Shown one piece after another: positions 1-64,000 of a stretch of 64,000 bases of DNA (position 1 is the stretch's first letter; each line of letters opens with the position of its first letter). The translations under genes and the position numbers were made by a program. Source of the DNA: Loktanella sp. Alg231-35 (GTDB taxonomy: Bacteria; Pseudomonadota; Alphaproteobacteria; Rhodobacterales; Rhodobacteraceae); assembly GCF_900143545.1 (NCBI RefSeq), contig NZ_FREV01000004.1:310001-374000 (forward strand), in the 5' to 3' direction. Below the pieces are notes generated by a model. It was not told where the DNA came from. It worked only from the letters and a program-made list of their open reading frames with translations, and did no database searches.

Positions 1-1340
1 TCGAGAATGAGTAGCTTGGGTCGCAGGATCATTGCCCGTGCAATTGCAATGCGCTGGCGTTGACCGCCGGAAAACTCGTGCGGATAGCGGTCCATCAGCG
101 ATGGATCAAGGCCAACCTCGCCCATGATCTCGCCGACCATCTCGCGTTTATCGCGGCCCGGTGCGACGCCATGCACGCCAAGTCCTTCGGCGATGATCTC
201 TTCCACGGTCATCCGTGGGCTGAGTGATCCGTAAGGGTCTTGGAACACGATCTGCATGTCGCTGCGCAAAGGGCGCATCTGGCGTTGGTTGAGGTGGTGA
301 ATATCGGTGTTCTGAAAGGCAATCCGCCCCTCGGAGCGGATCAATCGCATGACTGCCAATGCAAGGGTCGTCTTGCCGGAGCCGCTTTCGCCAACGACGC
401 CTAAAGTCTCTCCGGCCCGCACGGTCAGGGTCGCGTCATTGACGGCCTTCACATGGCCCACAGTGCGCTTGAGCAGCCCGCGCTGGATCGGGAACCAGAT
501 GCGGGTGCTGTTGGTTTCCAACACGACCGGGGCTGTATCCTCAACCGGCGCAGGGACGCCGCTGCTCTCGGCGGCCAAGAGCGTTTGAGTATAGGGATGC
601 TGCGGACGGGCGAAAATCTCGGCGGTGGGGCCGCTTTCGACAATCTCCCCGTCTTTCATAACGCAGACCCGATCGGCAATCTTGCGCACGATGGTCAGGT
701 CGTGGGTGATAAAGAGCATCGACATGCCTTCATCGCGCTTTAGATCCGCGAGCAGTTCCAGAATCTGGGCCTGAATGGTTACATCCAGCGCGGTTGTCGG
801 CTCATCGGCGATCAACAACTCAGGACCATTCGCCAAGGCCATCGCGATCATCACGCGTTGGCGTTGGCCACCCGAAAGCTGATGCGGGTACGATCCAAGG
901 CGGCTTTCGGCATCGCGGATGCCCACCTTGTGCAGCAATTGCAAGATACGGTTGGTCACCGCGGCACCGCGCAGACCTGAATGCAACTCGATGCTTTCGG
1001 CAAGTTGCTTTTCAATCGTGTGCAAGGGGTTGAGCGATGTCATCGGCTCTTGAAAGATAAAGCTGATGTCATTGCCCCGGACACGGCGCAACGCGGGTTC
1101 ATCAGCGCCGACCATCTCTGTGCCTTCATATGTGATGGACCCGGCCATCACCGCGCTATCACCGAGCAGTTGCACGGTGGACAGCGCAGTCACAGATTTG
1201 CCTGATCCGCTTTCACCGACCAGCGCCACTGTTTCGCCCCGGTTCACGGTGAAGGACACACCGCGCACGGCATGGGTTGTGTTACCATCCTGACGGAAGG
1301 CGACGCGCAAGTCTTTGACGTCTAGGACAGTGTTTCTCAT
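1..1340 (-). CDS. yejF: Peptide ABC transporter, fused double ATP-binding subunit (YejF-like), truncated by window edge
   Basis: Energises uptake of peptides through the YejB/YejE pore; a cytoplasmic ATPase. Reading leftward from ATG at 1340 ([15 protein letters not shown]...) gives about 446 residues with no stop before base 1. The first ABC domain has a Walker A GESGSGKS (about residues 42-49), signature LSGGQRQR and Walker [10 protein letters not shown]. The second has a Walker [17 protein letters not shown], and is cut at its Walker B (LLILD), so roughly the last 80-90 residues of a family normally about 530 long are missing. The start codon overlaps the yejE stop by 4 bases (ATGA), so the two are translationally coupled. 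The tandem-ATPase layout is also seen in GsiA and DppDF-type fusions, but the neighbours fix the assignment to the yej system. Confidence 0.93.
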
Positions 1341-2524
1341 GTGCGGTCTGCCTCCGCTTCTGCGGTTTGCGCAAACAGGTCGTCGTCCACAATCAAGTCG
1401 CCATCTGCCACGAACGTCTTACGCGGATCAAAGGCATCGCGAACCCCTTCGAAGATGAAAACCAGCAGCGACAACATAATCGCAAAGGTAAAGAAGGCGG
1501 TGAAGCCCAGCCACGGGGCCTGCAGGTTCTGTTTGGCCTGCAAAGTCATCTCGCCCAATGACGGGGCCGAGGACGGAAGGCCGAAACCGAGGAAATCAAG
1601 CGAAGCCAAACCGCCGATTGCACCAGTCACAAGGAACGGCAGCATGGTCAGTGTAGCGACCATTGCATTGGGCAGCATGTGGCGGAACATAATCGTGCGA
1701 TCACGCACGCCCAGCGCTTTGGCAGCACGGACGTATTCTAAGTTACGCGCGCGCAGGAACTCTGCCCTGACCACACCGACAAGGGCAGGCCAGCCGAACA
1801 GCACTGTGAGAAACACAAGAAGCCAGTAACTACGCCCCAAAATCGCAAAGACAATGATGATAACGTAAAGCGACGGCATGCCCGTCCATATCTCGATAAA
1901 ACGCTGGAAGATCAGGTCGATCCAGCCTCCAAAATACCCCTGCACGGCACCAGCAATGATCCCGATGAACGAGGCCGCAACCGTAACGGTCAGAGCAAAC
2001 GTCACTGATAATCGGAAACCATATATAACACGCGCAACTACATCGCGTTTGGTGTCATCCGTGCCTAGCCAGTTCTCTGCACTTGGGGGTGCCGGAGCGA
2101 CGCCGCGCACATCAACGATAGTGTTGTAGGAATAGGGAATAACCGGCCAGAGCATCCAGCCTTTCTGAAAATCGCCATCCAGCGCCTCGCCTGCTGCGAC
2201 AGCCGCGATCAGTTCTTCGGGCGCGTCAAAGCATGCGTCAAGCCCGCCCGTCACGATCAGACAATCGACCTCGACCTCGCCATACCCGGCTTCGGTCGGG
2301 AAATCGCCGCCAAAATCCTTCTCAGAATAGAAGCTGAATATCGGCATGCGGATTTCGCCGCGATAACTGACTGCGATGGGTTTGTCGTTGGCGATAAACT
2401 CGGCCATCAGTGACAGACCAAACAGCACCGAAAAGATGACGAGCGACCAATAGGCACGCCTGTTGCGGCGGAAATTGCGCAACCGACGTTTGTTAAGCGG
2501 AGACAGAATAGGGCGCTTTTCCAT
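1337..2524 (-). CDS. yejE: Peptide ABC transporter permease YejE
   Basis: Inner-membrane permease (395 residues) of a yejABEF-type oligopeptide importer. An N-terminal membrane helix near residues 25-45 is followed by a periplasmic insert containing a short acidic stretch. The binding-protein-dependent transport domain begins after about residue 165, with the EAA-type loop visible as EYVRAAKALGVRDRTIMFRHMLPNA. It overlaps yejB upstream by a single base (TAATG) and yejF downstream by 4 bases, so it lies inside one transcription unit. The E. coli homologue imports microcin C and small peptides; the natural substrate here is not known. Confidence 0.93.
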   Translation of the reverse strand: MEKRPILSPLNKRRLRNFRRNRRAYWSLVIFSVLFGLSLMAEFIANDKPIAVSYRGEIRMPIFSFYSEKDFGGDFPTEAGYGEVEVDCLIVTGGLDACFDAPEELIAAVAAGEALDGDFQKGWMLWPVIPYSYNTIVDVRGVAPAPPSAENWLGTDDTKRDVVARVIYGFRLSVTFALTVTVAASFIGIIAGAVQGYFGGWIDLIFQRFIEIWTGMPSLYVIIIVFAILGRSYWLLVFLTVLFGWPALVGVVRAEFLRARNLEYVRAAKALGVRDRTIMFRHMLPNAMVATLTMLPFLVTGAIGGLASLDFLGFGLPSSAPSLGEMTLQAKQNLQAPWLGFTAFFTFAIMLSLLVFIFEGVRDAFDPRKTFVADGDLIVDDDLFAQTAEAEADRT

Positions 2525-3597
2525 TAGTTTCGCGCCTCAAAATCAATGCGTGGATCAATCAGCACATAGGTCAGATCCGTGATTATCCCCACAACCAAAC
2601 CAATAAGCGAGAAGGCAAACAACGTACCAAAGACAACGGGATAGTCGCGGGCAACCGCCGCCTCGAACCCCAGACGGCCCAACCCATCAAGCGAGAACAG
2701 TGTTTCGATAATCAGCGAGCCACCAAAGAAGACGCCGATGAACAATGCGGGAAACCCGGAGATGACAATCAGCATCGCATTGCGGAAAACATGGCCGTAA
2801 AGAACCCGGTTCTCGGATAGGCCCTTGGCCCGCGCCGTCATCACGTATTGCTTCTTAATCTCATCAAGAAAACTGTTCTTGGTCAGCAAGGTCAAAGTAG
2901 CAAAGGCCGATATGGTCGACGCCAGAACCGGTAGGGCAATGTGCCAGAAATAGTCGAGCACTTGGCCAATCAGGCTCAACTCTTCAAAATTTGCGGATGT
3001 CAGACCACGCAGCGGGAAAATGCGCCAGTACGATCCACCTGCAAACAGCACGATCAACAGGATCGCAAACAAGAACCCCGGAATGGCGTAGCCAACAATG
3101 ATCGCACCCGAAGTCCAGGTGTCAAAGGGCGTGCCGTCCCTGACTGCCTTCTTGATGCCCAGCGGGATTGAGATCATGTAGGCGATCAGTGTCGACCACA
3201 GCCCCAGCGTGATCGAGACGGGCATTTTTTCCATCACCAAATCAAACACGCTGATCGAGCGGAAGTAGCTTTCGCCGAAATCGAACCGCATATAGTTCCA
3301 CATCATGTTGAGGAACCGTTCCAAGGGCGGTTTGTCAAAACCGAACTCGCGTTCCAGATCAGCGATGAAATCGGCAGGCAAACCGCGCCCACCGATATAG
3401 TCGCTGTCGCCGCTGTCCACCAACTCACTGCCGCCGCCGGAAATGCCTTCAAACACATCCCCGCCGCCTTCCAGCTCAGCCAGGATTTGTTCGATGGGTC
3501 CACCAGGGACAAATTGGATCAATGCGAAGTTGATGATCATGATTCCCAGCAACGTGGGGATCACAAGCAACAAGCGCCTTAGGATATATGCGCCCAT
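2524..3597 (-). CDS. yejB: Peptide ABC transporter permease YejB
   Basis: Second permease of the importer (357 residues). The N-terminal helix [20 protein letters not shown] is the typical start of DppB/OppB/YejB proteins. The transport domain covers about residues 130-345, with the EAA loop near [27 protein letters not shown]. An extended, glycine- and acid-rich periplasmic loop (about residues 40-75) is characteristic of YejB. It starts 10 bases after the yejA stop and its own stop shares one base with the yejE start. Assignment is firm from family features and operon order. Confidence 0.94.
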
Positions 3598-3607
3598 TTA
3601 CGCGACC

Positions 3608-5527
3608 TTACTGAAACGCACCGGCGGCGCGCAGCGCCTCTGCGGCCTCCGCATCATGCCACCAGTTATCGATGGGCGAGAGCGCCAAGGGTGGTATCTC
3701 TTTGAAGCGGTACATGTCGTAGTAGGCGACAGTGTGGACGCCCTTTTGCCACTGCGGGATCCAGAACTGCTCTGCCCGCAGGACACGGTCCAAAGCACGG
3801 GTGCTGACCGTCAATTCTTCCAGGGTCTCCGCATCGACGATCACATCAATGATGCGATCCACTGCCGGAGATTTCAGGCGCATCGGATTGCGCGAGCTGT
3901 CTTCGGCCGCTTCTGACCCAAAGAACTGCGCCAACTGCTGGCCCGGCTCATAGCCTTGCCCAAGCGACGCGTTCACAATGTCAAAGGTGCCCGACCGGCG
4001 CCGTTCAATCCACTGGGCCGTGTCGACACGCTCCAATTCTGCATCGACGCCAAGACGTTTGAGGTTCTCAACGATGGGATTGATGATGCGATCAAACTGC
4101 GGGGATCGTTCAAGGAATGTCACCGACAGGGTTTCGCCGTCCTTGCGGCGCATCCCATCATCGCCAGCCATCCAGCCCGCTTCATCCAGTAGCTCAGACG
4201 CGGCGCGCAAGGCACGGCGATCCAGTGGGCGTTCTGAGGTGCTGGACACCGGCGGGATCACTGCCTCTTGCGTCAGAACACCAGCATCCAGCAGGCCTTC
4301 ATCAACCAACGGCTGCAAAATCGCGATTTCTTCGGCGGACGGAATGCCAACGGCTTTCAGATCAGAGTTATCCCAGAACGACTGCGGGCGCTCGTAGAGA
4401 CCATAAAACAGCGATTCATTCATCCACTCGAAATTGACCATCAGACCTACGGCCTGCCGCACCAGAGGATCCTGGAATTTCTCTTGGTTGAGGTTGAAAA
4501 CGAACCCCTGCCCAGTTCCAATCGCTCCATTTGGCAGTTCTTCTACATTCACCCAGCCGTTGTTGCGTGCTGGAAAATCATATCCGGTCGCCCACTGGAT
4601 CGAGCTGTTCTCGGAGCGATACGCGTAGACACCGCTCTTGAAGCCTTCAAATGCCGCGCCGCTGTCGGCAAAATACTCTACACGCACGGTCTGAAAGTTA
4701 TTGCGCCCCTGATTGATGGGCAAATCCGCGCCCCACCAGTCAGGATCGTAGCGATAGATAATCTGACGTCCGATATCGACCTCATCCAAACGGTAGGGGC
4801 CGGTCGCCATGAATGGCTCATCAGAGGCCTCATCAAGGCGCGTGCCGGTCTCTTCGAACCATGCCTTTGAAAAAGCTGATGTGCCGCCAACCCAACTGAC
4901 TACATCGCGGCGCGGCGCACTTTCGGTAAAGTTAAAGCGGATTCTATGCGTGTCGAGCACCTCGACACTGTCGATGAACTGCGAATAGACGCTGCGGTAT
5001 TCGGTGATGCCCTGCTCAAGATATAGCTCAAAGGTGAACTTGATATCTTCGGCGGTCATGGTTGTTCCGTCCCAGAACGTCACATCATCGCGCAGATTGA
5101 AGATCACCCAATCGCGACTTTCGGGGTATTCTAGCGTTTCGCACATATAGCAGTAGACCCCATAGGGATCATCAGCAAATGACGTCAGGATCGACTCATA
5201 ACCGATCGTCGAAAGGGCCGCGGGTACGCCTTTCCGGGTGGACAAATTGAAGCTATCAAATGTTCCCTGCGCCCATTGTGAAAACTCGCCCCCTTTGGGC
5301 GCGTTCGGGTTGACGTAATCAAGAACCGCATCCGGCCCATACTTCAACGCCCCGAAATTCACGTAGCCATGGCTGACTGTGATCTCTTCATGGTTTTCCG
5401 CCAGAACGTCCGCCCCCGCCAAAATTGCGGCGATACCGATCACCGACCCGATCACCCATTGTCGTACAGCGCCATCATTGCGATCACGCGTGGCGGCTGT
5501 GGCACGGGCTTGCGGGCGGTTTGGCAT
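3608..5527 (-). CDS. yejA: Extracellular peptide-binding protein YejA (SBP family 5)
   Basis: Periplasmic solute-binding protein (639 residues) that delivers peptides to YejBE. The N-terminus carries basic residues, then a hydrophobic stretch (WVIGSVIGIAAILAGADVLA, about residues 24-43) and a likely Sec cleavage site before ENHEEITVSHGY. The family 5 core follows, with the signature region GGEFSQWAQGTFDSFN and DDVTFWDGTTMTAEDIKFTFE. It is the first gene of the leftward yejABEF operon. The upstream region (5528-5640) is the probable promoter; a 13-base palindrome TGTTTGGCAAACA lies at 5580-5592. Confidence 0.93.
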   Translation of the reverse strand: MPNRPQARATAATRDRNDGAVRQWVIGSVIGIAAILAGADVLAENHEEITVSHGYVNFGALKYGPDAVLDYVNPNAPKGGEFSQWAQGTFDSFNLSTRKGVPAALSTIGYESILTSFADDPYGVYCYMCETLEYPESRDWVIFNLRDDVTFWDGTTMTAEDIKFTFELYLEQGITEYRSVYSQFIDSVEVLDTHRIRFNFTESAPRRDVVSWVGGTSAFSKAWFEETGTRLDEASDEPFMATGPYRLDEVDIGRQIIYRYDPDWWGADLPINQGRNNFQTVRVEYFADSGAAFEGFKSGVYAYRSENSSIQWATGYDFPARNNGWVNVEELPNGAIGTGQGFVFNLNQEKFQDPLVRQAVGLMVNFEWMNESLFYGLYERPQSFWDNSDLKAVGIPSAEEIAILQPLVDEGLLDAGVLTQEAVIPPVSSTSERPLDRRALRAASELLDEAGWMAGDDGMRRKDGETLSVTFLERSPQFDRIINPIVENLKRLGVDAELERVDTAQWIERRRSGTFDIVNASLGQGYEPGQQLAQFFGSEAAEDSSRNPMRLKSPAVDRIIDVIVDAETLEELTVSTRALDRVLRAEQFWIPQWQKGVHTVAYYDMYRFKEIPPLALSPIDNWWHDAEAAEALRAAGAFQ

Positions 5528-5579
5528 GGGGCACTCCGGTTCGTTTTGATCTTAGAGACGTTAAATGAAGTAAATGTGG

Positions 5580-5592
5580 TGTTTGGCAAACA
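5580..5592. promoter_or_regulatory. Perfect 13-base palindrome upstream of yejA
   Basis: TGTTTGGCAAACA sits about 53 bases upstream of the yejA start codon. A dyad of this kind in the promoter region is compatible with an operator, but no regulator gene adjoins it and the match could be chance. Confidence 0.3.
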
Positions 5593-5640
5593 TTCAAGTT
5601 GAGTTTGCGTGATGAAATGGTGATTGACGCATCCGTGAAA

Positions 5641-5671
5641 ACGAAAAAGGCCGCCCAGCAGGCGACCTTTC
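5641..5671 (-). terminator. Rho-independent terminator of the cytochrome c gene
   Basis: Read on the minus strand: stem AAAGGTCGCC / GGCGGCCTTT (one G-U pair), short loop TGCT, then TTTTTCGTTTTC. It lies 28 bases after the cytochrome c stop and before the yejA promoter, so it insulates the yej operon. Confidence 0.85.
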
Positions 5672-5697
5672 ATTTACCTGCACAGGGCGCGGGTTGA

Positions 5698-6207
5698 TCA
5701 GTTGAATGCCGCCAGATAGGCGATCAGGTTCGCGCGATCCTCGATCTTGCGCATACCGTTGTAGGACATCTCAGTGCCGGGCGCATAGGCGCTTGGCTTT
5801 TCCAGGAAGGCATTCAGGTTCTCCGGGGTCCAAACGTCTGCCGCCTCGGCCAATGCACCAGAATAGCCAAAATCATCAAAGAACTGGACCGGACGATCAA
5901 CGATACCGTGCAGTGAGGGGCCGGTACCATGCTGTCCGGGTTCAAGCGCGTGGCAAGACCGACACGCGCGCCACAGGCCTTCGCCCTCTTCGGCACTGGC
6001 AGATGCCAAAACAACGGCGAAATCAACCTCTTCTACAGCTTCATCAGCACCGCCTTCAGCACCTTCGACCTCGATCACATAAGCCTGATGATCGTCGTGA
6101 CCACCGCTGTGGTAAATTTCCTCGGCCAGCCAGGCGCCCAGCAAAAAGACCAGAAACGTGCCACAAAGGCCGCCCACCAGTTTTGTCATCGTCATTGTGT
6201 CGAACAT
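5698..6207 (-). CDS. Membrane-anchored cytochrome c (CycM/c552-like)
   Basis: A class I c-type cytochrome of about 169 residues held in the membrane by an N-terminal uncleaved helix (KLVGGLCGTFLVFLLGAWLA). It has an acidic linker rich in E, D and A, and a heme-binding CRSCH motif; the distal Met ligand is probably in YAPGTEMSYNGM. Family members in Paracoccus and Rhodobacter (CycM, cytochrome cy) shuttle electrons from bc1 to terminal oxidases. I chose ATG at 6207 (MFDTMTMTK), the usual family N-terminus; ATG at 6219 is an alternative, and the frame stays open upstream to 6441 without family similarity. It is divergent from pheA. Confidence 0.88.
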   Translation of the reverse strand: MFDTMTMTKLVGGLCGTFLVFLLGAWLAEEIYHSGGHDDHQAYVIEVEGAEGGADEAVEEVDFAVVLASASAEEGEGLWRACRSCHALEPGQHGTGPSLHGIVDRPVQFFDDFGYSGALAEAADVWTPENLNAFLEKPSAYAPGTEMSYNGMRKIEDRANLIAYLAAFN

Positions 6208-6329
6208 GTCGCGTTCCATTCCGTTCAAAGCGTTGCCGCTATCTATCCGTTTCCCACATCGGGTTGCAAGGTATAGTGGCGCGACCAAACGCCCATTTTT
6301 TGACGGGCGCGAGCAGAGAGGCCAGCAGA

Positions 6330-7178
6330 ATGCCACAGAAAATCGCATTTCAGGGTGAATTGGGAGCCTATGGGCACGAGGCCTGCGTGACCGCACGCCC
6401 GGACTATGACCCGCTGCCCTGCCCCACATTTGAGACGGCAATTGACGCAGTCCGCAAGGGCAACGCGGATCTTGGCATGATCGCAGTTGAAAATTCGACC
6501 TATGGCCGGGTGGCCGATGTGCATTCTCTGCTCCCTGAAAGCGGGTTGCATATCGTGGATGAGACCTTTGTGCGGGTGCATATCAACCTGCTGGGCACGC
6601 CAGAGGCAAAGCTGGACGATATCAAAGAGGCCCATGGCCACCCCGTCATCCTGCCGCAATGCGGGCAATTCCTGCGCGAACATGCGATTCGGGGGCGTGT
6701 TAGCTCTGACAACGCGCGCGCCGCGCGCGAGGTCGCATCGGAAGGTGATCCGACGGTGGCGGCACTTGCCTCTGAACTGGCCGCCGAGATTTACGGCCTC
6801 AAGGTGCTGGCGCGCCATATCGAGGATCACGCCCGCAACACCACACGTTTTCTGATCATGGCACGCGAGCCGGATTACATCCGCCGTGGGGCATCCGGCA
6901 TGATGACAAGTTTTGTCTTCCGCGTGCGCAACATCCCCGCAGCGCTGTACAAAGCGATGGGCGGCTTTGCGACAAATAGCGTGAACATGACAAAGCTGGA
7001 AAGCTATATGGTCGGTGGCGAATTCACCGCAACACAGTTCTACGCCGAAATCGAAGGCCACCCCGACGACGCCAATGTGCAGCTTGCGATGGAAGAGCTT
7101 GGTTATTTCACCGACCATCTGCATGTGATGGGGGTTTATCCCGCCGCCGCGCGGCGCCACGAAAAAAGTGGCGGCTAA
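6330..7178 (+). CDS. pheA: Prephenate dehydratase
   Basis: Converts prephenate to phenylpyruvate in phenylalanine synthesis (cytoplasm, 282 residues, standing alone rather than fused to chorismate mutase). The N-terminal catalytic domain starts IAFQGELGAYGHEA and carries the conserved TRF motif (ARNTTRFLIM). The C-terminal ACT domain (about residues 190-280, SFVFRVRNIPAALYKAMGGFA) should give feedback inhibition by phenylalanine. ATG at 6330 is preceded by GAGAGG. The reading frame is open much further upstream (to 5706) but that stretch is antisense to the cytochrome gene and has no family similarity. Confidence 0.95.
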   Translation: MPQKIAFQGELGAYGHEACVTARPDYDPLPCPTFETAIDAVRKGNADLGMIAVENSTYGRVADVHSLLPESGLHIVDETFVRVHINLLGTPEAKLDDIKEAHGHPVILPQCGQFLREHAIRGRVSSDNARAAREVASEGDPTVAALASELAAEIYGLKVLARHIEDHARNTTRFLIMAREPDYIRRGASGMMTSFVFRVRNIPAALYKAMGGFATNSVNMTKLESYMVGGEFTATQFYAEIEGHPDDANVQLAMEELGYFTDHLHVMGVYPAAARRHEKSGG

Positions 7179-7406
7179 GGGTGGGCGATCTCGCATCATG
7201 GGTGGGATGCAGAACGCTGTATAGGCCCTAACGCCCAGCGATCCGGACGCAAACCGAAAGTTCGTTGCAGGCTGCGTCTCGGCAGTTCTGCGGGATAGAA
7301 CCGCCATTCGTTTTGCTTGTTCGAACCGCTGCTTCGGCCTGCGTCGGATAGATCCTTACGACCCCAAGGTATTGTACACGGTGCCAGCAATGTTGATGTT
7401 GCAAGC

Positions 7407-8699
7407 ATGGCAACAGAAGTAGAGTTTTCCTTAGAAGCACTAACAAGTTCGGCACGACGACACATTCGGGTGTTTCAGATACACCAGTTCCTTGACCGTT
7501 TTGCGATGGGGCTGACGGTTGCTGTTGTTGCGCTGGCTTTGACTGACAGAGGTATGGACCTTTTCCAAATCTCGCTTCTATTCGGGGTCTACTCGCTTAC
7601 GACGATGGCGATGGAACTGCCTTTCGGTGGTCTGGCTGACAATATCGGACGCAAGCCGGTGTTTTTGACGGCGGTGATTGCTAGCTTGATTTCGCTCGCG
7701 CTCTTTCTCTCAACCAGCGATTTTCATGTTCTCGCACTTTCATTTGCATTCATCGGTTTTGGACGGGCGCTTCGGTCTGGCACGCTTGATGCGTGGTTTG
7801 TCGAAACTTTCAGGGCAGCCGCGCCAAATGTGGATGTGCAGCCAGCACTGGCCAAAGCGCAATGGGCCAATGCCGTGGGGTTGGCCATTGGCGCTGTACT
7901 GGGAGGTCTCTTGCCGGATGTTTTCGGCGCGGTGGCGCAAAGCCTCGGGTTCAGCATCTATGATGTGTCCTATGCGGCAAGCTTTGGCGTGATGCTGGGC
8001 GTGTTTGTTTTCACGATGTTGGCCATTGACGAAAAGCCACGTCCAAAGAACGGCAATGCACTTAGGCAAGGGTTCGCAAGCGTACCAACAGTGATAAAAG
8101 ACGCGAGCCTCCTTGCCCTGAAACATCCTACGCTGTCGATGCTTCTGGGATCACTGGCGTTCTTTTTGATGGCGACCAACCCCGTCGAGGTCCTCTGGCC
8201 AACCCATGCAAAGCCTATGTTGGATGACAGTTACGCAAACAGCGTGATTGGTATTCTGACTGCGACTTATTTCTTTTCTATTGCCTTCGGCGCATCTTTG
8301 TCACCGTATATCAGCCGCATCTTCAAACGTCGGCACGCCATGACACTGGCAGCGACTTTCGCTGGCTTAACGGGCGTTCAGATCGCACTGGCATTGCAGG
8401 GCGATATCATCAGCTTTGCCGCGATTTTTATCCTGTATTCTGTGATCCTTGGCGCCAGCGAAACGCCTGCCAGCAGCATTCTGCATCGCTGCGTAGGCGA
8501 CCATCAGCGGTCGACCATGCTGTCGTTGAGATCGTTGATACAGCAGTTGGGTGCCGCTTTAGGTCTGGTGTTTGCCGGAGCCGTCGCCGAAATATACTCC
8601 ACTCCTATCGCGTGGATCGTGGGAGCAGTTTTTCTTTTCATTGCAGTGCTGCTGGCCTTGGTGCTGGTCAAACGGTTGGCCTTAGAAGCCGATAGCTGA
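7407..8699 (+). CDS. Major facilitator superfamily transporter
   Basis: A 430-residue integral membrane protein with about 12 hydrophobic segments and the MFS loop 2-3 signature GGLADNIGRKPVF (about residues 71-83). Substrate cannot be assigned from sequence; the short N-terminus and the absence of a large central loop resemble drug or sugar efflux MFS proteins of unknown specificity. I took ATG at 7407 (MATEVEFSLEALTSS); the frame extends upstream to 7317 without convincing similarity. It stands alone, with 228 bases upstream and a short gap downstream before the oppositely oriented SRPBCC gene. Confidence 0.85.
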   Translation: MATEVEFSLEALTSSARRHIRVFQIHQFLDRFAMGLTVAVVALALTDRGMDLFQISLLFGVYSLTTMAMELPFGGLADNIGRKPVFLTAVIASLISLALFLSTSDFHVLALSFAFIGFGRALRSGTLDAWFVETFRAAAPNVDVQPALAKAQWANAVGLAIGAVLGGLLPDVFGAVAQSLGFSIYDVSYAASFGVMLGVFVFTMLAIDEKPRPKNGNALRQGFASVPTVIKDASLLALKHPTLSMLLGSLAFFLMATNPVEVLWPTHAKPMLDDSYANSVIGILTATYFFSIAFGASLSPYISRIFKRRHAMTLAATFAGLTGVQIALALQGDIISFAAIFILYSVILGASETPASSILHRCVGDHQRSTMLSLRSLIQQLGAALGLVFAGAVAEIYSTPIAWIVGAVFLFIAVLLALVLVKRLALEADS

Positions 8700-8834
8700 C
8701 ATTGGTGCGTTACACAGCAAAGGTCGATCTGGGTTCAAATTTCCCATCGGCCACGCTCTGCGCGAACGTCCATTTCAATTCTCAGTTCAGTCGATGGCTA
8801 GAAGGCAAGAACAACCAACGTTCGGGCCAAACCC

Positions 8835-9299
8835 CTAGCGTGTGGCCCGATACTGGTCCTCTACGTCTTCGGCGTAGTCCAGCACCCGCGCCTTGAAGCG
8901 CTTGGTCAGTTTGGCCTTGGCCAGCTTTAGCGATTGTAGCAACAGCCGTGCTGTCAATGTCCGCGCGCGCATCTCGAATCCGACAATGACCCGTGTGCGG
9001 GCGGGTGACAGGGCCACCAGTTCAACCTCTGTCACGGCAATCACACCGTCTGACTTGCTGTCCACTTTCAACGCATGTGGTGGATCAAATTGGACCAGCG
9101 TGGCCTGCACGCAGCGATCTCGGCCGCGAAAGGTGAAATCGACGTCCCAGATGGTGCCGACCTGTGCGGCGCCTTCATCGTGACGCACAACTTGCGCCCC
9201 GTTGCGCAAGGCACGCCGCTCGAACGCTGCAAAATCAGTAACGCGCGCAAAAACAAAATCAATTGGCGCTTCAAGATCTTCGCGGGTGCTTAGTTTCAT
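8835..9299 (-). CDS. SRPBCC (START/Bet v1-like) family protein
   Basis: A 154-residue protein of the SRPBCC hydrophobic-ligand-binding fold. It starts MKLSTREDLEAPIDFVFARVTDF, with the typical DFAAFERRALRNGA segment and a helix-rich C-terminus. No catalytic residues are identifiable, so the ligand is unknown. It lies 24 bases after the nudC stop on the same strand, so the two are probably cotranscribed, though nothing in the sequence links SRPBCC function to NAD turnover. Confidence 0.82.
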   Translation of the reverse strand: MKLSTREDLEAPIDFVFARVTDFAAFERRALRNGAQVVRHDEGAAQVGTIWDVDFTFRGRDRCVQATLVQFDPPHALKVDSKSDGVIAVTEVELVALSPARTRVIVGFEMRARTLTARLLLQSLKLAKAKLTKRFKARVLDYAEDVEDQYRATR

Positions 9300-9323
9300 G
9301 CTGGTCGTCCTGCGCGCATGGGA

Positions 9324-10271
9324 TCAATCAAGCCTATCAGCCAACCAGGCCTCAAGCAGAAAATGCGCAATTGCGCCCTTTCGCGCAGGTAGGATTGTGG
9401 GATGATTTCCACTGAATGCAAGGGCCACATCTTCGCGGGTGACCCAGATCGCATCTTCGATTTCTTCGGGATCAATGGTCAGCGTCGTATCAATCGCCTC
9501 GCCCGCACAGCCAAACATCAGTGAAGCAGGAAATGGCCAAGGTTGGCTGGACAGATAGCTGACGGCTCCTACACGCACGCCAGCCTCTTCAAACACCTCG
9601 CGGCGCACCGCCGCTTCGATCGTCTCGCCCGGTTCCACGAATCCGGCCAGCAGAGAATACATGCCATCAGGCCAGCCCGGCGACCGTCCCAGCAAGACTG
9701 AGTTCCCATGCGTGATCAGCATGATCACAACCGGATCGGTGCGTGGAAAATGGTGCCCGCCACAAACAGCACAGTCACGCTGCCAACCGCCCATGGCAAA
9801 AGCGCTTTCGGCGCCACACTGCGCACAGAACCGATGCGACAGATGCCAGCCCATCACTGCCTTCGCGGTTGCCGCCAATTCAGCGTCACGCGGCGAAAGG
9901 CGGGTCATGATGGCGCGCAGTTCAGAAAACATTGCATCAGGGACCGCGGGATGTACCTGCTCGGTAGGGTCAAGAAAGCCGCCCAGTTGCGTCTCATCCA
10001 GATCGGCGGGTGTCCAAGCAGAGAGGTCTGCCGCAAATGTTGGCACGCCATCCTCGCGACCCAGAAACACCATATCCTGCGCCGCATCACCAAGCACCGG
10101 ATGATCCCCCGCCACACGGATAAGGCCGCCCTCGCCAATCATTGGTTTGCCCCGCCACAGCAGGATCATTTGTGCGCCGGGTTGCGTCTGCAAATCACTG
10201 GCCTGGCGCCGCAATTCTGCGGCACGATCAAGGCCAGAGCCACCAAATGTCACTGTTTCTGCAATCTTCAT
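9324..10271 (-). CDS. nudC: NAD(+) diphosphatase NudC (Nudix hydrolase)
   Basis: Hydrolyses NADH/NAD+ to NMN and AMP; some homologues remove NAD caps from RNA. The 315-residue product has a zinc ribbon (CAQC near 149 and CAVC near 167), the Nudix box GFVEPGETIEAAVRREVFEEAG (about 210-231), and the NADH-diphosphatase tag SQPWPFPAS just after it. Start ATG at 10271 (MKIAETVTFGG) matches family N-termini; the frame runs upstream to 10487 over the divergent neighbour's coding region. It leads a probable nudC-SRPBCC unit, divergent from the nucleotidase at 10362. Confidence 0.93.
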   Translation of the reverse strand: MKIAETVTFGGSGLDRAAELRRQASDLQTQPGAQMILLWRGKPMIGEGGLIRVAGDHPVLGDAAQDMVFLGREDGVPTFAADLSAWTPADLDETQLGGFLDPTEQVHPAVPDAMFSELRAIMTRLSPRDAELAATAKAVMGWHLSHRFCAQCGAESAFAMGGWQRDCAVCGGHHFPRTDPVVIMLITHGNSVLLGRSPGWPDGMYSLLAGFVEPGETIEAAVRREVFEEAGVRVGAVSYLSSQPWPFPASLMFGCAGEAIDTTLTIDPEEIEDAIWVTREDVALAFSGNHPTILPARKGAIAHFLLEAWLADRLD

Positions 10272-10361
10272 CCCGCCGGGATGCCACGCTGCATGTTCAA
10301 GTGCAATTTTTTCTGTTTTTATAGTGAGAAATGAATTTGAGATTCCCGCGAAAGTTGTAGA

Positions 10362-12224
10362 ATGGATGGCGCGGCCCCACCAACAGACCACTACAATCCT
10401 GCCCAAGGACGGTTGCGCATTCTGGCAACGACCGATTTGCATATGCAATTGCTTGGGTATGACTATTTTGCAGATCGTCCCGATCACACGCTTGGTCTTG
10501 TCAACCTTGCAGCGACGATTGCGCGGCTGCGCGACGCCCCTGATATCACCACGATATTATGCGACAACGGTGACCTGATCCAAGGCACACCGCTGGCCGA
10601 CTTTTTGGCCGACACATTGCACCCCAATGACACCCACCCGATGATCGCAGCGCTCAACCTGCTGATCTACGACGCCATGACCTTAGGCAACCACGATTTT
10701 GACTTTGGACTTGGATTCTTGCGGCAGGCGCTACGAGGTGCCCAGTTTCCCATCGTCAGTGCCAACATCCATGTTCCCGAAGGTGACGCGCTGGCGCAAC
10801 CCTTCGCGATTCTCAAACGCGACGTCCGCTGCAATGACGGACACAGCCGTCCCATTCGCATCGGGATCACCGGGTTCGGCCCGCCGCAGATCGCTGATTG
10901 GGACTACAGCAGTCATGACGGACTGGTCGCAACCGATGACATTGTTGGCGCGGCCGAGCGGATCGTGCCGAAAATCAAAGCCGCTGGTGCGGACATCATC
11001 ATTGCGCTTTGCCACTCGGGCATTGGGGCCGTTACGCCCACCGCACGGATGGAGAATGCCGCCGTCCCGCTTGCTGCTGTGCCGGGGATCGATGTGATCG
11101 TCGCAGGGCATACCCATGACAGATTTCCGGACGCAGAGCGGCCGGTAACCGCGGGCGTCGATCCGGTCAAAGGCACATTACATGGCAAACCAACTGTGCT
11201 TGCTTCGTCATTTGGAAAGGCCCTTGGGGTGATTGATCTGGATCTTGGCTGGCAACCAAAAGGCTGGACGATTAAGGCCCACACCGTGCGGCTGGAACGC
11301 CCCGCTCCGCAGTCGACGGCCAATGGGCCGCTGCAAGACCAGCTTGGCGAACTTGTTCAACGCGCCCACGACGAAACACTGCGGCAAATGCGTCAACCCA
11401 TTGCCCAGACCAGCGACCCGATCCACAGCTACTTTGCGACGGTCGCCCCGGACCTGCCACAACAGCTTTTGGCGAAGGCCATGCAAGACACAGCAAAACG
11501 CGGTCTTGCCGCAAATGTGACCGCCACAATGCCGCTTCTTGCGGCCACGGCCCCCTTTCGGTTTGGCGGGCGCAGCGGTTTGGGCCAGTTCATCAGCATT
11601 CCGCCGGGGCCGATCACTTTGCACGACGCCGCAGCAATTTTTCCATTTGCTGACCGGCTTGTCGCCGTGCGGCGCACAGGGCTGGAACTGATGGATTGGC
11701 TAGAGCGGGCCGCGTCCTACTATAATCAAATCACCCCCGACACATCCGGCCAATCCCTGAACAACCCGCTGTATGCAGGTTATCACTGCGATACCATCTC
11801 GGATCTACACTATGAAATCGACCTGACGCAGCCTGCCCGGTTTGATGCCCACGGCAAATGCATCAGGCCGCATGCCACGCGGATCAACGCGCTTTGCTGG
11901 AACGGCCATCCTGTCGCCGCAACGGATCAGTTCGTGGTGGCAACAACCAGTTTTCGCGCTCAGGGTGGTGGTGGCTTTGTTCCCGTGCCAGAGGATGACG
12001 TCCTCTATCGCTCAAAGCGGAAGATGCGCGCTGTGTTGGTTGACTATCTGACCCAACTGAAAACGATCGACATTTCCGTCACACCAAACTGGCGCTTTGC
12101 CCCAAACCCCGGAGCGACCGCCACATTTGAAAGCGCAGTAGAAGCCGCGCAGCACTTGCCTGCCAATATTGCGCTGATTGGCCCGACACGGACCGGGCTG
12201 TCACGGTATCAGATCCGCTTCTGA
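10362..12224 (+). CDS. Bifunctional 2',3'-cyclic-nucleotide phosphodiesterase/3'-nucleotidase family protein
   Basis: A 620-residue metallophosphoesterase plus 5'-nucleotidase C-terminal domain protein, CpdB-like. The dimetal site motifs are visible in order: TTDLHMQ (about residue 24), NGDLIQGTPL, GNHDFDFG and AGHTHDRF. Substrate-pocket aromatic residues sit in the C-terminal half. Unlike E. coli CpdB there is no N-terminal signal peptide: the N-terminus is MDGAAPPTDHYNPAQGRLRI. The product therefore appears cytoplasmic, unless the start is misplaced; upstream sequence in this frame offers no hydrophobic leader. It is divergent from nudC. Confidence 0.9.
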   Translation: MDGAAPPTDHYNPAQGRLRILATTDLHMQLLGYDYFADRPDHTLGLVNLAATIARLRDAPDITTILCDNGDLIQGTPLADFLADTLHPNDTHPMIAALNLLIYDAMTLGNHDFDFGLGFLRQALRGAQFPIVSANIHVPEGDALAQPFAILKRDVRCNDGHSRPIRIGITGFGPPQIADWDYSSHDGLVATDDIVGAAERIVPKIKAAGADIIIALCHSGIGAVTPTARMENAAVPLAAVPGIDVIVAGHTHDRFPDAERPVTAGVDPVKGTLHGKPTVLASSFGKALGVIDLDLGWQPKGWTIKAHTVRLERPAPQSTANGPLQDQLGELVQRAHDETLRQMRQPIAQTSDPIHSYFATVAPDLPQQLLAKAMQDTAKRGLAANVTATMPLLAATAPFRFGGRSGLGQFISIPPGPITLHDAAAIFPFADRLVAVRRTGLELMDWLERAASYYNQITPDTSGQSLNNPLYAGYHCDTISDLHYEIDLTQPARFDAHGKCIRPHATRINALCWNGHPVAATDQFVVATTSFRAQGGGGFVPVPEDDVLYRSKRKMRAVLVDYLTQLKTIDISVTPNWRFAPNPGATATFESAVEAAQHLPANIALIGPTRTGLSRYQIRF

Positions 12225-12260
12225 CATCTTGCACACCGGGGTAGGCAAGGCTATATCAAG

Positions 12261-12359
12261 GCCGAGAGGTTGGCGCGGGCGAGCGCCTCGCCAACCTGGT
12301 CAGGTCCGGAAGGAAGCAGCCATAACGAGCCCCGCTTGGGTCGTTGTCAGCCTCTCACC
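12261..12359 (+). ncRNA. ffs: Signal recognition particle RNA (small bacterial 4.5S type)
   Basis: Contains the invariant SRP domain IV: GGTCAGG, the tetraloop region TCCGGAAGGAAGCAGCC and the asymmetric-loop partner CGTTGTCAGCC. Flanking GAGAGG (from 12264) and CCTCTC (to 12356) close the hairpin. About 95-99 nt, the usual size for alphaproteobacteria. It binds Ffh and targets membrane proteins to the translocon. Exact ends are not resolved. A small hairpin (TGTTTGC/GCAAACA, 12364-12381) without a T-run follows and could mark the 3' end. Confidence 0.95.
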
Positions 12360-12433
12360 CAAGTGTTTGCACCGGCAAACATGTTGCCCAACCAAGCGAA
12401 ACTGCGCAGCAGTTTGGCGGAGTCGGGTCGCTG

Positions 12434-12592
12434 ATGAAACCGCATCCAGCAAAGGAGGATGTTCATGATTGTCGCAATACACGCCCTCCCGGTCCGGGTG
12501 CGCTGAAGCTATTTCCGCCCCCTCGTCCGGCTCTTGCTGACGCGTCTGCGCGTCTGGCACACGACTTCCCTTTGACGAGGACAGATCATTGA
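12434..12592 (+). CDS. Possible 52-codon leader ORF overlapping the rsgA start
   Basis: An ATG at 12434 opens a 52-residue frame (MKPHPAKEDVHDCRNTRPPG..., proline-rich) whose TGA overlaps the TTG start of rsgA, an arrangement that would couple translation. I recognise no family. A strong AAAGGAGG lies inside it (12451-12458), in front of another tiny frame (12465-12506, 13 residues). Either could be a translated leader, or the stretch may simply be the rsgA 5' untranslated region. Low confidence. Confidence 0.25.
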   Translation: MKPHPAKEDVHDCRNTRPPGPGALKLFPPPRPALADASARLAHDFPLTRTDH

Positions 12593-13623
12593 CAGATCTC
12601 ACACGCGACGCCCTTGGCTGGTCGCCCTTCTATATGACCCAACTTGAAATCGAAGAGTTGGAAACCCTTACCCCTGCCCGCATTGTAACGGTTCACCGTG
12701 ACCGTGTGGTGGGGTTTTCTGAAATTGGCCCGCAGGAACTAACCCTTGATCCCGGCATCACCACAGCGGCAGTCGCGGTTGGCGACTGGGTGCTTTGCGC
12801 GCCGGAGCAACACCGACTGATCCGGGTGCTTGACCGCAAGACAGAACTGACCCGCGGGACCGAGTACCACACCGGTGAAAAGCAACTTATTGCGGCCAAT
12901 CTTGATACGCTTTTTATCACATCGTCTTGCAACAACGACTTTAACCCAGCGCGGCTGGAACGCTATCTGGCACTGGCACATGATGCGATGATCATGCCAG
13001 TCATCCTGCTGACCAAGGCCGATCAATCTGACGATCCAGAGGCCTACGTTGATCAGGCCAAAGGTTTGGGGCGCGATCTAGAGGTTATCGCCTTTGATGC
13101 CAAAAACGATGATGTGCCGACATTGCTGGCGCCTTGGTGCGGCAATGGGCAGACGGTCGCGCTGGCGGGTTCATCCGGTGTTGGTAAAACGACAGTGGCC
13201 AATGCGCTGACGGGCGGTGACGCAGCAACACAAGACATCCGCGAAGACGATGCACGTGGACGGCACACCACTACCGGACGGTCGTTGCATCAAATGGGCA
13301 GCGGCGGGTGGCTTATTGACACACCCGGCATGCGCGGGCTTGGCGTGGCAGAGGTCGCCTATGGGATTGACGCCACCTTCCCCGAAATCTCGGAACTGGC
13401 CACGCAATGCAAGTTTCGCGATTGCGAGCATGAGACCGAACCGGGATGTGCTGTGCAGGCTGGTATTGAAAGTGGTGAGGTCGACCCCGACCGCCTCAAA
13501 CGGTTCAAAAAGCTCAAACGAGAAAACGCCTATGCCACCGAGACCATCGCGCAGGCACGGGACCGTTTTCGCAAGCTGGGTAAGATGTATCGGTCAGCGC
13601 AGTCCAAGAAGAAGGGACGCTAG
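12589..13623 (+). CDS. rsgA: Ribosome small-subunit-dependent GTPase A
   Basis: Circularly permuted GTPase assisting late 30S maturation (344 residues). An OB-fold N-terminal region is followed by the GTPase motifs in permuted order: G4 LTKAD, then the P-loop GSSGVGKTTVAN, then DTPGMRG (G3). The C-terminal zinc site is C-K-F-R-D-C-E-H...C (about residues 274-287). Start is TTG at 12589, 9 bases after GAGGA; the next in-frame Met is 16 residues in, inside the family-conserved N-terminus, so TTG is preferred. It stands between ffs and the minus-strand phosphatase. Confidence 0.94.
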   Translation: MTDLTRDALGWSPFYMTQLEIEELETLTPARIVTVHRDRVVGFSEIGPQELTLDPGITTAAVAVGDWVLCAPEQHRLIRVLDRKTELTRGTEYHTGEKQLIAANLDTLFITSSCNNDFNPARLERYLALAHDAMIMPVILLTKADQSDDPEAYVDQAKGLGRDLEVIAFDAKNDDVPTLLAPWCGNGQTVALAGSSGVGKTTVANALTGGDAATQDIREDDARGRHTTTGRSLHQMGSGGWLIDTPGMRGLGVAEVAYGIDATFPEISELATQCKFRDCEHETEPGCAVQAGIESGEVDPDRLKRFKKLKRENAYATETIAQARDRFRKLGKMYRSAQSKKKGR

Positions 13624-13655
13624 CCGCACAAGCCCTGCTGATCTGTTTTCGACCG

Positions 13656-14129
13656 TCAGCCCTGCCGGGCCCAGTCCATCTGGGCACTGGTTTCAACGGC
13701 ACAGGGCCGGATGTGGCGCAACCGCGCCAAGGCTTCATCCGGCCCTTCACCCGCCGCGATCATCAGACGCAAAACCATCATGCCAGACCGCCCACAACCG
13801 CCATAGCAATGCACCAGAACCCGGCCCCCCTTGGCCAGAACGGCCAGCGCCTGATCGCGCGCTGCGGGCCAGTCCTGCCCAAAGGGTGTGCCGAAATCGG
13901 GCACCGGAAAATGCAGCCAATCAGCCCCCTCATTGGCCAGATCCGCGCCCAAGGTCCCCGCACCCTTGCGCTCCAATTCCGCTTGCGTTGTCATCGTGAT
14001 CACAAGCGCAGGACGCCACGCTATCAGGCGCAGCCAATCGGTATAATAGTGCCGGGTGCGCCCCGGCATGGGGCTGATGGCAAGCACACCACCCCCTGCC
14101 TGTAAGCTATGAATGACGAACTCAGGCAA
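13656..14129 (-). CDS. Dual-specificity/tyrosine protein phosphatase-like protein
   Basis: A 157-residue cytoplasmic protein with the CX5R phosphatase loop HCYGGCGRSG (Cys about 108, Arg about 114) and an upstream candidate general acid Asp in VPDFG (about 78). This fits the small cysteine-phosphatase family; the substrate, protein or small molecule, is unknown. I chose TTG at 14129, which has GGAG 7 bases upstream and gives MPEFVIHSLQAGGGVLAIS, the expected N-terminus; no ATG fits better. The start overlaps the ankyrin gene's stop by 8 bases, so the two are probably coupled. Confidence 0.8.
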   Translation of the reverse strand: MPEFVIHSLQAGGGVLAISPMPGRTRHYYTDWLRLIAWRPALVITMTTQAELERKGAGTLGADLANEGADWLHFPVPDFGTPFGQDWPAARDQALAVLAKGGRVLVHCYGGCGRSGMMVLRLMIAAGEGPDEALARLRHIRPCAVETSAQMDWARQG

Positions 14130-15621
14130 TCCCGTGCTCCACCACTTGGCCAGGAAAACGCGCGGCCCATTCGGCCAGAAATGCCGCGACATCGGGTGCA
14201 CCAGCCAGATCGATCGCGCGTTTGGGCAGGGCGACTCCTTCTTTCAATGCAAGTTCCAGACAGCCAAGATAGTCGCGGCTTGCGCGGGTGGGGTTGTTCT
14301 CAGACCCGTGAATGATCGTTGACAACAATGTGCCTCCATAGTGGTTGATGTGGCCAAGATCAGGTTTCAACGCCAACAGATAGGCCATCATCTCGGGCAA
14401 CCCTTCCCAACCGGCACTTTGCACCGGCGTAACACCCATGTCATCGGGTTTGTCCCAAGGCATGCCGATGCCCACGAGCGCCTGCACATGCGCCAACTTG
14501 CCTGGCAAATGCAGGACATCGCGCAGGATATTGGTAAAGACCTCGGGCACCTGTGCGGTATCCACAAATGTAGCGTCCGGCACGGTCTGATCCGCGGCGG
14601 TGGCCAGTAGCGTCTCGACCTTTGACAGGGGTGTGGGGTCCAGCATGTCAGACAGCGCCGCGTTGCCATAAACCCGAGAGCAGGCGTAGACTGTGACACC
14701 TTTGCGCGACAAGGTTTGGTCCGCACCTGCGGCAAGCAACATTTGGCAAATCTGAGGCGAACACATCCGCAAGGCCGCATGGTGCAATGCGGTCATGGCG
14801 CCGTTGTCTTCGTTCGGATCGGCGCCAGCATCCAGCAACAGTTGCACCATGCCTGCGTCATCAGCGTCCATAGCCCGCAACAAGGCATTGGTGCCGGTGG
14901 GATCGGCCCCTGCCGCAAGCAGGATACGCACACCTGCATCATGCCCCATCTCGGTCGCATGATAGAGGCTTTCGCCGTCATTGGGATTAGCCCCACGGTC
15001 CAGCAGCCACCGCGCCATCGGCATGTTTTGCGCATGCCCAATCGCCCCATAAAGTGCCGAAAGCGGATGATCGGCACCAATCTGTGGCGTGTAGCTGTCG
15101 TTCACATCGGCCCCATGAACGTGCAGCAGATCAGCAATGGCAAGCATGTCGGCCTGCCTTTCGGGCCAACCGCGCAACATAGGCGAATAGCTCAGATGCA
15201 AGATCGGGCGCCTGCCGCCTGCCGCTTTTGTGGCCAGTTGCGGGTCTTCGACCAAGGCGGCACGCACCGCGGGCAGGTCATAAAGCGCGACCTGTAGGCA
15301 AAATGCGCCATCGGCAAGGTCCGGCGTGTCCCAGATCAGTTGCTGCACGACTTCGGTTTGCCCATGCGCCAGCGCGATTTTCAGGCGCTGCACCTTGGCC
15401 GCACGATCCATCCCTCGCGTCTCAACCGCTGTCTTCATCTGCGGCCAACTGGTAAAGTTGTTTTCACGGGCCACAATATGCAGGAAATCCGCGTGTTTCA
15501 GCGCGCCATCGCGCCGCAGCTGAGCCAAATCCACACGCGCAATCGCGTCGCGATCTCCGGTTTCATAGCGTTTTTGAAGGGTCTTTGCCTGCCTGCGCAG
15601 GTCATCAAGTGGGTCTGTCAT
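14122..15621 (-). CDS. Ankyrin-repeat protein
   Basis: A 499-residue protein with no signal peptide or membrane helix. The N-terminal 70 residues (MTDPLDDLRRQAKTLQKRYE...) form a helical segment often found on proteobacterial ankyrin proteins. At least five ankyrin-like units are visible, for example ADLLHVHGADVND, ARWLLDRGANPND, VRILLAAGADPTG, VQLLLDAGADPNE and CQMLLAAGADQTL (about residues 155-325). A C-terminal region of weaker repeats follows. Start ATG 15621; the frame is open upstream to 16083 but that part is low-complexity and not family-like. It is probably cotranscribed with the phosphatase, making a possible partner pair. Biochemical role unknown. Confidence 0.82.
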   Translation of the reverse strand: MTDPLDDLRRQAKTLQKRYETGDRDAIARVDLAQLRRDGALKHADFLHIVARENNFTSWPQMKTAVETRGMDRAAKVQRLKIALAHGQTEVVQQLIWDTPDLADGAFCLQVALYDLPAVRAALVEDPQLATKAAGGRRPILHLSYSPMLRGWPERQADMLAIADLLHVHGADVNDSYTPQIGADHPLSALYGAIGHAQNMPMARWLLDRGANPNDGESLYHATEMGHDAGVRILLAAGADPTGTNALLRAMDADDAGMVQLLLDAGADPNEDNGAMTALHHAALRMCSPQICQMLLAAGADQTLSRKGVTVYACSRVYGNAALSDMLDPTPLSKVETLLATAADQTVPDATFVDTAQVPEVFTNILRDVLHLPGKLAHVQALVGIGMPWDKPDDMGVTPVQSAGWEGLPEMMAYLLALKPDLGHINHYGGTLLSTIIHGSENNPTRASRDYLGCLELALKEGVALPKRAIDLAGAPDVAAFLAEWAARFPGQVVEHGIA

Positions 15622-15808
15622 TGGCTTCCTCACCATATGCGCCCGTGGTTCGCTGGCCTGGGCAAATGAGAAAGACCACATATGTGGGTCGTTCTGATCG
15701 TTATTGGGTGCGTCACGCTTTCCGCGAACCAGGTGGCCGCCCAACACGGCCCTCTTTTGGATAGCGCGGGTACTCACTTTGCGCAAGCGCCCTGCTATGT
15801 TCACCGAT

Positions 15809-16042
15809 ATGAGCAGCAATGAACAAAAAGCCGAACAGCGCCCCTTTTCCAATTGGATGGGCACGGGGTTGGGGGCAATCTGCCTCAAGGCTGTCTTTGG
15901 CGCGTTTGATCCGACATGGGCTGCCAAATCCGTCGCCCCGGTATTTCTCTTTACAGCGGCGTCAACGCAGAGTTTCACCTTGATTGCCCGCGTGTTGTCA
16001 TTTGCAGCATGTGCCACGGGCGTCATCCTGTGGTCGCTTTGA
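15809..16042 (+). CDS. Possible small two-helix membrane protein
   Basis: A 77-codon frame, MSSNEQKAEQRPFSNWMGTG..., with two hydrophobic stretches (about 18-35 and 54-77), lying alone in the 488-base gap between the ankyrin gene and dnaX. Codon choice resembles neighbouring genes, but there is no clear ribosome-binding site and I recognise no family. ATG at 15797 is an alternative start. The rest of the gap (15622-15808 and 16043-16109) holds nothing else I can support beyond promoters for the flanking genes. Confidence 0.35.
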   Translation: MSSNEQKAEQRPFSNWMGTGLGAICLKAVFGAFDPTWAAKSVAPVFLFTAASTQSFTLIARVLSFAACATGVILWSL

Positions 16043-16109
16043 TGTGGTAGACCTCTGCCTCGGCAGCACCTAGTCTGAGCCAACGTCCGAATCCCAGCCC
16101 AAGGCCATC

Positions 16110-17855
16110 ATGACAGACCAACCCAGTTATCAAGTGCTCGCCCGCAAATACCGGCCCGAAACCTTTGCCGATATGGTGGGGCAGGACGCCATGGTGCGCA
16201 CACTGAAAAACGCCTTTGCCGCAGACCGGATTGCGCAAGCGTTCATCATGACTGGCATTCGAGGCACCGGGAAGACAACAACCGCCCGTATCATCGCCAA
16301 GGGCATGAATTGCATCGGCCCGGACGGAACCGGTGGCCCAACAACCGAACCTTGCGGTGAATGTGAACATTGCGTGGCGATTATGGAAGGCCGCCATGTC
16401 GACGTGATGGAGATGGATGCGGCCAGCCGTACTGGCGTCGGTGATATCCGCGAGATTATTGACAGCGTCCACTACCGCGCCGCTTCGGCCCGCTTCAAAA
16501 TCTACATTATCGACGAAGTGCATATGCTTTCCAAAAATGCCTTCAACGCCCTGTTGAAGACACTGGAAGAGCCGCCCGCCCATGTGAAGTTTATCTTTGC
16601 TACGACCGAAATCCGGCAGGTGCCGGTCACAGTCCTGTCGCGCTGCCAGCGCTTTGATCTGCGCCGGATTGAACCCGAAACGCAGATTGCCTTGTTGCGC
16701 AAAATTGCAACCGCTGAGGGGGCTGAAATCACCGATGAAGCGCTGGCGCTGATCACGCGTGCCGCCGAAGGTTCTGCCCGTGACGCCCAGTCCTTGCTGG
16801 ATCAGGCGATCAGCCATGGCGCAGGTGAAACCACCGCCGATCAGGTCCGGGCGATGTTGGGGCTGGCGGACCGTGGCCGCGTGCTTGATCTTTTTGATAT
16901 GATCCTGCGTGGTGAGGCGGCAAAGGCGCTCACGGAATTGTCCGAACAATATGCTGATGGGGCCGACCCCATGGCCGTGCTACGCGATCTGGCCGAGGTC
17001 TGCCATTGGATCAGCGTGATCAAGATCACACCCGAAGCGGCCGAGGACCCCACGATCAGCCCTGATGAGCGCACACGTGGTCAGGCTATGGCGAGCACGC
17101 TGCCCATGCGTGTTCTGTCGCGCATGTGGCAGATGATGTTGAAGGCCCTAGAGGAAGTCGCAATGGCCCCTAACGCGATGATGGCCGCAGAGATGGCGGT
17201 GATCCGTCTGACCCATGTAGCAGATTTACCCAGCCCCGAGGAACTGGTGCGCAAGCTGCAAGATGCAACACCTCCACCCGGTGGACCATCAGGCGGGCGC
17301 CCCGCGCCGACAGGCGGCGGCGCGACAGCGATGAGCAACACGCCAGCGCCTACGCATAGCGCGCCAAGCGGCCCAACCGCGTCTGGCGCACAAACTGCTG
17401 TTGCGGTCGCCTCGGACGCCTTGCAGCACTACGCCCGGTTTGAAGATGTGGTCGAACTGATCCGCGCGCACCGAGATGTGAAACTGCTGGTTGAGGTTGA
17501 AACCGGCTTGCGTCTGGTCAGCTATCAACCGGGCCGGATTGAAGTGAACCCGACGCCGCAGGCAGCCGCAGACCTGTTGGGGCGTCTGGGATCGCGGTTG
17601 CAAGCCTGGACGGGTAACCGCTGGGCCATCAGTGTGGCCGAAGGCGGTGCCCCGACCATTGCCGAAACCCGTGATGCCGCCGAGAATGCCGTGCGGGCAG
17701 AGGCGGAACAACACCCGTTGGTGCAAGCCGTGATTGCCGTCTTCCCCAAGGCAAAGATCACCGACATCCGTACAGAGGCGGAGCTGGAACAGGACGCATT
17801 GGAAGATGCACTGCCGGAAGTGGATGATGAATGGGATCCTTTCGACAACGATTGA
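16110..17855 (+). CDS. dnaX: DNA polymerase III subunit gamma/tau
   Basis: Clamp-loader ATPase of the replisome, 581 residues. The AAA+ module begins YQVLARKYRPETFADMVGQ, has a P-loop GIRGTGKTTTAR (about 49-60), a zinc site with CGEC/C, Walker B IIDEVHML and the sensor-1 loop ATTE...SRCQRFDLR. A glycine/proline-rich linker (about residues 385-430) leads to a tau-type C-terminal domain ending in an acidic tail. The length fits full alphaproteobacterial tau. The gene heads dnaX-(histidine phosphatase, opposite)-ybaB-recR, the classic conserved neighbourhood. Confidence 0.95.
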   Translation: MTDQPSYQVLARKYRPETFADMVGQDAMVRTLKNAFAADRIAQAFIMTGIRGTGKTTTARIIAKGMNCIGPDGTGGPTTEPCGECEHCVAIMEGRHVDVMEMDAASRTGVGDIREIIDSVHYRAASARFKIYIIDEVHMLSKNAFNALLKTLEEPPAHVKFIFATTEIRQVPVTVLSRCQRFDLRRIEPETQIALLRKIATAEGAEITDEALALITRAAEGSARDAQSLLDQAISHGAGETTADQVRAMLGLADRGRVLDLFDMILRGEAAKALTELSEQYADGADPMAVLRDLAEVCHWISVIKITPEAAEDPTISPDERTRGQAMASTLPMRVLSRMWQMMLKALEEVAMAPNAMMAAEMAVIRLTHVADLPSPEELVRKLQDATPPPGGPSGGRPAPTGGGATAMSNTPAPTHSAPSGPTASGAQTAVAVASDALQHYARFEDVVELIRAHRDVKLLVEVETGLRLVSYQPGRIEVNPTPQAAADLLGRLGSRLQAWTGNRWAISVAEGGAPTIAETRDAAENAVRAEAEQHPLVQAVIAVFPKAKITDIRTEAELEQDALEDALPEVDDEWDPFDND

Positions 17856-17881
17856 TCCCATTCACCTGTGAAGCGACCTGC

Positions 17882-18487
17882 CTACATCGCGTCTGACCAA
17901 TCATCTGGGCCGATACGCCCCAACACCTCGAACCCACCTGCACCATCTGGCAACACGACATAAGCCACGCCCTGCGGTTCTGGATAAATCCCTGTTGCCG
18001 CCTCAAAGGGGTCGTCATGGCCCACAATGACGGTGTTACCTGCTGTCGGCACAGCACTGATCAACGGCGCCACGCCGTCTCGCATCTGCGAAATGTCTGC
18101 ATCCGTGTAGTCCTCTGCCGTCGCAAAGTTGAGGGCCGCGGTCATTTCAAACTGCCCGAATGCCAGATCAGCCGTCTGCCAGGCGCGGCAATATTCTGAC
18201 GAAACGATCTTTCCGACAGGAATGTCCAACGCCGCGATCGCCCCGCCGATTGACTTTGCCTGCACCCATCCGTCCGCGCTTAGCACACGCTGAGTGGCGC
18301 AATCCCCAAGGACGGCAGCAACCTGATCCGCATAGTCCGTCTCGGTCATTGCATGGCGCAGGTAGATGACGTGCCCACCACCTTTAAGTGCAGAAACCAG
18401 ATCGGATGTGGTCGCCTCTTGCGCAATCATTGCGGAGGGTAGGACAGCGGCTGTGCCGAACAAAAGAGTAGTTAGGAATCGTGGCAT
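17882..18487 (-). CDS. Exported histidine phosphatase family protein
   Basis: A 201-residue protein with a Sec signal peptide (MPRFLTTLLFGTAAVLPSAMIAQ) and a phosphoglycerate-mutase-like fold. The catalytic RHA motif is in VIYLRHAMTET (His about 45), the second Arg in SSEYCRAWQTA, and the second His in VIVGHDDPF. It is probably a periplasmic phosphatase of unknown substrate. It is inserted in opposite orientation between dnaX and ybaB, with its stop 26 bases from the dnaX stop. Confidence 0.85.
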   Translation of the reverse strand: MPRFLTTLLFGTAAVLPSAMIAQEATTSDLVSALKGGGHVIYLRHAMTETDYADQVAAVLGDCATQRVLSADGWVQAKSIGGAIAALDIPVGKIVSSEYCRAWQTADLAFGQFEMTAALNFATAEDYTDADISQMRDGVAPLISAVPTAGNTVIVGHDDPFEAATGIYPEPQGVAYVVLPDGAGGFEVLGRIGPDDWSDAM

Positions 18488-18617
18488 GGGAAGCTCCTTT
18501 ATATACCTGAGTGATTCTATCGGGATTTATATCTGACAAATTTAATCAAGAAAAGCCATCCTTGCGACCTGCTGCCCAAACGCCTATCTGAAACTAGGAT
18601 CGAGACAGGAGAGTGTG

Positions 18618-18962
18618 ATGCTCAAAGGACTAGGCGGGCTTGGCGATATGGCCAAGATGATGAAACAGGCACAGGAAGTGCAGGGCAAAATGGCCCAGAT
18701 GCAGGAAGACCTTGAGAATATCATGGTGACCGGCGAAAGCGGGGCCGGTCTGGTCAAGGCAACGTCGACCGCCAAGGGTGAGCTTAAGGGGTTGGATATC
18801 GACCCATCGATCTTTAACGGTGACGACAAGGAAGTTGTCGAAGATCTGATCCTTGCCGCAATCAAAGATGCGCAAGCCAAAGCCTCTGAACGGATGCAGC
18901 AAGAAATGGGCAAGATCACCGAAGGTCTTGGCCTGCCACCGGGTGTGAACCTGCCATTCTAG
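18618..18962 (+). CDS. ybaB: YbaB/EbfC family nucleoid-associated protein
   Basis: Small DNA-binding protein (114 residues) that forms tweezer-like dimers and usually accompanies recR. The sequence [33 protein letters not shown] is typical of the first helix, and the C-terminus ends [12 protein letters not shown] as in alphaproteobacterial members. ATG at 18618 is 5 bases after AGGAGA; the GTG directly before it is too close to the ribosome-binding site. It lies 76 bases upstream of recR, with two hairpins between them. Confidence 0.94.
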
Positions 18963-18968
18963 GTCTGC

Positions 18969-18992
18969 GAAGAATTTTCGTGAAAATTCTTC
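18969..18992. repeat. Long perfect hairpin I between ybaB and recR
   Basis: Arms GAAGAATTTTC and GAAAATTCTTC flank a two-base centre, an 11-bp dyad. It starts 6 bases after the ybaB stop. Together with hairpin II it fills the ybaB-recR gap. AT-rich composition and lack of a T-run argue against a simple terminator; RNA processing or a repeated intergenic element are possible. Confidence 0.75.
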
Positions 18993-18997
18993 TGTCA

Positions 18998-19021
18998 GAA
19001 CAAATTTCTCGAAATTTGTTC
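18998..19021. repeat. Long perfect hairpin II between ybaB and recR
   Basis: Arms GAACAAATTTC and GAAATTTGTTC flank TC, an 11-bp dyad only five bases after hairpin I and 17 bases before the recR start codon. Its stem would lie just upstream of the recR ribosome-binding site (GAGAG) and could influence its translation. Confidence 0.75.
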
Positions 19022-19038
19022 GCTACACCGAGAGCCGC

Positions 19039-19632
19039 ATGACAAACGACACCGAAGATTTAGACCACCTGATCGCTCTAATGGCCAAACTGCCGGGTCT
19101 TGGCCCGCGTTCGGCCCGGCGTGCGGTGCTGCATCTAATCAAGAAACGGTCTTTGGTGCTGCTCCCGCTTGCAGATGCAATGCAAAAGGTGGGGGCGACA
19201 GTGCGCGAGTGCCTGAACTGCGGTAATGTCTGCACCAGCGATATCTGCGACATTTGCCAGTCCGAAAAACGGGCGACCGGCCAGATTGCGGTAGTCGAGG
19301 ACGTGGCCGATCTTTGGGCGATGGAGCGGGCACAGGTTTTCAAGGGGCGCTATCATGTGCTGGGCGGTACTTTGTCCGCCTTGGATGCCATTGGTCCGGA
19401 TGAGTTGCGTATTCCCAAGTTGCTGGACCGCATCAAGGCAGAGGGTATCACCGAGGTTATCCTTGCGCTTGCGGCCACAATTGATGGCCAGACCACGGCG
19501 CATTATATCGCCGATCAACTGCCCGGTTTGACAGTCACATCCCTTGCGCAGGGCGTGCCAGTAGGGGGCGAGTTGGACTATCTTGATGATGGCACAATCA
19601 CAGCGGCGCTAAATGCGCGCAAAGCCCTGTGA
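19039..19632 (+). CDS. recR: Recombination mediator protein RecR
   Basis: DNA-repair ring protein of the RecFOR pathway (197 residues). Features in order: helix-hairpin-helix [16 protein letters not shown] (about 15-30), zinc finger CLNCGN...CDIC (about 57-72), and the Toprim domain starting [14 protein letters not shown], with the Walker-like region [17 protein letters not shown]. The length is standard. It follows ybaB in the conserved dnaX-ybaB-recR order. Confidence 0.96.
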
Positions 19633-19730
19633 CCCGCAAACCGATCAATACCCAGATATTGCCATAACTTCGCACATCACCTGCCCCAATCGGCATCTAG
19701 TCAGGCCAGGCAACAAGAGATTTGCCTGAC

Positions 19731-21056
19731 ATGACCAACGACTACCGCCAAGAACAATTCGCTGAACGCCTGCGTCGGATCGAAGAGCAGCGCACTGGCG
19801 CGCCGACCACACCGGGGCAAGATGCGCGGCCGCAGCCGTCCTCCAACTACGGGTATGGCGTAGAGCAAGAAGATCACCGGATACGCAACGGCATCATCTG
19901 GGCATTCATTTTTGCGGCCCTTGGCACGGGCGGCTACTATGGGTGGAAGGCTTTGCCGCAGGACATGGTTGATGCACTCGCAGGTATGGCGTCCACGTCC
20001 GAAAGCACGATGCAGACAGCAGGCGTCGCGTCGATCTCGGCGGGTTCTCCGCCAACGCGTGAAACAGCGCTGATGTCGGATCAGGGGCCAACATTGGCTT
20101 CACCGCTGGTCGCCAATCAAAGCCCTGAGCCGCTAGAGCTTGCCGCGATCACCGATACAGCAGACCTGCCCACGGGCGACACGCCCATCGGGCAGTTGAT
20201 CGGATTTGACCGCAACGCGATGTGCGATCTGCGCCAACCTTTGCCAACCGAAAAGGTCATGAACCTGCGCATTCAGACGGCGCTGATAACCGCCCCAGTG
20301 CAGGCCTTTTCGCAAGAACAACTGGCCAATCGCCTGATCGATAACATCGAAAACGTCACGCAAGACGGGCGCGCCTATGATGCCACAGCGCAGGTAACCG
20401 GGCAAAAGACGGCGATGGATGTCTTTGTGACCGATAGTTCTGCCCCTATCTATCTGGTGTTGCAAAACCTCGGGCCGGGTGTGATTTGGAACATCCACAC
20501 GGCCCCTGACGTGACGATTGCGCATGTGGCGATTGTTTCTTCCGGCTATTCCGGGTTGGTCGCCCCGCCCAATGACGCCAGTTTTGAGGCCTTGCTGGTC
20601 AGTGACTTTGTCTCGCGTCACGAGTTTGGCGCAGATGATGTTGTTCGCGAGTGCATGATCCGGCCCTGGCGCAAACCACAAGCTGACTGGATTGCCTCGA
20701 TCAAGGCGGCGGACGGCAATATGCTGTATGAAAATCAGGTCCATACCTATCAGAAAGGGTATGACGCCTATAACGCATGGTTCACCCAGACCTTAGGCGT
20801 TGATGCCAGTACGCACCTTGTCACAGCCCGTGATGCCGCACATGCGTTGCTAGGCCCTGTGCCCGCTGAACCCATCGCCTATCAATCCATGGCTGGTCAG
20901 GATGTCTATGTCATGCGCACCGACCATATGTTCACCGGTGATACGGCGACGCGGCAATCGACTACTGATGATCTGCATGACAGCTTGCTTTTGGCGGCAA
21001 TTGGCGGGGGTATCGATGCCCTGAACCCTGATCCAATGGTGGAGGTGTCACAATGA
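19731..21056 (+). CDS. Membrane-anchored protein of unknown function (pair member 1)
   Basis: A 441-residue protein I cannot assign to a family. A basic, charged cytoplasmic N-terminus (MTNDYRQEQFAERLRRIEEQR) with a Pro/Gln-rich stretch precedes one membrane helix at about 55-70 (IIWAFIFAALGTGGYYGW). A Ser/Thr/Pro-rich linker then leads to a large extracytoplasmic domain of mixed character with a few cysteines (for example MCDLRQPL and VRECMIRPW). The stop overlaps the next gene's ATG by 4 bases, so both are made together. ATG at 19731 is preferred to TTG at 19722. Topology suggests a bitopic envelope protein; no catalytic motif is seen. Confidence 0.75.
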   Translation: MTNDYRQEQFAERLRRIEEQRTGAPTTPGQDARPQPSSNYGYGVEQEDHRIRNGIIWAFIFAALGTGGYYGWKALPQDMVDALAGMASTSESTMQTAGVASISAGSPPTRETALMSDQGPTLASPLVANQSPEPLELAAITDTADLPTGDTPIGQLIGFDRNAMCDLRQPLPTEKVMNLRIQTALITAPVQAFSQEQLANRLIDNIENVTQDGRAYDATAQVTGQKTAMDVFVTDSSAPIYLVLQNLGPGVIWNIHTAPDVTIAHVAIVSSGYSGLVAPPNDASFEALLVSDFVSRHEFGADDVVRECMIRPWRKPQADWIASIKAADGNMLYENQVHTYQKGYDAYNAWFTQTLGVDASTHLVTARDAAHALLGPVPAEPIAYQSMAGQDVYVMRTDHMFTGDTATRQSTTDDLHDSLLLAAIGGGIDALNPDPMVEVSQ

Positions 21057-21892
21057 CAGGTCTGCGCGTGATCATGTTTGTTGTTGGGTTGCTGATTGCA
21101 ACGCCCTTCATTGCGCTAAACGTCTGGGGGCTGCAAATGACGCTGTGGGTGGATGAGGTCACAGCCCAGAACGAGGCTGTCCTCAACGGCAACGCCGAAG
21201 ACGTGATCATCCCACCGATGCCGGAAACCCCGCCAAGCTGGATCAGGGGCCGCGCCGAGGTACGCGATACATTTTCGACCGAGGCCATCAACGCGCGGCG
21301 GCTGATCAACATCGAAGAAATCGTCGCATTTGAAGATCTGTTGACCACCGACGAAGACATGCCTGACGAAGAATTGCATGCGCTCTATGCCACGGCACGT
21401 GCCCCCGCACGCCTAATGGCCTATTGCACCGACGTTCTGGCTACGGTTGGCACAACCTGCGACATTGTCTATTCAAGCGTCCGCCTGAACCGCACTGGCA
21501 AATACGAATTGACCGGCAGGCTCGGCTTTGTCCCGCGTGCAGAGTTTGGCGATCCTTCTGCGGTCCAAAACGGTGAGATCGTGACGGCGCGCGTCCCATT
21601 GCCCTATGAAGGTAACGTCGGTCCGGCCAATGATGCCACGACGCGACAAGCGATCTTGCTGCAGGCGCAGGCGCTCTGTGACACTTTGCGTGCGCAACTG
21701 GGCAACTGTGTGCTTGCCAATGTCACTCTTGATGTGCGCGAACTGTGGATCACCGATCTGGAAGCCCTGCCCGCGGGTACCAATCCGCAACGGCTTGAGG
21801 CCACGGTCGGCTTTGCGGTCTATGCGGATGAAACAGCGCTCAACCGCCGCAGCTTTCAGGACATGCTGGATCAGATGGTTAATCCAAGCTGA
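21053..21892 (+). CDS. Membrane-anchored protein of unknown function (pair member 2)
   Basis: A 279-residue protein with an N-terminal helix (VIMFVVGLLIATPFIALNVWG, about 6-26), either an uncleaved anchor or a signal peptide, and a soluble extracytoplasmic domain containing four cysteines (in AYCTDV, TTCDIV, ALCDTL and GNCVLA) that could form two disulfides. No family recognised. It overlaps the preceding gene by ATGA and its 3' end overlaps the convergent LysR gene by 14 bases. Coupling and shared topology imply that the two proteins act together in the envelope. Confidence 0.75.
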   Translation: MTGLRVIMFVVGLLIATPFIALNVWGLQMTLWVDEVTAQNEAVLNGNAEDVIIPPMPETPPSWIRGRAEVRDTFSTEAINARRLINIEEIVAFEDLLTTDEDMPDEELHALYATARAPARLMAYCTDVLATVGTTCDIVYSSVRLNRTGKYELTGRLGFVPRAEFGDPSAVQNGEIVTARVPLPYEGNVGPANDATTRQAILLQAQALCDTLRAQLGNCVLANVTLDVRELWITDLEALPAGTNPQRLEATVGFAVYADETALNRRSFQDMLDQMVNPS

Positions 21893-22793
21893 CCCGTGCT
21901 GCGCGCGGCGATTGAAACGCCCCGGCCAAAGCGTCAAAAACGGTCCTGATCCGGCGACTGGTCTTGAGTTCCCGATGTGTGGCCAGCCAGATCGGGAATT
22001 CGATTGGGTCCTGATCGATCAAAATCTGCTCGATACCAGGCCTGTCGGGCCAAAGCCCATCCGGCCCAATGGCAACCCCAAGCCCAGCGCGCATCAATTC
22101 CCATATCACGACGCCACTGTCGGAATTGGCTTTGAACTGGTCGGGTGACAGTTGGATGCCCCGGTCTTTAAGAAAGGACAGCATCTGCGTGGTGTCACGC
22201 GGCCCGACAAAATCATGATCTTTCAGATCGTCGGTGGTTTGCGGACGCCCGTGATCATCCAGATACGTGGTCGCCGCATAGTACCCTGCCTGCGCATCGG
22301 CCAACTGGCGCGCAATCAGATCAGGTTGATCAGGGCGCACGTGGCGGATGGCGATATCGGCATCGCGCCGGGTCAGGTTCTCAAGCCGGTTGGACGCCAC
22401 AATGTCGATGATCAGACCCGGCGCTTGTTTGCGCAGTTTTTTCAAAACCTGAGGCAGGAATGCCGCCGCGAACAGATCGCTGGCCGTGATTGACACCTTG
22501 CCCGCAACATCCTGACTTTGCCCTGCCGCAACCATCGAAATGCGGCTGGCCGCGTCGCCCATTGCTTGCACGTGTTCTAGTAAATCCTGCCCGGCAGAGG
22601 TGATCACCAGTGACCGCCCTGCCCGCTCGAACAGGGTCACGCCAAGGTCTTGCTCTAACGCGGCGACCTGACGGCCCACGGTTGGCTGGGTTGACTGTAG
22701 TGCGCGGGCGGCGGCACTTAACGAGCCTTCTTCCGCCGTGGCGAGAAACGCGCGGATTTGGTTCCAGTCGAATGAGACAGCCTGCCAATTCAT
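21879..22793 (-). CDS. LysR family transcriptional regulator
   Basis: A 304-residue regulator with an N-terminal winged HTH (about residues 9-66: IRAFLATAEEGSLSAAARAL, then QPTVGRQVAALEQDLG) and a periplasmic-binding-protein-like effector domain. The effector is unknown. It is divergent from the SAM methyltransferase at 22898, so regulation of that gene and of itself is the natural expectation. An imperfect palindrome, ATACAATTGTGTAT (22792-22805), covers its start codon. Confidence 0.9.
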   Translation of the reverse strand: MNWQAVSFDWNQIRAFLATAEEGSLSAAARALQSTQPTVGRQVAALEQDLGVTLFERAGRSLVITSAGQDLLEHVQAMGDAASRISMVAAGQSQDVAGKVSITASDLFAAAFLPQVLKKLRKQAPGLIIDIVASNRLENLTRRDADIAIRHVRPDQPDLIARQLADAQAGYYAATTYLDDHGRPQTTDDLKDHDFVGPRDTTQMLSFLKDRGIQLSPDQFKANSDSGVVIWELMRAGLGVAIGPDGLWPDRPGIEQILIDQDPIEFPIWLATHRELKTSRRIRTVFDALAGAFQSPRAARVSLD

Positions 22794-22805
22794 ACAATTG
22801 TGTAT
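22792..22805. promoter_or_regulatory. Palindrome in the LysR/methyltransferase divergent promoter region
   Basis: ATACAATTGTGTAT has arms ATACA/TGTAT around ATTG and sits over the LysR start codon within a 104-base AT-rich intergenic region. LysR proteins usually bind T-N11-A dyads near divergent promoters, so this is a candidate autoregulatory site; unproven. Confidence 0.35.
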
Positions 22806-22897
22806 ATCTGTTCGCCAAATTTTCGCAATTTATATTGAATTATTGCATAGGTATAGTTGTCGAGATCGCAAATATGACAGCCATAAAGGAACCTCCA

Positions 22898-23518
22898 ATG
22901 GCCACCGCCACGTTTTGGGACAACGCCGCAAAGAAATATGCGGCCTCTCCGATCAAAGACATGACCGCCTATGAGGACACGCTGACGCGCACCCGCAGCG
23001 TCCTTCGTGCTGACGATCATTTGCTTGAAGTTGGCTGCGGCACTGGCAGCACCGCCATTCGACTTGCGCCATCCGTGAAACGGATCACTGCCACCGATAT
23101 CTCTGGCAAGATGCTGGCGATTGCCGACGGCAAGATTGCGGGTGATGGCCCCCATAACATCAATTTCGTGCAGTCCGAGATCACCAAACCGCTGGCCGAC
23201 GCACCTTTCGATGCAATCTGCGCGTTCAGTATCCTGCATCTGGTAGATGACCTGGACAAGACGCTGCTGCACTTGCGCAGCCAGCTTAAGCCCGGCGGGC
23301 ACGTCATCTCAAAGACCACCTGCCTGAGCGACATGAATTCTCTGATCAAACCGATGATCAAGGTGATGCAGTTCTTTGGCAAAGCCCCGCATGTGCTGGT
23401 GTTTGATGCACAAACACTTGAGGCAAGCTTCCGCAAAGCGGGATTTGATGTGGTCGAAACGGGCTATTTTGGCAAGAATACCTCGGCGCGGTTCATCGTG
23501 GCGCGACGCCCGGAATAG
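22898..23518 (+). CDS. Class I SAM-dependent methyltransferase
   Basis: A 206-residue methyltransferase with the SAM motif I LLEVGCGTGSTAIRLA (about 42-57), acidic motif II ITATDISGKML, and a post-motif region FDAICAFSILHLVDDL typical of type 11/12 methyltransferases. The substrate is unknown; a small molecule is likely. ATG at 22898 has AAGGA 7 bases upstream; the frame is open further upstream across the LysR gene but is antisense there. It is divergent from the LysR regulator and ends at a strong terminator. Confidence 0.87.
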   Translation: MATATFWDNAAKKYAASPIKDMTAYEDTLTRTRSVLRADDHLLEVGCGTGSTAIRLAPSVKRITATDISGKMLAIADGKIAGDGPHNINFVQSEITKPLADAPFDAICAFSILHLVDDLDKTLLHLRSQLKPGGHVISKTTCLSDMNSLIKPMIKVMQFFGKAPHVLVFDAQTLEASFRKAGFDVVETGYFGKNTSARFIVARRPE

Positions 23519-23520
23519 CA

Positions 23521-23551
23521 AAAGGGCGCCCCAGTTGGGACGCCCTTTTTC
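23521..23551 (+). terminator. Terminator of the methyltransferase gene, probably bidirectional
   Basis: Stem AAAGGGCG...CGCCCTTT with an inner CCC/GGG extension is followed by TTTTTC on the plus strand. The reverse complement also gives a stem followed by TTTTGC, so it can serve the convergent gene at 23573 too. Confidence 0.85.
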
Positions 23552-23572
23552 ATGGTCAAGATTTGCGCGCGA

Positions 23573-24322
23573 TCAGTCTTCGCTGTCGGCGTCATCGGGC
23601 AGGTTGAAGAAGCTGTCGGCGTCAGACACGTCGCGCGTATCTTCTTCTTCCTCATCATCACGTGGATCAGACAGGCTGAATGTTTCAAGACCAGCCATCG
23701 CACTTGGCATCTTAGGCTCGGCGGGCATGCCCAGCGACTGCTCTGTGCTGACCAGCTTGCGACGCTCGTCGTCTGTCATCGCCTCACCATCTTTGGCCTT
23801 CTTGGCGTTGGCCTTTTGCACGGCTGCATCCAGTTCAGACTGCTTACACAAGCCAAGAGCCACCGGATCGATTGGTTCGATGTTATTGATGTTCCAGTGC
23901 GTGCGCTCGCGGATCGCCTGAATGGTTGGCTTGGTTGTGCCGACCAGTTTGGAAATCTGACCGTCTGTCAGTTCCGGGTGGAATTTCACCAGCCAGTAGA
24001 TCGACGCAGGGCGATCCTGACGCTTGGACAGGGGGGTATAGCGCGGGCCACGGCGTTTTTCCTCGCCAGCGGCAGCCGCATAGAACTTCAGCTTCAGCTT
24101 GTGCATCGGGCTGGCTTCTGCCTTGTCAATCTCTTCCTGTGTAAGCTGGTTGTTGGCAATCGGGTCAAAGCCCTTCACGCCAGTTGCCACATCGCCATCG
24201 GCGATGCCCTGCACTTCCAGCTCGTGAAAGCCGCAGAAATCGGCGATCTGCTTGAAGGTCAGCGTTGTGTTGTCGCAAAGCCAGACAGCGGTGGCTTTTG
24301 CCATAATTGGTTTATCGGACAT
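23573..24322 (-). CDS. trcR: DUF1013 family cell-cycle transcriptional regulator (TrcR-like)
   Basis: A 249-residue alphaproteobacteria-specific protein. The N-terminal half is basic and HTH-like (AVWLCDNTTLTFKQIADFCG and LTDGQISKLVGTTKPTIQAIRERTHWN look like two DNA-binding segments). The C-terminal tail is very acidic (DPRDDEEEEDTRDVSDADSF). Databases name DUF1013 proteins TrcR, described as an RNA-polymerase-associated cell-cycle regulator; this is recalled, not shown here. ATG at 24322 has GGAG upstream. It is convergent with the methyltransferase gene. Confidence 0.85.
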   Translation of the reverse strand: MSDKPIMAKATAVWLCDNTTLTFKQIADFCGFHELEVQGIADGDVATGVKGFDPIANNQLTQEEIDKAEASPMHKLKLKFYAAAAGEEKRRGPRYTPLSKRQDRPASIYWLVKFHPELTDGQISKLVGTTKPTIQAIRERTHWNINNIEPIDPVALGLCKQSELDAAVQKANAKKAKDGEAMTDDERRKLVSTEQSLGMPAEPKMPSAMAGLETFSLSDPRDDEEEEDTRDVSDADSFFNLPDDADSED

Positions 24323-24457
24323 CTTTCATCTCCATCTTATCGGCAGACAAGCCTTTCCCGCGCCCTTACTTGGGCAGACTGTAGTCACAGCCGGGTTCGC
24401 ATTGTCGGGGAACTTGACGTCTATATAGTGATGGCTGCACCGATAGGAAAGATCAAA

Positions 24458-25087
24458 ATGCGACGACTGTTTATCTTGCTTTGTTTGCTTGCCTCCCCTG
24501 TTGCAGCACAGGACCGGGCGGGCACATTTGATTATTACGTGCTGTCGCTGTCGTGGTCGGCGAATTGGTGTGCCCTGGAAGGTGATGAGCGGGGCTCGCC
24601 CCAATGCGATCCGTCGGCGGATTTCGGTTGGATCCTTCATGGGTTGTGGCCGCAGTACGAACGCGGCTATCCGGCTAATTGTGCCAGCAGTGAACGCGCG
24701 CCCAGCCGCAGCGACACGAGCGCGATGGCCGATATCATGGGCACGTCTGGGCTAGCATGGCACCAATGGCGCAAACATGGGGTGTGTTCGGGGTTGTCAT
24801 CGGACGACTACTTTGCCTTGTCCCGCGAGGCGTATGGCCGGATCAACAGACCTGCTGTCTTTCGCGACCTCACCCGTGACGTGACCTTGCCTGCCTCTTT
24901 GATTGAAGAGGCATTCATGCGTGATAACCCCGCGATGCAGGCCGATCAGATCACCATCACCTGCAAATCAGGCCATATCCAAGAAGCCCGCATCTGCCTG
25001 ACCCGTGATCTGGAGCTACGCACCTGCGGCGATGACGTAATCCGCGATTGCGCTATGACGGACGCCGTGTTCAACGCCATGCGCTAA
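24458..25087 (+). CDS. Secreted ribonuclease T2 family protein
   Basis: A 209-residue extracytoplasmic endoribonuclease. Signal peptide MRRLFILLCLLASPVAAQ is followed by the mature enzyme with the two catalytic signatures: CAS I, WILHGLWPQY, and CAS II, WHQWRKHGVCSG (catalytic His residues in each). Six or more cysteines suggest disulfides. ATG at 24458 has AGGAAA 7 bases upstream; ATG at 24431 would add 9 residues before the signal peptide. The role is probably scavenging of nucleotides or phosphate from external RNA. Confidence 0.9.
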   Translation: MRRLFILLCLLASPVAAQDRAGTFDYYVLSLSWSANWCALEGDERGSPQCDPSADFGWILHGLWPQYERGYPANCASSERAPSRSDTSAMADIMGTSGLAWHQWRKHGVCSGLSSDDYFALSREAYGRINRPAVFRDLTRDVTLPASLIEEAFMRDNPAMQADQITITCKSGHIQEARICLTRDLELRTCGDDVIRDCAMTDAVFNAMR

Positions 25088-25091
25088 CGCA

Positions 25092-25116
25092 AAAGGCACC
25101 GCAAAACGGTGCCTTT
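25092..25116. terminator. Bidirectional hairpin between RNase T2 and lipoprotein genes
   Basis: Perfect 10-bp stem AAAGGCACCG / CGGTGCCTTT with loop CAAAA, between two convergent genes. The T-run is better on the minus strand (TTTTGCG) than on the plus strand (TTTCC). Confidence 0.75.
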
Positions 25117-25139
25117 CCAAACTTTCAATCGATGCCAGA

Positions 25140-25451
25140 TCAGGAGTTGGTTGGTTCCGGTTCCGCAGGAACCCGCGATCCGTCCTTTAGGATGATTTCG
25201 CCACGCGTGTCCTGGCACCGTGGTTTGCCGTCGCGGGTCAGGCGTGGTGTCATGAATCCTTCGATCCCGTCATCAAGATACCAGTGCTGGCACCCGTCAG
25301 GGTCCACCCAGACGTTAGCAATGCCATCACGCAGAAGTCCGCCATCAAGGCCCCCGTCCGTGACATCATTGTCATCGTTGAATGACCGCTCACATGCAGC
25401 AAGCGCACCAAGTGCAAGGCACAACATTACACTACGTCTAAAACCAACCAT
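25140..25451 (-). CDS. Small lipoprotein of unknown function
   Basis: A 103-residue protein with a lipoprotein signal (MVGFRRSVMLCLALGALAAC, lipobox LAAC, Cys 20). The short mature region contains DGCQHWYLDDGIEGFMTPRL and a second cysteine pair partner in KPRCQDT. Similar short lipoproteins occur in roseobacters, but I know of no function. It is preceded by its own 106-base intergenic region and ends at a bidirectional hairpin. Confidence 0.75.
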   Translation of the reverse strand: MVGFRRSVMLCLALGALAACERSFNDDNDVTDGGLDGGLLRDGIANVWVDPDGCQHWYLDDGIEGFMTPRLTRDGKPRCQDTRGEIILKDGSRVPAEPEPTNS

Positions 25452-25557
25452 TACATCTCATCCATGTTGGGCGCGATTCGCGCTTTTCTCATTGCTACAC
25501 ACCATATGTTGAGATTGCGTGCAGGTCTACTCGCAGGGGCCTGTCTTTAAGGAAGGT

Positions 25558-26337
25558 TCAGCCCGCGCCGACGACGGCGTTGGTCAGTGCGCTGTCGGGA
25601 TCGGCAAGGTCTTCGATCACACTGAAATGATGATGTGCGTCCGCGACAACCTTGGTGCAATCCCAAGCGGCACGCAGGGCTTCTGCCTGTTCCAGAAACA
25701 CAGGTCGTTCGTGGGCGCCAACCCAGACGGTCACTGGCATTGAAGGCGCAGGCAGATGCATCGGACTTTGCGTTTGTGCCTCTTCATAATCGATTTTCAA
25801 GTCGGCATTCATTGATGTGTTCATCAGCGGTGCAAGATCAGCGATCGGCGAAATAGCCACTGCGCGCGCAACCCGATCCTGCCAAGCGGCGCCAGCGCGC
25901 GGCGCAGTCATAAGCGCTGCCAAATGCCCACCAGCGGAATGACCTGTTAGGCAGATCGGGCCCAGCGCCCGGTCACTGACACATTGCAGGGCCGCAGCAA
26001 TCTGATCACCAATCTGGGTGATCCGCACATCGGGGCAAAGGTCGTATGACGGCATCGCCACCGCCCACCCATGTGCCATGGGGCCTGCCGCCAGATGGGA
26101 CCAATAGGCTTTATCAAACCGCAGCCAGTATCCACCATGCACAAAAAGAATGACACCTTTGGCCAGTCGGTCGGGGTGAAAAAGGTCAAACCGCTGACGC
26201 GGGCCTTCGCCGTAGGGCAAATCAATCTCGCAGCGCACCGACGCGCGAAAGGCAGCTGCCGCCGCAGCCCACTTTTCAGGATAAGCATCCGCACCCGGAA
26301 TATGCGCGGCATTTGCGTAGGCGTCGTCCCAATCCAT
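25558..26337 (-). CDS. Alpha/beta hydrolase (kynurenine-formamidase/esterase type)
   Basis: A 259-residue hydrolase. The oxyanion motif HGGYW (about residues 68-72), nucleophile elbow GHSAGG (Ser about 137) and a late His in HHHFSVIEDL form the catalytic set. HGGYW plus GHSAGG resembles the kynurenine formamidase/BNA7 group, but no tryptophan-catabolic genes are adjacent, so substrate is open. ATG at 26337 lies 5 bases after GGGGG; the GTG just upstream at 26340 is too close to it. Divergent from the aldehyde dehydrogenase gene. Confidence 0.82.
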   Translation of the reverse strand: MDWDDAYANAAHIPGADAYPEKWAAAAAAFRASVRCEIDLPYGEGPRQRFDLFHPDRLAKGVILFVHGGYWLRFDKAYWSHLAAGPMAHGWAVAMPSYDLCPDVRITQIGDQIAAALQCVSDRALGPICLTGHSAGGHLAALMTAPRAGAAWQDRVARAVAISPIADLAPLMNTSMNADLKIDYEEAQTQSPMHLPAPSMPVTVWVGAHERPVFLEQAEALRAAWDCTKVVADAHHHFSVIEDLADPDSALTNAVVGAG

Positions 26338-26401
26338 CACATCCCCCTTTACGGCAGCGCCTTGCGTAGGTCAGATAGCGCCAAACCTAATGGAGGCTAC
26401 C

Positions 26402-27880
26402 ATGCTTGACGACACCACCAACCTCAAATCCATGCTGACGCGTCCCGATTTGGTCTGCGCGGAGGCATTTGTCGCAGGTAAATGGGTGCAGGCCGCCAGT
26501 GGCAAGACCTTTGATGTCACCAACCCCGCACGCGGCGATGTGATTGCCCAGGTGCCTGACCTGTCCCGCGAAGAAGTAGCAGAGGCCATCTCCGCCGCAG
26601 AAGTCGCCCGCAAACCTTGGGCCGCCCTTGCCGCAAAAGACCGCGCCAAGGTACTGCGCAAATGGTTTGATCTGATGATGGCCAATCATGAAGACCTTGC
26701 CATCATCATGACCGCCGAGCAGGGCAAACCGCTGGCAGAGGCGCGCGGCGAGGTCGCATATGGCGCGTCCTTCGTGGAATGGTTCGGCGAAGAGGCAAAG
26801 CGCATCTACGGTGAGACGATCCCCGGCCATATGCCGGACAAACGGATCACCGTCATCAAGCAGCCCATCGGAGTTGCTGCTGGCATCACCCCCTGGAATT
26901 TTCCCAATGCGATGATCGCGCGCAAGGTGGCGCCGGCCTTGGCGGCAGGGTGTTCCTTCGTGGCCCGGCCAGCCTCGCTGACGCCGCTTTCGGCGCTCGC
27001 CATGGCCAAACTGGGCGAAGAGGCGGGCATTCCAAAAGGTTTGCTGTCCGTTGTGACGTCGACTTCATCTTCGCAAGTCGGCAAGGAGTTCTGCGAGAAC
27101 CCGCTTGTGCGCAAGCTCACCTTCACAGGCTCAACAGAAGTAGGACGCATCCTGCTGAAACAGGCTGCAGATCAGGTCATGAAATGTTCGATGGAACTGG
27201 GCGGCAATGCGCCGTTCATTGTCTTTGATGATGCCGATCTGGATGCCGCTGTCGAAGGGGCTATTGCCTGCAAGTTCCGCAACAACGGGCAAACCTGCGT
27301 CTGCGCCAACCGTATTTATGTGCAAAAGGGCGTCTACGATGCCTTTGCCGCGAAGCTGAAGGTCGCAGTCGAAAACCTGCATGTTGGCGACGGCCTATCG
27401 GATGGCACAACGCTTGGCCCACTGATTGAACCGGCGGCTGTGGATAAGGTGCAGGAGCACCTTGATGATGCCTTGTCCAAAGGGGGCGAAATCCTGACAG
27501 GCGGCAAACCTCATGCCTATGGCGGGCAGTTCTTTGAGCCGACAATCGTGACCAATGCGACAACCGAAATGATGGTCAGTGTTGACGAAACCTTTGGCCC
27601 ATTTGCCCCGTTATTCATGTTTGAAGACGAAGACGATGTGATCGCCAAGGCCAATGACACAATCTTTGGCCTCGCCTCCTATTTCTATGCCAAGGACCTT
27701 AGCCGCGTGACCAAGGTCGCCGAAGCGCTGGAATACGGGATTGTCGGCGTGAACACCGGCATCATCTCAACCGAGGTGGCCCCATTTGGCGGGGTCAAAC
27801 AATCCGGTCTGGGCCGTGAAGGATCCAGCCATGGGATTGAGGATTATCTTGAGATGAAATACATCTGCACCTCAGTTTGA
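26402..27880 (+). CDS. gabD: NAD(P)-dependent succinate-semialdehyde dehydrogenase
   Basis: Oxidises succinate semialdehyde to succinate (492 residues, cytoplasm). The aldehyde dehydrogenase signature is complete: catalytic Glu in MELGGNAPFIVFDDADLD and catalytic Cys in NNGQTCVCANRIYVQ. The QTCVCANR version and the C-terminal GREGSSHGIEDYLEMKYIC are typical of the SSADH class. ATG at 26402 has GGAGG 5 bases upstream; an in-frame ATG 12 bases earlier would lack a ribosome-binding site. No GABA transaminase is next to it. A related semialdehyde could be the real substrate. Confidence 0.88.
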   Translation: MLDDTTNLKSMLTRPDLVCAEAFVAGKWVQAASGKTFDVTNPARGDVIAQVPDLSREEVAEAISAAEVARKPWAALAAKDRAKVLRKWFDLMMANHEDLAIIMTAEQGKPLAEARGEVAYGASFVEWFGEEAKRIYGETIPGHMPDKRITVIKQPIGVAAGITPWNFPNAMIARKVAPALAAGCSFVARPASLTPLSALAMAKLGEEAGIPKGLLSVVTSTSSSQVGKEFCENPLVRKLTFTGSTEVGRILLKQAADQVMKCSMELGGNAPFIVFDDADLDAAVEGAIACKFRNNGQTCVCANRIYVQKGVYDAFAAKLKVAVENLHVGDGLSDGTTLGPLIEPAAVDKVQEHLDDALSKGGEILTGGKPHAYGGQFFEPTIVTNATTEMMVSVDETFGPFAPLFMFEDEDDVIAKANDTIFGLASYFYAKDLSRVTKVAEALEYGIVGVNTGIISTEVAPFGGVKQSGLGREGSSHGIEDYLEMKYICTSV

Positions 27881-27914
27881 TACCGCAGGGCACGACAGCG
27901 CAAAGCGAGGATTG

Positions 27915-28883
27915 ATGGCCAAAGACCTTTATACTGTTGTTTCCACAATGAAAAATGAAGGGCCGTTCATTCTTGAATGGGTGGCCCACTACAAAACCCT
28001 TGGTTTTGACAACATCATCGTCTGCACCAATGATTGTACCGACCCCACCGTCGACATTCTGCAACGCTTGCAAGAAATGGGGCTGGTCGTCCAGCACAAC
28101 ACCATTGTGCGCGGAGGCGGCATTCACCGCAGTGCCCTGCGACAGGCGACCCGTCGTTATGACATTGTCATCGATGCAAAGTGGGTCTTTATCTGCGACA
28201 TTGATGAGTTCCTGAACGTCCATGTGGGGGATGGATCGGTCCGGGCGCTGGTTGCTGAAACAGGGGACAATGTCGACGTCATCTCAGTGCCGTGGCGCAA
28301 TTTCGGGCCTGACGGGCGTGAGGATTTCGTGGACGAACCGGTGACCGCGCAATTCACCAAGGGCGAATTGCCTTGGGATGCAAAGCTGCGACCCACCACA
28401 GGAAAATTCGTTAAATCACTTTATACCAATCAGGATAAATACCAGCGGGCAGGGTTGCACGCGCCGGTCGCCAAGAAAGAAATGGTGGATCAGATAGACT
28501 GGGTTCTGCCCGGAGGTGCGGCCTATGTCAAAAACGGCGAACGCACCAAGAACCCGCCCCTTTTTGAATTGGCTCAGGTCAACCATTACGCGCTGAAATC
28601 ACTTGATAGCTATCTGGTGCAGCGCGCGCGGGGCCGGGCCAACCACACCAGCCAAACCATCGGGATGGAGTATTGGGAGCGGTTCAATCACAACGATGAA
28701 ACCGATCTGACCATCAATCGCTATGCCAAGGCATCCAGCGCGCTATTGGCAGAACTGAAATCTGACAAGGTTCTGGCGGACCTGCATGAAAAAGCGGTCG
28801 ATTGGCATCGCCGCAAGGCGCTGTCACTCAAGATGGACCCAGATATGGATGGGTTGGTCGCATCGCTGAGGGCAGCACTCTGA
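27915..28883 (+). CDS. Glycosyltransferase family 2-like protein
   Basis: A 322-residue protein of the Glyco_tranf_2_4 type (GT92/GT2-like). It starts LYTVVSTMKNEGPFILEWVAHYKTLG, with NTP-sugar-binding residues, and has a DXD-like motif in VFICDIDEFLNV (about 96-107). It is usually involved in modifying surface polysaccharides or glycans; the sugar is not predictable. ATG at 27915 has GAGG upstream and is preferred to TTG at 27912. It follows gabD by 34 bases, and could be cotranscribed without obvious functional link. Confidence 0.82.
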   Translation: MAKDLYTVVSTMKNEGPFILEWVAHYKTLGFDNIIVCTNDCTDPTVDILQRLQEMGLVVQHNTIVRGGGIHRSALRQATRRYDIVIDAKWVFICDIDEFLNVHVGDGSVRALVAETGDNVDVISVPWRNFGPDGREDFVDEPVTAQFTKGELPWDAKLRPTTGKFVKSLYTNQDKYQRAGLHAPVAKKEMVDQIDWVLPGGAAYVKNGERTKNPPLFELAQVNHYALKSLDSYLVQRARGRANHTSQTIGMEYWERFNHNDETDLTINRYAKASSALLAELKSDKVLADLHEKAVDWHRRKALSLKMDPDMDGLVASLRAAL

Positions 28884-28947
28884 GGGTATTCGCACGGCGG
28901 GCGGGCAGCATCTGCAAAATTTTTGCCACTTCGCCAAGGATTGACCA

Positions 28948-28971
28948 ATGGCGTGCGTCCAACCACCGTGA
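28948..28971 (+). CDS. Seven-codon upstream ORF coupled to the sigma-factor start
   Basis: AAGGA (28936-28940) is followed after 7 bases by ATG and a 7-residue frame MACVQPP. Its TGA overlaps the ATG at 28971 (TGATG) of the ECF sigma gene, which has no ribosome-binding site of its own. The layout suggests that sigma-factor translation depends on reinitiation from this short leader. Inference from sequence only. Confidence 0.4.
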   Translation: MACVQPP

Positions 28972-29513
28972 TGCGCATGATGACAAACGATGAGGATTTG
29001 GCCGAAGCCGCCGCCGCCGGAGATGGCGTGGCGTTTGGAAGCCTGCTGGACCGGCACTATGATCGGCTGTTTGCGTTTTGCTTTCGTCTGACCGGATCAC
29101 GCAGTGAAGCCGAAGACCTCACACAGGATATCTGCGCGGCCTTGCCGGCGAAACTCGCCAGTTATCAGCGCCGCGCCAAGGTGACGACATGGCTCTACCG
29201 GGTTGCGGTCAATGCCGCCCATGATCGCAGGCGCAAGCGGGCGACTTATACAAAGGCCACCGAAGGCTGGGGTGATTGGGAGATCAACCGCACGGCCGCC
29301 AATCAGGAAACCGATGCGCAACTGGATTGGCTGACGGTCGCAATGAACCAGCTTGGCGATGACCTGCGCGACACGCTGGCGCTGGTGCTGGACGATATGA
29401 CCCATGCGCAGGCGGCGGATGTGCTGGGCATTTCGGAAGGCACCGTCAGTTGGCGCATCTCAGAGGCCAAGAAAATGCTGCGCGCGATCAAGCAAAAGGA
29501 GGACATGACATGA
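28971..29513 (+). CDS. ECF-type RNA polymerase sigma factor
   Basis: A sigma-70 family protein of about 180 residues. Region 2 (SLLDRHYDRLFAFCFRLTGSRSEAEDLTQDICA, then VTTWLYRVAVNAAHDRRRKR) and region 4 (AQAADVLGISEGTVSWRISEAKKMLR) are clear; region 1.1 and 3 are absent, as in ECF factors. The start is uncertain: ATG at 28971 is reached by the coupled leader, with Met at 28977 and 28980 as alternatives. The stop overlaps the downstream VWA gene start (ATGA). Pairing suggests the VWA membrane protein is its anti-sigma or effector. Confidence 0.87.
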   Translation: MRMMTNDEDLAEAAAAGDGVAFGSLLDRHYDRLFAFCFRLTGSRSEAEDLTQDICAALPAKLASYQRRAKVTTWLYRVAVNAAHDRRRKRATYTKATEGWGDWEINRTAANQETDAQLDWLTVAMNQLGDDLRDTLALVLDDMTHAQAADVLGISEGTVSWRISEAKKMLRAIKQKEDMT

Positions 29514-31594
29514 CCGATGACCTCGACGATCTGAAATCTATGATGGCGGACGCCACCCCGCGCCCGGATGCTGCGCGCCGTGCCGAAAACCTCGCACTTG
29601 CACAAAGAAACTTCGACGCACTCCAAGGATCACAGGGTGACGCACGTCCCACTGCTGGAACCGGCCCCAAGGGCCTCTGGACAGGAGTGAAGACGATGAT
29701 GAACGCAATGACATCCAAAGGCGGGCTGACCGCGACAACGGCACTGGTCGCCTGTGGTTTTCTGATCTTGACACCGCAAGGGCAGGGTTTGCTGCGTCCG
29801 CCGTCACCGCCGCAGATCACAATGACAGAGTTTGATGGGACACTGCGTGGTCCGGTCGTTACAGAAACAGCCGTTGGCGAGATGCAAACAGCAGATGACG
29901 CCCCAGTTTCTGCAGTTCGGGAAGAAACCGCGCTCAAGACGCCAGCGACTGACCTAGCGTTCGAGAATTCCTCCGATACGGCAGAGGCAATGGCGTCTGA
30001 TGCGGCGCCTCAGCTATCGGCATCGCCTCTGATCGACGCGCTCGAAGTGGCCCCGCCTGCCCCTCAGGACGAGATCGCAGAGAGCATTGCCTCAACCACA
30101 ACGCGGATGCGAGTGGCTGGACAGGTCGCACCAACCGAAGCCATGCCAACTGCCCCTGCAGCCGTCACTCCAAAAGATGATTACCGCGTCGCGCCAACCC
30201 CTGACACCGAAGCCTTCGCCAACGCAGATAGCAACCCGCTGCAAATCACAGCTGAAACCCCGGTCTCAACCTTTTCAATCGATGTCGACACGGCCTCATA
30301 TGCTGTGGTCCGGTCGTCCCTGATGCGGGGTCAACTGCCCCCATCAGAGGCCGTGAGGATTGAGGAGCTAATCAACTACTTCCCTTATGATTATGCCGCA
30401 CCTGATACGAATGAAGCCCCCTTCCGGCCTACCGTGTCAACGTTTCAGACCCCTTGGAACGCGGACACCCAACTGGTCCACATCGCCTTGCAAGGCCAGA
30501 TGCCTGCGATTGCAGATCGTTCCCCGCTGAACCTTGTTTTTCTGATCGACACATCCGGGTCCATGGATGACCCAGCAAAGCTGCCGTTGCTGAAACAGTC
30601 CTTTCGGTTGATGCTTGACCAGCTGCGCCCCGAAGATGAGGTGGCGATCGTCGAATATGCGGGCAGTGCCGGGCAGGTGCTTGCACCGACCGCCGCATCG
30701 GAGCGGACAACAATTTTGCGCGCGATCCAGTCACTTGGGGCCGGCGGGTCAACCAATGGCCAAGGCGGATTAGAGCAGGCCTACAGCGTGGCCGAGGGCA
30801 TGGCCGAAAACGGTGAGGTCAGCCGAATCATTCTGGCCACCGACGGTGATTTCAACGTGGGTCTGAGCGATCCAAGTGCATTGACCGACTTTATCGCGGA
30901 CAAGCGCGAAACGGGCACCTATCTGAGTGTGCTGGGCTTTGGCCGTGGCAATCTGGACGATGCCACGATGCAGGCGCTGGCACAGAACGGGAATGGCACG
31001 GCGGCCTATATCGACACGCTGTCTGAGGCACAAAAAGTACTGGTTGATCAACTATCCGGTGCGCTTTTCCCGATTGCAGGCGATGTGAAGGTGCAGGTTG
31101 AGTTCAACTCCGCCCAGATCGCTGAATACCGCCTGATTGGCTATGAAACACGGGCCTTGCGCCGGGAAGACTTCAACAATGATGCGGTAGATGCAGGAGA
31201 GCTTGGCGCCGGGCATTCCGTCACGGCGATTTACGAGGTGACCCCGGTAGGCAGCCCTGCACAGCTTAGCGATCCACTACGCTATGCCCCTGCCGCAACT
31301 GTAGCTGGTTCGGACGAGTTGGGCTTTCTCAAGCTGCGCTATAAGGCGCCGGGTGAGGCCGTCAGCCAGTTGATCCAGACACCGATCCGGCAAGCGGGTG
31401 GGCCGGACAGCGAGGCAAATTTCGCCACGGCCGTTGCAGGGTTCGGACAGCTTTTGCGGAACCCACAGTATCTGGGTGATTGGGGTTATGATGAGGCGAT
31501 TGCCTTGGCAGCAGCGAACCGTGGTGAAGATGCCTTTGGCTATCGGACCGAGGCTGTGCAATTGATGCGTCTGGCCCAAAGCCTGTCGGAATAG
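29510..31594 (+). CDS. Membrane VWA-domain protein (YfbK-like) paired with the sigma factor
   Basis: A 694-residue protein. The N-terminal 70 residues (MTDDLDDLKSMMADATPRPD...) are cytoplasmic, charged and anti-sigma-like. One helix at about 72-88 (LTATTALVACGFLILTP) precedes a long Ala/Pro/Thr-rich periplasmic linker. Then come the vWA N-terminal domain (about 250-320), a VWA domain with intact MIDAS DTSGSMDD, and a DUF3520-like C-terminal region. ATG at 29510 has AGGAGG 7 bases upstream. The topology would let an extracytoplasmic VWA sensor signal to the sigma factor through the N-terminus; this is inference. Confidence 0.85.
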   Translation: MTDDLDDLKSMMADATPRPDAARRAENLALAQRNFDALQGSQGDARPTAGTGPKGLWTGVKTMMNAMTSKGGLTATTALVACGFLILTPQGQGLLRPPSPPQITMTEFDGTLRGPVVTETAVGEMQTADDAPVSAVREETALKTPATDLAFENSSDTAEAMASDAAPQLSASPLIDALEVAPPAPQDEIAESIASTTTRMRVAGQVAPTEAMPTAPAAVTPKDDYRVAPTPDTEAFANADSNPLQITAETPVSTFSIDVDTASYAVVRSSLMRGQLPPSEAVRIEELINYFPYDYAAPDTNEAPFRPTVSTFQTPWNADTQLVHIALQGQMPAIADRSPLNLVFLIDTSGSMDDPAKLPLLKQSFRLMLDQLRPEDEVAIVEYAGSAGQVLAPTAASERTTILRAIQSLGAGGSTNGQGGLEQAYSVAEGMAENGEVSRIILATDGDFNVGLSDPSALTDFIADKRETGTYLSVLGFGRGNLDDATMQALAQNGNGTAAYIDTLSEAQKVLVDQLSGALFPIAGDVKVQVEFNSAQIAEYRLIGYETRALRREDFNNDAVDAGELGAGHSVTAIYEVTPVGSPAQLSDPLRYAPAATVAGSDELGFLKLRYKAPGEAVSQLIQTPIRQAGGPDSEANFATAVAGFGQLLRNPQYLGDWGYDEAIALAAANRGEDAFGYRTEAVQLMRLAQSLSE

Positions 31595-31604
31595 AAGCAA
31601 CAAT

Positions 31605-31628
31605 TAAGGTGGATCATGATCCACCTTA
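31605..31628. terminator. 24-base perfect palindrome between convergent genes
   Basis: TAAGGTGGATCA and its exact complement meet at the centre. It lies 11 bases after the VWA stop and includes the stop codon of the serine hydrolase gene on the other strand. There is no T-run, so it is either a weak bidirectional terminator or an RNA-stabilising 3' end. Confidence 0.6.
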
Positions 31629-32633
31629 CCCCATCTGCTGCTGTGCCAATGGCAGAATCTGGCGCGCAATCAAGCGCTGCAAATCTCCAAAATGACCGCC
31701 ACTGCGCGCAGGCCGCGTGGGATCTGATGTAATCACTGCCGTCAACGCAACATCAGGGGCCACACAGATGATCTGTCCGCCGTATCCCCGCGCCAAAGCG
31801 TAGTTCACGCCCGCCCCTTGGCCCAAAAACCAACCATACCCATAATTCAACCCGGAAAACGCAGACCGTGTGCGGCGCTGCATGGAACGTTCTACCCAAT
31901 CAGCGCTCAAGACCTGCGCACCAAGATAGCGCCCGTTCCGACGATACATCTCACCAAAGCGCGCCATGGCTTCAAGCGTAAGCGCCATTTCATTGCCGCC
32001 CAGATAACGGCCTTGTGGATCGCGGGTCCATGCGGGGATTTCAAATCCCAACGGATCACCTAGGCGCTGGCGAGCGAGGTCCAGCAGCGACTGCCCTGAC
32101 ACCTCTGACAAGATCGCACCCAGCACGTGAAACGACCCGGTGGAATAGAGCATCCGCGAACCCGGTTCAGCCACAAATGGACGGCTGAGCGCGTCGGCCA
32201 CCCAATCACGGCTGTTGACCCAAGGCCCATAGTTGGTCCCCGACGTGCGTTCCAACCCGGCCTGCATGGTGATCAGGTTTTTGATGGTGATATCCGCCAC
32301 ACGCGGGTCAGCGTCGCGGGGAATAAGGCGCGGAGCCGTTTGCCCCACAGTGGCGTCGAGTGACGGCAACTCTTTGCGATCAAGAGCCGCGCCGGTCAGC
32401 GCCGCAACAAAGGTCTTTGAAACTGATTTGATCGGGACAGGCCGATTGATGTTGGGGCCGCGAAAGACCTCTGACAGAACGGTCAGACCGGAATGCCGGA
32501 CCAAGATGGCGCGGCATTGATCAAGGCTGCGCGCAGCGTCGGCGACATCAGCCCAAGCCGTGCCTTGCGCAATCGCGGGTGTTGCCAAGACCGCGCATCC
32601 GCATGCCAGAAAACTCCGTCGATCCATCACCAT
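31626..32633 (-). CDS. Tat-exported serine hydrolase (class C beta-lactamase fold)
   Basis: A 335-residue periplasmic enzyme. The N-terminus has a twin-arginine motif MDRRSFLACGCAVLATPAIAQG. The beta-lactamase/transpeptidase fold carries SVSKTF (SxxK, catalytic Ser about 70) and YST in MLYSTGSFH in place of the YxN motif. The third KTG/HxG box appears as RGYGG. The Tyr-X-Asn Asn is replaced by Thr, so true beta-lactamase activity is doubtful and an esterase or peptidase role is likelier. Start ATG 32633 or 32627. It follows the yafY-like regulator on the same strand. Confidence 0.85.
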   Translation of the reverse strand: MVMDRRSFLACGCAVLATPAIAQGTAWADVADAARSLDQCRAILVRHSGLTVLSEVFRGPNINRPVPIKSVSKTFVAALTGAALDRKELPSLDATVGQTAPRLIPRDADPRVADITIKNLITMQAGLERTSGTNYGPWVNSRDWVADALSRPFVAEPGSRMLYSTGSFHVLGAILSEVSGQSLLDLARQRLGDPLGFEIPAWTRDPQGRYLGGNEMALTLEAMARFGEMYRRNGRYLGAQVLSADWVERSMQRRTRSAFSGLNYGYGWFLGQGAGVNYALARGYGGQIICVAPDVALTAVITSDPTRPARSGGHFGDLQRLIARQILPLAQQQMG

Positions 32634-32710
32634 TCATCAAACCCAACCGTCTTACCAACCTAGGCTTACGTCATGATGTCCCAAAAGCCACCCTACACTT
32701 TTGTGAAGCT

Positions 32711-33394
32711 TCAGTGCTTGTAGGCACCGCTGTCGTAGAACGCCCGCAGGGTTTGATGTTTCTCGGGGCGGAACCGATCCAGCTCGGAAACGGCTGTAAT
32801 CCGATCCAATCGAAACATCCGAAAATCATCGCGCAATTCGCACCAGCAAACGGCCGTCCAGACCTTGCCCCAGAACCACACACCCAAAGGCCGAACAACG
32901 CGGGCCGTCTGGCGTCCTTGTTCATCCTCATAGGTCATGTCCAGACGGGTTTGACTTTCCGACGCCGCCTCAAACCGGTCAAGGTGATCACGCCAATTGC
33001 CCCGCGTCCACGGCATGTCCATGACATGCACATTCACCTGCCCTGCCTGCTGCCGGGCGGCGGCAGGCAGCACTGCGTCGATCTTGACCAAGGCTTCTTG
33101 TGCTGCCGCCGCCATTTTGGTGCCACCCCATGTCTGCAAAATCCGGGCAGCGGCAACCAAAGCCACGATTTCATCCTGATTGAACATCAGCGGTGGCAAA
33201 TCATAGCCGTCACGCATCAGATATCCGACACCTGCTTCACCTTCGATGGGCACACCTGATCCGATCAGATGCGCTATATCGCGGTAGATCGTGCGCGGCG
33301 TAACTTCCAATTTTTCGGCCAACTGTGCCGCCGTGGTCAGCCGACCGCCCCGCAGGAACTGCAATATCTGAAAAAGGCGGTCGGCGCGGCGCAT
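32711..33394 (-). CDS. WYL-domain (YafY family) transcriptional regulator
   Basis: A 227-residue DNA-binding protein. N-terminal HTH_11 (MRRADRLFQILQFLRGG...LAEKLEVTPRTIYRDI) is followed by a WYL domain that binds small ligands or nucleic acids, with the GVGYLMRDGYDLPPLMFNQDEI segment typical of the family. Its ATG directly follows the VOC stop (TAA-ATG), so the two form an operon. The dyad at 33810-33829 upstream of the VOC gene is a likely operator for this regulator (inference). Confidence 0.88.
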   Translation of the reverse strand: MRRADRLFQILQFLRGGRLTTAAQLAEKLEVTPRTIYRDIAHLIGSGVPIEGEAGVGYLMRDGYDLPPLMFNQDEIVALVAAARILQTWGGTKMAAAAQEALVKIDAVLPAAARQQAGQVNVHVMDMPWTRGNWRDHLDRFEAASESQTRLDMTYEDEQGRQTARVVRPLGVWFWGKVWTAVCWCELRDDFRMFRLDRITAVSELDRFRPEKHQTLRAFYDSGAYKH

Positions 33395-33760
33395 TTAGCC
33401 TGCGGCCTCAAACAACCCGATGGAGTTGCCATCAAGGTCCTTGGCATAGGCAAATCTCCCAGCGGGGATCGCAATCGGCGGGCTGACAACCTCGCCGCCT
33501 GCTTTGGTGCAACGGGCAATGCCATCTTCAAGGGTGCCTTCAACGCCCAGATGAATGGTGTTCCCGCTATCGGGCGCAGGCTTGCCAGGGTAAAGATGTG
33601 CCCCAGCTGTGTTCTCCAAACCACCCAGCGTGGCCATAGGGTTGGGGCCAGAATTGTCGATCGTCATGTCGTAGCCAAAGACCTCATTATAGAAGGCCAC
33701 AGACTTTTCCATGTCAGTGACAGGGATTTCGCCCCAAACGATAATTGCACGGTCAGCCAT
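33395..33760 (-). CDS. VOC family (glyoxalase/bleomycin resistance-like) protein
   Basis: A 121-residue protein of the vicinal oxygen chelate fold: WGEIPVTDMEKSVAFYNEVFGYD at the start, a metal-site His in IHLGVEG, and Asp-Leu-Asp-Gly-Asn-Ser-Ile-Gly-Leu-Phe at the end with the expected acidic ligand. A metal-dependent enzyme or binding protein; the substrate is unknown. The first gene of a VOC-yafY unit. Confidence 0.87.
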   Translation of the reverse strand: MADRAIIVWGEIPVTDMEKSVAFYNEVFGYDMTIDNSGPNPMATLGGLENTAGAHLYPGKPAPDSGNTIHLGVEGTLEDGIARCTKAGGEVVSPPIAIPAGRFAYAKDLDGNSIGLFEAAG

Positions 33761-33809
33761 ATCTCATCTCCCTACGAATTGGTTGATGAAGACGTTTAAT
33801 CATACCCCT

Positions 33810-33829
33810 GCTGACAGCGTTATGTCAGC
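33810..33829. promoter_or_regulatory. Inverted repeat, candidate operator of the VOC-yafY operon
   Basis: Arms GCTGACA and TGTCAGC are separated by GCGTTA, 50 bases upstream of the VOC start codon. TGACA-N6-TGTCA dyads are what a dimeric HTH_11 regulator would bind, so autoregulation by the downstream WYL protein is likely but untested. Sequence from about 33830 to 34047 holds no gene I can support. Confidence 0.55.
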
Positions 33830-34047
33830 ATGTTTTCAGGAGGGGTTGGAAATCCACTCAGGCCGCCCGTGGTTCTCTGACGTGGCTTGTCCTCGCGGGA
33901 CACCCGCATCTGGAGCGCTGGCAAGTGCATGTGAACCGCACCGCCATGCATGCAACACCGTTACTGCGCTGGTCATTGACGTGGCGTCGGCATTGCCTGA
34001 CGTTTGGGTCAATCATATCTTGACCTCACATCATTTGGGAGGCCGAC

Positions 34048-34767
34048 ATGATCGCAACTTTGCGTGTTTTGATGCATATGGGCAGTTTGCAACGGCTTTC
34101 GCCGTTTTGGCTGGCTGCTCTTGTCTGCTTTGTCGTGTTCTTTTCGCCCTGGATGATCCTGGCGGTCGTCTATGGCGCCATCGTCCAGTTCTTTGTTGAA
34201 TATGCGATGCACCGTTTTCTGCTGCACCGCGAACCGCCCACCGATCAGGGCGTGTTCAACACGCTTTACCGCAGCCACATCGGCCATCATGAATTTCCGT
34301 CGGATGCAGAGTTCTTTACCGGCGATGATCATTGGTATCCGGTGCGCTTTGGCCTGCTGTCGGTTGCGCTGCACACGATCGTGCTTTGGCCGTTTGTGGG
34401 GCTTTCTGCGGCGGCCCTCTTTGCCTTTGTGGCACTGTTTCTGGGATCAGTTTGCGCATTCGCTTTCTATGAATACTGCCACACACTGGCGCATCTCAAC
34501 GTCAAGAAAGGTTGGCTTGGCCAGCGGATCACCCGCACCCATCTGGCCCATCATTTTCAGGACCATGAAGCGACATTCCACGTCAGCTTTGGCATGGGAT
34601 GGATTGACCGTTTGATGGGCACGCCGCATGATCCAGAGGCTGCCCGCGCCCGCTATGACCGAGAGACGATCCTGTCGATGGGCATGGACCCCGAAGACCT
34701 GCGCCTAGTCACTGCGCGCAAGGCTTATGGCGTCAAAAAAATGCCACGCAACGCAAAGCGCGCTTGA
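34048..34767 (+). CDS. Sterol desaturase/fatty acid hydroxylase family protein
   Basis: A 239-residue integral membrane di-iron enzyme with four or five helices and all histidine clusters: HRFLLH, HIGHHEF, HTLAHLN and HLAHHFQDH. Members hydroxylate or desaturate lipids, carotenoids or sterols; the substrate here is unknown (2-hydroxylation of fatty acids or ornithine lipid acyl chains are possibilities). ATG at 34048 has GGGAGG 8 bases upstream. Its stop abuts the convergent DUF1285 stop. Confidence 0.85.
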   Translation: MIATLRVLMHMGSLQRLSPFWLAALVCFVVFFSPWMILAVVYGAIVQFFVEYAMHRFLLHREPPTDQGVFNTLYRSHIGHHEFPSDAEFFTGDDHWYPVRFGLLSVALHTIVLWPFVGLSAAALFAFVALFLGSVCAFAFYEYCHTLAHLNVKKGWLGQRITRTHLAHHFQDHEATFHVSFGMGWIDRLMGTPHDPEAARARYDRETILSMGMDPEDLRLVTARKAYGVKKMPRNAKRA

Positions 34768-35355
34768 TCATGGCAATTCGTCCGACGGGATAATCGGAAA
34801 GAAAACACCTTCTGAGCGGATGCCAAACCAGCGGCTGCCCGCATGATCGGCATGTTCGCAAAGCTCGACAAGACGGTAGAATGACTTGCGGTCTATGAGG
34901 GCCTCAAGGTTGGCACGCACCAGAATGTAGGGTGACGGCTCGCCCGTTTCGGCATCACGTTCAACGCGGATTGGGTGGTCAGGCCCGGCGATCATGACAT
35001 CGCCGACGTTAGTTTCAAACGCAAGCCCCGCACCTTGTTTGTTGAAATCGACAGCAACGAAGGGGGCATCATCGACAGTAATCCCGACCTTTTCAACGGG
35101 AGTGACTAAGACATAGTCATCCCCGTCCTTGCGCAGAATAGTTGCGAACAAGCGCACCAGTTCAGGCCGTCCAATGGGTGTGCCCATGTAAAACCACGTG
35201 CCATCGCGTGCGATCCGCATATCAATATGCCCGCAATGAGGCGGATTCCACAGATGCACCGGCGGCAAACCGCCTTTTTGGGCGGCCCGTGCGCTTTGCG
35301 CGAGGCTTTCTGCAGATGGGGTCACAATCTTTTGTGTGGTCATTGTTTTTGCCAT
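34768..35355 (-). CDS. DUF1285 domain protein
   Basis: A 195-residue cytoplasmic protein of the DUF1285 family: PPVHLWNPPHCGHIDMRIARDGTWFYMGTPIGRPELVRLFATIL is diagnostic, and the C-terminus ends RSEGVFFPIIP. No catalytic assignment is known to me. No convincing ribosome-binding site precedes ATG 35355; ATG at 35343 is also possible. Divergent from the moxR operon. Confidence 0.87.
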   Translation of the reverse strand: MAKTMTTQKIVTPSAESLAQSARAAQKGGLPPVHLWNPPHCGHIDMRIARDGTWFYMGTPIGRPELVRLFATILRKDGDDYVLVTPVEKVGITVDDAPFVAVDFNKQGAGLAFETNVGDVMIAGPDHPIRVERDAETGEPSPYILVRANLEALIDRKSFYRLVELCEHADHAGSRWFGIRSEGVFFPIIPSDELP

Positions 35356-35411
35356 TGGGTGTGATGGGATTATCTGTTCCTATGACGATATAGCCTAACC
35401 GGAGGAATGTC

Positions 35412-36419
35412 ATGGCCGCTGAGACCGATCTTGTTGCCCAAATCGAAGCATTGGGCACAAAGCTGATTGAGGCCCGCAGCAGCATCGCGGCCAGATTTAT
35501 CGGCCAGACCCGCGTGGTGGACCTGACGTTGACCGCGCTTATCTGCGGTGGGCATGCTGTGTTGATTGGCCTGCCGGGGCTTGGAAAAACCCGCCTTGTC
35601 GATACGCTATCCACGGTCATGGGGCTGAAGGGCAACCGCATACAGTTTACCCCCGATCTGATGCCCGCAGATATCCTCGGCTCTGAGGTGCTGGAAACAA
35701 CTGATGACGGCAAACGCGCCTTTCGCTTCATCGAAGGACCGGTCTTTTGTCAGCTACTGATGGCGGATGAAATCAATCGTGCCTCACCTCGGACGCAATC
35801 GGCACTACTGCAGGCGATGCAGGAAAAAGAAGTCACCATTGCCGGTGAACACCGATCCTTGGGCGTGCCGTTCCATGTGTTGGCCACCCAAAACCCGATT
35901 GAGCAAGAAGGTACCTATCCCTTGCCTGAGGCACAGCTTGACCGCTTTCTGGTCCAGATTGACGTGCCCTACCCGGATCGCGACACCGAAAAGGATATCC
36001 TGATCGCGACAACCGGCGTAGAAGAAGCGCAGTCAAAAGAGGTGTTCACCGCGCAGGAATTGCTGGATGCCCAGACACTGCTCCGCCGGATGCCAGTTGG
36101 CGAAAATATCGTCGAGATGATCCTCGATCTGGTCCGCGCCTGTCGCCCGGATGATGCCAACGCACCTGATCTGGTACGCCAGAATGTTAGCTGGGGACCG
36201 GGGCCGCGCGCGGCGCAGGCCCTGATGCTCACAGTGCGGGCGCAAGCCTTGCTGGAGGGGCGTCTTGCACCCTCGGCAGAAGATGTGCGCGCGATGGCCG
36301 TCCCCGTGCTTGAGCACCGGATGGCGCTATCATTTGCAGCACGCGCACGGGGCGAAAGCATCCATCATGTCATCAACACTGTTGCTGATCAGATCACAAC
36401 AGTGGCCTCTGCCGCATGA
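35412..36419 (+). CDS. MoxR family AAA+ ATPase
   Basis: A 335-residue chaperone-like ATPase. Walker A is GLPGLGKTRL (about 54-63), Walker B LLMADEINRASPRTQSALLQAMQEKEV, and sensor 1 HVLATQNPIEQEGTYPLPEAQLDRF. MoxR proteins work with VWA and DUF58 partners to activate or assemble enzymes and envelope proteins. It is the first gene of a four-gene operon, preceded by GGAGG. The stop overlaps the DUF58 gene by ATGA. Confidence 0.94.
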   Translation: MAAETDLVAQIEALGTKLIEARSSIAARFIGQTRVVDLTLTALICGGHAVLIGLPGLGKTRLVDTLSTVMGLKGNRIQFTPDLMPADILGSEVLETTDDGKRAFRFIEGPVFCQLLMADEINRASPRTQSALLQAMQEKEVTIAGEHRSLGVPFHVLATQNPIEQEGTYPLPEAQLDRFLVQIDVPYPDRDTEKDILIATTGVEEAQSKEVFTAQELLDAQTLLRRMPVGENIVEMILDLVRACRPDDANAPDLVRQNVSWGPGPRAAQALMLTVRAQALLEGRLAPSAEDVRAMAVPVLEHRMALSFAARARGESIHHVINTVADQITTVASAA

Positions 36420-37288
36420 CAACACCCCTCACCCTCAGATCCGCAGCCGAGGCGCTTGCCGCTCCGCTGCCGCCACTTTTGGCGGAGGCAGAGCATTTGG
36501 CGACTGCGGTTTTGTTGGGGGATCACGGGCGCAGACGGGCCGGAACCGGCGACACGTTCTGGCAATACCGCCCCGCACAACCGCATGACGCAGCGCGCAG
36601 CATCGACTGGCGCCGCTCGGCCCGGTCGGATGCCAGTTTCGTGCAGGACAAGGAATGGCAGATCGCGCAATCAATCCTGCTGTGGGTTGATCAGGCGGCA
36701 TCCATGTCTTTTCGCTCGGACGACAATCTGCCCACCAAGGCACAGCGCGCGCGCACATTGGGTCTGGCCACCGCCATCCTGCTGGCGCGCGGAGGGGAGC
36801 GTGTCGGCCTAACTGGCTTGCGCCTGCCCCCACGCAGGGGTGAAGCGCAACTGATGCAAATGGCCGAACTTTTGTCGCAAGACGGCGAAACCGACTATGG
36901 CGCGCCCGAAGCGCAGGGGATGCTGCCGCATTCGCGCGCATTTTTCATCAGCGACTTTCTGGGCGACATCCAACCCATTGAAGACGCGCTCTTGCGCGCG
37001 GCTGACCGCGGGGTCGGCGGTGCCCTGCTGCAGGTGCTTGATCCACAGGAAGAGGTCTTTCCCTTCGATGGGCGCACCATCTTTGAAAGCATGACCGGCG
37101 CGCTGCAACACGAAACGCTCAAAGCCAGCGATCTGAAGTCCCGGTATCTGGACAGATTAGCCGCCCGTAAGGACCGCCTACAGCATCTGGCCCGCACGAC
37201 AGGCTGGCAATTCCAGACCCATCACACCGGTGAAAGCGCCACAAATGCCCTGCTATGGCTTTATGGCGCGTTGGAGCGTCGCGCCTGA
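36416..37288 (+). CDS. DUF58 domain protein
   Basis: A 290-residue cytoplasmic protein with the DUF58 core RRAGTGDTFWQYRPAQPHDA followed by RSIDWRRSARSD, and a VWA-like continuation (LLWVDQAASMSF). Partner of MoxR in many bacteria. It overlaps moxR upstream by 4 bases and the next gene by a TGATG, so the four genes are tightly coupled. Function as a protein complex component is inferred from family context. Confidence 0.92.
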   Translation: MTTPLTLRSAAEALAAPLPPLLAEAEHLATAVLLGDHGRRRAGTGDTFWQYRPAQPHDAARSIDWRRSARSDASFVQDKEWQIAQSILLWVDQAASMSFRSDDNLPTKAQRARTLGLATAILLARGGERVGLTGLRLPPRRGEAQLMQMAELLSQDGETDYGAPEAQGMLPHSRAFFISDFLGDIQPIEDALLRAADRGVGGALLQVLDPQEEVFPFDGRTIFESMTGALQHETLKASDLKSRYLDRLAARKDRLQHLARTTGWQFQTHHTGESATNALLWLYGALERRA

Positions 37289-40041
37289 TGTGGTCGATCG
37301 GTCCCATAGGGTTTGCAGCACCATGGCTGCTGCTTGGTCTTATCGCCTTGCCCATCCTGTGGATCTTGCTGCGCGCGGTCCCGCCCGCCCCAATCCGCAG
37401 ACGCTTTCCCGGTGTCGCCTTGCTGCTCGGTCTGGCTGACGACGATAATCAGACGGATCGCACGCCCTGGTGGCTGTTGCTGCTGCGCATTCTTGCGGTT
37501 GCGGCGGCGATCATTGGCTTTGCGGGCCCTGTTCTGAACCCACAAAATGCACGCAGCGGAGCCGGTGATCTGGTCATCATTCTTGATGGATCATGGGCCG
37601 GTGCGCCAAGCTGGCAAGCCCGGATCGACCGCGTTGATACGCTCTTGTCCGAGGCGGCGGTGGCTGACCGCCGCGCTGCGGTGATCAACCTCAACGACTT
37701 GCCTGTTGACGACATTCCATTCGCCGCGCCCAGTGCGTGGCAAAACCGCTTGCCCAACATCCAGCCGCAGCCGTGGCAGCCGTCAGATGCCGCCGCTTGG
37801 TTTGCCCAAACTGACGAGCGGTATGAGACTTACTGGATTTCCGATGGTCTGGATTGGGACGGACGCGCCGATCTGCTAGCTGCCTTGGAAGAACGTGGAA
37901 CGGTGACGGTGTTCCAAACACCCCGCCAGACCGTTGGCCTGCGCCCCGCCCGGTTTGAGAACGGTGAAGTGCTTGTCTCGGCCACGCGTTCACCCATCGG
38001 CAATCCGCTGGATACAACTGTCACAGCCATCGGGCTGGACCCGGCGGGCGTTGAGCGTCAGCTTGCAACCGTTCCCTTGGTCTTTGCCCCCGGTGAGCCG
38101 ATTGCGGAAACCGCGATGGTCCTGCCCCCTGAGCTGCGCAACCGCATCACCCGGTTTGAGGTTGGCGCCACCCGTTCCGCCGGTGCGGTGAGCCTGACGG
38201 ACGATGCCCTGAAACGGCGCGAAGTTGCCTTGATCGCAGGGCGTGATGACCGCGAGGGATTGGAGCTGCTGTCGCCGCTCTATTATCTGCGCGAAGCGTT
38301 GGAACCGACCGCCGACATCATTGATGGCACGCTCGACGATGTCCTTCTGGCCAACCCTGACGTGATCATTCTGGCCGACGTAGCCAGCCTCGCTGGCAGC
38401 GAAAGCGATGCGGTATTGGAGTGGGTCGAGAGTGGTGGCATGCTGCTGCGCTTTGCGGGTCCGACACTGGCCGCATCCGATCAGGGCCGTATCGAAGAGG
38501 ACCCACTGCTGCCTGTGCGTCTGCGCTCTGGCGGCCGCTCTGTTGGTGGCGCGATGAGTTGGGGCGAGCCAAAAACATTGGCCCCCTTTGCCGAAGACAG
38601 CCCCTTCTTTGGGTTGCCCATCCCCGACGATGTGACCGTCACCAGCCAGGTAATGGCGCAACCTGATCCCACTTTGGCGGACCGGGTCATCGCGCAACTC
38701 ACTGATGGCACTCCGCTGGTCACACGCAAACTCAGCGGTGAGGGCCAGATTGTGCTGGTCCATGTCACGGCGAATGCAGAATGGTCCAGCTTGCCGCTCT
38801 CAGGGCTTTTTGTGCAGATATTGGAACGGCTCGCCGTTTCAACGCGTCCTGCGACCCCCGATGAGGCTGAACTTGCAGGCACCACCTGGTTGCCCGGTAA
38901 GGTGCTGGATGCTTTTGGCAGGCTTGAGGATGGTAGCGCCCTGCCCGGTGTAGCCGGTGAAGTGTTGGGCGCCGGTGTGCCAAGTGCCGCACTGCAACCG
39001 GGGCTCTATTCGGGGCGTGACAGACAGTTGGCCGTCAATGTGATCGGGTCCGAGACAACGCTGAGCGTAGCGGCGTGGCCTGCGCGGATCGCGATCGAAG
39101 GGATGGCCGTTGTGCGCGAAACCGCGTTGAAGGGCTGGCTACTCAGCGCGACCGTTCTGCTGCTTTTGTTTGATGTGATCGCCTCACTTGCCATCGGTGG
39201 CAGGCTGCGCGGACCGCGGGCTGATGTTGCGGCGGCTGCAGCACTGATGCTGTTGCTTGCCCCGCAGGCAGAAGCGCAAACGGCCGAAGAATTTGCCCTG
39301 CGTGCCACATCAGAGGTTGTTCTGGCGCATGTGCTGACAGGTGACCGCGAAACAGATGAAACCGCCGAGGCGGGCCTGCGCGGCCTGTCGCAGACCCTTT
39401 TCCGGCGCACCTCGATTGAACCGGCGGCGCCTTTGGGTGTGGACCTTGAAACCGATGAATTGGCCTTCTTTCCGATCCTCTATTGGCCCGTCACTGCCGA
39501 CCAATCGCTGCCCAGTCGCGCGGCCTATGGCAAGCTGAACCGCTACCTGCGGTCCGGCGGGATGATCATGTTTGATACCCGCGATGCGGATACGGCGCGC
39601 TTTGGCTCTGGCTCGCCGGAGGGGCGCAAACTACAGGCCATCGCCCGGTCGCTGGATATTCCGCCGCTAGAGCCGATCCCATCGGACCATGTGCTGACCC
39701 GCACATTCTATCTGCTACAGGATTTTCCGGGACGTTATGCAAGCCGCGATGTCTGGGTCGAAGCCGCCCCCATTGGGGCCGAACAAGTCGAAGGCATGCC
39801 CTTCCGTAATCTCAATGATGGCGTCACCCCGGTGATCATTGGCGGCAATGACTGGGCGCGCGCATGGGCGGTGGACACCAGTGGGCGGCGTATGTTCCCC
39901 GTTGGTCGTGGCATGTCTGGCGAACGACAACGCGAGATCGCGCTGCGCTTTGGTGTGAACGTCATCATGCATGTTCTGACCGGCAACTATAAGTCCGATC
40001 AGGTGCATGTCCCTGATCTGCTGGATCGGTTGGGGCAGTGA
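37288..40041 (+). CDS. BatA-like / DUF4159 fusion membrane protein
   Basis: A 917-residue protein. Residues 5-70 have two membrane helices with a BatA N-terminal signature (FAAPWLLLGLIALPILWILLR...RRRFPGVALLLGL). A large VWA/GATase-like region follows (about 90-600). A third helix at about 620-645 is followed by a signal-peptide-like hydrophobic stretch (AAAALMLLLAPQAEAQ) and a C-terminal DUF4159 domain (about 680-915). The start is ATG 37288, overlapping the DUF58 stop; the frame is open to 37255 upstream. The internal cleavable-looking segment is unusual. It acts at the inner membrane with the neighbouring VWA-like protein. Confidence 0.87.
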   Translation: MWSIGPIGFAAPWLLLGLIALPILWILLRAVPPAPIRRRFPGVALLLGLADDDNQTDRTPWWLLLLRILAVAAAIIGFAGPVLNPQNARSGAGDLVIILDGSWAGAPSWQARIDRVDTLLSEAAVADRRAAVINLNDLPVDDIPFAAPSAWQNRLPNIQPQPWQPSDAAAWFAQTDERYETYWISDGLDWDGRADLLAALEERGTVTVFQTPRQTVGLRPARFENGEVLVSATRSPIGNPLDTTVTAIGLDPAGVERQLATVPLVFAPGEPIAETAMVLPPELRNRITRFEVGATRSAGAVSLTDDALKRREVALIAGRDDREGLELLSPLYYLREALEPTADIIDGTLDDVLLANPDVIILADVASLAGSESDAVLEWVESGGMLLRFAGPTLAASDQGRIEEDPLLPVRLRSGGRSVGGAMSWGEPKTLAPFAEDSPFFGLPIPDDVTVTSQVMAQPDPTLADRVIAQLTDGTPLVTRKLSGEGQIVLVHVTANAEWSSLPLSGLFVQILERLAVSTRPATPDEAELAGTTWLPGKVLDAFGRLEDGSALPGVAGEVLGAGVPSAALQPGLYSGRDRQLAVNVIGSETTLSVAAWPARIAIEGMAVVRETALKGWLLSATVLLLLFDVIASLAIGGRLRGPRADVAAAAALMLLLAPQAEAQTAEEFALRATSEVVLAHVLTGDRETDETAEAGLRGLSQTLFRRTSIEPAAPLGVDLETDELAFFPILYWPVTADQSLPSRAAYGKLNRYLRSGGMIMFDTRDADTARFGSGSPEGRKLQAIARSLDIPPLEPIPSDHVLTRTFYLLQDFPGRYASRDVWVEAAPIGAEQVEGMPFRNLNDGVTPVIIGGNDWARAWAVDTSGRRMFPVGRGMSGERQREIALRFGVNVIMHVLTGNYKSDQVHVPDLLDRLGQ

Positions 40042-42107
40042 TGACAGGTGCGATTATCCTTGATCCGCTGATCCCGGTGGTTCTGCTGTTGGCCGTGACA
40101 GGGCTTGCGGTGCTTGCGTTCATCCTTGCCATCTGGCGGCGGCTGCCGGGCTGGTGGCTGCGTGGGCTGGCCGGGCTGGTCCTGCTTACCGCATTGGCCA
40201 ACCCCGCTATTCAGCAAGAAGACCGCGAACCGCTGACCGATATCGTCATACTTGTGGTCGATAAAAGCGCCAGCCAGCGCATCGGCGCAAGGCCCGATCA
40301 GAATGCGGTGGCCATTACCAATATTGAGGCTGAACTGGCGCGCCAACCCAACACCGAGCTGCGCAAAGTGACACTTGGCGATGCCGAAGGTGATCTTGGA
40401 ACAACCCTCATGACTGCCCTGTCCGAGGCATTGGCCGAAGAGCCGCAGGCGCGCATTGCAGGCATCATCCTTGTGACTGACGGACGCTTGCATGACATTG
40501 AACGCGCACCAGCCCTGACCGCGCCCATGCATACATTGCTCACTGGTGAACCAGAGGATTGGGACCGGCGACTGGTTGTCGAAAACGCGCCCGCCTTTGC
40601 GATCCTAGGGGAAGAAGTTAACCTGACACTGCGTGTCGAAGACCAGGGTGCCGCGCCCGAAAGCACGTCGGTGCCCCTGTCCATCGCGATTGATGGGGAC
40701 ACGCCCCTGGTCGTTCAGGTACCCATCGGTCAGGATATCCAACTGCCCGTCTCTCTGCCGCATGGCGGGATGAATGTGCTGCAGTTCAATATCCCCGAGG
40801 TCGAGGGGGAGTTGACCAATCGCAATAACGCCGCGGTTGTCCAGATTAACGGCGTGCGTGACCGCTTGCGCGTGCTGCTTGTGTCGGGCGAGCCGCATCC
40901 GGGGGAACGGACATGGCGCAACCTGCTGAAATCCGACTCTGCTGTTGATTTGGTGCATTTCACCATCCTGCGCCCGCCTGAAAAGCAGGACGGCGTGCCG
41001 GTGAATGAGTTGTCGCTGATCGCCTTTCCCACGCGAGAGCTTTTTCTTGAAAAGATCAATGATTTCGATCTTATCATCTTTGATCGCTACCGCCGCCGGG
41101 GCATTCTGCCCAGCGCCTACCTCGACAATATCCGCAACTATGTCGAACAGGGTGGTGCGGTGCTGATTTCATCCGGGCCGGAATATGGCTCTGCCGAAAG
41201 CATCTACCGTTCGCCATTGGGTGACATTCTGCCCGGTGCGCCCACGGCACGGGTCTTTGAAGAAGGATTTGTGCCGCAACTGACGGATATCGGCCAGCGA
41301 CACCCGGTCACCGAAGGGTTGGACCTGCTATCGCCCAATCCAGACGGCGAAGGGCCGGGCTGGGGGCGTTGGTTCCGTTTGATTGATGTGTTGGTGCCAG
41401 AGGCCGCAACAACCGTCATGTCGGGTCTTGATGATCGTCCGTTGTTGATCCTCAACCGGATTGGTGAGGGGCGCGTGTCCTTGATGGCGTCCGATCATTC
41501 ATGGCTATGGGATCGTGGCTACGAAGGCGGTGGCCCACAACTGGAGCTGCTGCGCCGTCTTGCGCATTGGATGATGAAAGAACCAGAGCTTGAAGAAGAG
41601 GCGCTGTGGGTTGAACCCACAGGACAAAGGATGCGGATCATCCGGCGCACCCTTGATCTGGAAACCGGTGATGTAACCGTGACCCATCCCGATGGCTCCG
41701 AGACCGTGCTGACGCTGGAAGAAGTGTCGCCGGGCCGGTTCGAGGCGCTGTGGGATGCGCCTGAAATTGGTCTTTATCGGCTAGATGATGGGGATGAGAC
41801 CTCTGTCATAGCGCTTGGGCCTTCGGCCCCGCGCGAGTTTGAGCAAACCATCGCAAGTGCCGAAACACTGCAACCGCTGATCGACGGCACACGCGGTGGT
41901 GTCATGCAGATCAGCGAGGGTGATGTGGGCATCCGCACTGTGCGCGAAGGCCGCCCAGCGGCTGGGCGCGGTTGGATTGGCATCACGCCACGAGGGGCCT
42001 ACCGGACTGCTGACATAAGTATCAATTCGCTGTTGCCGTCATGGGTTTATCTGTTGCTGGCATCACTGATGATCGTCGGCGCATGGCTGCGCGAAGGCCG
42101 CAGATAA
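40041..42107 (+). CDS. Large VWA/glutamine-amidotransferase-like membrane protein
   Basis: A 688-residue protein closing the moxR operon. Two N-terminal helices (about 8-30 and 38-55) precede a VWA-like domain with a DxSxS-type MIDAS (VVDKSASQ). A Rossmann/GATase-1-like domain lies at about 330-420 (YVEQGGAVLISSGPEYGSAESIY). A single C-terminal helix near residue 670 anchors it. No catalytic triad for amidotransfer is evident, so the GATase fold is probably structural. Start ATG overlaps the upstream stop (TGATG). Confidence 0.83.
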   Translation: MTGAIILDPLIPVVLLLAVTGLAVLAFILAIWRRLPGWWLRGLAGLVLLTALANPAIQQEDREPLTDIVILVVDKSASQRIGARPDQNAVAITNIEAELARQPNTELRKVTLGDAEGDLGTTLMTALSEALAEEPQARIAGIILVTDGRLHDIERAPALTAPMHTLLTGEPEDWDRRLVVENAPAFAILGEEVNLTLRVEDQGAAPESTSVPLSIAIDGDTPLVVQVPIGQDIQLPVSLPHGGMNVLQFNIPEVEGELTNRNNAAVVQINGVRDRLRVLLVSGEPHPGERTWRNLLKSDSAVDLVHFTILRPPEKQDGVPVNELSLIAFPTRELFLEKINDFDLIIFDRYRRRGILPSAYLDNIRNYVEQGGAVLISSGPEYGSAESIYRSPLGDILPGAPTARVFEEGFVPQLTDIGQRHPVTEGLDLLSPNPDGEGPGWGRWFRLIDVLVPEAATTVMSGLDDRPLLILNRIGEGRVSLMASDHSWLWDRGYEGGGPQLELLRRLAHWMMKEPELEEEALWVEPTGQRMRIIRRTLDLETGDVTVTHPDGSETVLTLEEVSPGRFEALWDAPEIGLYRLDDGDETSVIALGPSAPREFEQTIASAETLQPLIDGTRGGVMQISEGDVGIRTVREGRPAAGRGWIGITPRGAYRTADISINSLLPSWVYLLLASLMIVGAWLREGRR

Positions 42108-42116
42108 ATCCTGAGC

Positions 42117-43040
42117 ATGGCGATGATAAGTACGATCCTCAAGACGTTTGCCTTCATCTTGATCGGTGTCGTGGCGCTGGTAGGTTGCCAAACCGTGTGC
42201 AATTCCGGCAATGCACCCTTGCCGCCAAATGACACGCAAACGCTGCGCGTGGCGACTTACATTGTCCATTACATCATACTAGGCCGCGAGACAGGCGCGT
42301 GGTCCGTCGGAGATTGGGAGCGGCGGAAAGGTCCGCTGGATATGGCCTTCAAGGAAATCGATGCTGATGTCATCGGCTTTCAGGAGATGGAAAGTTTTGC
42401 CAGAGGCAGTGGAAACGACACCAATCTGACGCTTGATTGGCTGCTGACGAACAACCCCAGCTATGCAGCAGCCGCCGTGGGTGATCCGGCCGCGTTTCCA
42501 TCCACGCAACCGATCCTTTATCGCTCGGATAAACTGGCAGTCCTTGATCAGGGTTGGTTCTTTTTCTCTGAAACGCCCGATGTGATCTATTCGCGCACCT
42601 TCAATGGGTCTTTCCCCGCCTTCGCATCTTGGGCGCAGTTCGCAGATCAAGCCAGTGGAGAGGTCTTCCGAGTTGTGAATATCCACACCGACTATGCCAG
42701 CCTGTCGAACCGGCAGAAGTCGATCGCGCTGGTAGCAGAGCGCATTGCACCATGGATCGCGCAAGGCGAAACTCTGTTTGTGATTGGGGATTTGAATGCG
42801 CGTCTTGGCGGCAGGCTGGTGAACACTCTGGAAGACACCGGACTGTCGTTTGCGCCAGTTAGCGGGGCAACCTATCACTTCAATCGGGGGATCAATCTGT
42901 TTGGCGCGGTTGGTCACATCGCAAGCACGGATCATGCCCAATTGGTCGGCGACCCCATCGTCCTGCGCAAGAAATACGCCGGAGAATGGCCAACCGATCA
43001 CTACCCACTTGTTGCAGATTTTCAGTTGGGCAACCGCTGA
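42117..43040 (+). CDS. Lipoprotein with endonuclease/exonuclease/phosphatase domain
   Basis: A 307-residue protein with a lipoprotein signal (FAFILIGVVALVGC, Cys 24) and an EEP-fold (DNase I/inositol-phosphatase-like) domain. Catalytic positions are visible: Glu in VIGFQEMES, Asp/Asn in FVIGDLNARLGG, and the closing DH in WPTDHYPLVADF. Export implies an envelope nuclease or phosphodiesterase; the substrate is unknown. It starts 9 bases after the moxR operon and could be read through from it. Confidence 0.83.
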   Translation: MAMISTILKTFAFILIGVVALVGCQTVCNSGNAPLPPNDTQTLRVATYIVHYIILGRETGAWSVGDWERRKGPLDMAFKEIDADVIGFQEMESFARGSGNDTNLTLDWLLTNNPSYAAAAVGDPAAFPSTQPILYRSDKLAVLDQGWFFFSETPDVIYSRTFNGSFPAFASWAQFADQASGEVFRVVNIHTDYASLSNRQKSIALVAERIAPWIAQGETLFVIGDLNARLGGRLVNTLEDTGLSFAPVSGATYHFNRGINLFGAVGHIASTDHAQLVGDPIVLRKKYAGEWPTDHYPLVADFQLGNR

Positions 43041-43045
43041 ACGCG

Positions 43046-43384
43046 TTACTGCGTTAGGTCCACTTCAAACAGGGTCTCTGACCAACCATCAACGTTGCAG
43101 CGTGCGCGCACAAAGATCGTTGTTGTGCCGGCGGGGATGTCCACACCTGACAGCGACCGGGTGAAGGGTTGTTCGTTCACATGCGGGTGCGCCAGCTCTC
43201 GGATACCAAGGCTGTTGCCATCGGCGTCCAGCACCTCCCAGCCATCGGCATAGTGATCCCAACCGGTATCAGGATGCGACAAAGTCACGCTGACGTTCGA
43301 ACCATTGACCGTAACGGCTTCAACAACCGGTACATCGGCAAAGGCAGGGCCGGCGAGGAAGGCAATCAGGGCAAGGCATCTCAT
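43046..43384 (-). CDS. Small exported protein of unknown function
   Basis: A 112-residue protein with a signal peptide (MRCLALIAFLAGPAFA) and a compact beta-rich mature domain (VPVVEAVTVNGSNVSVTLSHPDTGWDHYADGWEVLDADG), ending with GWSETLFEVDLTQ. Proteins of this type are common in roseobacters; I know of no function. Its ATG overlaps the DUF599 stop (ATGA), so it is cotranscribed with that gene. The frame extends upstream to 43495 inside the DUF599 gene, which is antisense-free but not family-like. Confidence 0.78.
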   Translation of the reverse strand: MRCLALIAFLAGPAFADVPVVEAVTVNGSNVSVTLSHPDTGWDHYADGWEVLDADGNSLGIRELAHPHVNEQPFTRSLSGVDIPAGTTTIFVRARCNVDGWSETLFEVDLTQ

Positions 43385-44079
43385 GATCTGTCTTCTAGCA
43401 GAATTGAGCGGGGCAGTGATGCAAATTCGCGTGACCACAAAACCCAAAGCACGATGCAGGTCGCAATGATCAGGGCAATGGGCCCCAAAAGCCAAGCCAA
43501 CGCACCCATTGCAAAATACATGCCCCGCAGTCCGCGATTGAAATTGATGGCGGCGCGGATATTCAATTCCGCAGCCTGTGCTGCGCGGGGGTGCGCTGCG
43601 GGATCATTGGGGTCATTGGGTACAGCGGCCATCAGAACGGCGCAGTAGCCAAAGACACGATTGGCCCAGACAAATTTCAGGAAGGCGTTGGTCAGAAAGA
43701 GCGCTACAAGCCCCAACTTCAACTGAAAAACCAAGATAGGCACGGGCATCTCGGTCACTTCGGCGGCCAATCCACTAAGCGGTTCAGTATTGCCTGCCAA
43801 TGCCAGAACCCCGCCGACGGCCAACAGACATGTAGAAGCAAAGAAGGCTGTCCCCTGCCTTAGGCTGGCCAATATCTGACTGTCAAAGATACGCGGATCG
43901 CGGGTAACAAAGACCTTCATCCAGCTGCGGCGCTCTTCGGACATCAGCACAGTCACGGACGGACGCTTGGCGCCGGGGTGTTCGATCAACCAGCCAATCG
44001 CAAACCAAACCACAACAATCAGGCCAACGGCGCATAAATCGAGCGGGGCCAGCAAGGCCAGATGATCAAATAATCTCAT
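43381..44079 (-). CDS. DUF599 membrane protein
   Basis: A 232-residue integral membrane protein with about four helices and the DUF599 pattern: MKVFVTRDPRIFDSQILASLRQGTAFFASTCLLAVGG, then NFNRGLRGMYFAMGALAWLLGP. Function is unknown in the literature I recall. It is divergent from glcD and followed by the coupled small exported protein. Confidence 0.88.
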   Translation of the reverse strand: MRLFDHLALLAPLDLCAVGLIVVVWFAIGWLIEHPGAKRPSVTVLMSEERRSWMKVFVTRDPRIFDSQILASLRQGTAFFASTCLLAVGGVLALAGNTEPLSGLAAEVTEMPVPILVFQLKLGLVALFLTNAFLKFVWANRVFGYCAVLMAAVPNDPNDPAAHPRAAQAAELNIRAAINFNRGLRGMYFAMGALAWLLGPIALIIATCIVLWVLWSREFASLPRSILLEDRS

Positions 44080-44124
44080 AATCGCTGGTGTAGCCTTTTG
44101 ACATTAGACTTGCCAGATCGCAAA

Positions 44125-44147
44125 ATTGGTAATATATTCTTACCAAT
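44125..44147. promoter_or_regulatory. Palindromic operator upstream of glcD
   Basis: ATTGGTAA and TTACCAAT are separated by 7 bases (TATATTC), 22 bases before the glcD start. TTGGT...ACCAA half-sites are the type bound by GntR/FadR-family regulators such as PdhR, LldR and GlcC. A glycolate-responsive repressor or activator of that family, encoded elsewhere, is the natural candidate. Confidence 0.65.
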
Positions 44148-44169
44148 ATTACAGATTGGGAATCGCAAG

Positions 44170-45603
44170 ATGGAAATGCCCGCCCCGAATGCCAGCGTGC
44201 TGTCGCGTAAGGACCAGATCGTCGCGCGGCTGAAAGAGGTGCTGCCTGCCAACTCTGTCATCTCGGACGAAAGCCAGACGCGTGCTTATGAATGCGATGC
44301 GCTGACCGCGTATAAGTGCCCGCCACTTTGCGCGATCCTGCCCGCCAACACCGACGAGGTTTCTGCCGCGCTGAAGGTTTGTCACGAAATGGGTGTGCCT
44401 GTGGTTCCGCGCGGCTCTGGCACGTCACTGGCCGGTGGTGCGTTACCGACGGCCGATTGCGTGATCCTTGGTGTGGCCAAGATGAATGGCGTGATCGAAA
44501 CCAACTATGCGGATCGCTACATCAAAGTACAAAGCGGGCGCACCAACCTATCGGTCACAGGCGCGGTCGAGGCAGAGGGCTTCTTTTACGCCCCTGATCC
44601 GTCAAGCCAGCTTGCCTGTGCCATCGCAGGTAATATCGCGATGAATTCGGGCGGTGCGCATTGCCTGAAATACGGTGTTACGACCAACAATCTGATGGGC
44701 GTCACTATGGTGATGATGGATGGCACGATTGTCGATGTCGGCGGTGCGCATTTGGATGCCGCAGGGTTGGACGTGCTGGGTGTGATCTGCGGATCGGAAG
44801 GCCAGCTTGGCGTCGTGACAGAGGCAACCTTGCGTATCCTGCACAAACCCGAAGGCGCACGCCCCGTGCTGATGGGTTACGATAGTGCTGAAACTGCGGG
44901 GCAGGTTGTTTCGGACATCATTAAGGCCGGCATTCTGCCGGTCGCCATCGAGTATATGGACGAAATGTTGATTGGCGTCTGTGAGGATTTCTCTGGTGCG
45001 GGTTATCCCGAATGCGAGGCGCTTTTGATCGTCGAAGTTGAAGGGTCCGAGGCCGAAATCGACGATCAGCTTGCCCGGATCACAAACATCGCGGCCAAAC
45101 ACAATCCGGTCGAGCTGCGCGAGGCCCAATCACCTGATGAGGCCGCACGCATCTGGGCGGGCCGCAAGGCTGCGTTCAGCGCTATTGGCAAAATCTCTGA
45201 CTACATGTGTCTGGATGGGACTATTCCGGTGTCGTCATTGCCCTATGTCCTCAAACGGATTGGCGAGATGTCCAAACATTACGGTCTGGGCGTTGGCAAT
45301 GTGTTTCATGCGGGCGACGGCAACATGCACCCGCTGATCCTTTATGATGCAAATAAACCCGGCGATCTGGAAATCTGCGAAGAGTTTGGCGCCGAGGTGC
45401 TGAAGCTCTGCGTTGAGGTGGGTGGCTGTCTGACCGGCGAACACGGTGTGGGCATCGAAAAGCGCGACTTGATGAACGTGCAATATGATCCTGCCGACCT
45501 TGAAGCACAGATGGCGATCAAGGATGTTTTTGACCCTAACTGGTTGTTGAATGCCGCCAAGGTCTTTCCACTGGCAAGCTCTGAGCCACGCCGTGCCGCA
45601 TAG
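44170..45603 (+). CDS. glcD: Glycolate oxidase/dehydrogenase FAD subunit GlcD
   Basis: FAD-linked catalytic subunit (477 residues) that oxidises glycolate to glyoxylate. The FAD_binding_4 domain has VVPRGSGTSLAGGALP and the pyrophosphate-binding NIAMNSGGAHCLKYG. The C-terminal FAD-oxidase domain contains NVFHAGDGNMHP and GGCLTGEHGVGIEKR. ATG at 44170 has GGGAA upstream; ATG 44176 is nearly equivalent. First gene of glcDEF, with the palindromic operator just upstream. It is likely used on algal glycolate, a common marine carbon source (inference). Confidence 0.95.
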   Translation: MEMPAPNASVLSRKDQIVARLKEVLPANSVISDESQTRAYECDALTAYKCPPLCAILPANTDEVSAALKVCHEMGVPVVPRGSGTSLAGGALPTADCVILGVAKMNGVIETNYADRYIKVQSGRTNLSVTGAVEAEGFFYAPDPSSQLACAIAGNIAMNSGGAHCLKYGVTTNNLMGVTMVMMDGTIVDVGGAHLDAAGLDVLGVICGSEGQLGVVTEATLRILHKPEGARPVLMGYDSAETAGQVVSDIIKAGILPVAIEYMDEMLIGVCEDFSGAGYPECEALLIVEVEGSEAEIDDQLARITNIAAKHNPVELREAQSPDEAARIWAGRKAAFSAIGKISDYMCLDGTIPVSSLPYVLKRIGEMSKHYGLGVGNVFHAGDGNMHPLILYDANKPGDLEICEEFGAEVLKLCVEVGGCLTGEHGVGIEKRDLMNVQYDPADLEAQMAIKDVFDPNWLLNAAKVFPLASSEPRRAA

Positions 45604-45661
45604 AGGGGGCTTTGCCCCCGCGCGTTCGCGCCCCCCAAGATATTTTTGAACAAAAGAAGAC
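45603..45661 (+). repeat. GC-rich intergenic hairpin element with AAGATATTTTTG tail
   Basis: Two stem-loops, GGGGGC-TTT-GCCCCC (from 45604) and GCGCG-TT-CGCGC, are followed by CCCCCAAGATATTTTTGAAC and an AAAGAAG ribosome-binding site in front of glcE. Similar GC-stem plus AGATATTTTTG sequences are common in intergenic regions of Rhodobacteraceae, from memory; this copy sits inside the glc operon and may modulate glcD/glcE expression or mRNA stability. Confidence 0.55.
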
Positions 45662-45665
45662 GGAC

Positions 45666-46787
45666 ATGACGCCCAAGACCGAAGCAGAACTGGCCGAGAT
45701 GATTGCAGCGGCCAATGGCCCCCTGCGGATCAAAGGTGGTGGTACGCGTCCTATCGGGCGGACGACAGGCGAAGAGTTACGCACGTCAAGCCTGAGCGGG
45801 ATCAGCCTGTATGAACCCGGTGCGCTGACAATTGTCGCAGGCGCCGGTACGCCGTTGTCTGATATTGAAAAGACGCTTGCCAAGGAAAACCAGCGCCTTG
45901 CGTTTGAACCGATGGACCATCGCCCCCTTTTGGGCACGACGGGCGAACCCACGCTCGGCGGTATGGCCGCGGCCAATGTCTCTGGCCCACGCCGCATTGC
46001 TGTTGGGGCGTGTCGTGATTTCATGTTGGGCGTGCGCCGTGTTGATGGCGCTGGCACGATCATCAAGAACGGTGGCCGGGTGATGAAAAACGTGACCGGC
46101 TATGATCTGGTCAAACTGATGACAGGCGCTTACGGCACGCTAGGAGTGCTGACCGAGGTGTCCTTGAAGGTGCTGCCGGATGTCGAAACCATGGGCACGG
46201 TCATGTTGCATGGTTTGCCTGATGATAGGGCGATTGCAGCACTGTCCACAGCACTTGGGTCGCCATTTGAAGCCACAGGTGCCGCGCATTTCCCCAAGAG
46301 CAAATTTGGTGAACCGCTGACCATGATCCGGGTCGAGGGGTTTGAGGCTTCGGTGACATACCGTGCCCAAAAACTGCGTGACCTCCTCAATGGCTACGGC
46401 GACGCTGAGATTGCCGTTGGCGCGACCGAAGGCCCCGGCTCTGCCGAGGGCTGGAAATGGGTCCGCGATGCCGCGGCATTTGCCGATCAGCCCGGAGATG
46501 TCTGGCGGGTTTCCGTTAAACCATCGGAGGCAGCCGCCATTGCCGCCCGGATGAGCGCAAACGCCGTGCAATACGACTGGGGTGGCGGCCTGATCTGGGC
46601 GTTGGCCGATGCAGGTCATGACCTGCGCGGCGCGATTGGGCCTTTTGATGGCCATGCCACGTTGATCCGTGGCATCGCTGACGTGCCTGTCTTCCAGCCA
46701 GAGCCCCCCGCCCTTGCGACACTGACCAAGGGCCTGCGCGCCAAATTCGACCCTCGTGGCATTCTTAATCCTGGGATCATGACCTGA
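45666..46787 (+). CDS. glcE: Glycolate oxidase FAD-binding subunit GlcE
   Basis: A 373-residue FAD_binding_4 subunit of the glycolate dehydrogenase complex: GPLRIKGGGTRPIGR and GEPTLGGMAAANVSGPRRIAVGACRDF form the FAD-binding core; NGGRVMKNVTGYDLVKLMTGAYGTLG is conserved in GlcE. It lacks the C-terminal oxidase domain of GlcD and is structural for the complex. ATG at 45666 follows AAAGAAGACGGAC; the in-frame codons further upstream lie in the intergenic element. Its stop overlaps the glcF start (TGATG). Confidence 0.94.
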   Translation: MTPKTEAELAEMIAAANGPLRIKGGGTRPIGRTTGEELRTSSLSGISLYEPGALTIVAGAGTPLSDIEKTLAKENQRLAFEPMDHRPLLGTTGEPTLGGMAAANVSGPRRIAVGACRDFMLGVRRVDGAGTIIKNGGRVMKNVTGYDLVKLMTGAYGTLGVLTEVSLKVLPDVETMGTVMLHGLPDDRAIAALSTALGSPFEATGAAHFPKSKFGEPLTMIRVEGFEASVTYRAQKLRDLLNGYGDAEIAVGATEGPGSAEGWKWVRDAAAFADQPGDVWRVSVKPSEAAAIAARMSANAVQYDWGGGLIWALADAGHDLRGAIGPFDGHATLIRGIADVPVFQPEPPALATLTKGLRAKFDPRGILNPGIMT

Positions 46788-48106
46788 TGCAGACGACATT
46801 CACGCCAGAACAGCTGACCGATCCCAATATCGCCCGCTCCAACGACATCCTGCGCAACTGCGTACATTGCGGTTTTTGCACCGCCACTTGCCCTACATAT
46901 CAGGTCCTCGGGGATGAACTCGACAGTCCGCGTGGCCGCATCTATCTGATCAAGGATATGCTTGAGAATGAGCGTAAGCCGGACGAAAAGACCGTTAAGC
47001 ACATCGACCGTTGCCTGTCCTGTCTGGCCTGCATGACGACCTGCCCTTCTGGTGTGCATTACATGCATCTTGTTGATCATGCCCGCGCATACATTGAAAA
47101 GAACTATGATCGCCCTTTGTCGGATCGCGCTTTGCGCTGGATCCTTGCAAGCATCCTGCCTTACCCCATGCGGTTTCGGATTGCCCTGCTTGCGGCCAAG
47201 ATCGGGCGCCCGTTTGCGCGATTGATGCCGGATGCGCGTCTGCGCGCAATGTTAGAGATGGCCCCAAAAACCATTCCGCCGGTTAGCTGCAACGACGATC
47301 CGCAGACCTTTCCCGCGCGCGACAAAAAGATGCGCGTGGCCCTGATGACTGGTTGCGCCCAAAAGGCGCTGAACACCGATATCAATGACGCAACCATCCG
47401 CCTGTTGACCCGTTTAGGGGCAGAGGTGGTTGTGGCCGAAGGTGCAGGGTGCTGTGGGGCGCTGACCCACCACATGGGCAAGGAAACCGAAAGCCACGCG
47501 ACAGCGGCCAAGAACATCAAGGCATGGGCCAGGGAAATTGACAACGGCGGGCTGGACGCGATTGTGATCAATACCTCTGGCTGCGGCACAACAGTAAAAG
47601 ATTATGGCCATATGTTCCGCAATGATCCGCTGGCGGCGGATGCTGCGCGCGTGTCCGCCATCGCCATGGATGTCTCGGAAATCCTGATGAAGCTGGACAT
47701 GCCCGAGGGCGCGGACAAAAACACCAAAGTGGCCTATCACGCTGCCTGTTCCTTGCAGCATGGTCAGCAGATCAAGACCTTTCCCAAGGATTTGCTCAAG
47801 AAGGCCGGGTTCACGGTTTTGGAGCCAGCGGACAGCCATCTGTGTTGCGGGTCAGCTGGCACCTACAACCTGATGCAGCCGGAGATTTCCAAGCAACTGA
47901 AGGACCGCAAAGTCCAGACACTTGAGGCGCTGACCCCTGATATCATCTCGGCAGGCAACATCGGATGCATGATGCAGATTGGCGGGGGCACAGATGTGCC
48001 CATTGTGCATACGGTTGAACTGCTTGATTGGGCGACGGGCGGACCACAGCCGCCCGCATTGACAGCACCGGGCAAGCGCGAACCGCAGATCCCGATCCTG
48101 CGTTGA
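46787..48106 (+). CDS. glcF: Glycolate oxidase iron-sulfur subunit GlcF
   Basis: A 439-residue electron-transfer subunit. Two 4Fe-4S motifs are complete: CVHCGFCTATCP (about 25-36) and CLSCLACMTTCPSG (about 75-88). Two cysteine-rich CCG domains follow (GCCGALTHHMG and CCGSAGTYNL), which mediate quinone reduction in this family. It passes electrons from GlcD to the membrane quinone pool. Third gene of glcDEF, coupled to glcE. Confidence 0.95.
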   Translation: MQTTFTPEQLTDPNIARSNDILRNCVHCGFCTATCPTYQVLGDELDSPRGRIYLIKDMLENERKPDEKTVKHIDRCLSCLACMTTCPSGVHYMHLVDHARAYIEKNYDRPLSDRALRWILASILPYPMRFRIALLAAKIGRPFARLMPDARLRAMLEMAPKTIPPVSCNDDPQTFPARDKKMRVALMTGCAQKALNTDINDATIRLLTRLGAEVVVAEGAGCCGALTHHMGKETESHATAAKNIKAWAREIDNGGLDAIVINTSGCGTTVKDYGHMFRNDPLAADAARVSAIAMDVSEILMKLDMPEGADKNTKVAYHAACSLQHGQQIKTFPKDLLKKAGFTVLEPADSHLCCGSAGTYNLMQPEISKQLKDRKVQTLEALTPDIISAGNIGCMMQIGGGTDVPIVHTVELLDWATGGPQPPALTAPGKREPQIPILR

Positions 48107-48164
48107 TGACATAATCCTGCCGCAAGTCTTTCGCAGGCTGATCGCTCGTGCTTCAAGGTGATTC

Positions 48165-48965
48165 ATGCTTCGGTTCCTGATCTCAGTATTCCTTCTTGCG
48201 GCCTCCGCCCTGCATGCGCAGGAAAGCGGGCTGGTCACGCTTGAGACACGGCAGGATAGCCAAGGCTGGGAAGCCGTTGGCCGGCTCGACATCCGGGGTA
48301 AAGGGTTTTGCACAGCGGCACTGATCCGCGAAAGGCTGATCCTGACGGCAGCCCATTGCCTTTATGACAATGACGGCAGCCTGATTGCACCAGACCGTTT
48401 TGAATTTCTCGCAGGGCTGCGTGATGGGCGCTCGCAGGCGACACGTAACGTGGCCAGAGCCATCGCACATCCTGAATACAACTTTGGCGGCGGGGCGTCA
48501 GATGCAGCCGAGGTTGCCATGGATATCGCCGTACTGGAACTGGATCAGCCGATCCGTACGACACGCATCCGGCCATTCCTGATAGCACAACGCCCCATTA
48601 CGGGTGATGCAGTGGGCGTCGTGTCCTATGGGCGCGGGCGCGCAGACACGCCAAGCCTGCAAGAGGTCTGCAATGTTCTGGGACGCCAGACCGGTGTGAT
48701 CGTGATGACTTGCGATGTGGAATATGGCTCAAGCGGATCACCGGTCTTTATGGTGCAGGATGGGGAAACCCGGATCGCATCTGTTGTGTCTGCGATGGCG
48801 CAGGTGAACGGGCAGAAGGTTTCGCTCGGGACGTCATTGGCGGGTCCGTTGAATGCGCTGCTGGCCCATTTTGCCACCCTTGGCCCCGCCAGACCGGGTG
48901 GCACTCAGCGGCTGATCAATAGTACGGAACGCAATGAAACCGGCGCGAAGTTCGTCCGTCCCTGA
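48165..48965 (+). CDS. Secreted trypsin-like serine protease
   Basis: A 266-residue exported S1 protease. Signal peptide MLRFLISVFLLAASALHAQ is followed by the triad: His in LILTAAHCLYD, Asp in VAMDIAVLEL, Ser in YGSSGSPVFMV. Cysteines flank the active His and Ser as in bacterial trypsins. Mature protein about 245 residues. A proteolytic role outside the cytoplasm, perhaps peptide scavenging. It follows glcF by 58 bases and may be independently transcribed. Confidence 0.88.
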   Translation: MLRFLISVFLLAASALHAQESGLVTLETRQDSQGWEAVGRLDIRGKGFCTAALIRERLILTAAHCLYDNDGSLIAPDRFEFLAGLRDGRSQATRNVARAIAHPEYNFGGGASDAAEVAMDIAVLELDQPIRTTRIRPFLIAQRPITGDAVGVVSYGRGRADTPSLQEVCNVLGRQTGVIVMTCDVEYGSSGSPVFMVQDGETRIASVVSAMAQVNGQKVSLGTSLAGPLNALLAHFATLGPARPGGTQRLINSTERNETGAKFVRP

Positions 48966-48977
48966 TCTAATTAACCT

Positions 48978-49008
48978 CTTGAAAGCCGAAAAACGGGTTC
49001 CCACATAA
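48978..49008 (+). promoter_or_regulatory. Sigma-32 (RpoH)-type heat-shock promoter
   Basis: CTTGAAA, 15 bases, then CCCACATAA, about 98 bases before the Hsp20 start codon. It fits the RpoH consensus CTTGAAA-N13-17-CCCCATNT with one or two mismatches, and the location upstream of a small heat-shock gene supports it. Confidence 0.7.
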
Positions 49009-49105
49009 GCTGTGTCGGGATGCCAATGATGGGTTTCGGCGCAAATCGCCTGTCCCTTATGGGAAGGCAATAACATCGTTATCGCTTACTGAAAGGATGA
49101 CCCAA

Positions 49106-49573
49106 ATGCGTGCATTTGATCTGACCCCCCTCTACCGTGCCACCGTTGGTTTTGACCAGATCGCCGATCTGATGGATCGTGCGCTTGCCAGCGACGTCGG
49201 CCAGAACACATACCCCCCATATAACATCGAAAAGACCGAGGAAGACGCATGGCGTATCTCTATCGCTGTTGCCGGTTTTTCTGATGATGACCTCGCGATT
49301 GAGGTCAAGGATCGTGCGCTTTTGATCACGGGGCGCAAGGCCTCTGATGAGGCCGAGCGCAACTACCTGCACCGTGGCATCGCCACCCGCGCGTTTGAGC
49401 GGCGCTTTCATTTGGCCGACCATGTGCGCGTCACAGGGGCGACGCATGAAAACGGCATGTTGAACATTGATCTGACCCGCGAAGTGCCCGAAGCGCTCAA
49501 GCCGCGCAAAATCGAGATTGCAGCTGCTGGTAAGACTGATGCGAACCTCGTTGAGGCAAAATCGGTCAACTAA
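49106..49573 (+). CDS. Small heat-shock protein Hsp20
   Basis: A 155-residue ATP-independent chaperone. N-terminus MRAFDLTPLYRATVGFDQI is typical of the IbpA-like class. The alpha-crystallin domain covers about 35-130 (YNIEKTEEDAWRISIAVAGFSDDDLAIEV...RRFHLADHVRV) with a short C-terminal tail lacking a clear I-X-I. ATG at 49106 lies 8 bases after AAAGGA; ATG at 49097 has its ribosome-binding site too close. An RpoH-type promoter precedes it and a terminator follows. Confidence 0.93.
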   Translation: MRAFDLTPLYRATVGFDQIADLMDRALASDVGQNTYPPYNIEKTEEDAWRISIAVAGFSDDDLAIEVKDRALLITGRKASDEAERNYLHRGIATRAFERRFHLADHVRVTGATHENGMLNIDLTREVPEALKPRKIEIAAAGKTDANLVEAKSVN

Positions 49574-49602
49574 CCCGCGATAGTGAAGTTGTTGCACTGC
49601 AA

Positions 49603-49633
49603 GCGCGTCACCCAACCCGGTGGCGCGCTTTTT
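49603..49633 (+). terminator. Rho-independent terminator of the hsp20 gene
   Basis: Stem GCGCGTCACC / GGTGGCGCGC (one G-U pair), loop CAACCC, then TTTTT, 30 bases after the Hsp20 stop. Confidence 0.88.
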
Positions 49634-49662
49634 CGTAAGTGTAACCCGTCTGCGAAAGCCGC

Positions 49663-50667
49663 CTAAGCAGATGGCACAATCGTATTGTCCCGCACACGGA
49701 ACATGTTGATCTTCTTGCGGTCCTCGGAAGGATGGATGCCAAAGACGTCGATGTATTTCTTACACAGCGTCGGCGCGTTTGCATAACCCACAGCGAAGGC
49801 GATCTGGGTCATGCTGTCCTTGCTATATAGCAAAAGCTGGCGGGCTTTGTGCATCCGCAGGGATTTGTAGTAGCCGCCGGGCGTGTTGCCCGTTGTCTTG
49901 TGAAACATGCGTTCCAGCTGGCGCACGGAGACGCCGACCTGATCGGCCACATCCGAGATATTGATAGGGTCCTCGATGTGATCGGCAAAGATATCAACGG
50001 CCTGCCGCACAATGGCTGGCAGCATGTCATGTGTGCTTTCGGTGGCAAAGGTCGGTTTGCGTTGCGTGACCCCCTGCCCGCGCACCAGAGGGTGCTGGAA
50101 CCAGCAGGCGACCTCGGTCGCCACATCTGATCCAAGGTTCTCTTCGATCAACAGAAGTGACAGATCAAACGCCGCAGCCGCACCCGACGCGGTCAGCCGA
50201 TTGCGGTCGATCATGATCACATCTTCGGTGGGTTTGAGGCGGGGAAATTCAGCGGCAAAGGCGGCCTCGTAGCACCAATGTACTGATGTGGTGTAGCCAG
50301 ACAAAAGGCCGCTGCGCGCCAAAGGGAAAATGCCGCCGCTAATCGCCCCCATGGTCACACCGTGCCGTGCAAACTTGCGCAACCGACCTTCGGAGGTCAC
50401 CGGATCTTCAAAACGGGATGATGGCCCGCTGAGCAGGAAAAGCTGGTCCAGTTTTTCGCAGTCTTCCAGCCGCAAGTCGGGTTCAAACCAGACCTTGGCG
50501 CTGGCTTCGACCCGTTCGCCATCTTCTGACACCAGCTTCCACGAAAACGTCTCGGCGCCCGCAATTTCGTTTGCGGCGCGCAGGGGTTCGATCATCGAGG
50601 TCAGGCAGGCCATCGGGAATCCCGGAAAGATTAGAAAGCCTATCTGGATATTTTTATTCAAGGTCAT
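49663..50667 (-). CDS. GlxA-type (DJ-1/AraC) transcriptional regulator
   Basis: A 334-residue regulator. The N-terminal DJ-1/PfpI-like sensor domain (about residues 5-170, starting IQIGFLIFPGFPMACLTSMIEPLRAANEI) lacks a hydrolase Cys-His pair in recognisable context. The C-terminal AraC domain (about 215-320) has two HTH units (INISDVADQVGVSVRQLERMF and MTQIAFAVGYANAPTLCKKY). GlxA-family regulators (GbdR, CdhR) respond to quaternary and methylated amines, which fits its position at the left end of the methylamine island. Divergent from the XRE-cupin gene. Confidence 0.9.
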   Translation of the reverse strand: MTLNKNIQIGFLIFPGFPMACLTSMIEPLRAANEIAGAETFSWKLVSEDGERVEASAKVWFEPDLRLEDCEKLDQLFLLSGPSSRFEDPVTSEGRLRKFARHGVTMGAISGGIFPLARSGLLSGYTTSVHWCYEAAFAAEFPRLKPTEDVIMIDRNRLTASGAAAAFDLSLLLIEENLGSDVATEVACWFQHPLVRGQGVTQRKPTFATESTHDMLPAIVRQAVDIFADHIEDPINISDVADQVGVSVRQLERMFHKTTGNTPGGYYKSLRMHKARQLLLYSKDSMTQIAFAVGYANAPTLCKKYIDVFGIHPSEDRKKINMFRVRDNTIVPSA

Positions 50668-50765
50668 AAAATTATCCTAGCAGGAAACAAATGTGGTATT
50701 CTAGACAAGGACAAGCGAAAATCTTCAATTGAGTCATTGTATGACCGGAGCAGAGCAGTAAGTGA

Positions 50766-51422
50766 ATGACCATTGAAAAGCCGGATCCCCTAATGTCTGC
50801 CACACCTCTTCAACAAGACCCGCATCGCGTTCGTGAACACCGTGAAAAAGTGCTCGAAGTTGCAATCGGCCGCGAAGTGCGCGCCTATCGCCGCAAACAG
50901 GAAATAACAGTTGCCGAACTTTCGGCGATGACCGGCCTGTCCATCGGCATGCTCTCGAAAATCGAGAACGGCAACACGTCCCCGTCTTTGACGACGCTGC
51001 AGACCCTGTCGAACGCGTTGTCCGTACCGCTGACCTCTTTCTTTCGCGGCTTCGAAGAAGACAGAATGGCCGTTCACACCAAAGCCGGTGAAGGGGTTGA
51101 GCTGCAACGGGACGGCACCCGTGCCAACCATCAATACAATCTTCTTGGGCATATCGGATCAAACGCCAGTGGGGTCATCGTTGAACCCTATCTAATCACC
51201 CTTTCAGAAAAATCAGATGTCTTCCCGACGTTCCAGCACGGCGGGATCGAAACGATATATATGCTTGAGGGCGAAGTTGACTACCGCCATGGCGAAGGTG
51301 TCTATCCGCTCAAACCGGGTGACACGCTGTTTTTCGATGCCGACGCACCACATGGACCAGAGGTGCTGGTTAAACTGCCTGCGCGCTATATCTCGGTCAT
51401 CTCCTACCCGCAGGACGGTTAA
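50766..51422 (+). CDS. XRE-cupin transcriptional regulator
   Basis: A 218-residue regulator: XRE HTH at about 35-90 (LSAMTGLSIGMLSKIENGNTSPSLTTLQTL) and a C-terminal cupin ligand-binding domain at about 145-212 (HGGIETIYMLEGEVDYRHGE...GDTLFFDADAPHGPEVL). Such proteins typically repress or activate genes for small metabolites. Start ATG at 50766; Met at 50793 also fits. It is divergent from the GlxA regulator and convergent with the DUF1194 gene, overlapping it by 4 bases. Likely target: the methylamine island. Confidence 0.9.
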   Translation: MTIEKPDPLMSATPLQQDPHRVREHREKVLEVAIGREVRAYRRKQEITVAELSAMTGLSIGMLSKIENGNTSPSLTTLQTLSNALSVPLTSFFRGFEEDRMAVHTKAGEGVELQRDGTRANHQYNLLGHIGSNASGVIVEPYLITLSEKSDVFPTFQHGGIETIYMLEGEVDYRHGEGVYPLKPGDTLFFDADAPHGPEVLVKLPARYISVISYPQDG

Positions 51423-52165
51423 TCAACCATCCGTCCCAGAACCGGGAACGACAGTTCGCGCAGCAATTTGCGCCGCATCGCGCGGGCGTAGTCGCCATAA
51501 CCATAGGCGATCATGGCAAAGGCTTCGGGTCCATGGATCACCTCAGTCTCGTAGTAGTCCTTCAATGATTGCGGAGTGAGGCTTGTGCCCTCGCTTGAGG
51601 TGTTGTTCGGGTTGCCAACGACGAGCGCATTTACTGTAATGCCAGCAAAGACCGGCGCGCGATAAAGTTCTTGCGGCGTAACACCAATGTTGTTTTTCCC
51701 GTCGCCAGAAACGTCAATCGTGTGCTGCCAACAATGCGATTGCTGCGCCAGCATTGCGGCGCCAAACTCCAATGCCGTTCCCATGGCCGTCCGCAGCCCG
51801 GCCCGGACCTTTTGATGCGAACGAATGCGTGTGATTGCCCGATCCAGCGCACCCGGCCCGTCCAGCGAAATCCAAGGTTGGATGACATATTGATGGTTGC
51901 GCGAACTCCACTCATAGATTGCCAGCGACACCGGCGCATCCGTGCTGAACAGGATCAGCGACCGGACGTCAGGATCACTTAACGCTGCGACCAATCCGGT
52001 GATCTGTTGGTTATATTCGGCCTCGTTCACAGAACCTGACACATCAAGTGCAAGAACAAGGGCCAAGCGACACTGCTGCGCCTGTGCAGGCGACACAAGA
52101 AGGCAAAAGATGGCGAGTAAGACCTGCGTGACCAAGCGGAACCGGATCACACAAGGCATTTTCAT
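51419..52165 (-). CDS. DUF1194 exported VWA-like protein at the end of the dmm arm
   Basis: A 248-residue protein. A signal peptide (VTQVLLAIFCLLVSPAQAQQ) precedes a VWA-type domain with an intact MIDAS (LALDVSGSVNEAEY, then SGDGKNN). DUF1194 proteins are periplasmic and of unknown function. Its ATG immediately follows the dmmC stop (TAA-ATG), which suggests it belongs to the dmm transcription unit. It is not part of published dmm enzyme models that I know of. It ends convergent with the XRE regulator. Confidence 0.82.
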   Translation of the reverse strand: MKMPCVIRFRLVTQVLLAIFCLLVSPAQAQQCRLALVLALDVSGSVNEAEYNQQITGLVAALSDPDVRSLILFSTDAPVSLAIYEWSSRNHQYVIQPWISLDGPGALDRAITRIRSHQKVRAGLRTAMGTALEFGAAMLAQQSHCWQHTIDVSGDGKNNIGVTPQELYRAPVFAGITVNALVVGNPNNTSSEGTSLTPQSLKDYYETEVIHGPEAFAMIAYGYGDYARAMRRKLLRELSFPVLGRMVD

Positions 52166-53233
52166 TTAGGTCTTCAGTGCTGGTTCGGTCTCAAGATCAG
52201 GCCAAATTCCATCACTTGTGGGCAGCCCGTCATCGAACTTTGACAGATAATCGAGCATCATCGGCCGGTTGTCGATGAACCCTTTGTAGGTCGCCAATTC
52301 CTCGGGCAGATCACGGATCACCCGGTGCAGGCGCCGCCCCCATTTTGGCGCGGTCATCAGGTCCTGAAAACTGCAAAGATAGCAGCGGATCGGAAAGACC
52401 AGCGCGTTAGAGCGTGGCAGACGGAAGAAGGTCTGCAACTCGACCCTCAAATGCTGTTTTGCGCCGATATTTTCGGGCGTCAGCGTCGTCTTTTGGATGC
52501 CCCATTTGTGGTAATTCTCGGGGCTGGTATCCAAAAGCGGGTTCACCGTCATTGTCCAGTTAAGGCGTCGCGCGGGCGCGCCCTGTTGAATGTTCAGCAG
52601 GAACTTGAGCGCGCGCACAAAGATGCCCTTTTCATGGGCCAGCGGCACTGGCGCGTGCCACTCAAAGAAGTTCATTCCGATGTCAAAATCCAGCGACCAA
52701 TCGGCCTGCGTGGTCACCATGCCCGCGTCCATCCAAAGGTTATCATCGCGCTGATCCAGCACGCAGAAATCGCCCTGAGCCTGCCGAGTGATATACTCCA
52801 TCGGGCCGTAAGGCAGCGTGGTTTCATCCAGAAACACAAAGCTGTCGTCGATGCCCAGCGGCTTGTTCACCCAGCGCCAGTTGTTTCCGTCGCGGTGCAG
52901 TTCGAACAGATCTGGATAGTCCTCGGACTTACTGACCATGATCAGCTCCAGCAGGTCCCAACCCGCAAGCGTCATATGTGGCAAGGACTGGCAGCGCAGC
53001 GGGTCGTCGGCCAGCACCATCGCCCGGTCACGCATCTCGGCCACATAGTGTTCATCGACGTCGAAGCGTTTTTCATAGACGCTGTCTACAGGGCCGCCCC
53101 GGTGTTGCTCCATGTTGACCGAGTACATGTAGCTGTCTTCATGGAACGGAAATGGAAAGCGCTTGATTGCCCTGTCGGAGTTGAAAAAGGAGTAATCGTC
53201 GCGGAATGTTTCGTCGTTGAATTGAATGGTCAT
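52166..53233 (-). CDS. dmmC: Heme-dependent oxidative N-demethylase subunit (DUF3445), dimethylamine monooxygenase DmmC
   Basis: A 355-residue protein of the DUF3445 family, whose characterised members are PAS-fold heme oxidases that demethylate amines. It starts MTIQFNDETFRDDYSFFNSD and has the conserved regions LPHMTLAGWDLLELIMVSK and ALVFPIRCYLCSFQDLM. In the dmm operon it is the heme catalytic subunit acting on dimethylamine with the DmmB reductase. ATG at 53233 is one base after the dmmB stop; the frame extends to 53320 inside dmmB. The A/B/C lettering is inferred from gene order D-A-B-C; the function is stronger than the letter. Confidence 0.8.
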   Translation of the reverse strand: MTIQFNDETFRDDYSFFNSDRAIKRFPFPFHEDSYMYSVNMEQHRGGPVDSVYEKRFDVDEHYVAEMRDRAMVLADDPLRCQSLPHMTLAGWDLLELIMVSKSEDYPDLFELHRDGNNWRWVNKPLGIDDSFVFLDETTLPYGPMEYITRQAQGDFCVLDQRDDNLWMDAGMVTTQADWSLDFDIGMNFFEWHAPVPLAHEKGIFVRALKFLLNIQQGAPARRLNWTMTVNPLLDTSPENYHKWGIQKTTLTPENIGAKQHLRVELQTFFRLPRSNALVFPIRCYLCSFQDLMTAPKWGRRLHRVIRDLPEELATYKGFIDNRPMMLDYLSKFDDGLPTSDGIWPDLETEPALKT

Positions 53234-53234
53234 A

Positions 53235-54197
53235 TCAGCGGTCCAATACCAGTGTTTTGCCTTCAAAGCGGCTGACGCAGGGCATGATCTTTTCGCCGTT
53301 TGCGTGTTCATCATCATCAAGCCAGTGATCGCGGTGGATGAAGTTGCCAGTGTAGTCGATCACCCGCGTCTCGCACTGCCCGCAAGCGCCACCACGACAG
53401 AGGTAAGGCGCGTCCACACCTGCGCGCTCTATCGCTTCCAGCAGACTTTCGGTCTCACCAACCTGAATAACCTTGTTCGAGACGGCCAGTTTCACCTCAA
53501 ACGGCTTACCCGGCTGCGGGGCAAGGAATTCTTCATAATGTACCGCCTCACGTGGCCAACCTTCGGCAGTTGCGGTACCGCGCACCCACTCAATCATGCC
53601 CTTGGGGCCGCAGACATATACGTGGGTGCCCAAAGGTTGCCCGTCCAGCAAGTTGACCAGATCAATCTTATCGTTCTGATCATCGTAGTAGATGTGCGTC
53701 TCGTTCGGGTGATGGTTTGTCAGCTCATCCACGTAAGACCCAAGGCTTTCAGTGCGGCAGGCATAGTGGAGTTCCCAATTGCCATTGAACCGCTCTAACT
53801 GTTTGATCTGCGCCAGAAACGGCGTGATCCCGATGCCTCCGGCCAGAAACAGGTGCTTTTTCGCGCGCAAATCAAGGCTGAACAGATTGACCGGGTAAGA
53901 GATGGTCATCTCATCCCCAACCTTCACCCGTTGATGCATAAAGAGTGACCCTCCGCGCCCTTCATCATCACGGCGTACAGAAATGGTATAGGCCGATTGA
54001 TCCATCGGATCAGACATCAGCGAATAGGGATTCAGGCGAGTGATATCTCCGTCCCGCATCTCAACCACGGTGTGTGCGCCACCCGAAAAGGTTGGTAATC
54101 GACCACCATCAACACGCGCGAACTTGAAGCGCGTCACCAGCTCATTCAGGGGGACAATATCCGTCACTTTGACGGCAATTTTTTCTGCGCCGCTCAT
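53235..54197 (-). CDS. dmmB: PDR/VanB-type flavin and 2Fe-2S oxidoreductase, dimethylamine monooxygenase DmmB
   Basis: A 320-residue electron-transfer subunit. Phthalate-dioxygenase-reductase layout: FMN-binding beta barrel (RLNPYSL near 54-60), NAD-binding domain (FLAGGIGITPFLAQI near 117-131; VYVCGPKGMI), and a C-terminal plant-type 2Fe-2S domain (CRGGACGQC and a final Cys in MPCVSRF). It would pass electrons from NAD(P)H to the heme subunit DmmC. It overlaps dmmA by ATGA. A stand-alone VanB reductase is the only alternative, and context rejects it. Confidence 0.87.
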   Translation of the reverse strand: MSGAEKIAVKVTDIVPLNELVTRFKFARVDGGRLPTFSGGAHTVVEMRDGDITRLNPYSLMSDPMDQSAYTISVRRDDEGRGGSLFMHQRVKVGDEMTISYPVNLFSLDLRAKKHLFLAGGIGITPFLAQIKQLERFNGNWELHYACRTESLGSYVDELTNHHPNETHIYYDDQNDKIDLVNLLDGQPLGTHVYVCGPKGMIEWVRGTATAEGWPREAVHYEEFLAPQPGKPFEVKLAVSNKVIQVGETESLLEAIERAGVDAPYLCRGGACGQCETRVIDYTGNFIHRDHWLDDDEHANGEKIMPCVSRFEGKTLVLDR

Positions 54198-54790
54198 TCG
54201 TAAATCCCCTTTGGTTCGGGCACGTTGCCAGGGTCTTCGGCGTCGATGCAGACACCTTGATAGGCGGCCAACCTACGTGAATAGTGATCCCGCACAAACA
54301 GGTTCAACCCGCAATGCGCGCAGACAAACGGGTCGGTTTCGACATCTTCAGTGATCCCTTTGCAATGCACGCATTGAATCCGGCGTGCCGTTGATCCGCG
54401 ATGCTCTGTCTGGATTGCCGTATGGGGAATACCCGCCTGCATGGCGGCATTCTGCGCCTGCCCCATCAGACCTTCCGTACCTGCAAGATAGACCTGCAAT
54501 CCCATCTTGGCATCAGCCAGCGCCTTGTGGATACGCTGCTCTGCCGCACCGTATGACGGACCCGCATAGAAAGATGCGGCGTTGAGGCCACGCAGCTTGT
54601 CCTCAAACGCCGCCCCTTTGGGAATATAGACGATGTGGGCCTTTGCCATCATGGCAGGCGTGGCGACATCCAGAATGGCCTCGGCACCTTCGGCATCTGC
54701 GATCAGCAGATGTGCGGCGCCATCGCGTTGTTCGAGAGTGCCATAGACCGGGCGACTTCGAATGCTTTGTGGAAACGTGAATTTAGACAT
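54194..54790 (-). CDS. dmmA: Dimethylamine monooxygenase subunit DmmA-like protein
   Basis: A 198-residue protein with an N-terminal Rossmann-like part (IVYIPKGAAFEDKLRGLNAASFYAGPSYGAAEQ) and a C-terminal zinc- or rubredoxin-like CVHC...CAHC pair (about 145-170). Databases call this family DmmA-like, the small subunit of dimethylamine monooxygenase. It is the first gene of the dmmABC set, 52 bases downstream of dmmD with a strong hairpin between them, and overlaps dmmB by 4 bases. Confidence 0.82.
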   Translation of the reverse strand: MSKFTFPQSIRSRPVYGTLEQRDGAAHLLIADAEGAEAILDVATPAMMAKAHIVYIPKGAAFEDKLRGLNAASFYAGPSYGAAEQRIHKALADAKMGLQVYLAGTEGLMGQAQNAAMQAGIPHTAIQTEHRGSTARRIQCVHCKGITEDVETDPFVCAHCGLNLFVRDHYSRRLAAYQGVCIDAEDPGNVPEPKGIYE

Positions 54791-54807
54791 ATCAGTCCTT
54801 TGGAATG

Positions 54808-54834
54808 AAAAAGGCGCGCAGTGCCCTGCGCGCC
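54808..54834 (-). terminator. Intrinsic terminator-like hairpin between dmmD and dmmABC
   Basis: Read on the minus strand: perfect 9-bp stem GGCGCGCAG / CTGCGCGCC with a 4-base loop GGCA, followed immediately by TTTTT. It lies 8 bases after the dmmD stop and before the dmmA start, so it would reduce transcription into dmmABC unless antitermination or a separate promoter is used. Confidence 0.8.
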
Positions 54835-54842
54835 CGATCCGA

Positions 54843-55991
54843 TCAGCCCTTTGCAGCGCGAATCGATTTGTCTTTGTCGTAGAATGGCATTTCTTCCGCG
54901 GTTGCGGCCAGTTCCGTACCGTCTGGTTGCTTGACCGTCAGCTTGGTGCCCGGCTTGGCCGCATCCGGTGCAATCCGCGCAATCGCGACGCTGTAGTTGT
55001 TCAACTCGGACGACAGTCCGTAGGTGATGACGCCAATGTCTTTGCCGTCACGCAACACGCGCGCGCCCATCTCCATCTGATCCATGCTGTCAGACAACTG
55101 CACGCCGTAAATCTTAAAGCGCTCCTTGCCCTGCATGGCATAGTGGTTTTCGGCGCCGACAAAACCTTCCTTGCCAGGGGACACGGTGAACTCCAGACCA
55201 AGCTCCCACAGAGTGTCACCGCAGGGTTCATCATCGAATGGGAAGGTTTCGGAATTGTCACCGGGATAGAACAGCAAGTAGCTTTCGATGCGCAGCATAT
55301 CGAGCGTGCTGAACTGGACTGGGCGGACGCCCATACCTTTGCCCGCTTCTAGAATGCTGTCCCAGAGATGCGTGGCATCTTTTGCACGGCAGAATATCTC
55401 GTATCCACGCTCACCGGTGTAGCCGGTGCGCGAGATCATGACATCACGACCATAGAGGCGCGTCTGCATAAGGCCAAAGTAAGCCAGATCCCGGATAGCG
55501 GGGATTTCTTTGGCCAAGAGATCAACGGAAACAGGCCCCTGCAAGGACATATCGTGCAGATCGTCGTCAAACAGGATTTCGCAGTTCTTGCCCGCCGCAA
55601 CAGACGCCAACTGCTCCATCCCCGTGCCGGTACCATGCACGACCATCCATGAGTTCACGGCGAGGTGGTAGATAATGCAGTCATCAATAAACAACCCGCG
55701 ATCATTCAGGATTGAGGCATATGTTGATCGGCCGGGGGCGATTTTTTCGACGTTCCGGGTTGTCACACGGTCAATGACATAGGCCGCGTCTGCGCCGACA
55801 ACATGGACCTTCTTGAGACCAGAGACATCCATGAGGCCCGCCTTGGTGCGGATCGCCTCATAATCGGCTTTGGCACGCTCGGGCGTATGATCGTAGAACC
55901 ACGCCGTGCCCATCCCGTTCCAGTCTTCGAGTTCACCCCCGATTTCGGCGTGGCGATGTGCAAGTGCCGACGATCTCCAAAGAATGGCCAT
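54843..55991 (-). CDS. dmmD: GcvT-family aminomethyltransferase-like protein DmmD
   Basis: A 382-residue glycine-cleavage T-protein relative. GcvT folate-binding domain: GLMDVSGLKKVHVVGADAAYVIDRVTTRNV, then RTGYTGERGYEIFCRAKDA, and PCGDTLWELGLEFTVSPGKEGFVGAE. It should transfer the C1 group released by dimethylamine oxidation to tetrahydrofolate, as proposed for DmmD. The DMSP demethylase DmdA is also of this family, but the dmm neighbours favour DmmD. First gene of the leftward arm, divergent from amt over 242 bases. Confidence 0.82.
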   Translation of the reverse strand: MAILWRSSALAHRHAEIGGELEDWNGMGTAWFYDHTPERAKADYEAIRTKAGLMDVSGLKKVHVVGADAAYVIDRVTTRNVEKIAPGRSTYASILNDRGLFIDDCIIYHLAVNSWMVVHGTGTGMEQLASVAAGKNCEILFDDDLHDMSLQGPVSVDLLAKEIPAIRDLAYFGLMQTRLYGRDVMISRTGYTGERGYEIFCRAKDATHLWDSILEAGKGMGVRPVQFSTLDMLRIESYLLFYPGDNSETFPFDDEPCGDTLWELGLEFTVSPGKEGFVGAENHYAMQGKERFKIYGVQLSDSMDQMEMGARVLRDGKDIGVITYGLSSELNNYSVAIARIAPDAAKPGTKLTVKQPDGTELAATAEEMPFYDKDKSIRAAKG

Positions 55992-56100
55992 TGGTCTCTC
56001 CCAGTCATGATTTTTGGTTTTCCTAATTGAGACTCAGGTGGTCTCCAAAAGCAAGACTGTTAGTCAAAAAAGTTTCCTGTCAGGCAACCGGAATTTGGGT

Positions 56101-56127
56101 TCTCGGCGGGCCCCAGCAGCGCCGAGA
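56101..56127. promoter_or_regulatory. Hairpin in the dmmD/amt divergent control region
   Basis: Arms TCTCGGCG and CGCCGAGA around an 11-base loop. It sits 110 bases from the dmmD start and 107 bases from amt, roughly central. It could be an operator for the flanking regulators or a structure in the amt leader. Confidence 0.45.
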
Positions 56128-56193
56128 GCATACCGACTATTGACAGATCGGCCCAATTCAGTGTGATCTTTGAGGAAAAAATTATTACTGGTA

Positions 56194-56206
56194 GGCAAAA
56201 ATTGCC
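56194..56206. promoter_or_regulatory. Palindrome GGCAAAAATTGCC upstream of amt
   Basis: Arms GGCAA and TTGCC with an AAA centre, 28 bases before the amt start codon. A possible operator near the start of transcription. I tested it as a sigma-54 site and it does not fit (spacing wrong). Confidence 0.35.
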
Positions 56207-56233
56207 ACCACCATCAACAGGGGAGACTGTAAA

Positions 56234-57598
56234 GTGGATGGAAATCTAAACGCTCTAACGACCGTATTTACCGAGTTTTATTACTGGGTCACGGTTGTTT
56301 TCATGTTCCTGATTCATGTGGGGTTCTGCATGTATGAAGTTGGCGCTAGCCGTGCTCGGAATCACATGCATACCTTGATGAAGAACATCATGATCATCCC
56401 TTTGGTGACGGTCACATTCTTCTTCTTTGGCTGGTGGATCTACTGGGCATTTCCAAATTTCTGGATTTTCGGCGGTTCGCTGGATCTTGAAAGTGGTGCG
56501 GCGAATCTGCCGTGGTCTGAGAATATGGGCACAAACCTGGGGGATCGCATCACAGGTGTGTTCTGGGCCGCGTTCCTGCTATTCTCGTGGACGGCCGCAT
56601 CCATCGTTTCTGGATCAGTGATTGAACGTATCCGTTCGTCCGCGCTTTGGGTTCACGCTGTTCTGATCGGTTCGGTCTTTTGGATCATCGATGCAGCTTG
56701 GGGCTGGCACTATGCCGGTTGGATGGTGCAGAAACTTGGCTACCACGATGCTTATGCCTCTGGTGTGATCCACGCCATTGCGGGCGGTTATGCCTTGGGT
56801 GTGCTCATGGTTCTGGGGCCGCGTATCGGTAAGTTTGCCAAAGACGGTACGCCGCGCGACATTCCTCCGCATAATCCATGGTTGCTGACAATCGGGATTT
56901 TCCTGATCTACACCGGTTTCTGGGGCTTTTATGCCGCGTGCAACGTGCCTGCGATTTCGCCAGAGGCGATCGGTGGTCAGATCACAGGGACAACCTGGAC
57001 AGCAACAAACATCTATCTCGCGCCGACCTCATTGTCCGCGATCACGTTCAACTTCCTTATGTCACTGTCAGGTGGCCTGATGGCAGCGTATGTGGTGTCG
57101 AAGGGTGATGCGTTCTGGACATTCTCTGGCGGTTTGGCCGGGATCATTACGGCCTCTGCCGGCAATGACCTGTACCACCCAATTCAAGCCATGATCATTG
57201 GCGCTGTTGGTGTCGTGATTGTCTACAAGTTGCACTACTGGGTCGAACGCCGCTTCAAGCTGGATGACGCAGTTGGCGCTGTTGCGGTGCATGGTTATGC
57301 GGGCTTTGTCGGTTTGGTTATCTCAGGCTTTGTCCTTTGGGGTGTCCCAAGCTCGCCTTTCGAAGGCTATGCGACAATCAACCCTCTTGGTCAGTTCCTT
57401 GGTGCTGTGATCATGTTCTTTGTATTGGGTTTCCTGCCCGGTTTTGTGGTCTCGAAACTGCAAGCCAAAGCCGGTGTGCTGCGCATCCCGGAAGAGGTCG
57501 AATTGCAAGGTCTCGATTACGCCGAGCATCACGCCTACGAAGATGCAAAAGCGCAGATCATCGACGCTGACAGGGCCGCCCTCGCGGCCAAATCCTAA
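56234..57598 (+). CDS. amt: Ammonium transporter (Amt family)
   Basis: A 454-residue membrane channel of about 11 helices. The FLIHVGFCMYEVGASRARNH entry and the pore region HAIAGGYALGVLMVLGPRIG, with the second pore His (VHGYAGFVGL), are visible. It imports ammonium or, possibly, methylammonium. Start is GTG at 56234, 7 bases after GGGAGA. It heads the rightward methylamine arm, which fits recapture of ammonium released from methylamines. The acidic, His-rich C-terminal tail (EVELQGLDYAEHHAYEDAKA) is typical of family members regulated by PII proteins. Confidence 0.94.
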   Translation: MDGNLNALTTVFTEFYYWVTVVFMFLIHVGFCMYEVGASRARNHMHTLMKNIMIIPLVTVTFFFFGWWIYWAFPNFWIFGGSLDLESGAANLPWSENMGTNLGDRITGVFWAAFLLFSWTAASIVSGSVIERIRSSALWVHAVLIGSVFWIIDAAWGWHYAGWMVQKLGYHDAYASGVIHAIAGGYALGVLMVLGPRIGKFAKDGTPRDIPPHNPWLLTIGIFLIYTGFWGFYAACNVPAISPEAIGGQITGTTWTATNIYLAPTSLSAITFNFLMSLSGGLMAAYVVSKGDAFWTFSGGLAGIITASAGNDLYHPIQAMIIGAVGVVIVYKLHYWVERRFKLDDAVGAVAVHGYAGFVGLVISGFVLWGVPSSPFEGYATINPLGQFLGAVIMFFVLGFLPGFVVSKLQAKAGVLRIPEEVELQGLDYAEHHAYEDAKAQIIDADRAALAAKS

Positions 57599-57615
57599 CG
57601 AAAGGAAGATAACAA

Positions 57616-57831
57616 ATGTCTACTATTGGATATGAAAGCTGGGCGGTTGACCTCGCTGATGTTGGTGCCGTCTACCCTTTCCAGGGTTGGGAAGTCGCGA
57701 TGACGATCATTGGTGTTGCCTTCTGGCTCGGCTGGCACCGGATTCAATTCGTGCGCGAAGGCAAGCACCTTGAAGAGGCGCGCCAAATGGGCGAGCGGGA
57801 CAAGATCGAAAAGATGCTGGAACGCTACTAA
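57616..57831 (+). CDS. Small single-helix membrane protein between amt and mgsA
   Basis: A 71-residue protein, MSTIGYESWAVDLADVG..., with one hydrophobic segment (WEVAMTIIGVAFWLGWHRI, about 25-43) and a charged, helical C-terminus (EARQMGERDKIEKMLERY). AAAGGAAG precedes the ATG. It is 17 bases after the amt stop, so it is cotranscribed. I recognise no family. Position and topology make it a candidate accessory subunit or regulator of the Amt channel. Confidence 0.75.
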   Translation: MSTIGYESWAVDLADVGAVYPFQGWEVAMTIIGVAFWLGWHRIQFVREGKHLEEARQMGERDKIEKMLERY

Positions 57832-57840
57832 AGTACGATC

Positions 57841-57867
57841 CGGGCGGCCAGAAAACTGGGCCGCCCG
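57841..57867 (+). terminator. GC-rich hairpin after amt and the small membrane gene
   Basis: Stem CGGGCGGC / GCCGCCCG with an 11-base loop, 9 bases after the small gene's stop. No T-run follows (ATATTACC), so it is a partial terminator or mRNA-stabilising end that could set amt-versus-mgs expression ratios. Confidence 0.55.
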
Positions 57868-57968
57868 ATATTACCTAGGGGAAATTTTTATTCCTCATGG
57901 TTGAGGGTGTAGTGCTTAGCTGTTAGCCTTCGAATCAATAGAGCTCCACCCCTGAAAGGACAGCGCAG

Positions 57969-58898
57969 ATGTGCGGAATTGTTGGGTTATTCCTCAAGGA
58001 CAAATCACTTGAACCTCAGCTGGGTGAGCTGCTGACAGCTATGCTGATCACCATGACGGATCGCGGCCCAGACAGTGCCGGGATTGCTATTTATGGTGAT
58101 GAATGGAAAGGCCGCAGCAAGATGACGGTGCAGGCCGCTGACCCTGATGCTGCATTTCCCGGACTGGACCAAGCGCTAAGCAATGCCATCGGTGGCAAGG
58201 TCAAGATGTCAGTGAAAAGCACCCATGCGATCCTTGATATTCCGGCCCGGTCAACGGCGCAGGTGCGCACAGCTTTACACAACATCAACCCCAACATTCG
58301 CCTGATGAGCCGTGGCGACACGCTTGAAATCTACAAAGAAGTGGGCCTGCCCAAGGATGTGGCAGAACGCTTTGATATTTCTAAAATGTCCGGCACGCAC
58401 GGGATTGGCCACACGCGTATGGCCACTGAATCAGCGGTGACGACTATGGGTGCCCACCCCTTTAATACGGGCGATGACCAGTGCCTTGTACATAACGGAT
58501 CGCTCTCCAACCACAATTCGTTGCGCCGCAAGCTGCGCCGCGAGGGGATTCACATCGAAACCGAGAATGACACCGAAGTGGGCGCTGCCTATCTGACGTG
58601 GCAGATGCAGAACGGGGCGACGCTTGGTGAGGCTCTGGAAAGCAGCCTTGATGACCTTGATGGGTTCTTTACCTTTGTTGTCGGTACCAAAGACGGTTTT
58701 GGCGTTGTGCGCGACCCGATTGCCTGCAAGCCGGCGGTGATGGCCGAAACCGATCAATATGTGGCCTTTGGCTCGGAATACCGGGCGCTTGTTGACCTGC
58801 CGGGCATCGAAGATGCGCGCGTTTGGGAACCCGAACCCGCAACTGTCTATTTCTGGAGCCACAACGCAGCCCCAACATCGAACGAAAAGGCCGCCTGA
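57969..58898 (+). CDS. mgsA: N-methylglutamate synthase subunit A (glutamine-amidotransferase-like)
   Basis: A 309-residue Ntn-hydrolase resembling the glutaminase domain of glutamate synthase. The catalytic N-terminal Cys (Met-Cys-Gly-Ile-Val-Gly) becomes residue 1 after Met removal; TDRGPDSAG and HTRMATESAVT follow in order. With MgsB and MgsC it forms N-methylglutamate synthase, which in the GMA pathway makes N-methylglutamate. The close paralogue is rhizobial GlxB; neighbouring gmaS, tmm and dmm genes favour mgs. Preceded by GAAAGGA. Confidence 0.85.
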   Translation: MCGIVGLFLKDKSLEPQLGELLTAMLITMTDRGPDSAGIAIYGDEWKGRSKMTVQAADPDAAFPGLDQALSNAIGGKVKMSVKSTHAILDIPARSTAQVRTALHNINPNIRLMSRGDTLEIYKEVGLPKDVAERFDISKMSGTHGIGHTRMATESAVTTMGAHPFNTGDDQCLVHNGSLSNHNSLRRKLRREGIHIETENDTEVGAAYLTWQMQNGATLGEALESSLDDLDGFFTFVVGTKDGFGVVRDPIACKPAVMAETDQYVAFGSEYRALVDLPGIEDARVWEPEPATVYFWSHNAAPTSNEKAA

Positions 58899-58901
58899 TA
58901 C

Positions 58902-59585
58902 ATGCAAACAATCGACCTTCAAGACATCGGCCTGCGCGAAATGAACAAGACGTTGCATGCGCAAGCCGACACCACCAATCAGACCGCGTGGGAAATCGTG
59001 AACCCCAAGGGCGCACACGCGATTGCATGCGGGTTGGACGCACCCATCGAAGTGACGGTGAAGGGTTCAACCGGCTACTACTGTGCCGGGATGAACCAGC
59101 AGGCGACGGTGAACATTCACGGCTCTGCTGGCCCCGGCACAGGTGAAAACATCATGTCGGGCAAAATCATCATCGAAGGCGACGCAAGCCAGTATCTGGG
59201 TGCGACCGGTCACGGTGGGCTGATCGTGGTGAAGGGCAACGCATCATCGCGCTGCGGCATTTCAATGAAGGGCGTCAACATCGTCGTGCAAGGCAGTGTT
59301 GGGCACATGTCCGCATTCATGGGTCAATCCGGCAATCTGGTTGTTTGCGGTGATGCAGGCGATGCCTTGGGCGACAGTTGCTATGAGGCACGGTTTTTTG
59401 TGCGCGGCACAGTAAAATCACTGGGCGCCGATTGCGAAAAGAAAGAAATGCGTGCCGAGCACATCGAGATCCTCAAGGGGTTGCTGGATGAGGCAGGCAT
59501 AGACGCCGATCCATCGGAATTCACGCGCTACGGCTCTGCCCGCAACCTTTACAACTTCGACGTCGATAACGCCGGCGCTTACTAA
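58902..59585 (+). CDS. mgsB: N-methylglutamate synthase subunit B (GltB GXGXG domain)
   Basis: A 227-residue beta-helix protein matching the C-terminal GXGXG repeat domain of glutamate synthase, here as a separate gene. Repeating glycine-rich motifs are visible (GSTGYYCAGMNQQATVNIHG, YLGATGHGGLIVVKGNAS, GQSGNLVVCGDAGDALGD). A structural subunit of the Mgs complex. It starts 3 bases after the mgsA stop and is followed by mgsC after 11 bases. The alternative name is GlxC. Confidence 0.85.
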   Translation: MQTIDLQDIGLREMNKTLHAQADTTNQTAWEIVNPKGAHAIACGLDAPIEVTVKGSTGYYCAGMNQQATVNIHGSAGPGTGENIMSGKIIIEGDASQYLGATGHGGLIVVKGNASSRCGISMKGVNIVVQGSVGHMSAFMGQSGNLVVCGDAGDALGDSCYEARFFVRGTVKSLGADCEKKEMRAEHIEILKGLLDEAGIDADPSEFTRYGSARNLYNFDVDNAGAY

Positions 59586-59596
59586 GGATACCACCC

Positions 59597-60943
59597 ATGA
59601 ACAAACACGACCCAAAGGGTATCCCGCACACAACGCCACGGCAGTCAGCCACGTTTACCCAAGATATCAACAGCGACATTCGCCGTGCGGCAGCCACAGG
59701 CATTTATGACATTCGCGGCGGTGGGGCAAAGCGCAAAGTCCCATCCTTTGACGATCTGCTGTTTATGGGTGCGTCCATTTCCCGCTACCCCCTCGAAGGC
59801 TATCGTGAGAAATGTGAAACGTCTGTGACCATCGGCGGGCTGCACGCCGAAAACCCGATTGAACTGGATATCCCGATCACTATTGCAGGCATGTCTTTCG
59901 GTGCGCTGTCCGGCCCTGCGAAAGAGGCCTTGGGGCGCGGCGCATCTGCTGCGGGCACCTCGACGACCACTGGCGACGGCGGCATGACACCCGAAGAACG
60001 CGGGCATTCTGACAAGCTGGTCTATCAATACCTGCCGTCACGCTATGGCATGAACCCTGATGATCTGCGCAAGGCCGACGCCATCGAAATCGTGGTTGGT
60101 CAGGGCGCGAAACCAGGCGGCGGTGGCATGTTGTTGGGCCAAAAGATCAGCGACCGCGTTGCCGAGATGCGCAATCTGCCTAAAGGGATAGACCAACGTT
60201 CCGCGTGTCGTCACCCGGATTGGACCGGCCCGGATGATCTGGAAATCAAGATCCTCGAACTGCGCGAGATTACAGGCTGGAAAGTGCCAATTTACGTCAA
60301 GGTCGCAGGCGCACGCCCTTACTATGACACGACATTGGCCATCAAGGCTGGCGCGGATGCAGTCGTGCTTGACGGTATGCAAGGCGGTACAGCCGCAACG
60401 CAAGACGTCTTCATTGAACACGTAGGCCAGCCAACCCTCGCCATCGTGCGTCCTGCGGTTCAAGCACTGCAAGACCTCGGGATGCACCGCAAGGTGCAGT
60501 TGATCCTATCTGGTGGTATCCGCTCTGGCGCCGATGTCGCCAAAGCTATGGCATTGGGTGCCGACGCTGTTGCTATTGGTACGGCGGCACTGATCGCATT
60601 GGGTGACAATGATCCAAAGTGGGAGGCCGAGTACAATGAACTGGGCACCACGGCGGGCGCCTATGATGACTGGCACGAAGGCCAAGACCCCGCCGGGATC
60701 ACCACACAGGACCCAGAACTGATGAAGCGGTTCGACCCTATCGAAGGGGGGCGTCGCCTGCGCAACTACCTCAAGGTGATGACGCTTGAGGCCCAGACCA
60801 TCGCGCGGGCCTGCGGCAAGAACCACCTGCACAATCTGGAACCAGAGGATTTGGTGGCGCTGACGATGGAAGCCGCTGCAATGGCCAAGGTCCCGCTGGC
60901 GGGCACCGATTGGTACCCCGGCAAGCCAAACACATCATATTAA
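59597..60943 (+). CDS. mgsC: N-methylglutamate synthase subunit C (FMN glutamate-synthase domain)
   Basis: A 448-residue TIM-barrel protein of the FMN-binding glutamate synthase family, the catalytic flavin subunit of MgsABC. The barrel shows AGMSFGALSGPAKEALG, GQGAKPGGGGMLLGQKIS, KVAGARPYYDT and LDGMQGGTAATQDV. The FMN phosphate site is in LSGGIRSGADVAKAMALGADAVAIGTAAL. The usual 3Fe-4S cysteine loop of glutamate synthases (C-X5-C-X4-C) is not present; the matching region reads GAYDDWHEGQDPAGITTQ. This differs from classical GltB but is seen in some GlxD/Mgs relatives. Confidence 0.86.
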   Translation: MNKHDPKGIPHTTPRQSATFTQDINSDIRRAAATGIYDIRGGGAKRKVPSFDDLLFMGASISRYPLEGYREKCETSVTIGGLHAENPIELDIPITIAGMSFGALSGPAKEALGRGASAAGTSTTTGDGGMTPEERGHSDKLVYQYLPSRYGMNPDDLRKADAIEIVVGQGAKPGGGGMLLGQKISDRVAEMRNLPKGIDQRSACRHPDWTGPDDLEIKILELREITGWKVPIYVKVAGARPYYDTTLAIKAGADAVVLDGMQGGTAATQDVFIEHVGQPTLAIVRPAVQALQDLGMHRKVQLILSGGIRSGADVAKAMALGADAVAIGTAALIALGDNDPKWEAEYNELGTTAGAYDDWHEGQDPAGITTQDPELMKRFDPIEGGRRLRNYLKVMTLEAQTIARACGKNHLHNLEPEDLVALTMEAAAMAKVPLAGTDWYPGKPNTSY

Positions 60944-60953
60944 TCGAAAACGA

Positions 60954-60980
60954 GGGCGCGGCTGTTTACAGATCGCGCCC
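60954..60980 (+). terminator. Hairpin between mgsC and gmaS
   Basis: Outer stem GGGCGCG / CGCGCCC with a nested CTGT/ACAG pair inside the loop. It lies 10 bases after the mgsC stop and 29 bases before gmaS, with no T-run. Possibly a processing or attenuation element tuning gmaS relative to mgsABC. Confidence 0.55.
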
Positions 60981-61009
60981 CATTCTTTCCAAAGACAGGG
61001 AAACACAAA

Positions 61010-62338
61010 ATGGCAACTGATCTTGCAAAATTCGCCAAGGACAATGGCGTCAAATACTTCATGATTTCCTTCACCGATCTGTTCGGTGGACAACGGGCCA
61101 AACTGGTCCCCGCGCGCGCAATTGCGGATATGCAGGAAGACGGCGCTGGGTTTGCTGGGTTCGCCACATGGCTGGACCTGACACCGGCACACCCCGATAT
61201 GCTGGCCGTTCCTGACCCCGAAGCCGTGATCATCCTACCGTGGAACAAGGAAATTGCTTGGGTTCCCGCCAACTGCGTCATGGAAGACCAACCGGTGGAA
61301 CAAGCCCCCCGCAACGTGCTTTGTCGTCTGATTGACGAAGCCGCCGCAGAAGGCATGCACGTCAAAACCGGGATCGAGGCAGAGTTCTTTTTGTTAACGC
61401 CCGAAGGCGACCAGATCAGCGACCCTTACGATACCGCAGCTAAACCCTGCTATGATCAGCAGGCCTTCATGCGGCGTCTGGATGTGATCCGCGAAATCAG
61501 TGATCACATGCTGGAACTGGGCTGGAACCCGTACCAGAACGACCACGAGGACGCGAATGGCCAGTGGGAGATGAACTGGGACTTTGACGACGCGCTCAGG
61601 ACCGCTGACAAACATAGTTTCTTCAAATTCATGGCCAAATGCGTCGCTGAAAAGCACGGCTTCCGCGCGACGTTTATGCCCAAGCCGATTGAGGGCCTCA
61701 CTGGAAACGGATGCCACGCACATATCTCGGTTTGGGACGCACCGGGCGACAAGGCCAAAACCAATGTTTTTGCAGGTGCAGGTGAAGGACAAACCGGTGA
61801 ATTGGGGCTGTCGGAGCGTGGCAAGCACTTCCTTGGCGGCATCATGAAACACGCCAGTGCCTTGGCGGCGATCACCAACCCAACCGTAAACAGCTACAAG
61901 CGCATCAACGCGCCACGCACCACGTCTGGTGCCACTTGGGCACCCAACACGGTGACTTGGACAGGTAACAACCGCACACATATGGTGCGCGTTCCCGGTC
62001 CGGGCCGCTTTGAACTGCGCCTGCCCGACGGTGCCGCAAACCCTTATCTGTTGCAGGCGGTGATCATCGCGGCGGGTCTGTCCGGCATCCGCTCTAAGGC
62101 GGACCCCGGCAAACGCCACGACATCGATATGTATGCCGAAGGTCACAAGGTCAAAGGTGCACCAAAGTTGCCGCTGAACATGCTGGATGCCTTGCGCGAA
62201 TATGACAAAGACAAGGGCCTGAAAGCTGCAATGGGCGATGAGTTTTCCGCCGCCTACCTGAAGATGAAAATGCAGGAATGGAACGATTTTTGCGGTCACT
62301 TCTCGGATTGGGAAAAGGCAAACACGCTGGATATCTGA
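61010..62338 (+). CDS. gmaS: Gamma-glutamylmethylamide synthetase (type III glutamine-synthetase family)
   Basis: A 442-residue ATP-dependent ligase of the GlnT/GlnA family that joins methylamine to glutamate. The catalytic domain has EAEFFLLTP (metal Glu), GNGCHAHISVW, NPTVNSYKRI and the C-terminal ATP/glutamate site GRFELRLPDGAANPYL. Ribosome-binding AGGGAAA precedes ATG 61010. In marine roseobacters GmaS is next to mgs and tmm, so context argues for methylamine rather than ammonia as substrate; sequence alone cannot separate it cleanly from GlnT glutamine synthetase. Confidence 0.85.
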   Translation: MATDLAKFAKDNGVKYFMISFTDLFGGQRAKLVPARAIADMQEDGAGFAGFATWLDLTPAHPDMLAVPDPEAVIILPWNKEIAWVPANCVMEDQPVEQAPRNVLCRLIDEAAAEGMHVKTGIEAEFFLLTPEGDQISDPYDTAAKPCYDQQAFMRRLDVIREISDHMLELGWNPYQNDHEDANGQWEMNWDFDDALRTADKHSFFKFMAKCVAEKHGFRATFMPKPIEGLTGNGCHAHISVWDAPGDKAKTNVFAGAGEGQTGELGLSERGKHFLGGIMKHASALAAITNPTVNSYKRINAPRTTSGATWAPNTVTWTGNNRTHMVRVPGPGRFELRLPDGAANPYLLQAVIIAAGLSGIRSKADPGKRHDIDMYAEGHKVKGAPKLPLNMLDALREYDKDKGLKAAMGDEFSAAYLKMKMQEWNDFCGHFSDWEKANTLDI

Positions 62339-62389
62339 TGGGCACAGCCCTTCACCGAAACATTCACGCAAACGGAGAATGATCAAAAC

Positions 62390-63724
62390 ATGACCAAGCG
62401 CATAGCAGTCATTGGTGCCGGGCCATCCGGCCTCGCGCAACTTCGCGCGTTTCAATCTGCCGCCGCCAAGGGCGCAGAAATCCCCGAGATTGTTTGCTTT
62501 GAAAAACAGTCGGATTGGGGCGGCTTGTGGAACTACACGTGGCGCACCGGACTGGATCAATATGGCGAACCCGTGCACGGTTCGATGTATCGCTATCTAT
62601 GGTCAAATGGCCCCAAGGAAGGGCTAGAGTTCGCCGACTATTCATTCGAGGAACATTTCGGCAAGCAAATCGCGAGTTACCCGCCGCGTGCAGTGCTTTT
62701 TGACTATATCCAGGGGCGCGTTGCAAAAGCAGGTGTGCGTGATTGGATCCGGTTTGAGACAGCAGTGCGTTGGGTCGAGAAGGCTGGAGACACATTCAGC
62801 GTCACAGTTTGCAACCTGCCCGAAGATCACACCTACACCGAAGAATTCGACCATGTGATCGTCTGCTCGGGCCATTTCAGCACGCCCAATGTACCGCAGT
62901 TTGATGGGTTCGAGAGCTTCAAGGGACGCGTGTTGCACGCCCATGATTTTCGTGACGCGATGGAGTTCAAGGATAAGGATATCCTGATTGTTGGCACCAG
63001 CTATTCCGCCGAGGACATCGGTAGCCAGTGCTGGAAATACGGCGCAAAGTCGATCACCGTCAGCCACCGCACGGCTGCGATGGGCTATGACTGGCCGGAC
63101 AACTGGGCCGAGGTGCCGCTGCTGACCCAAGTAGATGGCAATACCGCGCATTTCAAAGACGGCAGCAGCCGTGATGTGGATGCTGTGATCCTGTGTACCG
63201 GATACAAGCACCACTTCCCCTTCTTGCCCGACAGCCTGCGTCTGAAAACGGCAAACCGGCTGGCGGCTGCGGACCTCTACAAGGGTGTTGCTTTTGTGAA
63301 TGAGCCCGATCTTTTCTATATCGGCATGCAGGACCAGTGGTTCACCTTCAACATGTTTGACGCCCAAGCCTGGTGGGTGCGCGACGTAATCATGGACCGG
63401 ATCGCAATGCCCGGCAAAGCCGCGATGAAGGCAGATGTTGCTGACCGTGTCGCGCGCGAAGACGCGGGCAAAGACGACTATGACGCGATCTGGTATCAGG
63501 GTGACTACATCAAGGAGCTGATCGCCGAAACTGACTATCCCACCTTTGATGTCGAAGGGGCCTGCAAGGCGTTTAAGGCATGGAAAGGCCATAAGAAGGC
63601 CGGGATCATGACCTTCCGCGACAATGGCTATAAGTCGGTCATCACCGGCACCATGGCACCCAAGCACCACACGCCGTGGAAGGATGCGCTGGATGACAGT
63701 CTTGAGGTGTATTTGCAAAACTGA
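62390..63724 (+). CDS. tmm: Trimethylamine monooxygenase Tmm (FAD, FMO family)
   Basis: A 444-residue flavin-containing monooxygenase that oxidises trimethylamine to trimethylamine N-oxide. FAD-binding GAGPSG (about 8-13), NADPH-binding VGTSYSAED (about 203-211) and the FMO signature [13 protein letters not shown] are present. Conserved Tmm segments such as [28 protein letters not shown] and [11 protein letters not shown]...[12 protein letters not shown] are near-identical in pattern to Methylocella and roseobacter Tmm. Last gene of the rightward arm. The adjacent 63725 gene is convergent with it. Confidence 0.92.
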
Positions 63725-64000
63725 TCAGGGGGCCGTGCGGGCAGTCCTTAGGAAAACATAAGTCTGACGCAGGGCGGCTTTGTCTTTCAGTGACACGGCC
63801 GTTTCCTGCCCTTCTGCTTGATACAGCCGCAGATCATAGAAGTCGGGGTGATTGACGCTTTGATCATGGCTTGCCGTTGCGGTTGGACCAAGGCATGCCG
63901 CGACCGCCTCATTCAACCGTTCGAAGGCCGCTGTTGCCTCATCAGCGCGGTAGGCAAAGGGCCAACCACATTGGACCTGCGTGCCACCGCCAAGGATCAA
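63725..64000 (-). CDS. C-terminal part of a small, probably exported protein (start outside window)
   Basis: The last 91 residues of a protein whose beginning lies beyond base 64000. The visible part (GGGTQVQCGWPFAYRADEA...DQSVNHPDFYDLRLYQAEG...SLKDKAALRQTYVFLRT) resembles small exported roseobacter proteins of unknown function; the cysteines QCGW and ACLG could form a disulfide. The frame is open to the edge; the codon at the edge (TTG) is not a convincing start. Tail-to-tail with tmm, with adjacent stops. Confidence 0.65.
   Translation of the reverse strand: MILGGGTQVQCGWPFAYRADEATAAFERLNEAVAACLGPTATASHDQSVNHPDFYDLRLYQAEGQETAVSLKDKAALRQTYVFLRTARTAP

Follow-up and report, generated by a model that had tools for sequence, protein, structure and literature searches.

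Trimethylamine-nitrogen genes of Loktanella sp. Alg231-35 and an XRE-cupin protein as their candidate second regulator

The stretch of Loktanella sp. Alg231-35 DNA analyzed here (the window; 64,000 nucleotides) carries a methylated-amine island at 49663–63724, and the locus raises the question of whether its genes belong to a complete pathway taking nitrogen from trimethylamine (TMA) and which proteins regulate them. A sequence-only reading had placed tmm, dmmDABC, gmaS, mgsABC and amt in one block with GlxA-type and XRE-cupin regulators, arranged in two divergent arms. In comparisons with Pfam and NCBIfam profiles, all the named genes were matched far above chance. The calls were right and the coordinates exact, with dmmDABC on the minus strand, amt-mgsABC-gmaS-tmm on the plus strand, and 242 bp between the arms. 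The genes are the following:

49663..50667, minus strand: probable tmaR orthologue, GlxA/AraC-type, with DJ-1/PfpI and AraC HTH domains (Pfam)
50766..51422, plus strand: XRE-cupin transcription factor (HTH_3 and Cupin_2)
51419..52165, minus strand: DUF1194 gene between dmmC and the XRE-cupin gene (PF06707, 210 bits)
52166..53230, minus strand: dmmC, haem-dependent oxidative N-demethylase subunit of dimethylamine monooxygenase (PF11927, alpha, 223 bits)
53235..54197, minus strand: dmmB, reductase subunit with NAD-binding and 2Fe-2S domains (Pfam Fer2, NAD_binding_1)
54194..54790, minus strand: dmmA (PF22290 and PF22289; NF041259, 119 bits vs. a cut-off of 60)
54843..55991, minus strand: dmmD, GcvT-like H4F-binding protein (GCV_T PF01571, 193 bits; GCV_T_C PF08669)
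56234..57598, plus strand: amt, Amt-family transporter (PF00909, 185 bits)
57969..58898, plus strand: mgsA, N-methylglutamate synthase (GATase_6/7)
58902..59585, plus strand: mgsB (GXGXG PF01493)
59597..60943, plus strand: mgsC (Glu_synthase PF01645, 289 bits)
61010..62338, plus strand: gmaS, gamma-glutamylmethylamide synthetase (TIGR03105, 645 bits vs. a cut-off of 469.6)
62390..63724, plus strand: tmm, trimethylamine monooxygenase (NF058570, 831 bits vs. a cut-off of 675)
63725..64000, minus strand: C-terminal part of a 140-aa ORF, the final one of three small genes that follow tdm

The start of dmmC was moved from the earlier call to 53230, probably the correct position since homologues align from there. 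The solved structures 5lte and 5iq4 were matched by DmmC at 442 bits and by Tmm at 784 bits, respectively. As the successive gaps in mgsA-mgsB-mgsC-gmaS-tmm are 3, 11, 66, and 51 bp, mgs-gmaS and tmm probably share a transcript at this locus. The probable role of Amt is (methyl)ammonium uptake. The DUF1194 gene, not named in the earlier reading, was found at the same place in only 3 of 80 related loci (the best-scoring of 508 relatives, leaning to close kin); it was rejected as a pathway part and is a probable bystander. The middle one of the three small genes downstream of tdm encodes a truncated haemoglobin.

Since neither tdm nor mgdABCD had been seen, the earlier reading left it open whether they lie elsewhere in the genome or the TMAO branch is incomplete. 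Their absence holds for the 64-kb window as cut, but not for the genome: a search located tdm at C12:374916–377288, 0.9 kb beyond the window end and with folD nearby, and mgdABCD on contig C15, divergent from the TMAO importer genes tmoXWV. Thus, the suspected gap in the TMAO branch is not supported. Tdm matched the solved TMAO demethylase 9q59 at 1154 bits and NF053776 at 1211 bits (cut-off 1100). Four SoxBDAG-like loci of this genome (on C15, C10, C13, and C9) were considered as mgd. The C15 locus was taken as such because its SoxA was the best own match in 42/42 TmaR-bearing loci with a SoxA gene (named relatives, best 80 of 508); it is 61–90% identical to those loci. The loci on C10, C13, and C9, with 39–63% identity to the TmaR-bearing loci, were rejected.

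The possibility that the genes group with GlnT/Glx rather than with the GMA clade was examined for GmaS. It scored 604 bits against the solved GmaS 7cql, 325 bits against the glutamate–methylamine ligase 9qur, and 218 bits against the best chain named glutamine synthetase; the glutamine synthetase paralogues of the same genome are just 27–30% identical to it. The catalytic residues Asp177, Glu186, and Arg312 of Rhodovulum RhGmaS, as given in the available text of PMC7948447, are conserved as D178, E187, and the aligned Arg of NNRT. Since these scores and residues fit a GMA synthetase, the GlnT/Glx objection fails, a result that applies to GmaS alone and comes from scores and residues rather than from a tree.

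With tmm, tdm, dmmABC, gmaS, mgsABC, and mgdABCD all in one genome, the predicted gene set is, at the gene level, the complete roseobacter pathway taking nitrogen from TMA, and the earlier reading of the island as a TMA/DMA/methylamine cluster is supported. In this pathway, Tmm would convert TMA into TMAO, which TmoXWV could also import, Tdm would convert TMAO into dimethylamine (DMA), and DmmABC would convert DMA into methylamine, with the C1 unit going to DmmD. GmaS and MgsABC would turn methylamine into N-methylglutamate, to be oxidized by MgdABCD, with the folD near tdm serving the C1 unit. Although neither tdm nor mgd is found within the window, it is thus extremely improbable that the pathway is incomplete or a GlnT/Glx system.

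The island is the already published roseobacter TMA cluster, and the pathway itself is ordinary, not new. According to the available parts of PMC5520151 and PMC13390433, Ruegeria pomeroyi DSS-3 (SPO1548–1588) has in common with it tmm, tdm, dmmDABC, gmaS-mgsABC, mgdABCD, tmoXWV, and a TmaR-type regulator. In Loktanella, unlike in R. pomeroyi DSS-3, dmm/mgs/gmaS/tmm/tdm share one contig and mgdABCD-tmoXWV occupy another, gmaS is followed after 51 bp by tmm in the same orientation, and dmmC has the DUF1194 gene as a neighbour. This pathway has a bearing on the amounts of TMA, DMA, and methylamine released from the surface ocean (PMC5520151).

The GlxA-type gene is very likely, judged by its sequence, tmaR, the gene for the published activator of the TMA pathway. 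Its homologues showed 50–64% identity in 12 of 60 other genomes of the family, followed by a gap down to 36%, and in relatives tmaR adjoins mgd, dmm, or XRE genes. The assignment to the methylamine-linked AraC/GlxA-type TmaR clade was made through this identity group and these neighbourhoods. In the available text of PMC13390433, TmaR is a master activator described in 2026, with its effector not yet known, and the regulators named are TmaR and TmoR, not the XRE-cupin gene; the words cupin and XRE are absent from the main text, as distinct from the supplement. In our literature searches, as distinct from regulon databases such as RegPrecise, we found no role of the XRE-cupin gene in methylamine regulation. 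The available figure legend of PMC7574528 shows amt, glxA, XRE, and fadR repeatedly co-occurring with methylamine genes in strain KarMa and other Rhodobacteraceae clusters, where XRE is merely marked, without site, regulon, or function. The gene thus appears to have been previously unstudied, and its protein as a dedicated methylamine regulator with a candidate operator appears to be the new part.

To follow the two regulators, 345 genomes of 344 genera were surveyed. The XRE-cupin gene was found in 98 of 112 gmaS-positive genomes (14/112 without), and gmaS in 98 of 101 XRE-positive genomes (3/101 without a gmaS match). It was present in all 48 dmmC-positive genomes, was kept in 43 of 47 gmaS-positive genomes devoid of tmm, and lay within 20 kb of gmaS in 80/82 same-contig pairs. 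TmaR was found in 41/112 gmaS-positive genomes (~37%); absence of TmaR means no match at E≤1e-75, a level at which the matches had 45–80% identity.

A predicted operator of 36 bp, with a consensus of two CCT-N3-AGG units 20 bp apart, was found before mgsA, dmmD/amt, and mgdA. The sites in the window are the following:

56168..56200, minus strand: site 1, amt-proximal, 34–66 bp upstream of the amt start (model R1, 24.5 bits, whole-genome E 1.1e-4)
56056..56087, minus strand: site 2, dmmD-proximal, 65–96 bp upstream of the dmmD start (model R1, 21.8 bits, whole-genome E 7.8e-4)
57869..57902, plus strand: site 3, 67–100 bp upstream of mgsA (model R1, 12.2–12.5 bits on either strand)
50676..50684, no strand assigned: single CCT-N3-AGG palindrome in the tmaR-XRE region (PWM 6.4 at 50650–50685; CCTAGCAGG)

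Only one of the three main sites, site 2, has an exact CCT-N3-AGG (56076–56084). Within its own genome, site 3 was weak by model R1 (E 0.76–1.0), and a PWM trained without the window scored it 18.8; the mgdA site was weak as well (E 2.8). All 7/7 PWM matches scoring >0 in the window fell in the tmaR-XRE, dmmD-amt, and amt-mgsA regions. In the whole 3.9-Mb genome, 6/6 model matches at E≤10 fell in dmmD-amt, amt-mgsA, and mgdA-tmoX (150 of 426 candidates scored). The tmaR-XRE region has one palindrome only, which sequence-model searches did not recover; it is possibly a weak autoregulatory site.

We then examined the operator across relatives, using the matrix trained without the window throughout except for the mgd promoters, where the first matrix (window in training) was applied. 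The results showed that: (i) 56/59 dmmD promoters outside the training set had a site at p≤0.01, and (ii) 168 of 175 matches scoring >5 in 1.18 Mb from the best 80 of 508 related loci fell ≤350 bp upstream of mgsA, dmmD, amt, mgdA, tmaR, or XRE, a count in which 63 mgsA sites are the training set itself. With the first matrix, the operator was found in only 26/47 mgd promoters of XRE-positive loci. The plain consensus pattern was weaker than the matrix, matching 15/19 mgsA promoters of TmaR-negative genomes, 56/64 named mgsA promoters, and 42/60 dmmD promoters.

We consider it likely that the complete TMA-nitrogen pathway is served by the GlxA-type TmaR and by the XRE-cupin protein as a second, dedicated regulator on the 36-bp operator. 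Sequence comparison shows the gene identities, the co-occurrence of XRE with gmaS, the conservation of the site, and its specificity within this genome. The XRE-cupin protein would bind the operator at dmmD/amt, mgsA, and mgdA/tmoX, with methylamine or a gamma-glutamyl/N-methyl intermediate as the probable ligand that releases it. Its probable mode of action, judged from the analogous PuuR and PauR, is repression: according to the available text of PMC7901475, XRE-cupin factors are local inhibitors with palindromic sites, and PauR acts on a gamma-glutamylation pathway. In common with PuuR/PauR (PMC7901475), it has HTH and cupin domains and, as predicted here, local targets, a palindromic site, and a role in a gamma-glutamyl-amine pathway, a likeness that leaves operator sequences aside. 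The Loktanella factor differs in belonging to a methylamine, not a polyamine, pathway, and its nearest NCBIfam model, PuuR (NF007408), was matched at 46.3 bits vs. a cut-off of 211, which places it outside PuuR proper. PuuA and PauA are themselves glutamine synthetase-like.

Another possibility is that the operator is the TmaR binding site and the XRE-cupin gene a passenger. Binding to tandem repeats spaced by about 20 bp is common among AraC-type proteins, this operator is such a tandem, and tmaR is also present in 50/80 XRE-positive loci (best 80 of 508 relatives). In addition, PMC13390433 reports in vitro binding of R. pomeroyi TmaR to the promoters of dmm, gmaS-mgs, and mgd, and their activation by it. 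However, 17/19 mgsA promoters of XRE-positive genomes without TmaR kept a site at p≤0.01 (2/19 fell short), and the first matrix found 19/19 at p≤0.02 and 18/19 at p≤0.01. The set comprised 20 genomes chosen for having XRE immediately before gmaS; 19/20 were tested, one (L225) being left out for want of an mgsA match. There was no site at p≤0.01 in 14 promoters of XRE-negative gmaS-positive genomes (0/14), nor, with the first matrix, in six mgd promoters of TmaR-positive XRE-negative genomes (0/6; 6/10 stretches around TmaR had a usable mgdA start). The 14 first-gene promoters come from 13/14 such genomes and from 19 upstream stretches, of which L242 mgsA (gene starting at the contig edge) and four gmaS (inside an mgs-gmaS run) were dropped; these genomes may differ by lineage or arrangement, 11/14 promoters being from gmaS-first loci. 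Moreover, TmaR controls tdm too in R. pomeroyi, but the tdm promoter of Loktanella showed no significant operator site (p 0.06). Both the TmaR-negative and the XRE-negative genomes speak against a TmaR box, and we regard this reading as unlikely.

The operator could also belong to a third factor inherited along with the XRE-cupin gene. All the regulator evidence is correlative and the co-occurrence compatible with such a factor; since only proteins of this genome served to label the neighbours, a further recurrent regulator may have gone unnoticed. The tight XRE/gmaS linkage and the action of known XRE-cupin factors on neighbouring genes (available text of PMC7901475) speak against it, and it is about as doubtful as a TmaR box. 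A wider form of the preferred reading, in which the core regulator of the GMA pathway across the family is the XRE-cupin protein rather than TmaR, seems to us slightly favoured: dedicated to sensing methylamine or the products first formed from it, the protein would keep dmm, amt, mgs-gmaS(-tmm), and mgd(-tmo) repressed via one tandem operator, and TmaR would be an overlay in ~37% of gmaS-positive genomes. A second regulator that occurs more widely than TmaR (98/112 vs. 41/112) and has a defined candidate operator would be a directly testable target, and could mark methylamine regulons whose genes are spread over contigs.

The XRE-cupin protein has an N-terminal XRE HTH and a C-terminal cupin by Pfam. 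Its AlphaFold model, of middling confidence (mean pLDDT 69.7, pTM 0.46), shows helices at 30–93 and a C-terminal beta domain. The regulator structure 1y9q ranked near the top in both the sequence and the fold comparison; the best fold matches were HppE-type Fe cupin enzymes (TM about 0.33). In alignments, His158-X3-Glu162-X33-His196 of the cupin is nearly invariant, a set that we take to resemble the HppE metal site, and metal binding by the cupin may contribute to sensing.

The gene order at 49663–63724 of the window (C12:310001–374000) is a GlxA/AraC-type regulator (−), an XRE-cupin gene (+), a DUF1194 gene (−), dmmC, dmmB, dmmA and dmmD (−), and amt, mgsA, mgsB, mgsC, gmaS and tmm (+). The gene calls of the sequence-only reading were borne out here, and the family scores were decisive: Tmm 831 bits (family model cut-off 675), GmaS 645 bits (cut-off 469.6), DmmA 119 bits (cut-off 60), and DmmC 223 bits against the haem N-demethylase family, with 442 bits against 5lte, a solved enzyme. 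Homologue comparison places the dmmC start probably at 53230. One further gene abuts dmmC:

51419–52165, minus strand: DUF1194 gene, with a 4-bp overlap with the XRE gene

Among the 80 named loci (the best-scoring of 508 relatives), three (L129, L130 and L137) have the DUF1194 gene in the same place. At the place of amt (56234–57598), named relatives carry two kinds of Amt, one 82–97% identical to that of the window and on the mgs strand (in two pieces in one locus), the other 40–46% identical and on the opposite strand.

The suggestion that the TMAO branch might be incomplete was not upheld, as the window simply ends too early: tdm lies 0.9 kb beyond it (C12:374916–377288), encodes a 790-aa DUF1989+GcvT protein scoring 1154 bits to the solved TMAO demethylase 9q59 and 1211 bits against the TMAO demethylase model (cut-off 1100), and has an EamA transporter and folD close by on its far side from the window. 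The reported lack of mgdABCD holds for the window only, and a genome search found these genes on contig C15 at about 23272–28298, the mgdA start being set by homologue length. Pfam confirmed the SoxB-like (FAD oxidoreductase), SoxD and SoxA-like domains and gave no match for the SoxG-like subunit, whose putative assignment rests on similarity to genes adjoining tmaR in relatives. In each of the 42 TmaR-bearing named loci with a SoxA gene (50 TmaR-bearing loci in all), the best own match was the C15 SoxA-like protein, with 61–90% identity versus 39–63% for the other three own loci. Divergent from mgdABCD are a binding protein (621 bits to PDB 4xz6, which we take to be R. pomeroyi TmoX), an ABC ATPase and a permease. 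Against solved chains, GmaS scored 604 bits to 7cql, 325 to a glutamate–methylamine ligase and 218 to the highest-scoring chain labelled glutamine synthetase, and the catalytic residues named in PMC7948447 agree, in the window protein, with GMA synthetase; by score and residues, GmaS is thus a predicted GMA synthetase. With tdm and mgdABCD located, the route leading from TMA or TMAO by way of N-methylglutamate is therefore complete at the gene level, as judged from sequence.

The methylated-amine island as such is ordinary. The same cluster has been studied in Ruegeria pomeroyi, with dmmDABC treated in PMC5520151, and PMC13390433 describes TmaR as an AraC-type activator between dmm and mgd. 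The GlxA-type protein of the window, very likely TmaR, has relatives at 50–64% identity in 12 of 60 other family genomes, followed by a gap to 36%. A match to this protein at E ≤ 1e-75 was present in 52 of 345 genomes, own included (45–80% identity in relatives), and the commonest order in named loci is mgdABCD, tmaR, XRE, dmmCBAD, amt, mgsABC. The words cupin and XRE are absent from the main text of PMC13390433, and PMC7574528, in the part available, names XRE and glxA among the genes that recur in such clusters and gives no function for them.

The survey covered 345 family genomes (344 genera by tally), in which the XRE-cupin gene occurred in 101 (E ≤ 1e-45), gmaS in 112, tmm in 72 and dmmC in 48. 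XRE and gmaS occurred together in 98 genomes, XRE without gmaS in 3 and gmaS without XRE in 14; XRE was found in 48/48 dmmC genomes, 43/47 gmaS+ tmm− genomes and 2/7 gmaS− tmm+ genomes. Of 102 XRE copies, 82 lay on the gmaS contig, 80 of them within 20 kb of gmaS. With XRE in 98 of the 112 gmaS+ genomes versus TmaR in 41, the XRE gene is therefore more tightly associated with the methylamine pathway than is the master regulator described in print, exact-test p values for this co-occurrence overstating independence because the genomes are related members of one family.

Training on the stretches before mgsA in 63 named loci yielded a 36-bp motif. Once dmmD sites were added, its consensus read TTTTGCCTnAnAGGAAAAAAAGTTTCCTnnnAGTT, in essence a pair of CCT-N3-AGG units placed 20 bp apart, of which the second is often incomplete. 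One of the three main window sites has CCT-N3-AGG in exact form, which is also seen once between tmaR and XRE. In tests on non-training data (100 shuffles each), the candidate operator was found in 56/59 dmmD promoters (p ≤ 0.01) and in 17/19 mgsA promoters of XRE+ genomes without a TmaR match (p ≤ 0.01), and, at the same threshold, in 0/14 first-gene promoters (3 mgsA, 11 gmaS) of gmaS+ XRE− genomes. The plain consensus pattern gave 42/60 for dmmD (window included), 15/19 for mgsA of XRE+ TmaR− genomes and 0 in the initial set of 19 stretches from XRE− genomes. Of mgd promoters, 26/47 with XRE carried the candidate operator (own C15 promoter included), as did 0/6 from TmaR+ XRE− genomes. Over the 80 named loci (1.18 Mb), 175 collapsed matches scored above 5, located before mgsA (63, training), dmmD (56), mgdA (19), amt (18) and tmaR or XRE (12), with 7 elsewhere.

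In the 64-kb window, all seven matches above 0 fell in three regions (tmaR–XRE, dmmD–amt and amt–mgsA). From 60 non-redundant sites in other species we built a sequence model and ran it on the whole own genome (3.91 Mb, 15 contigs), 150 of 426 first-look candidates being scored; the model's window matches were the same sites as those of the weight matrix. Six matches at E ≤ 10 were obtained among the candidates scored: two dmmD–amt sites (E 1.1e-4 and 7.8e-4, the latter matched on the opposite strand as well, 0.066), one site before mgsA (0.76 on one strand, 1.0 on the other) and a single mgdA–tmoX site (2.8). Alone, the mgsA and mgdA–tmoX sites would fall short of significance; the weight is carried by the absence, among the candidates scored, of any match at E ≤ 10 outside these three places. 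No significant site was found in the own tdm promoter (best score −7.3, p 0.06), even though tdm is under TmaR control in R. pomeroyi.

According to PMC7901475, Pseudomonas XRE-cupin factors inhibit genes in their neighbourhood through palindromic sites and are believed to let go in response to metabolites of the guarded pathway, and PauR guards a gamma-glutamylation pathway. GmaS is likewise a gamma-glutamyl-amine synthetase. From the inhibitory action of these factors and the likeness of the PauR pathway to GmaS, we infer that the XRE-cupin protein would act as a repressor whose release is brought about by methylamine or an early product, and that it would work together with the activator TmaR in genomes that have both. 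Across the 101 XRE-cupin sequences, identity reaches 98% or more in 83 columns; these include the cupin residues His158, Glu162 and His196, whose conservation makes a metal or ligand site plausible. The worthwhile lead is this regulator with its candidate operator: it adds a new member to a known regulator family, and its predicted regulon is sharply defined.

An XRE-cupin paralogue, 36% identical, adjoins a TmaR homologue at L076:8935–9576 in a genome (G038) without a gmaS or dmmC match. In four loci from XRE− genomes (L243, L246, L248 and L252), TmaR-clade copies stand without mgd in the 19 kb covered, and TmaR-like proteins may therefore also have roles in other pathways; the L243 and L252 genomes have a second such copy beside mgd.

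Three small genes lie downstream of tdm:

C12:373725–374919 (L006:1726–2920; window 63725 onward), minus strand: three small overlapping genes 3′ of tdm, with a truncated haemoglobin gene in the middle

The haemoglobin matched PF01152 with 75 bits, and literature searches on it in this context found no paper joining the terms. One might guess that it serves Dmm, a haem enzyme, or the steps that use oxygen. Relatives (E ≤ 1e-10) were present in 23 of the 72 tmm+ genomes searched, the copies in G178 and G191 having an internal stop, and 18 of the 23 had a methylamine gene no more than 10 kb away. dmmC was present in 23/23 haemoglobin-bearing tmm+ genomes versus 21/49 without haemoglobin.
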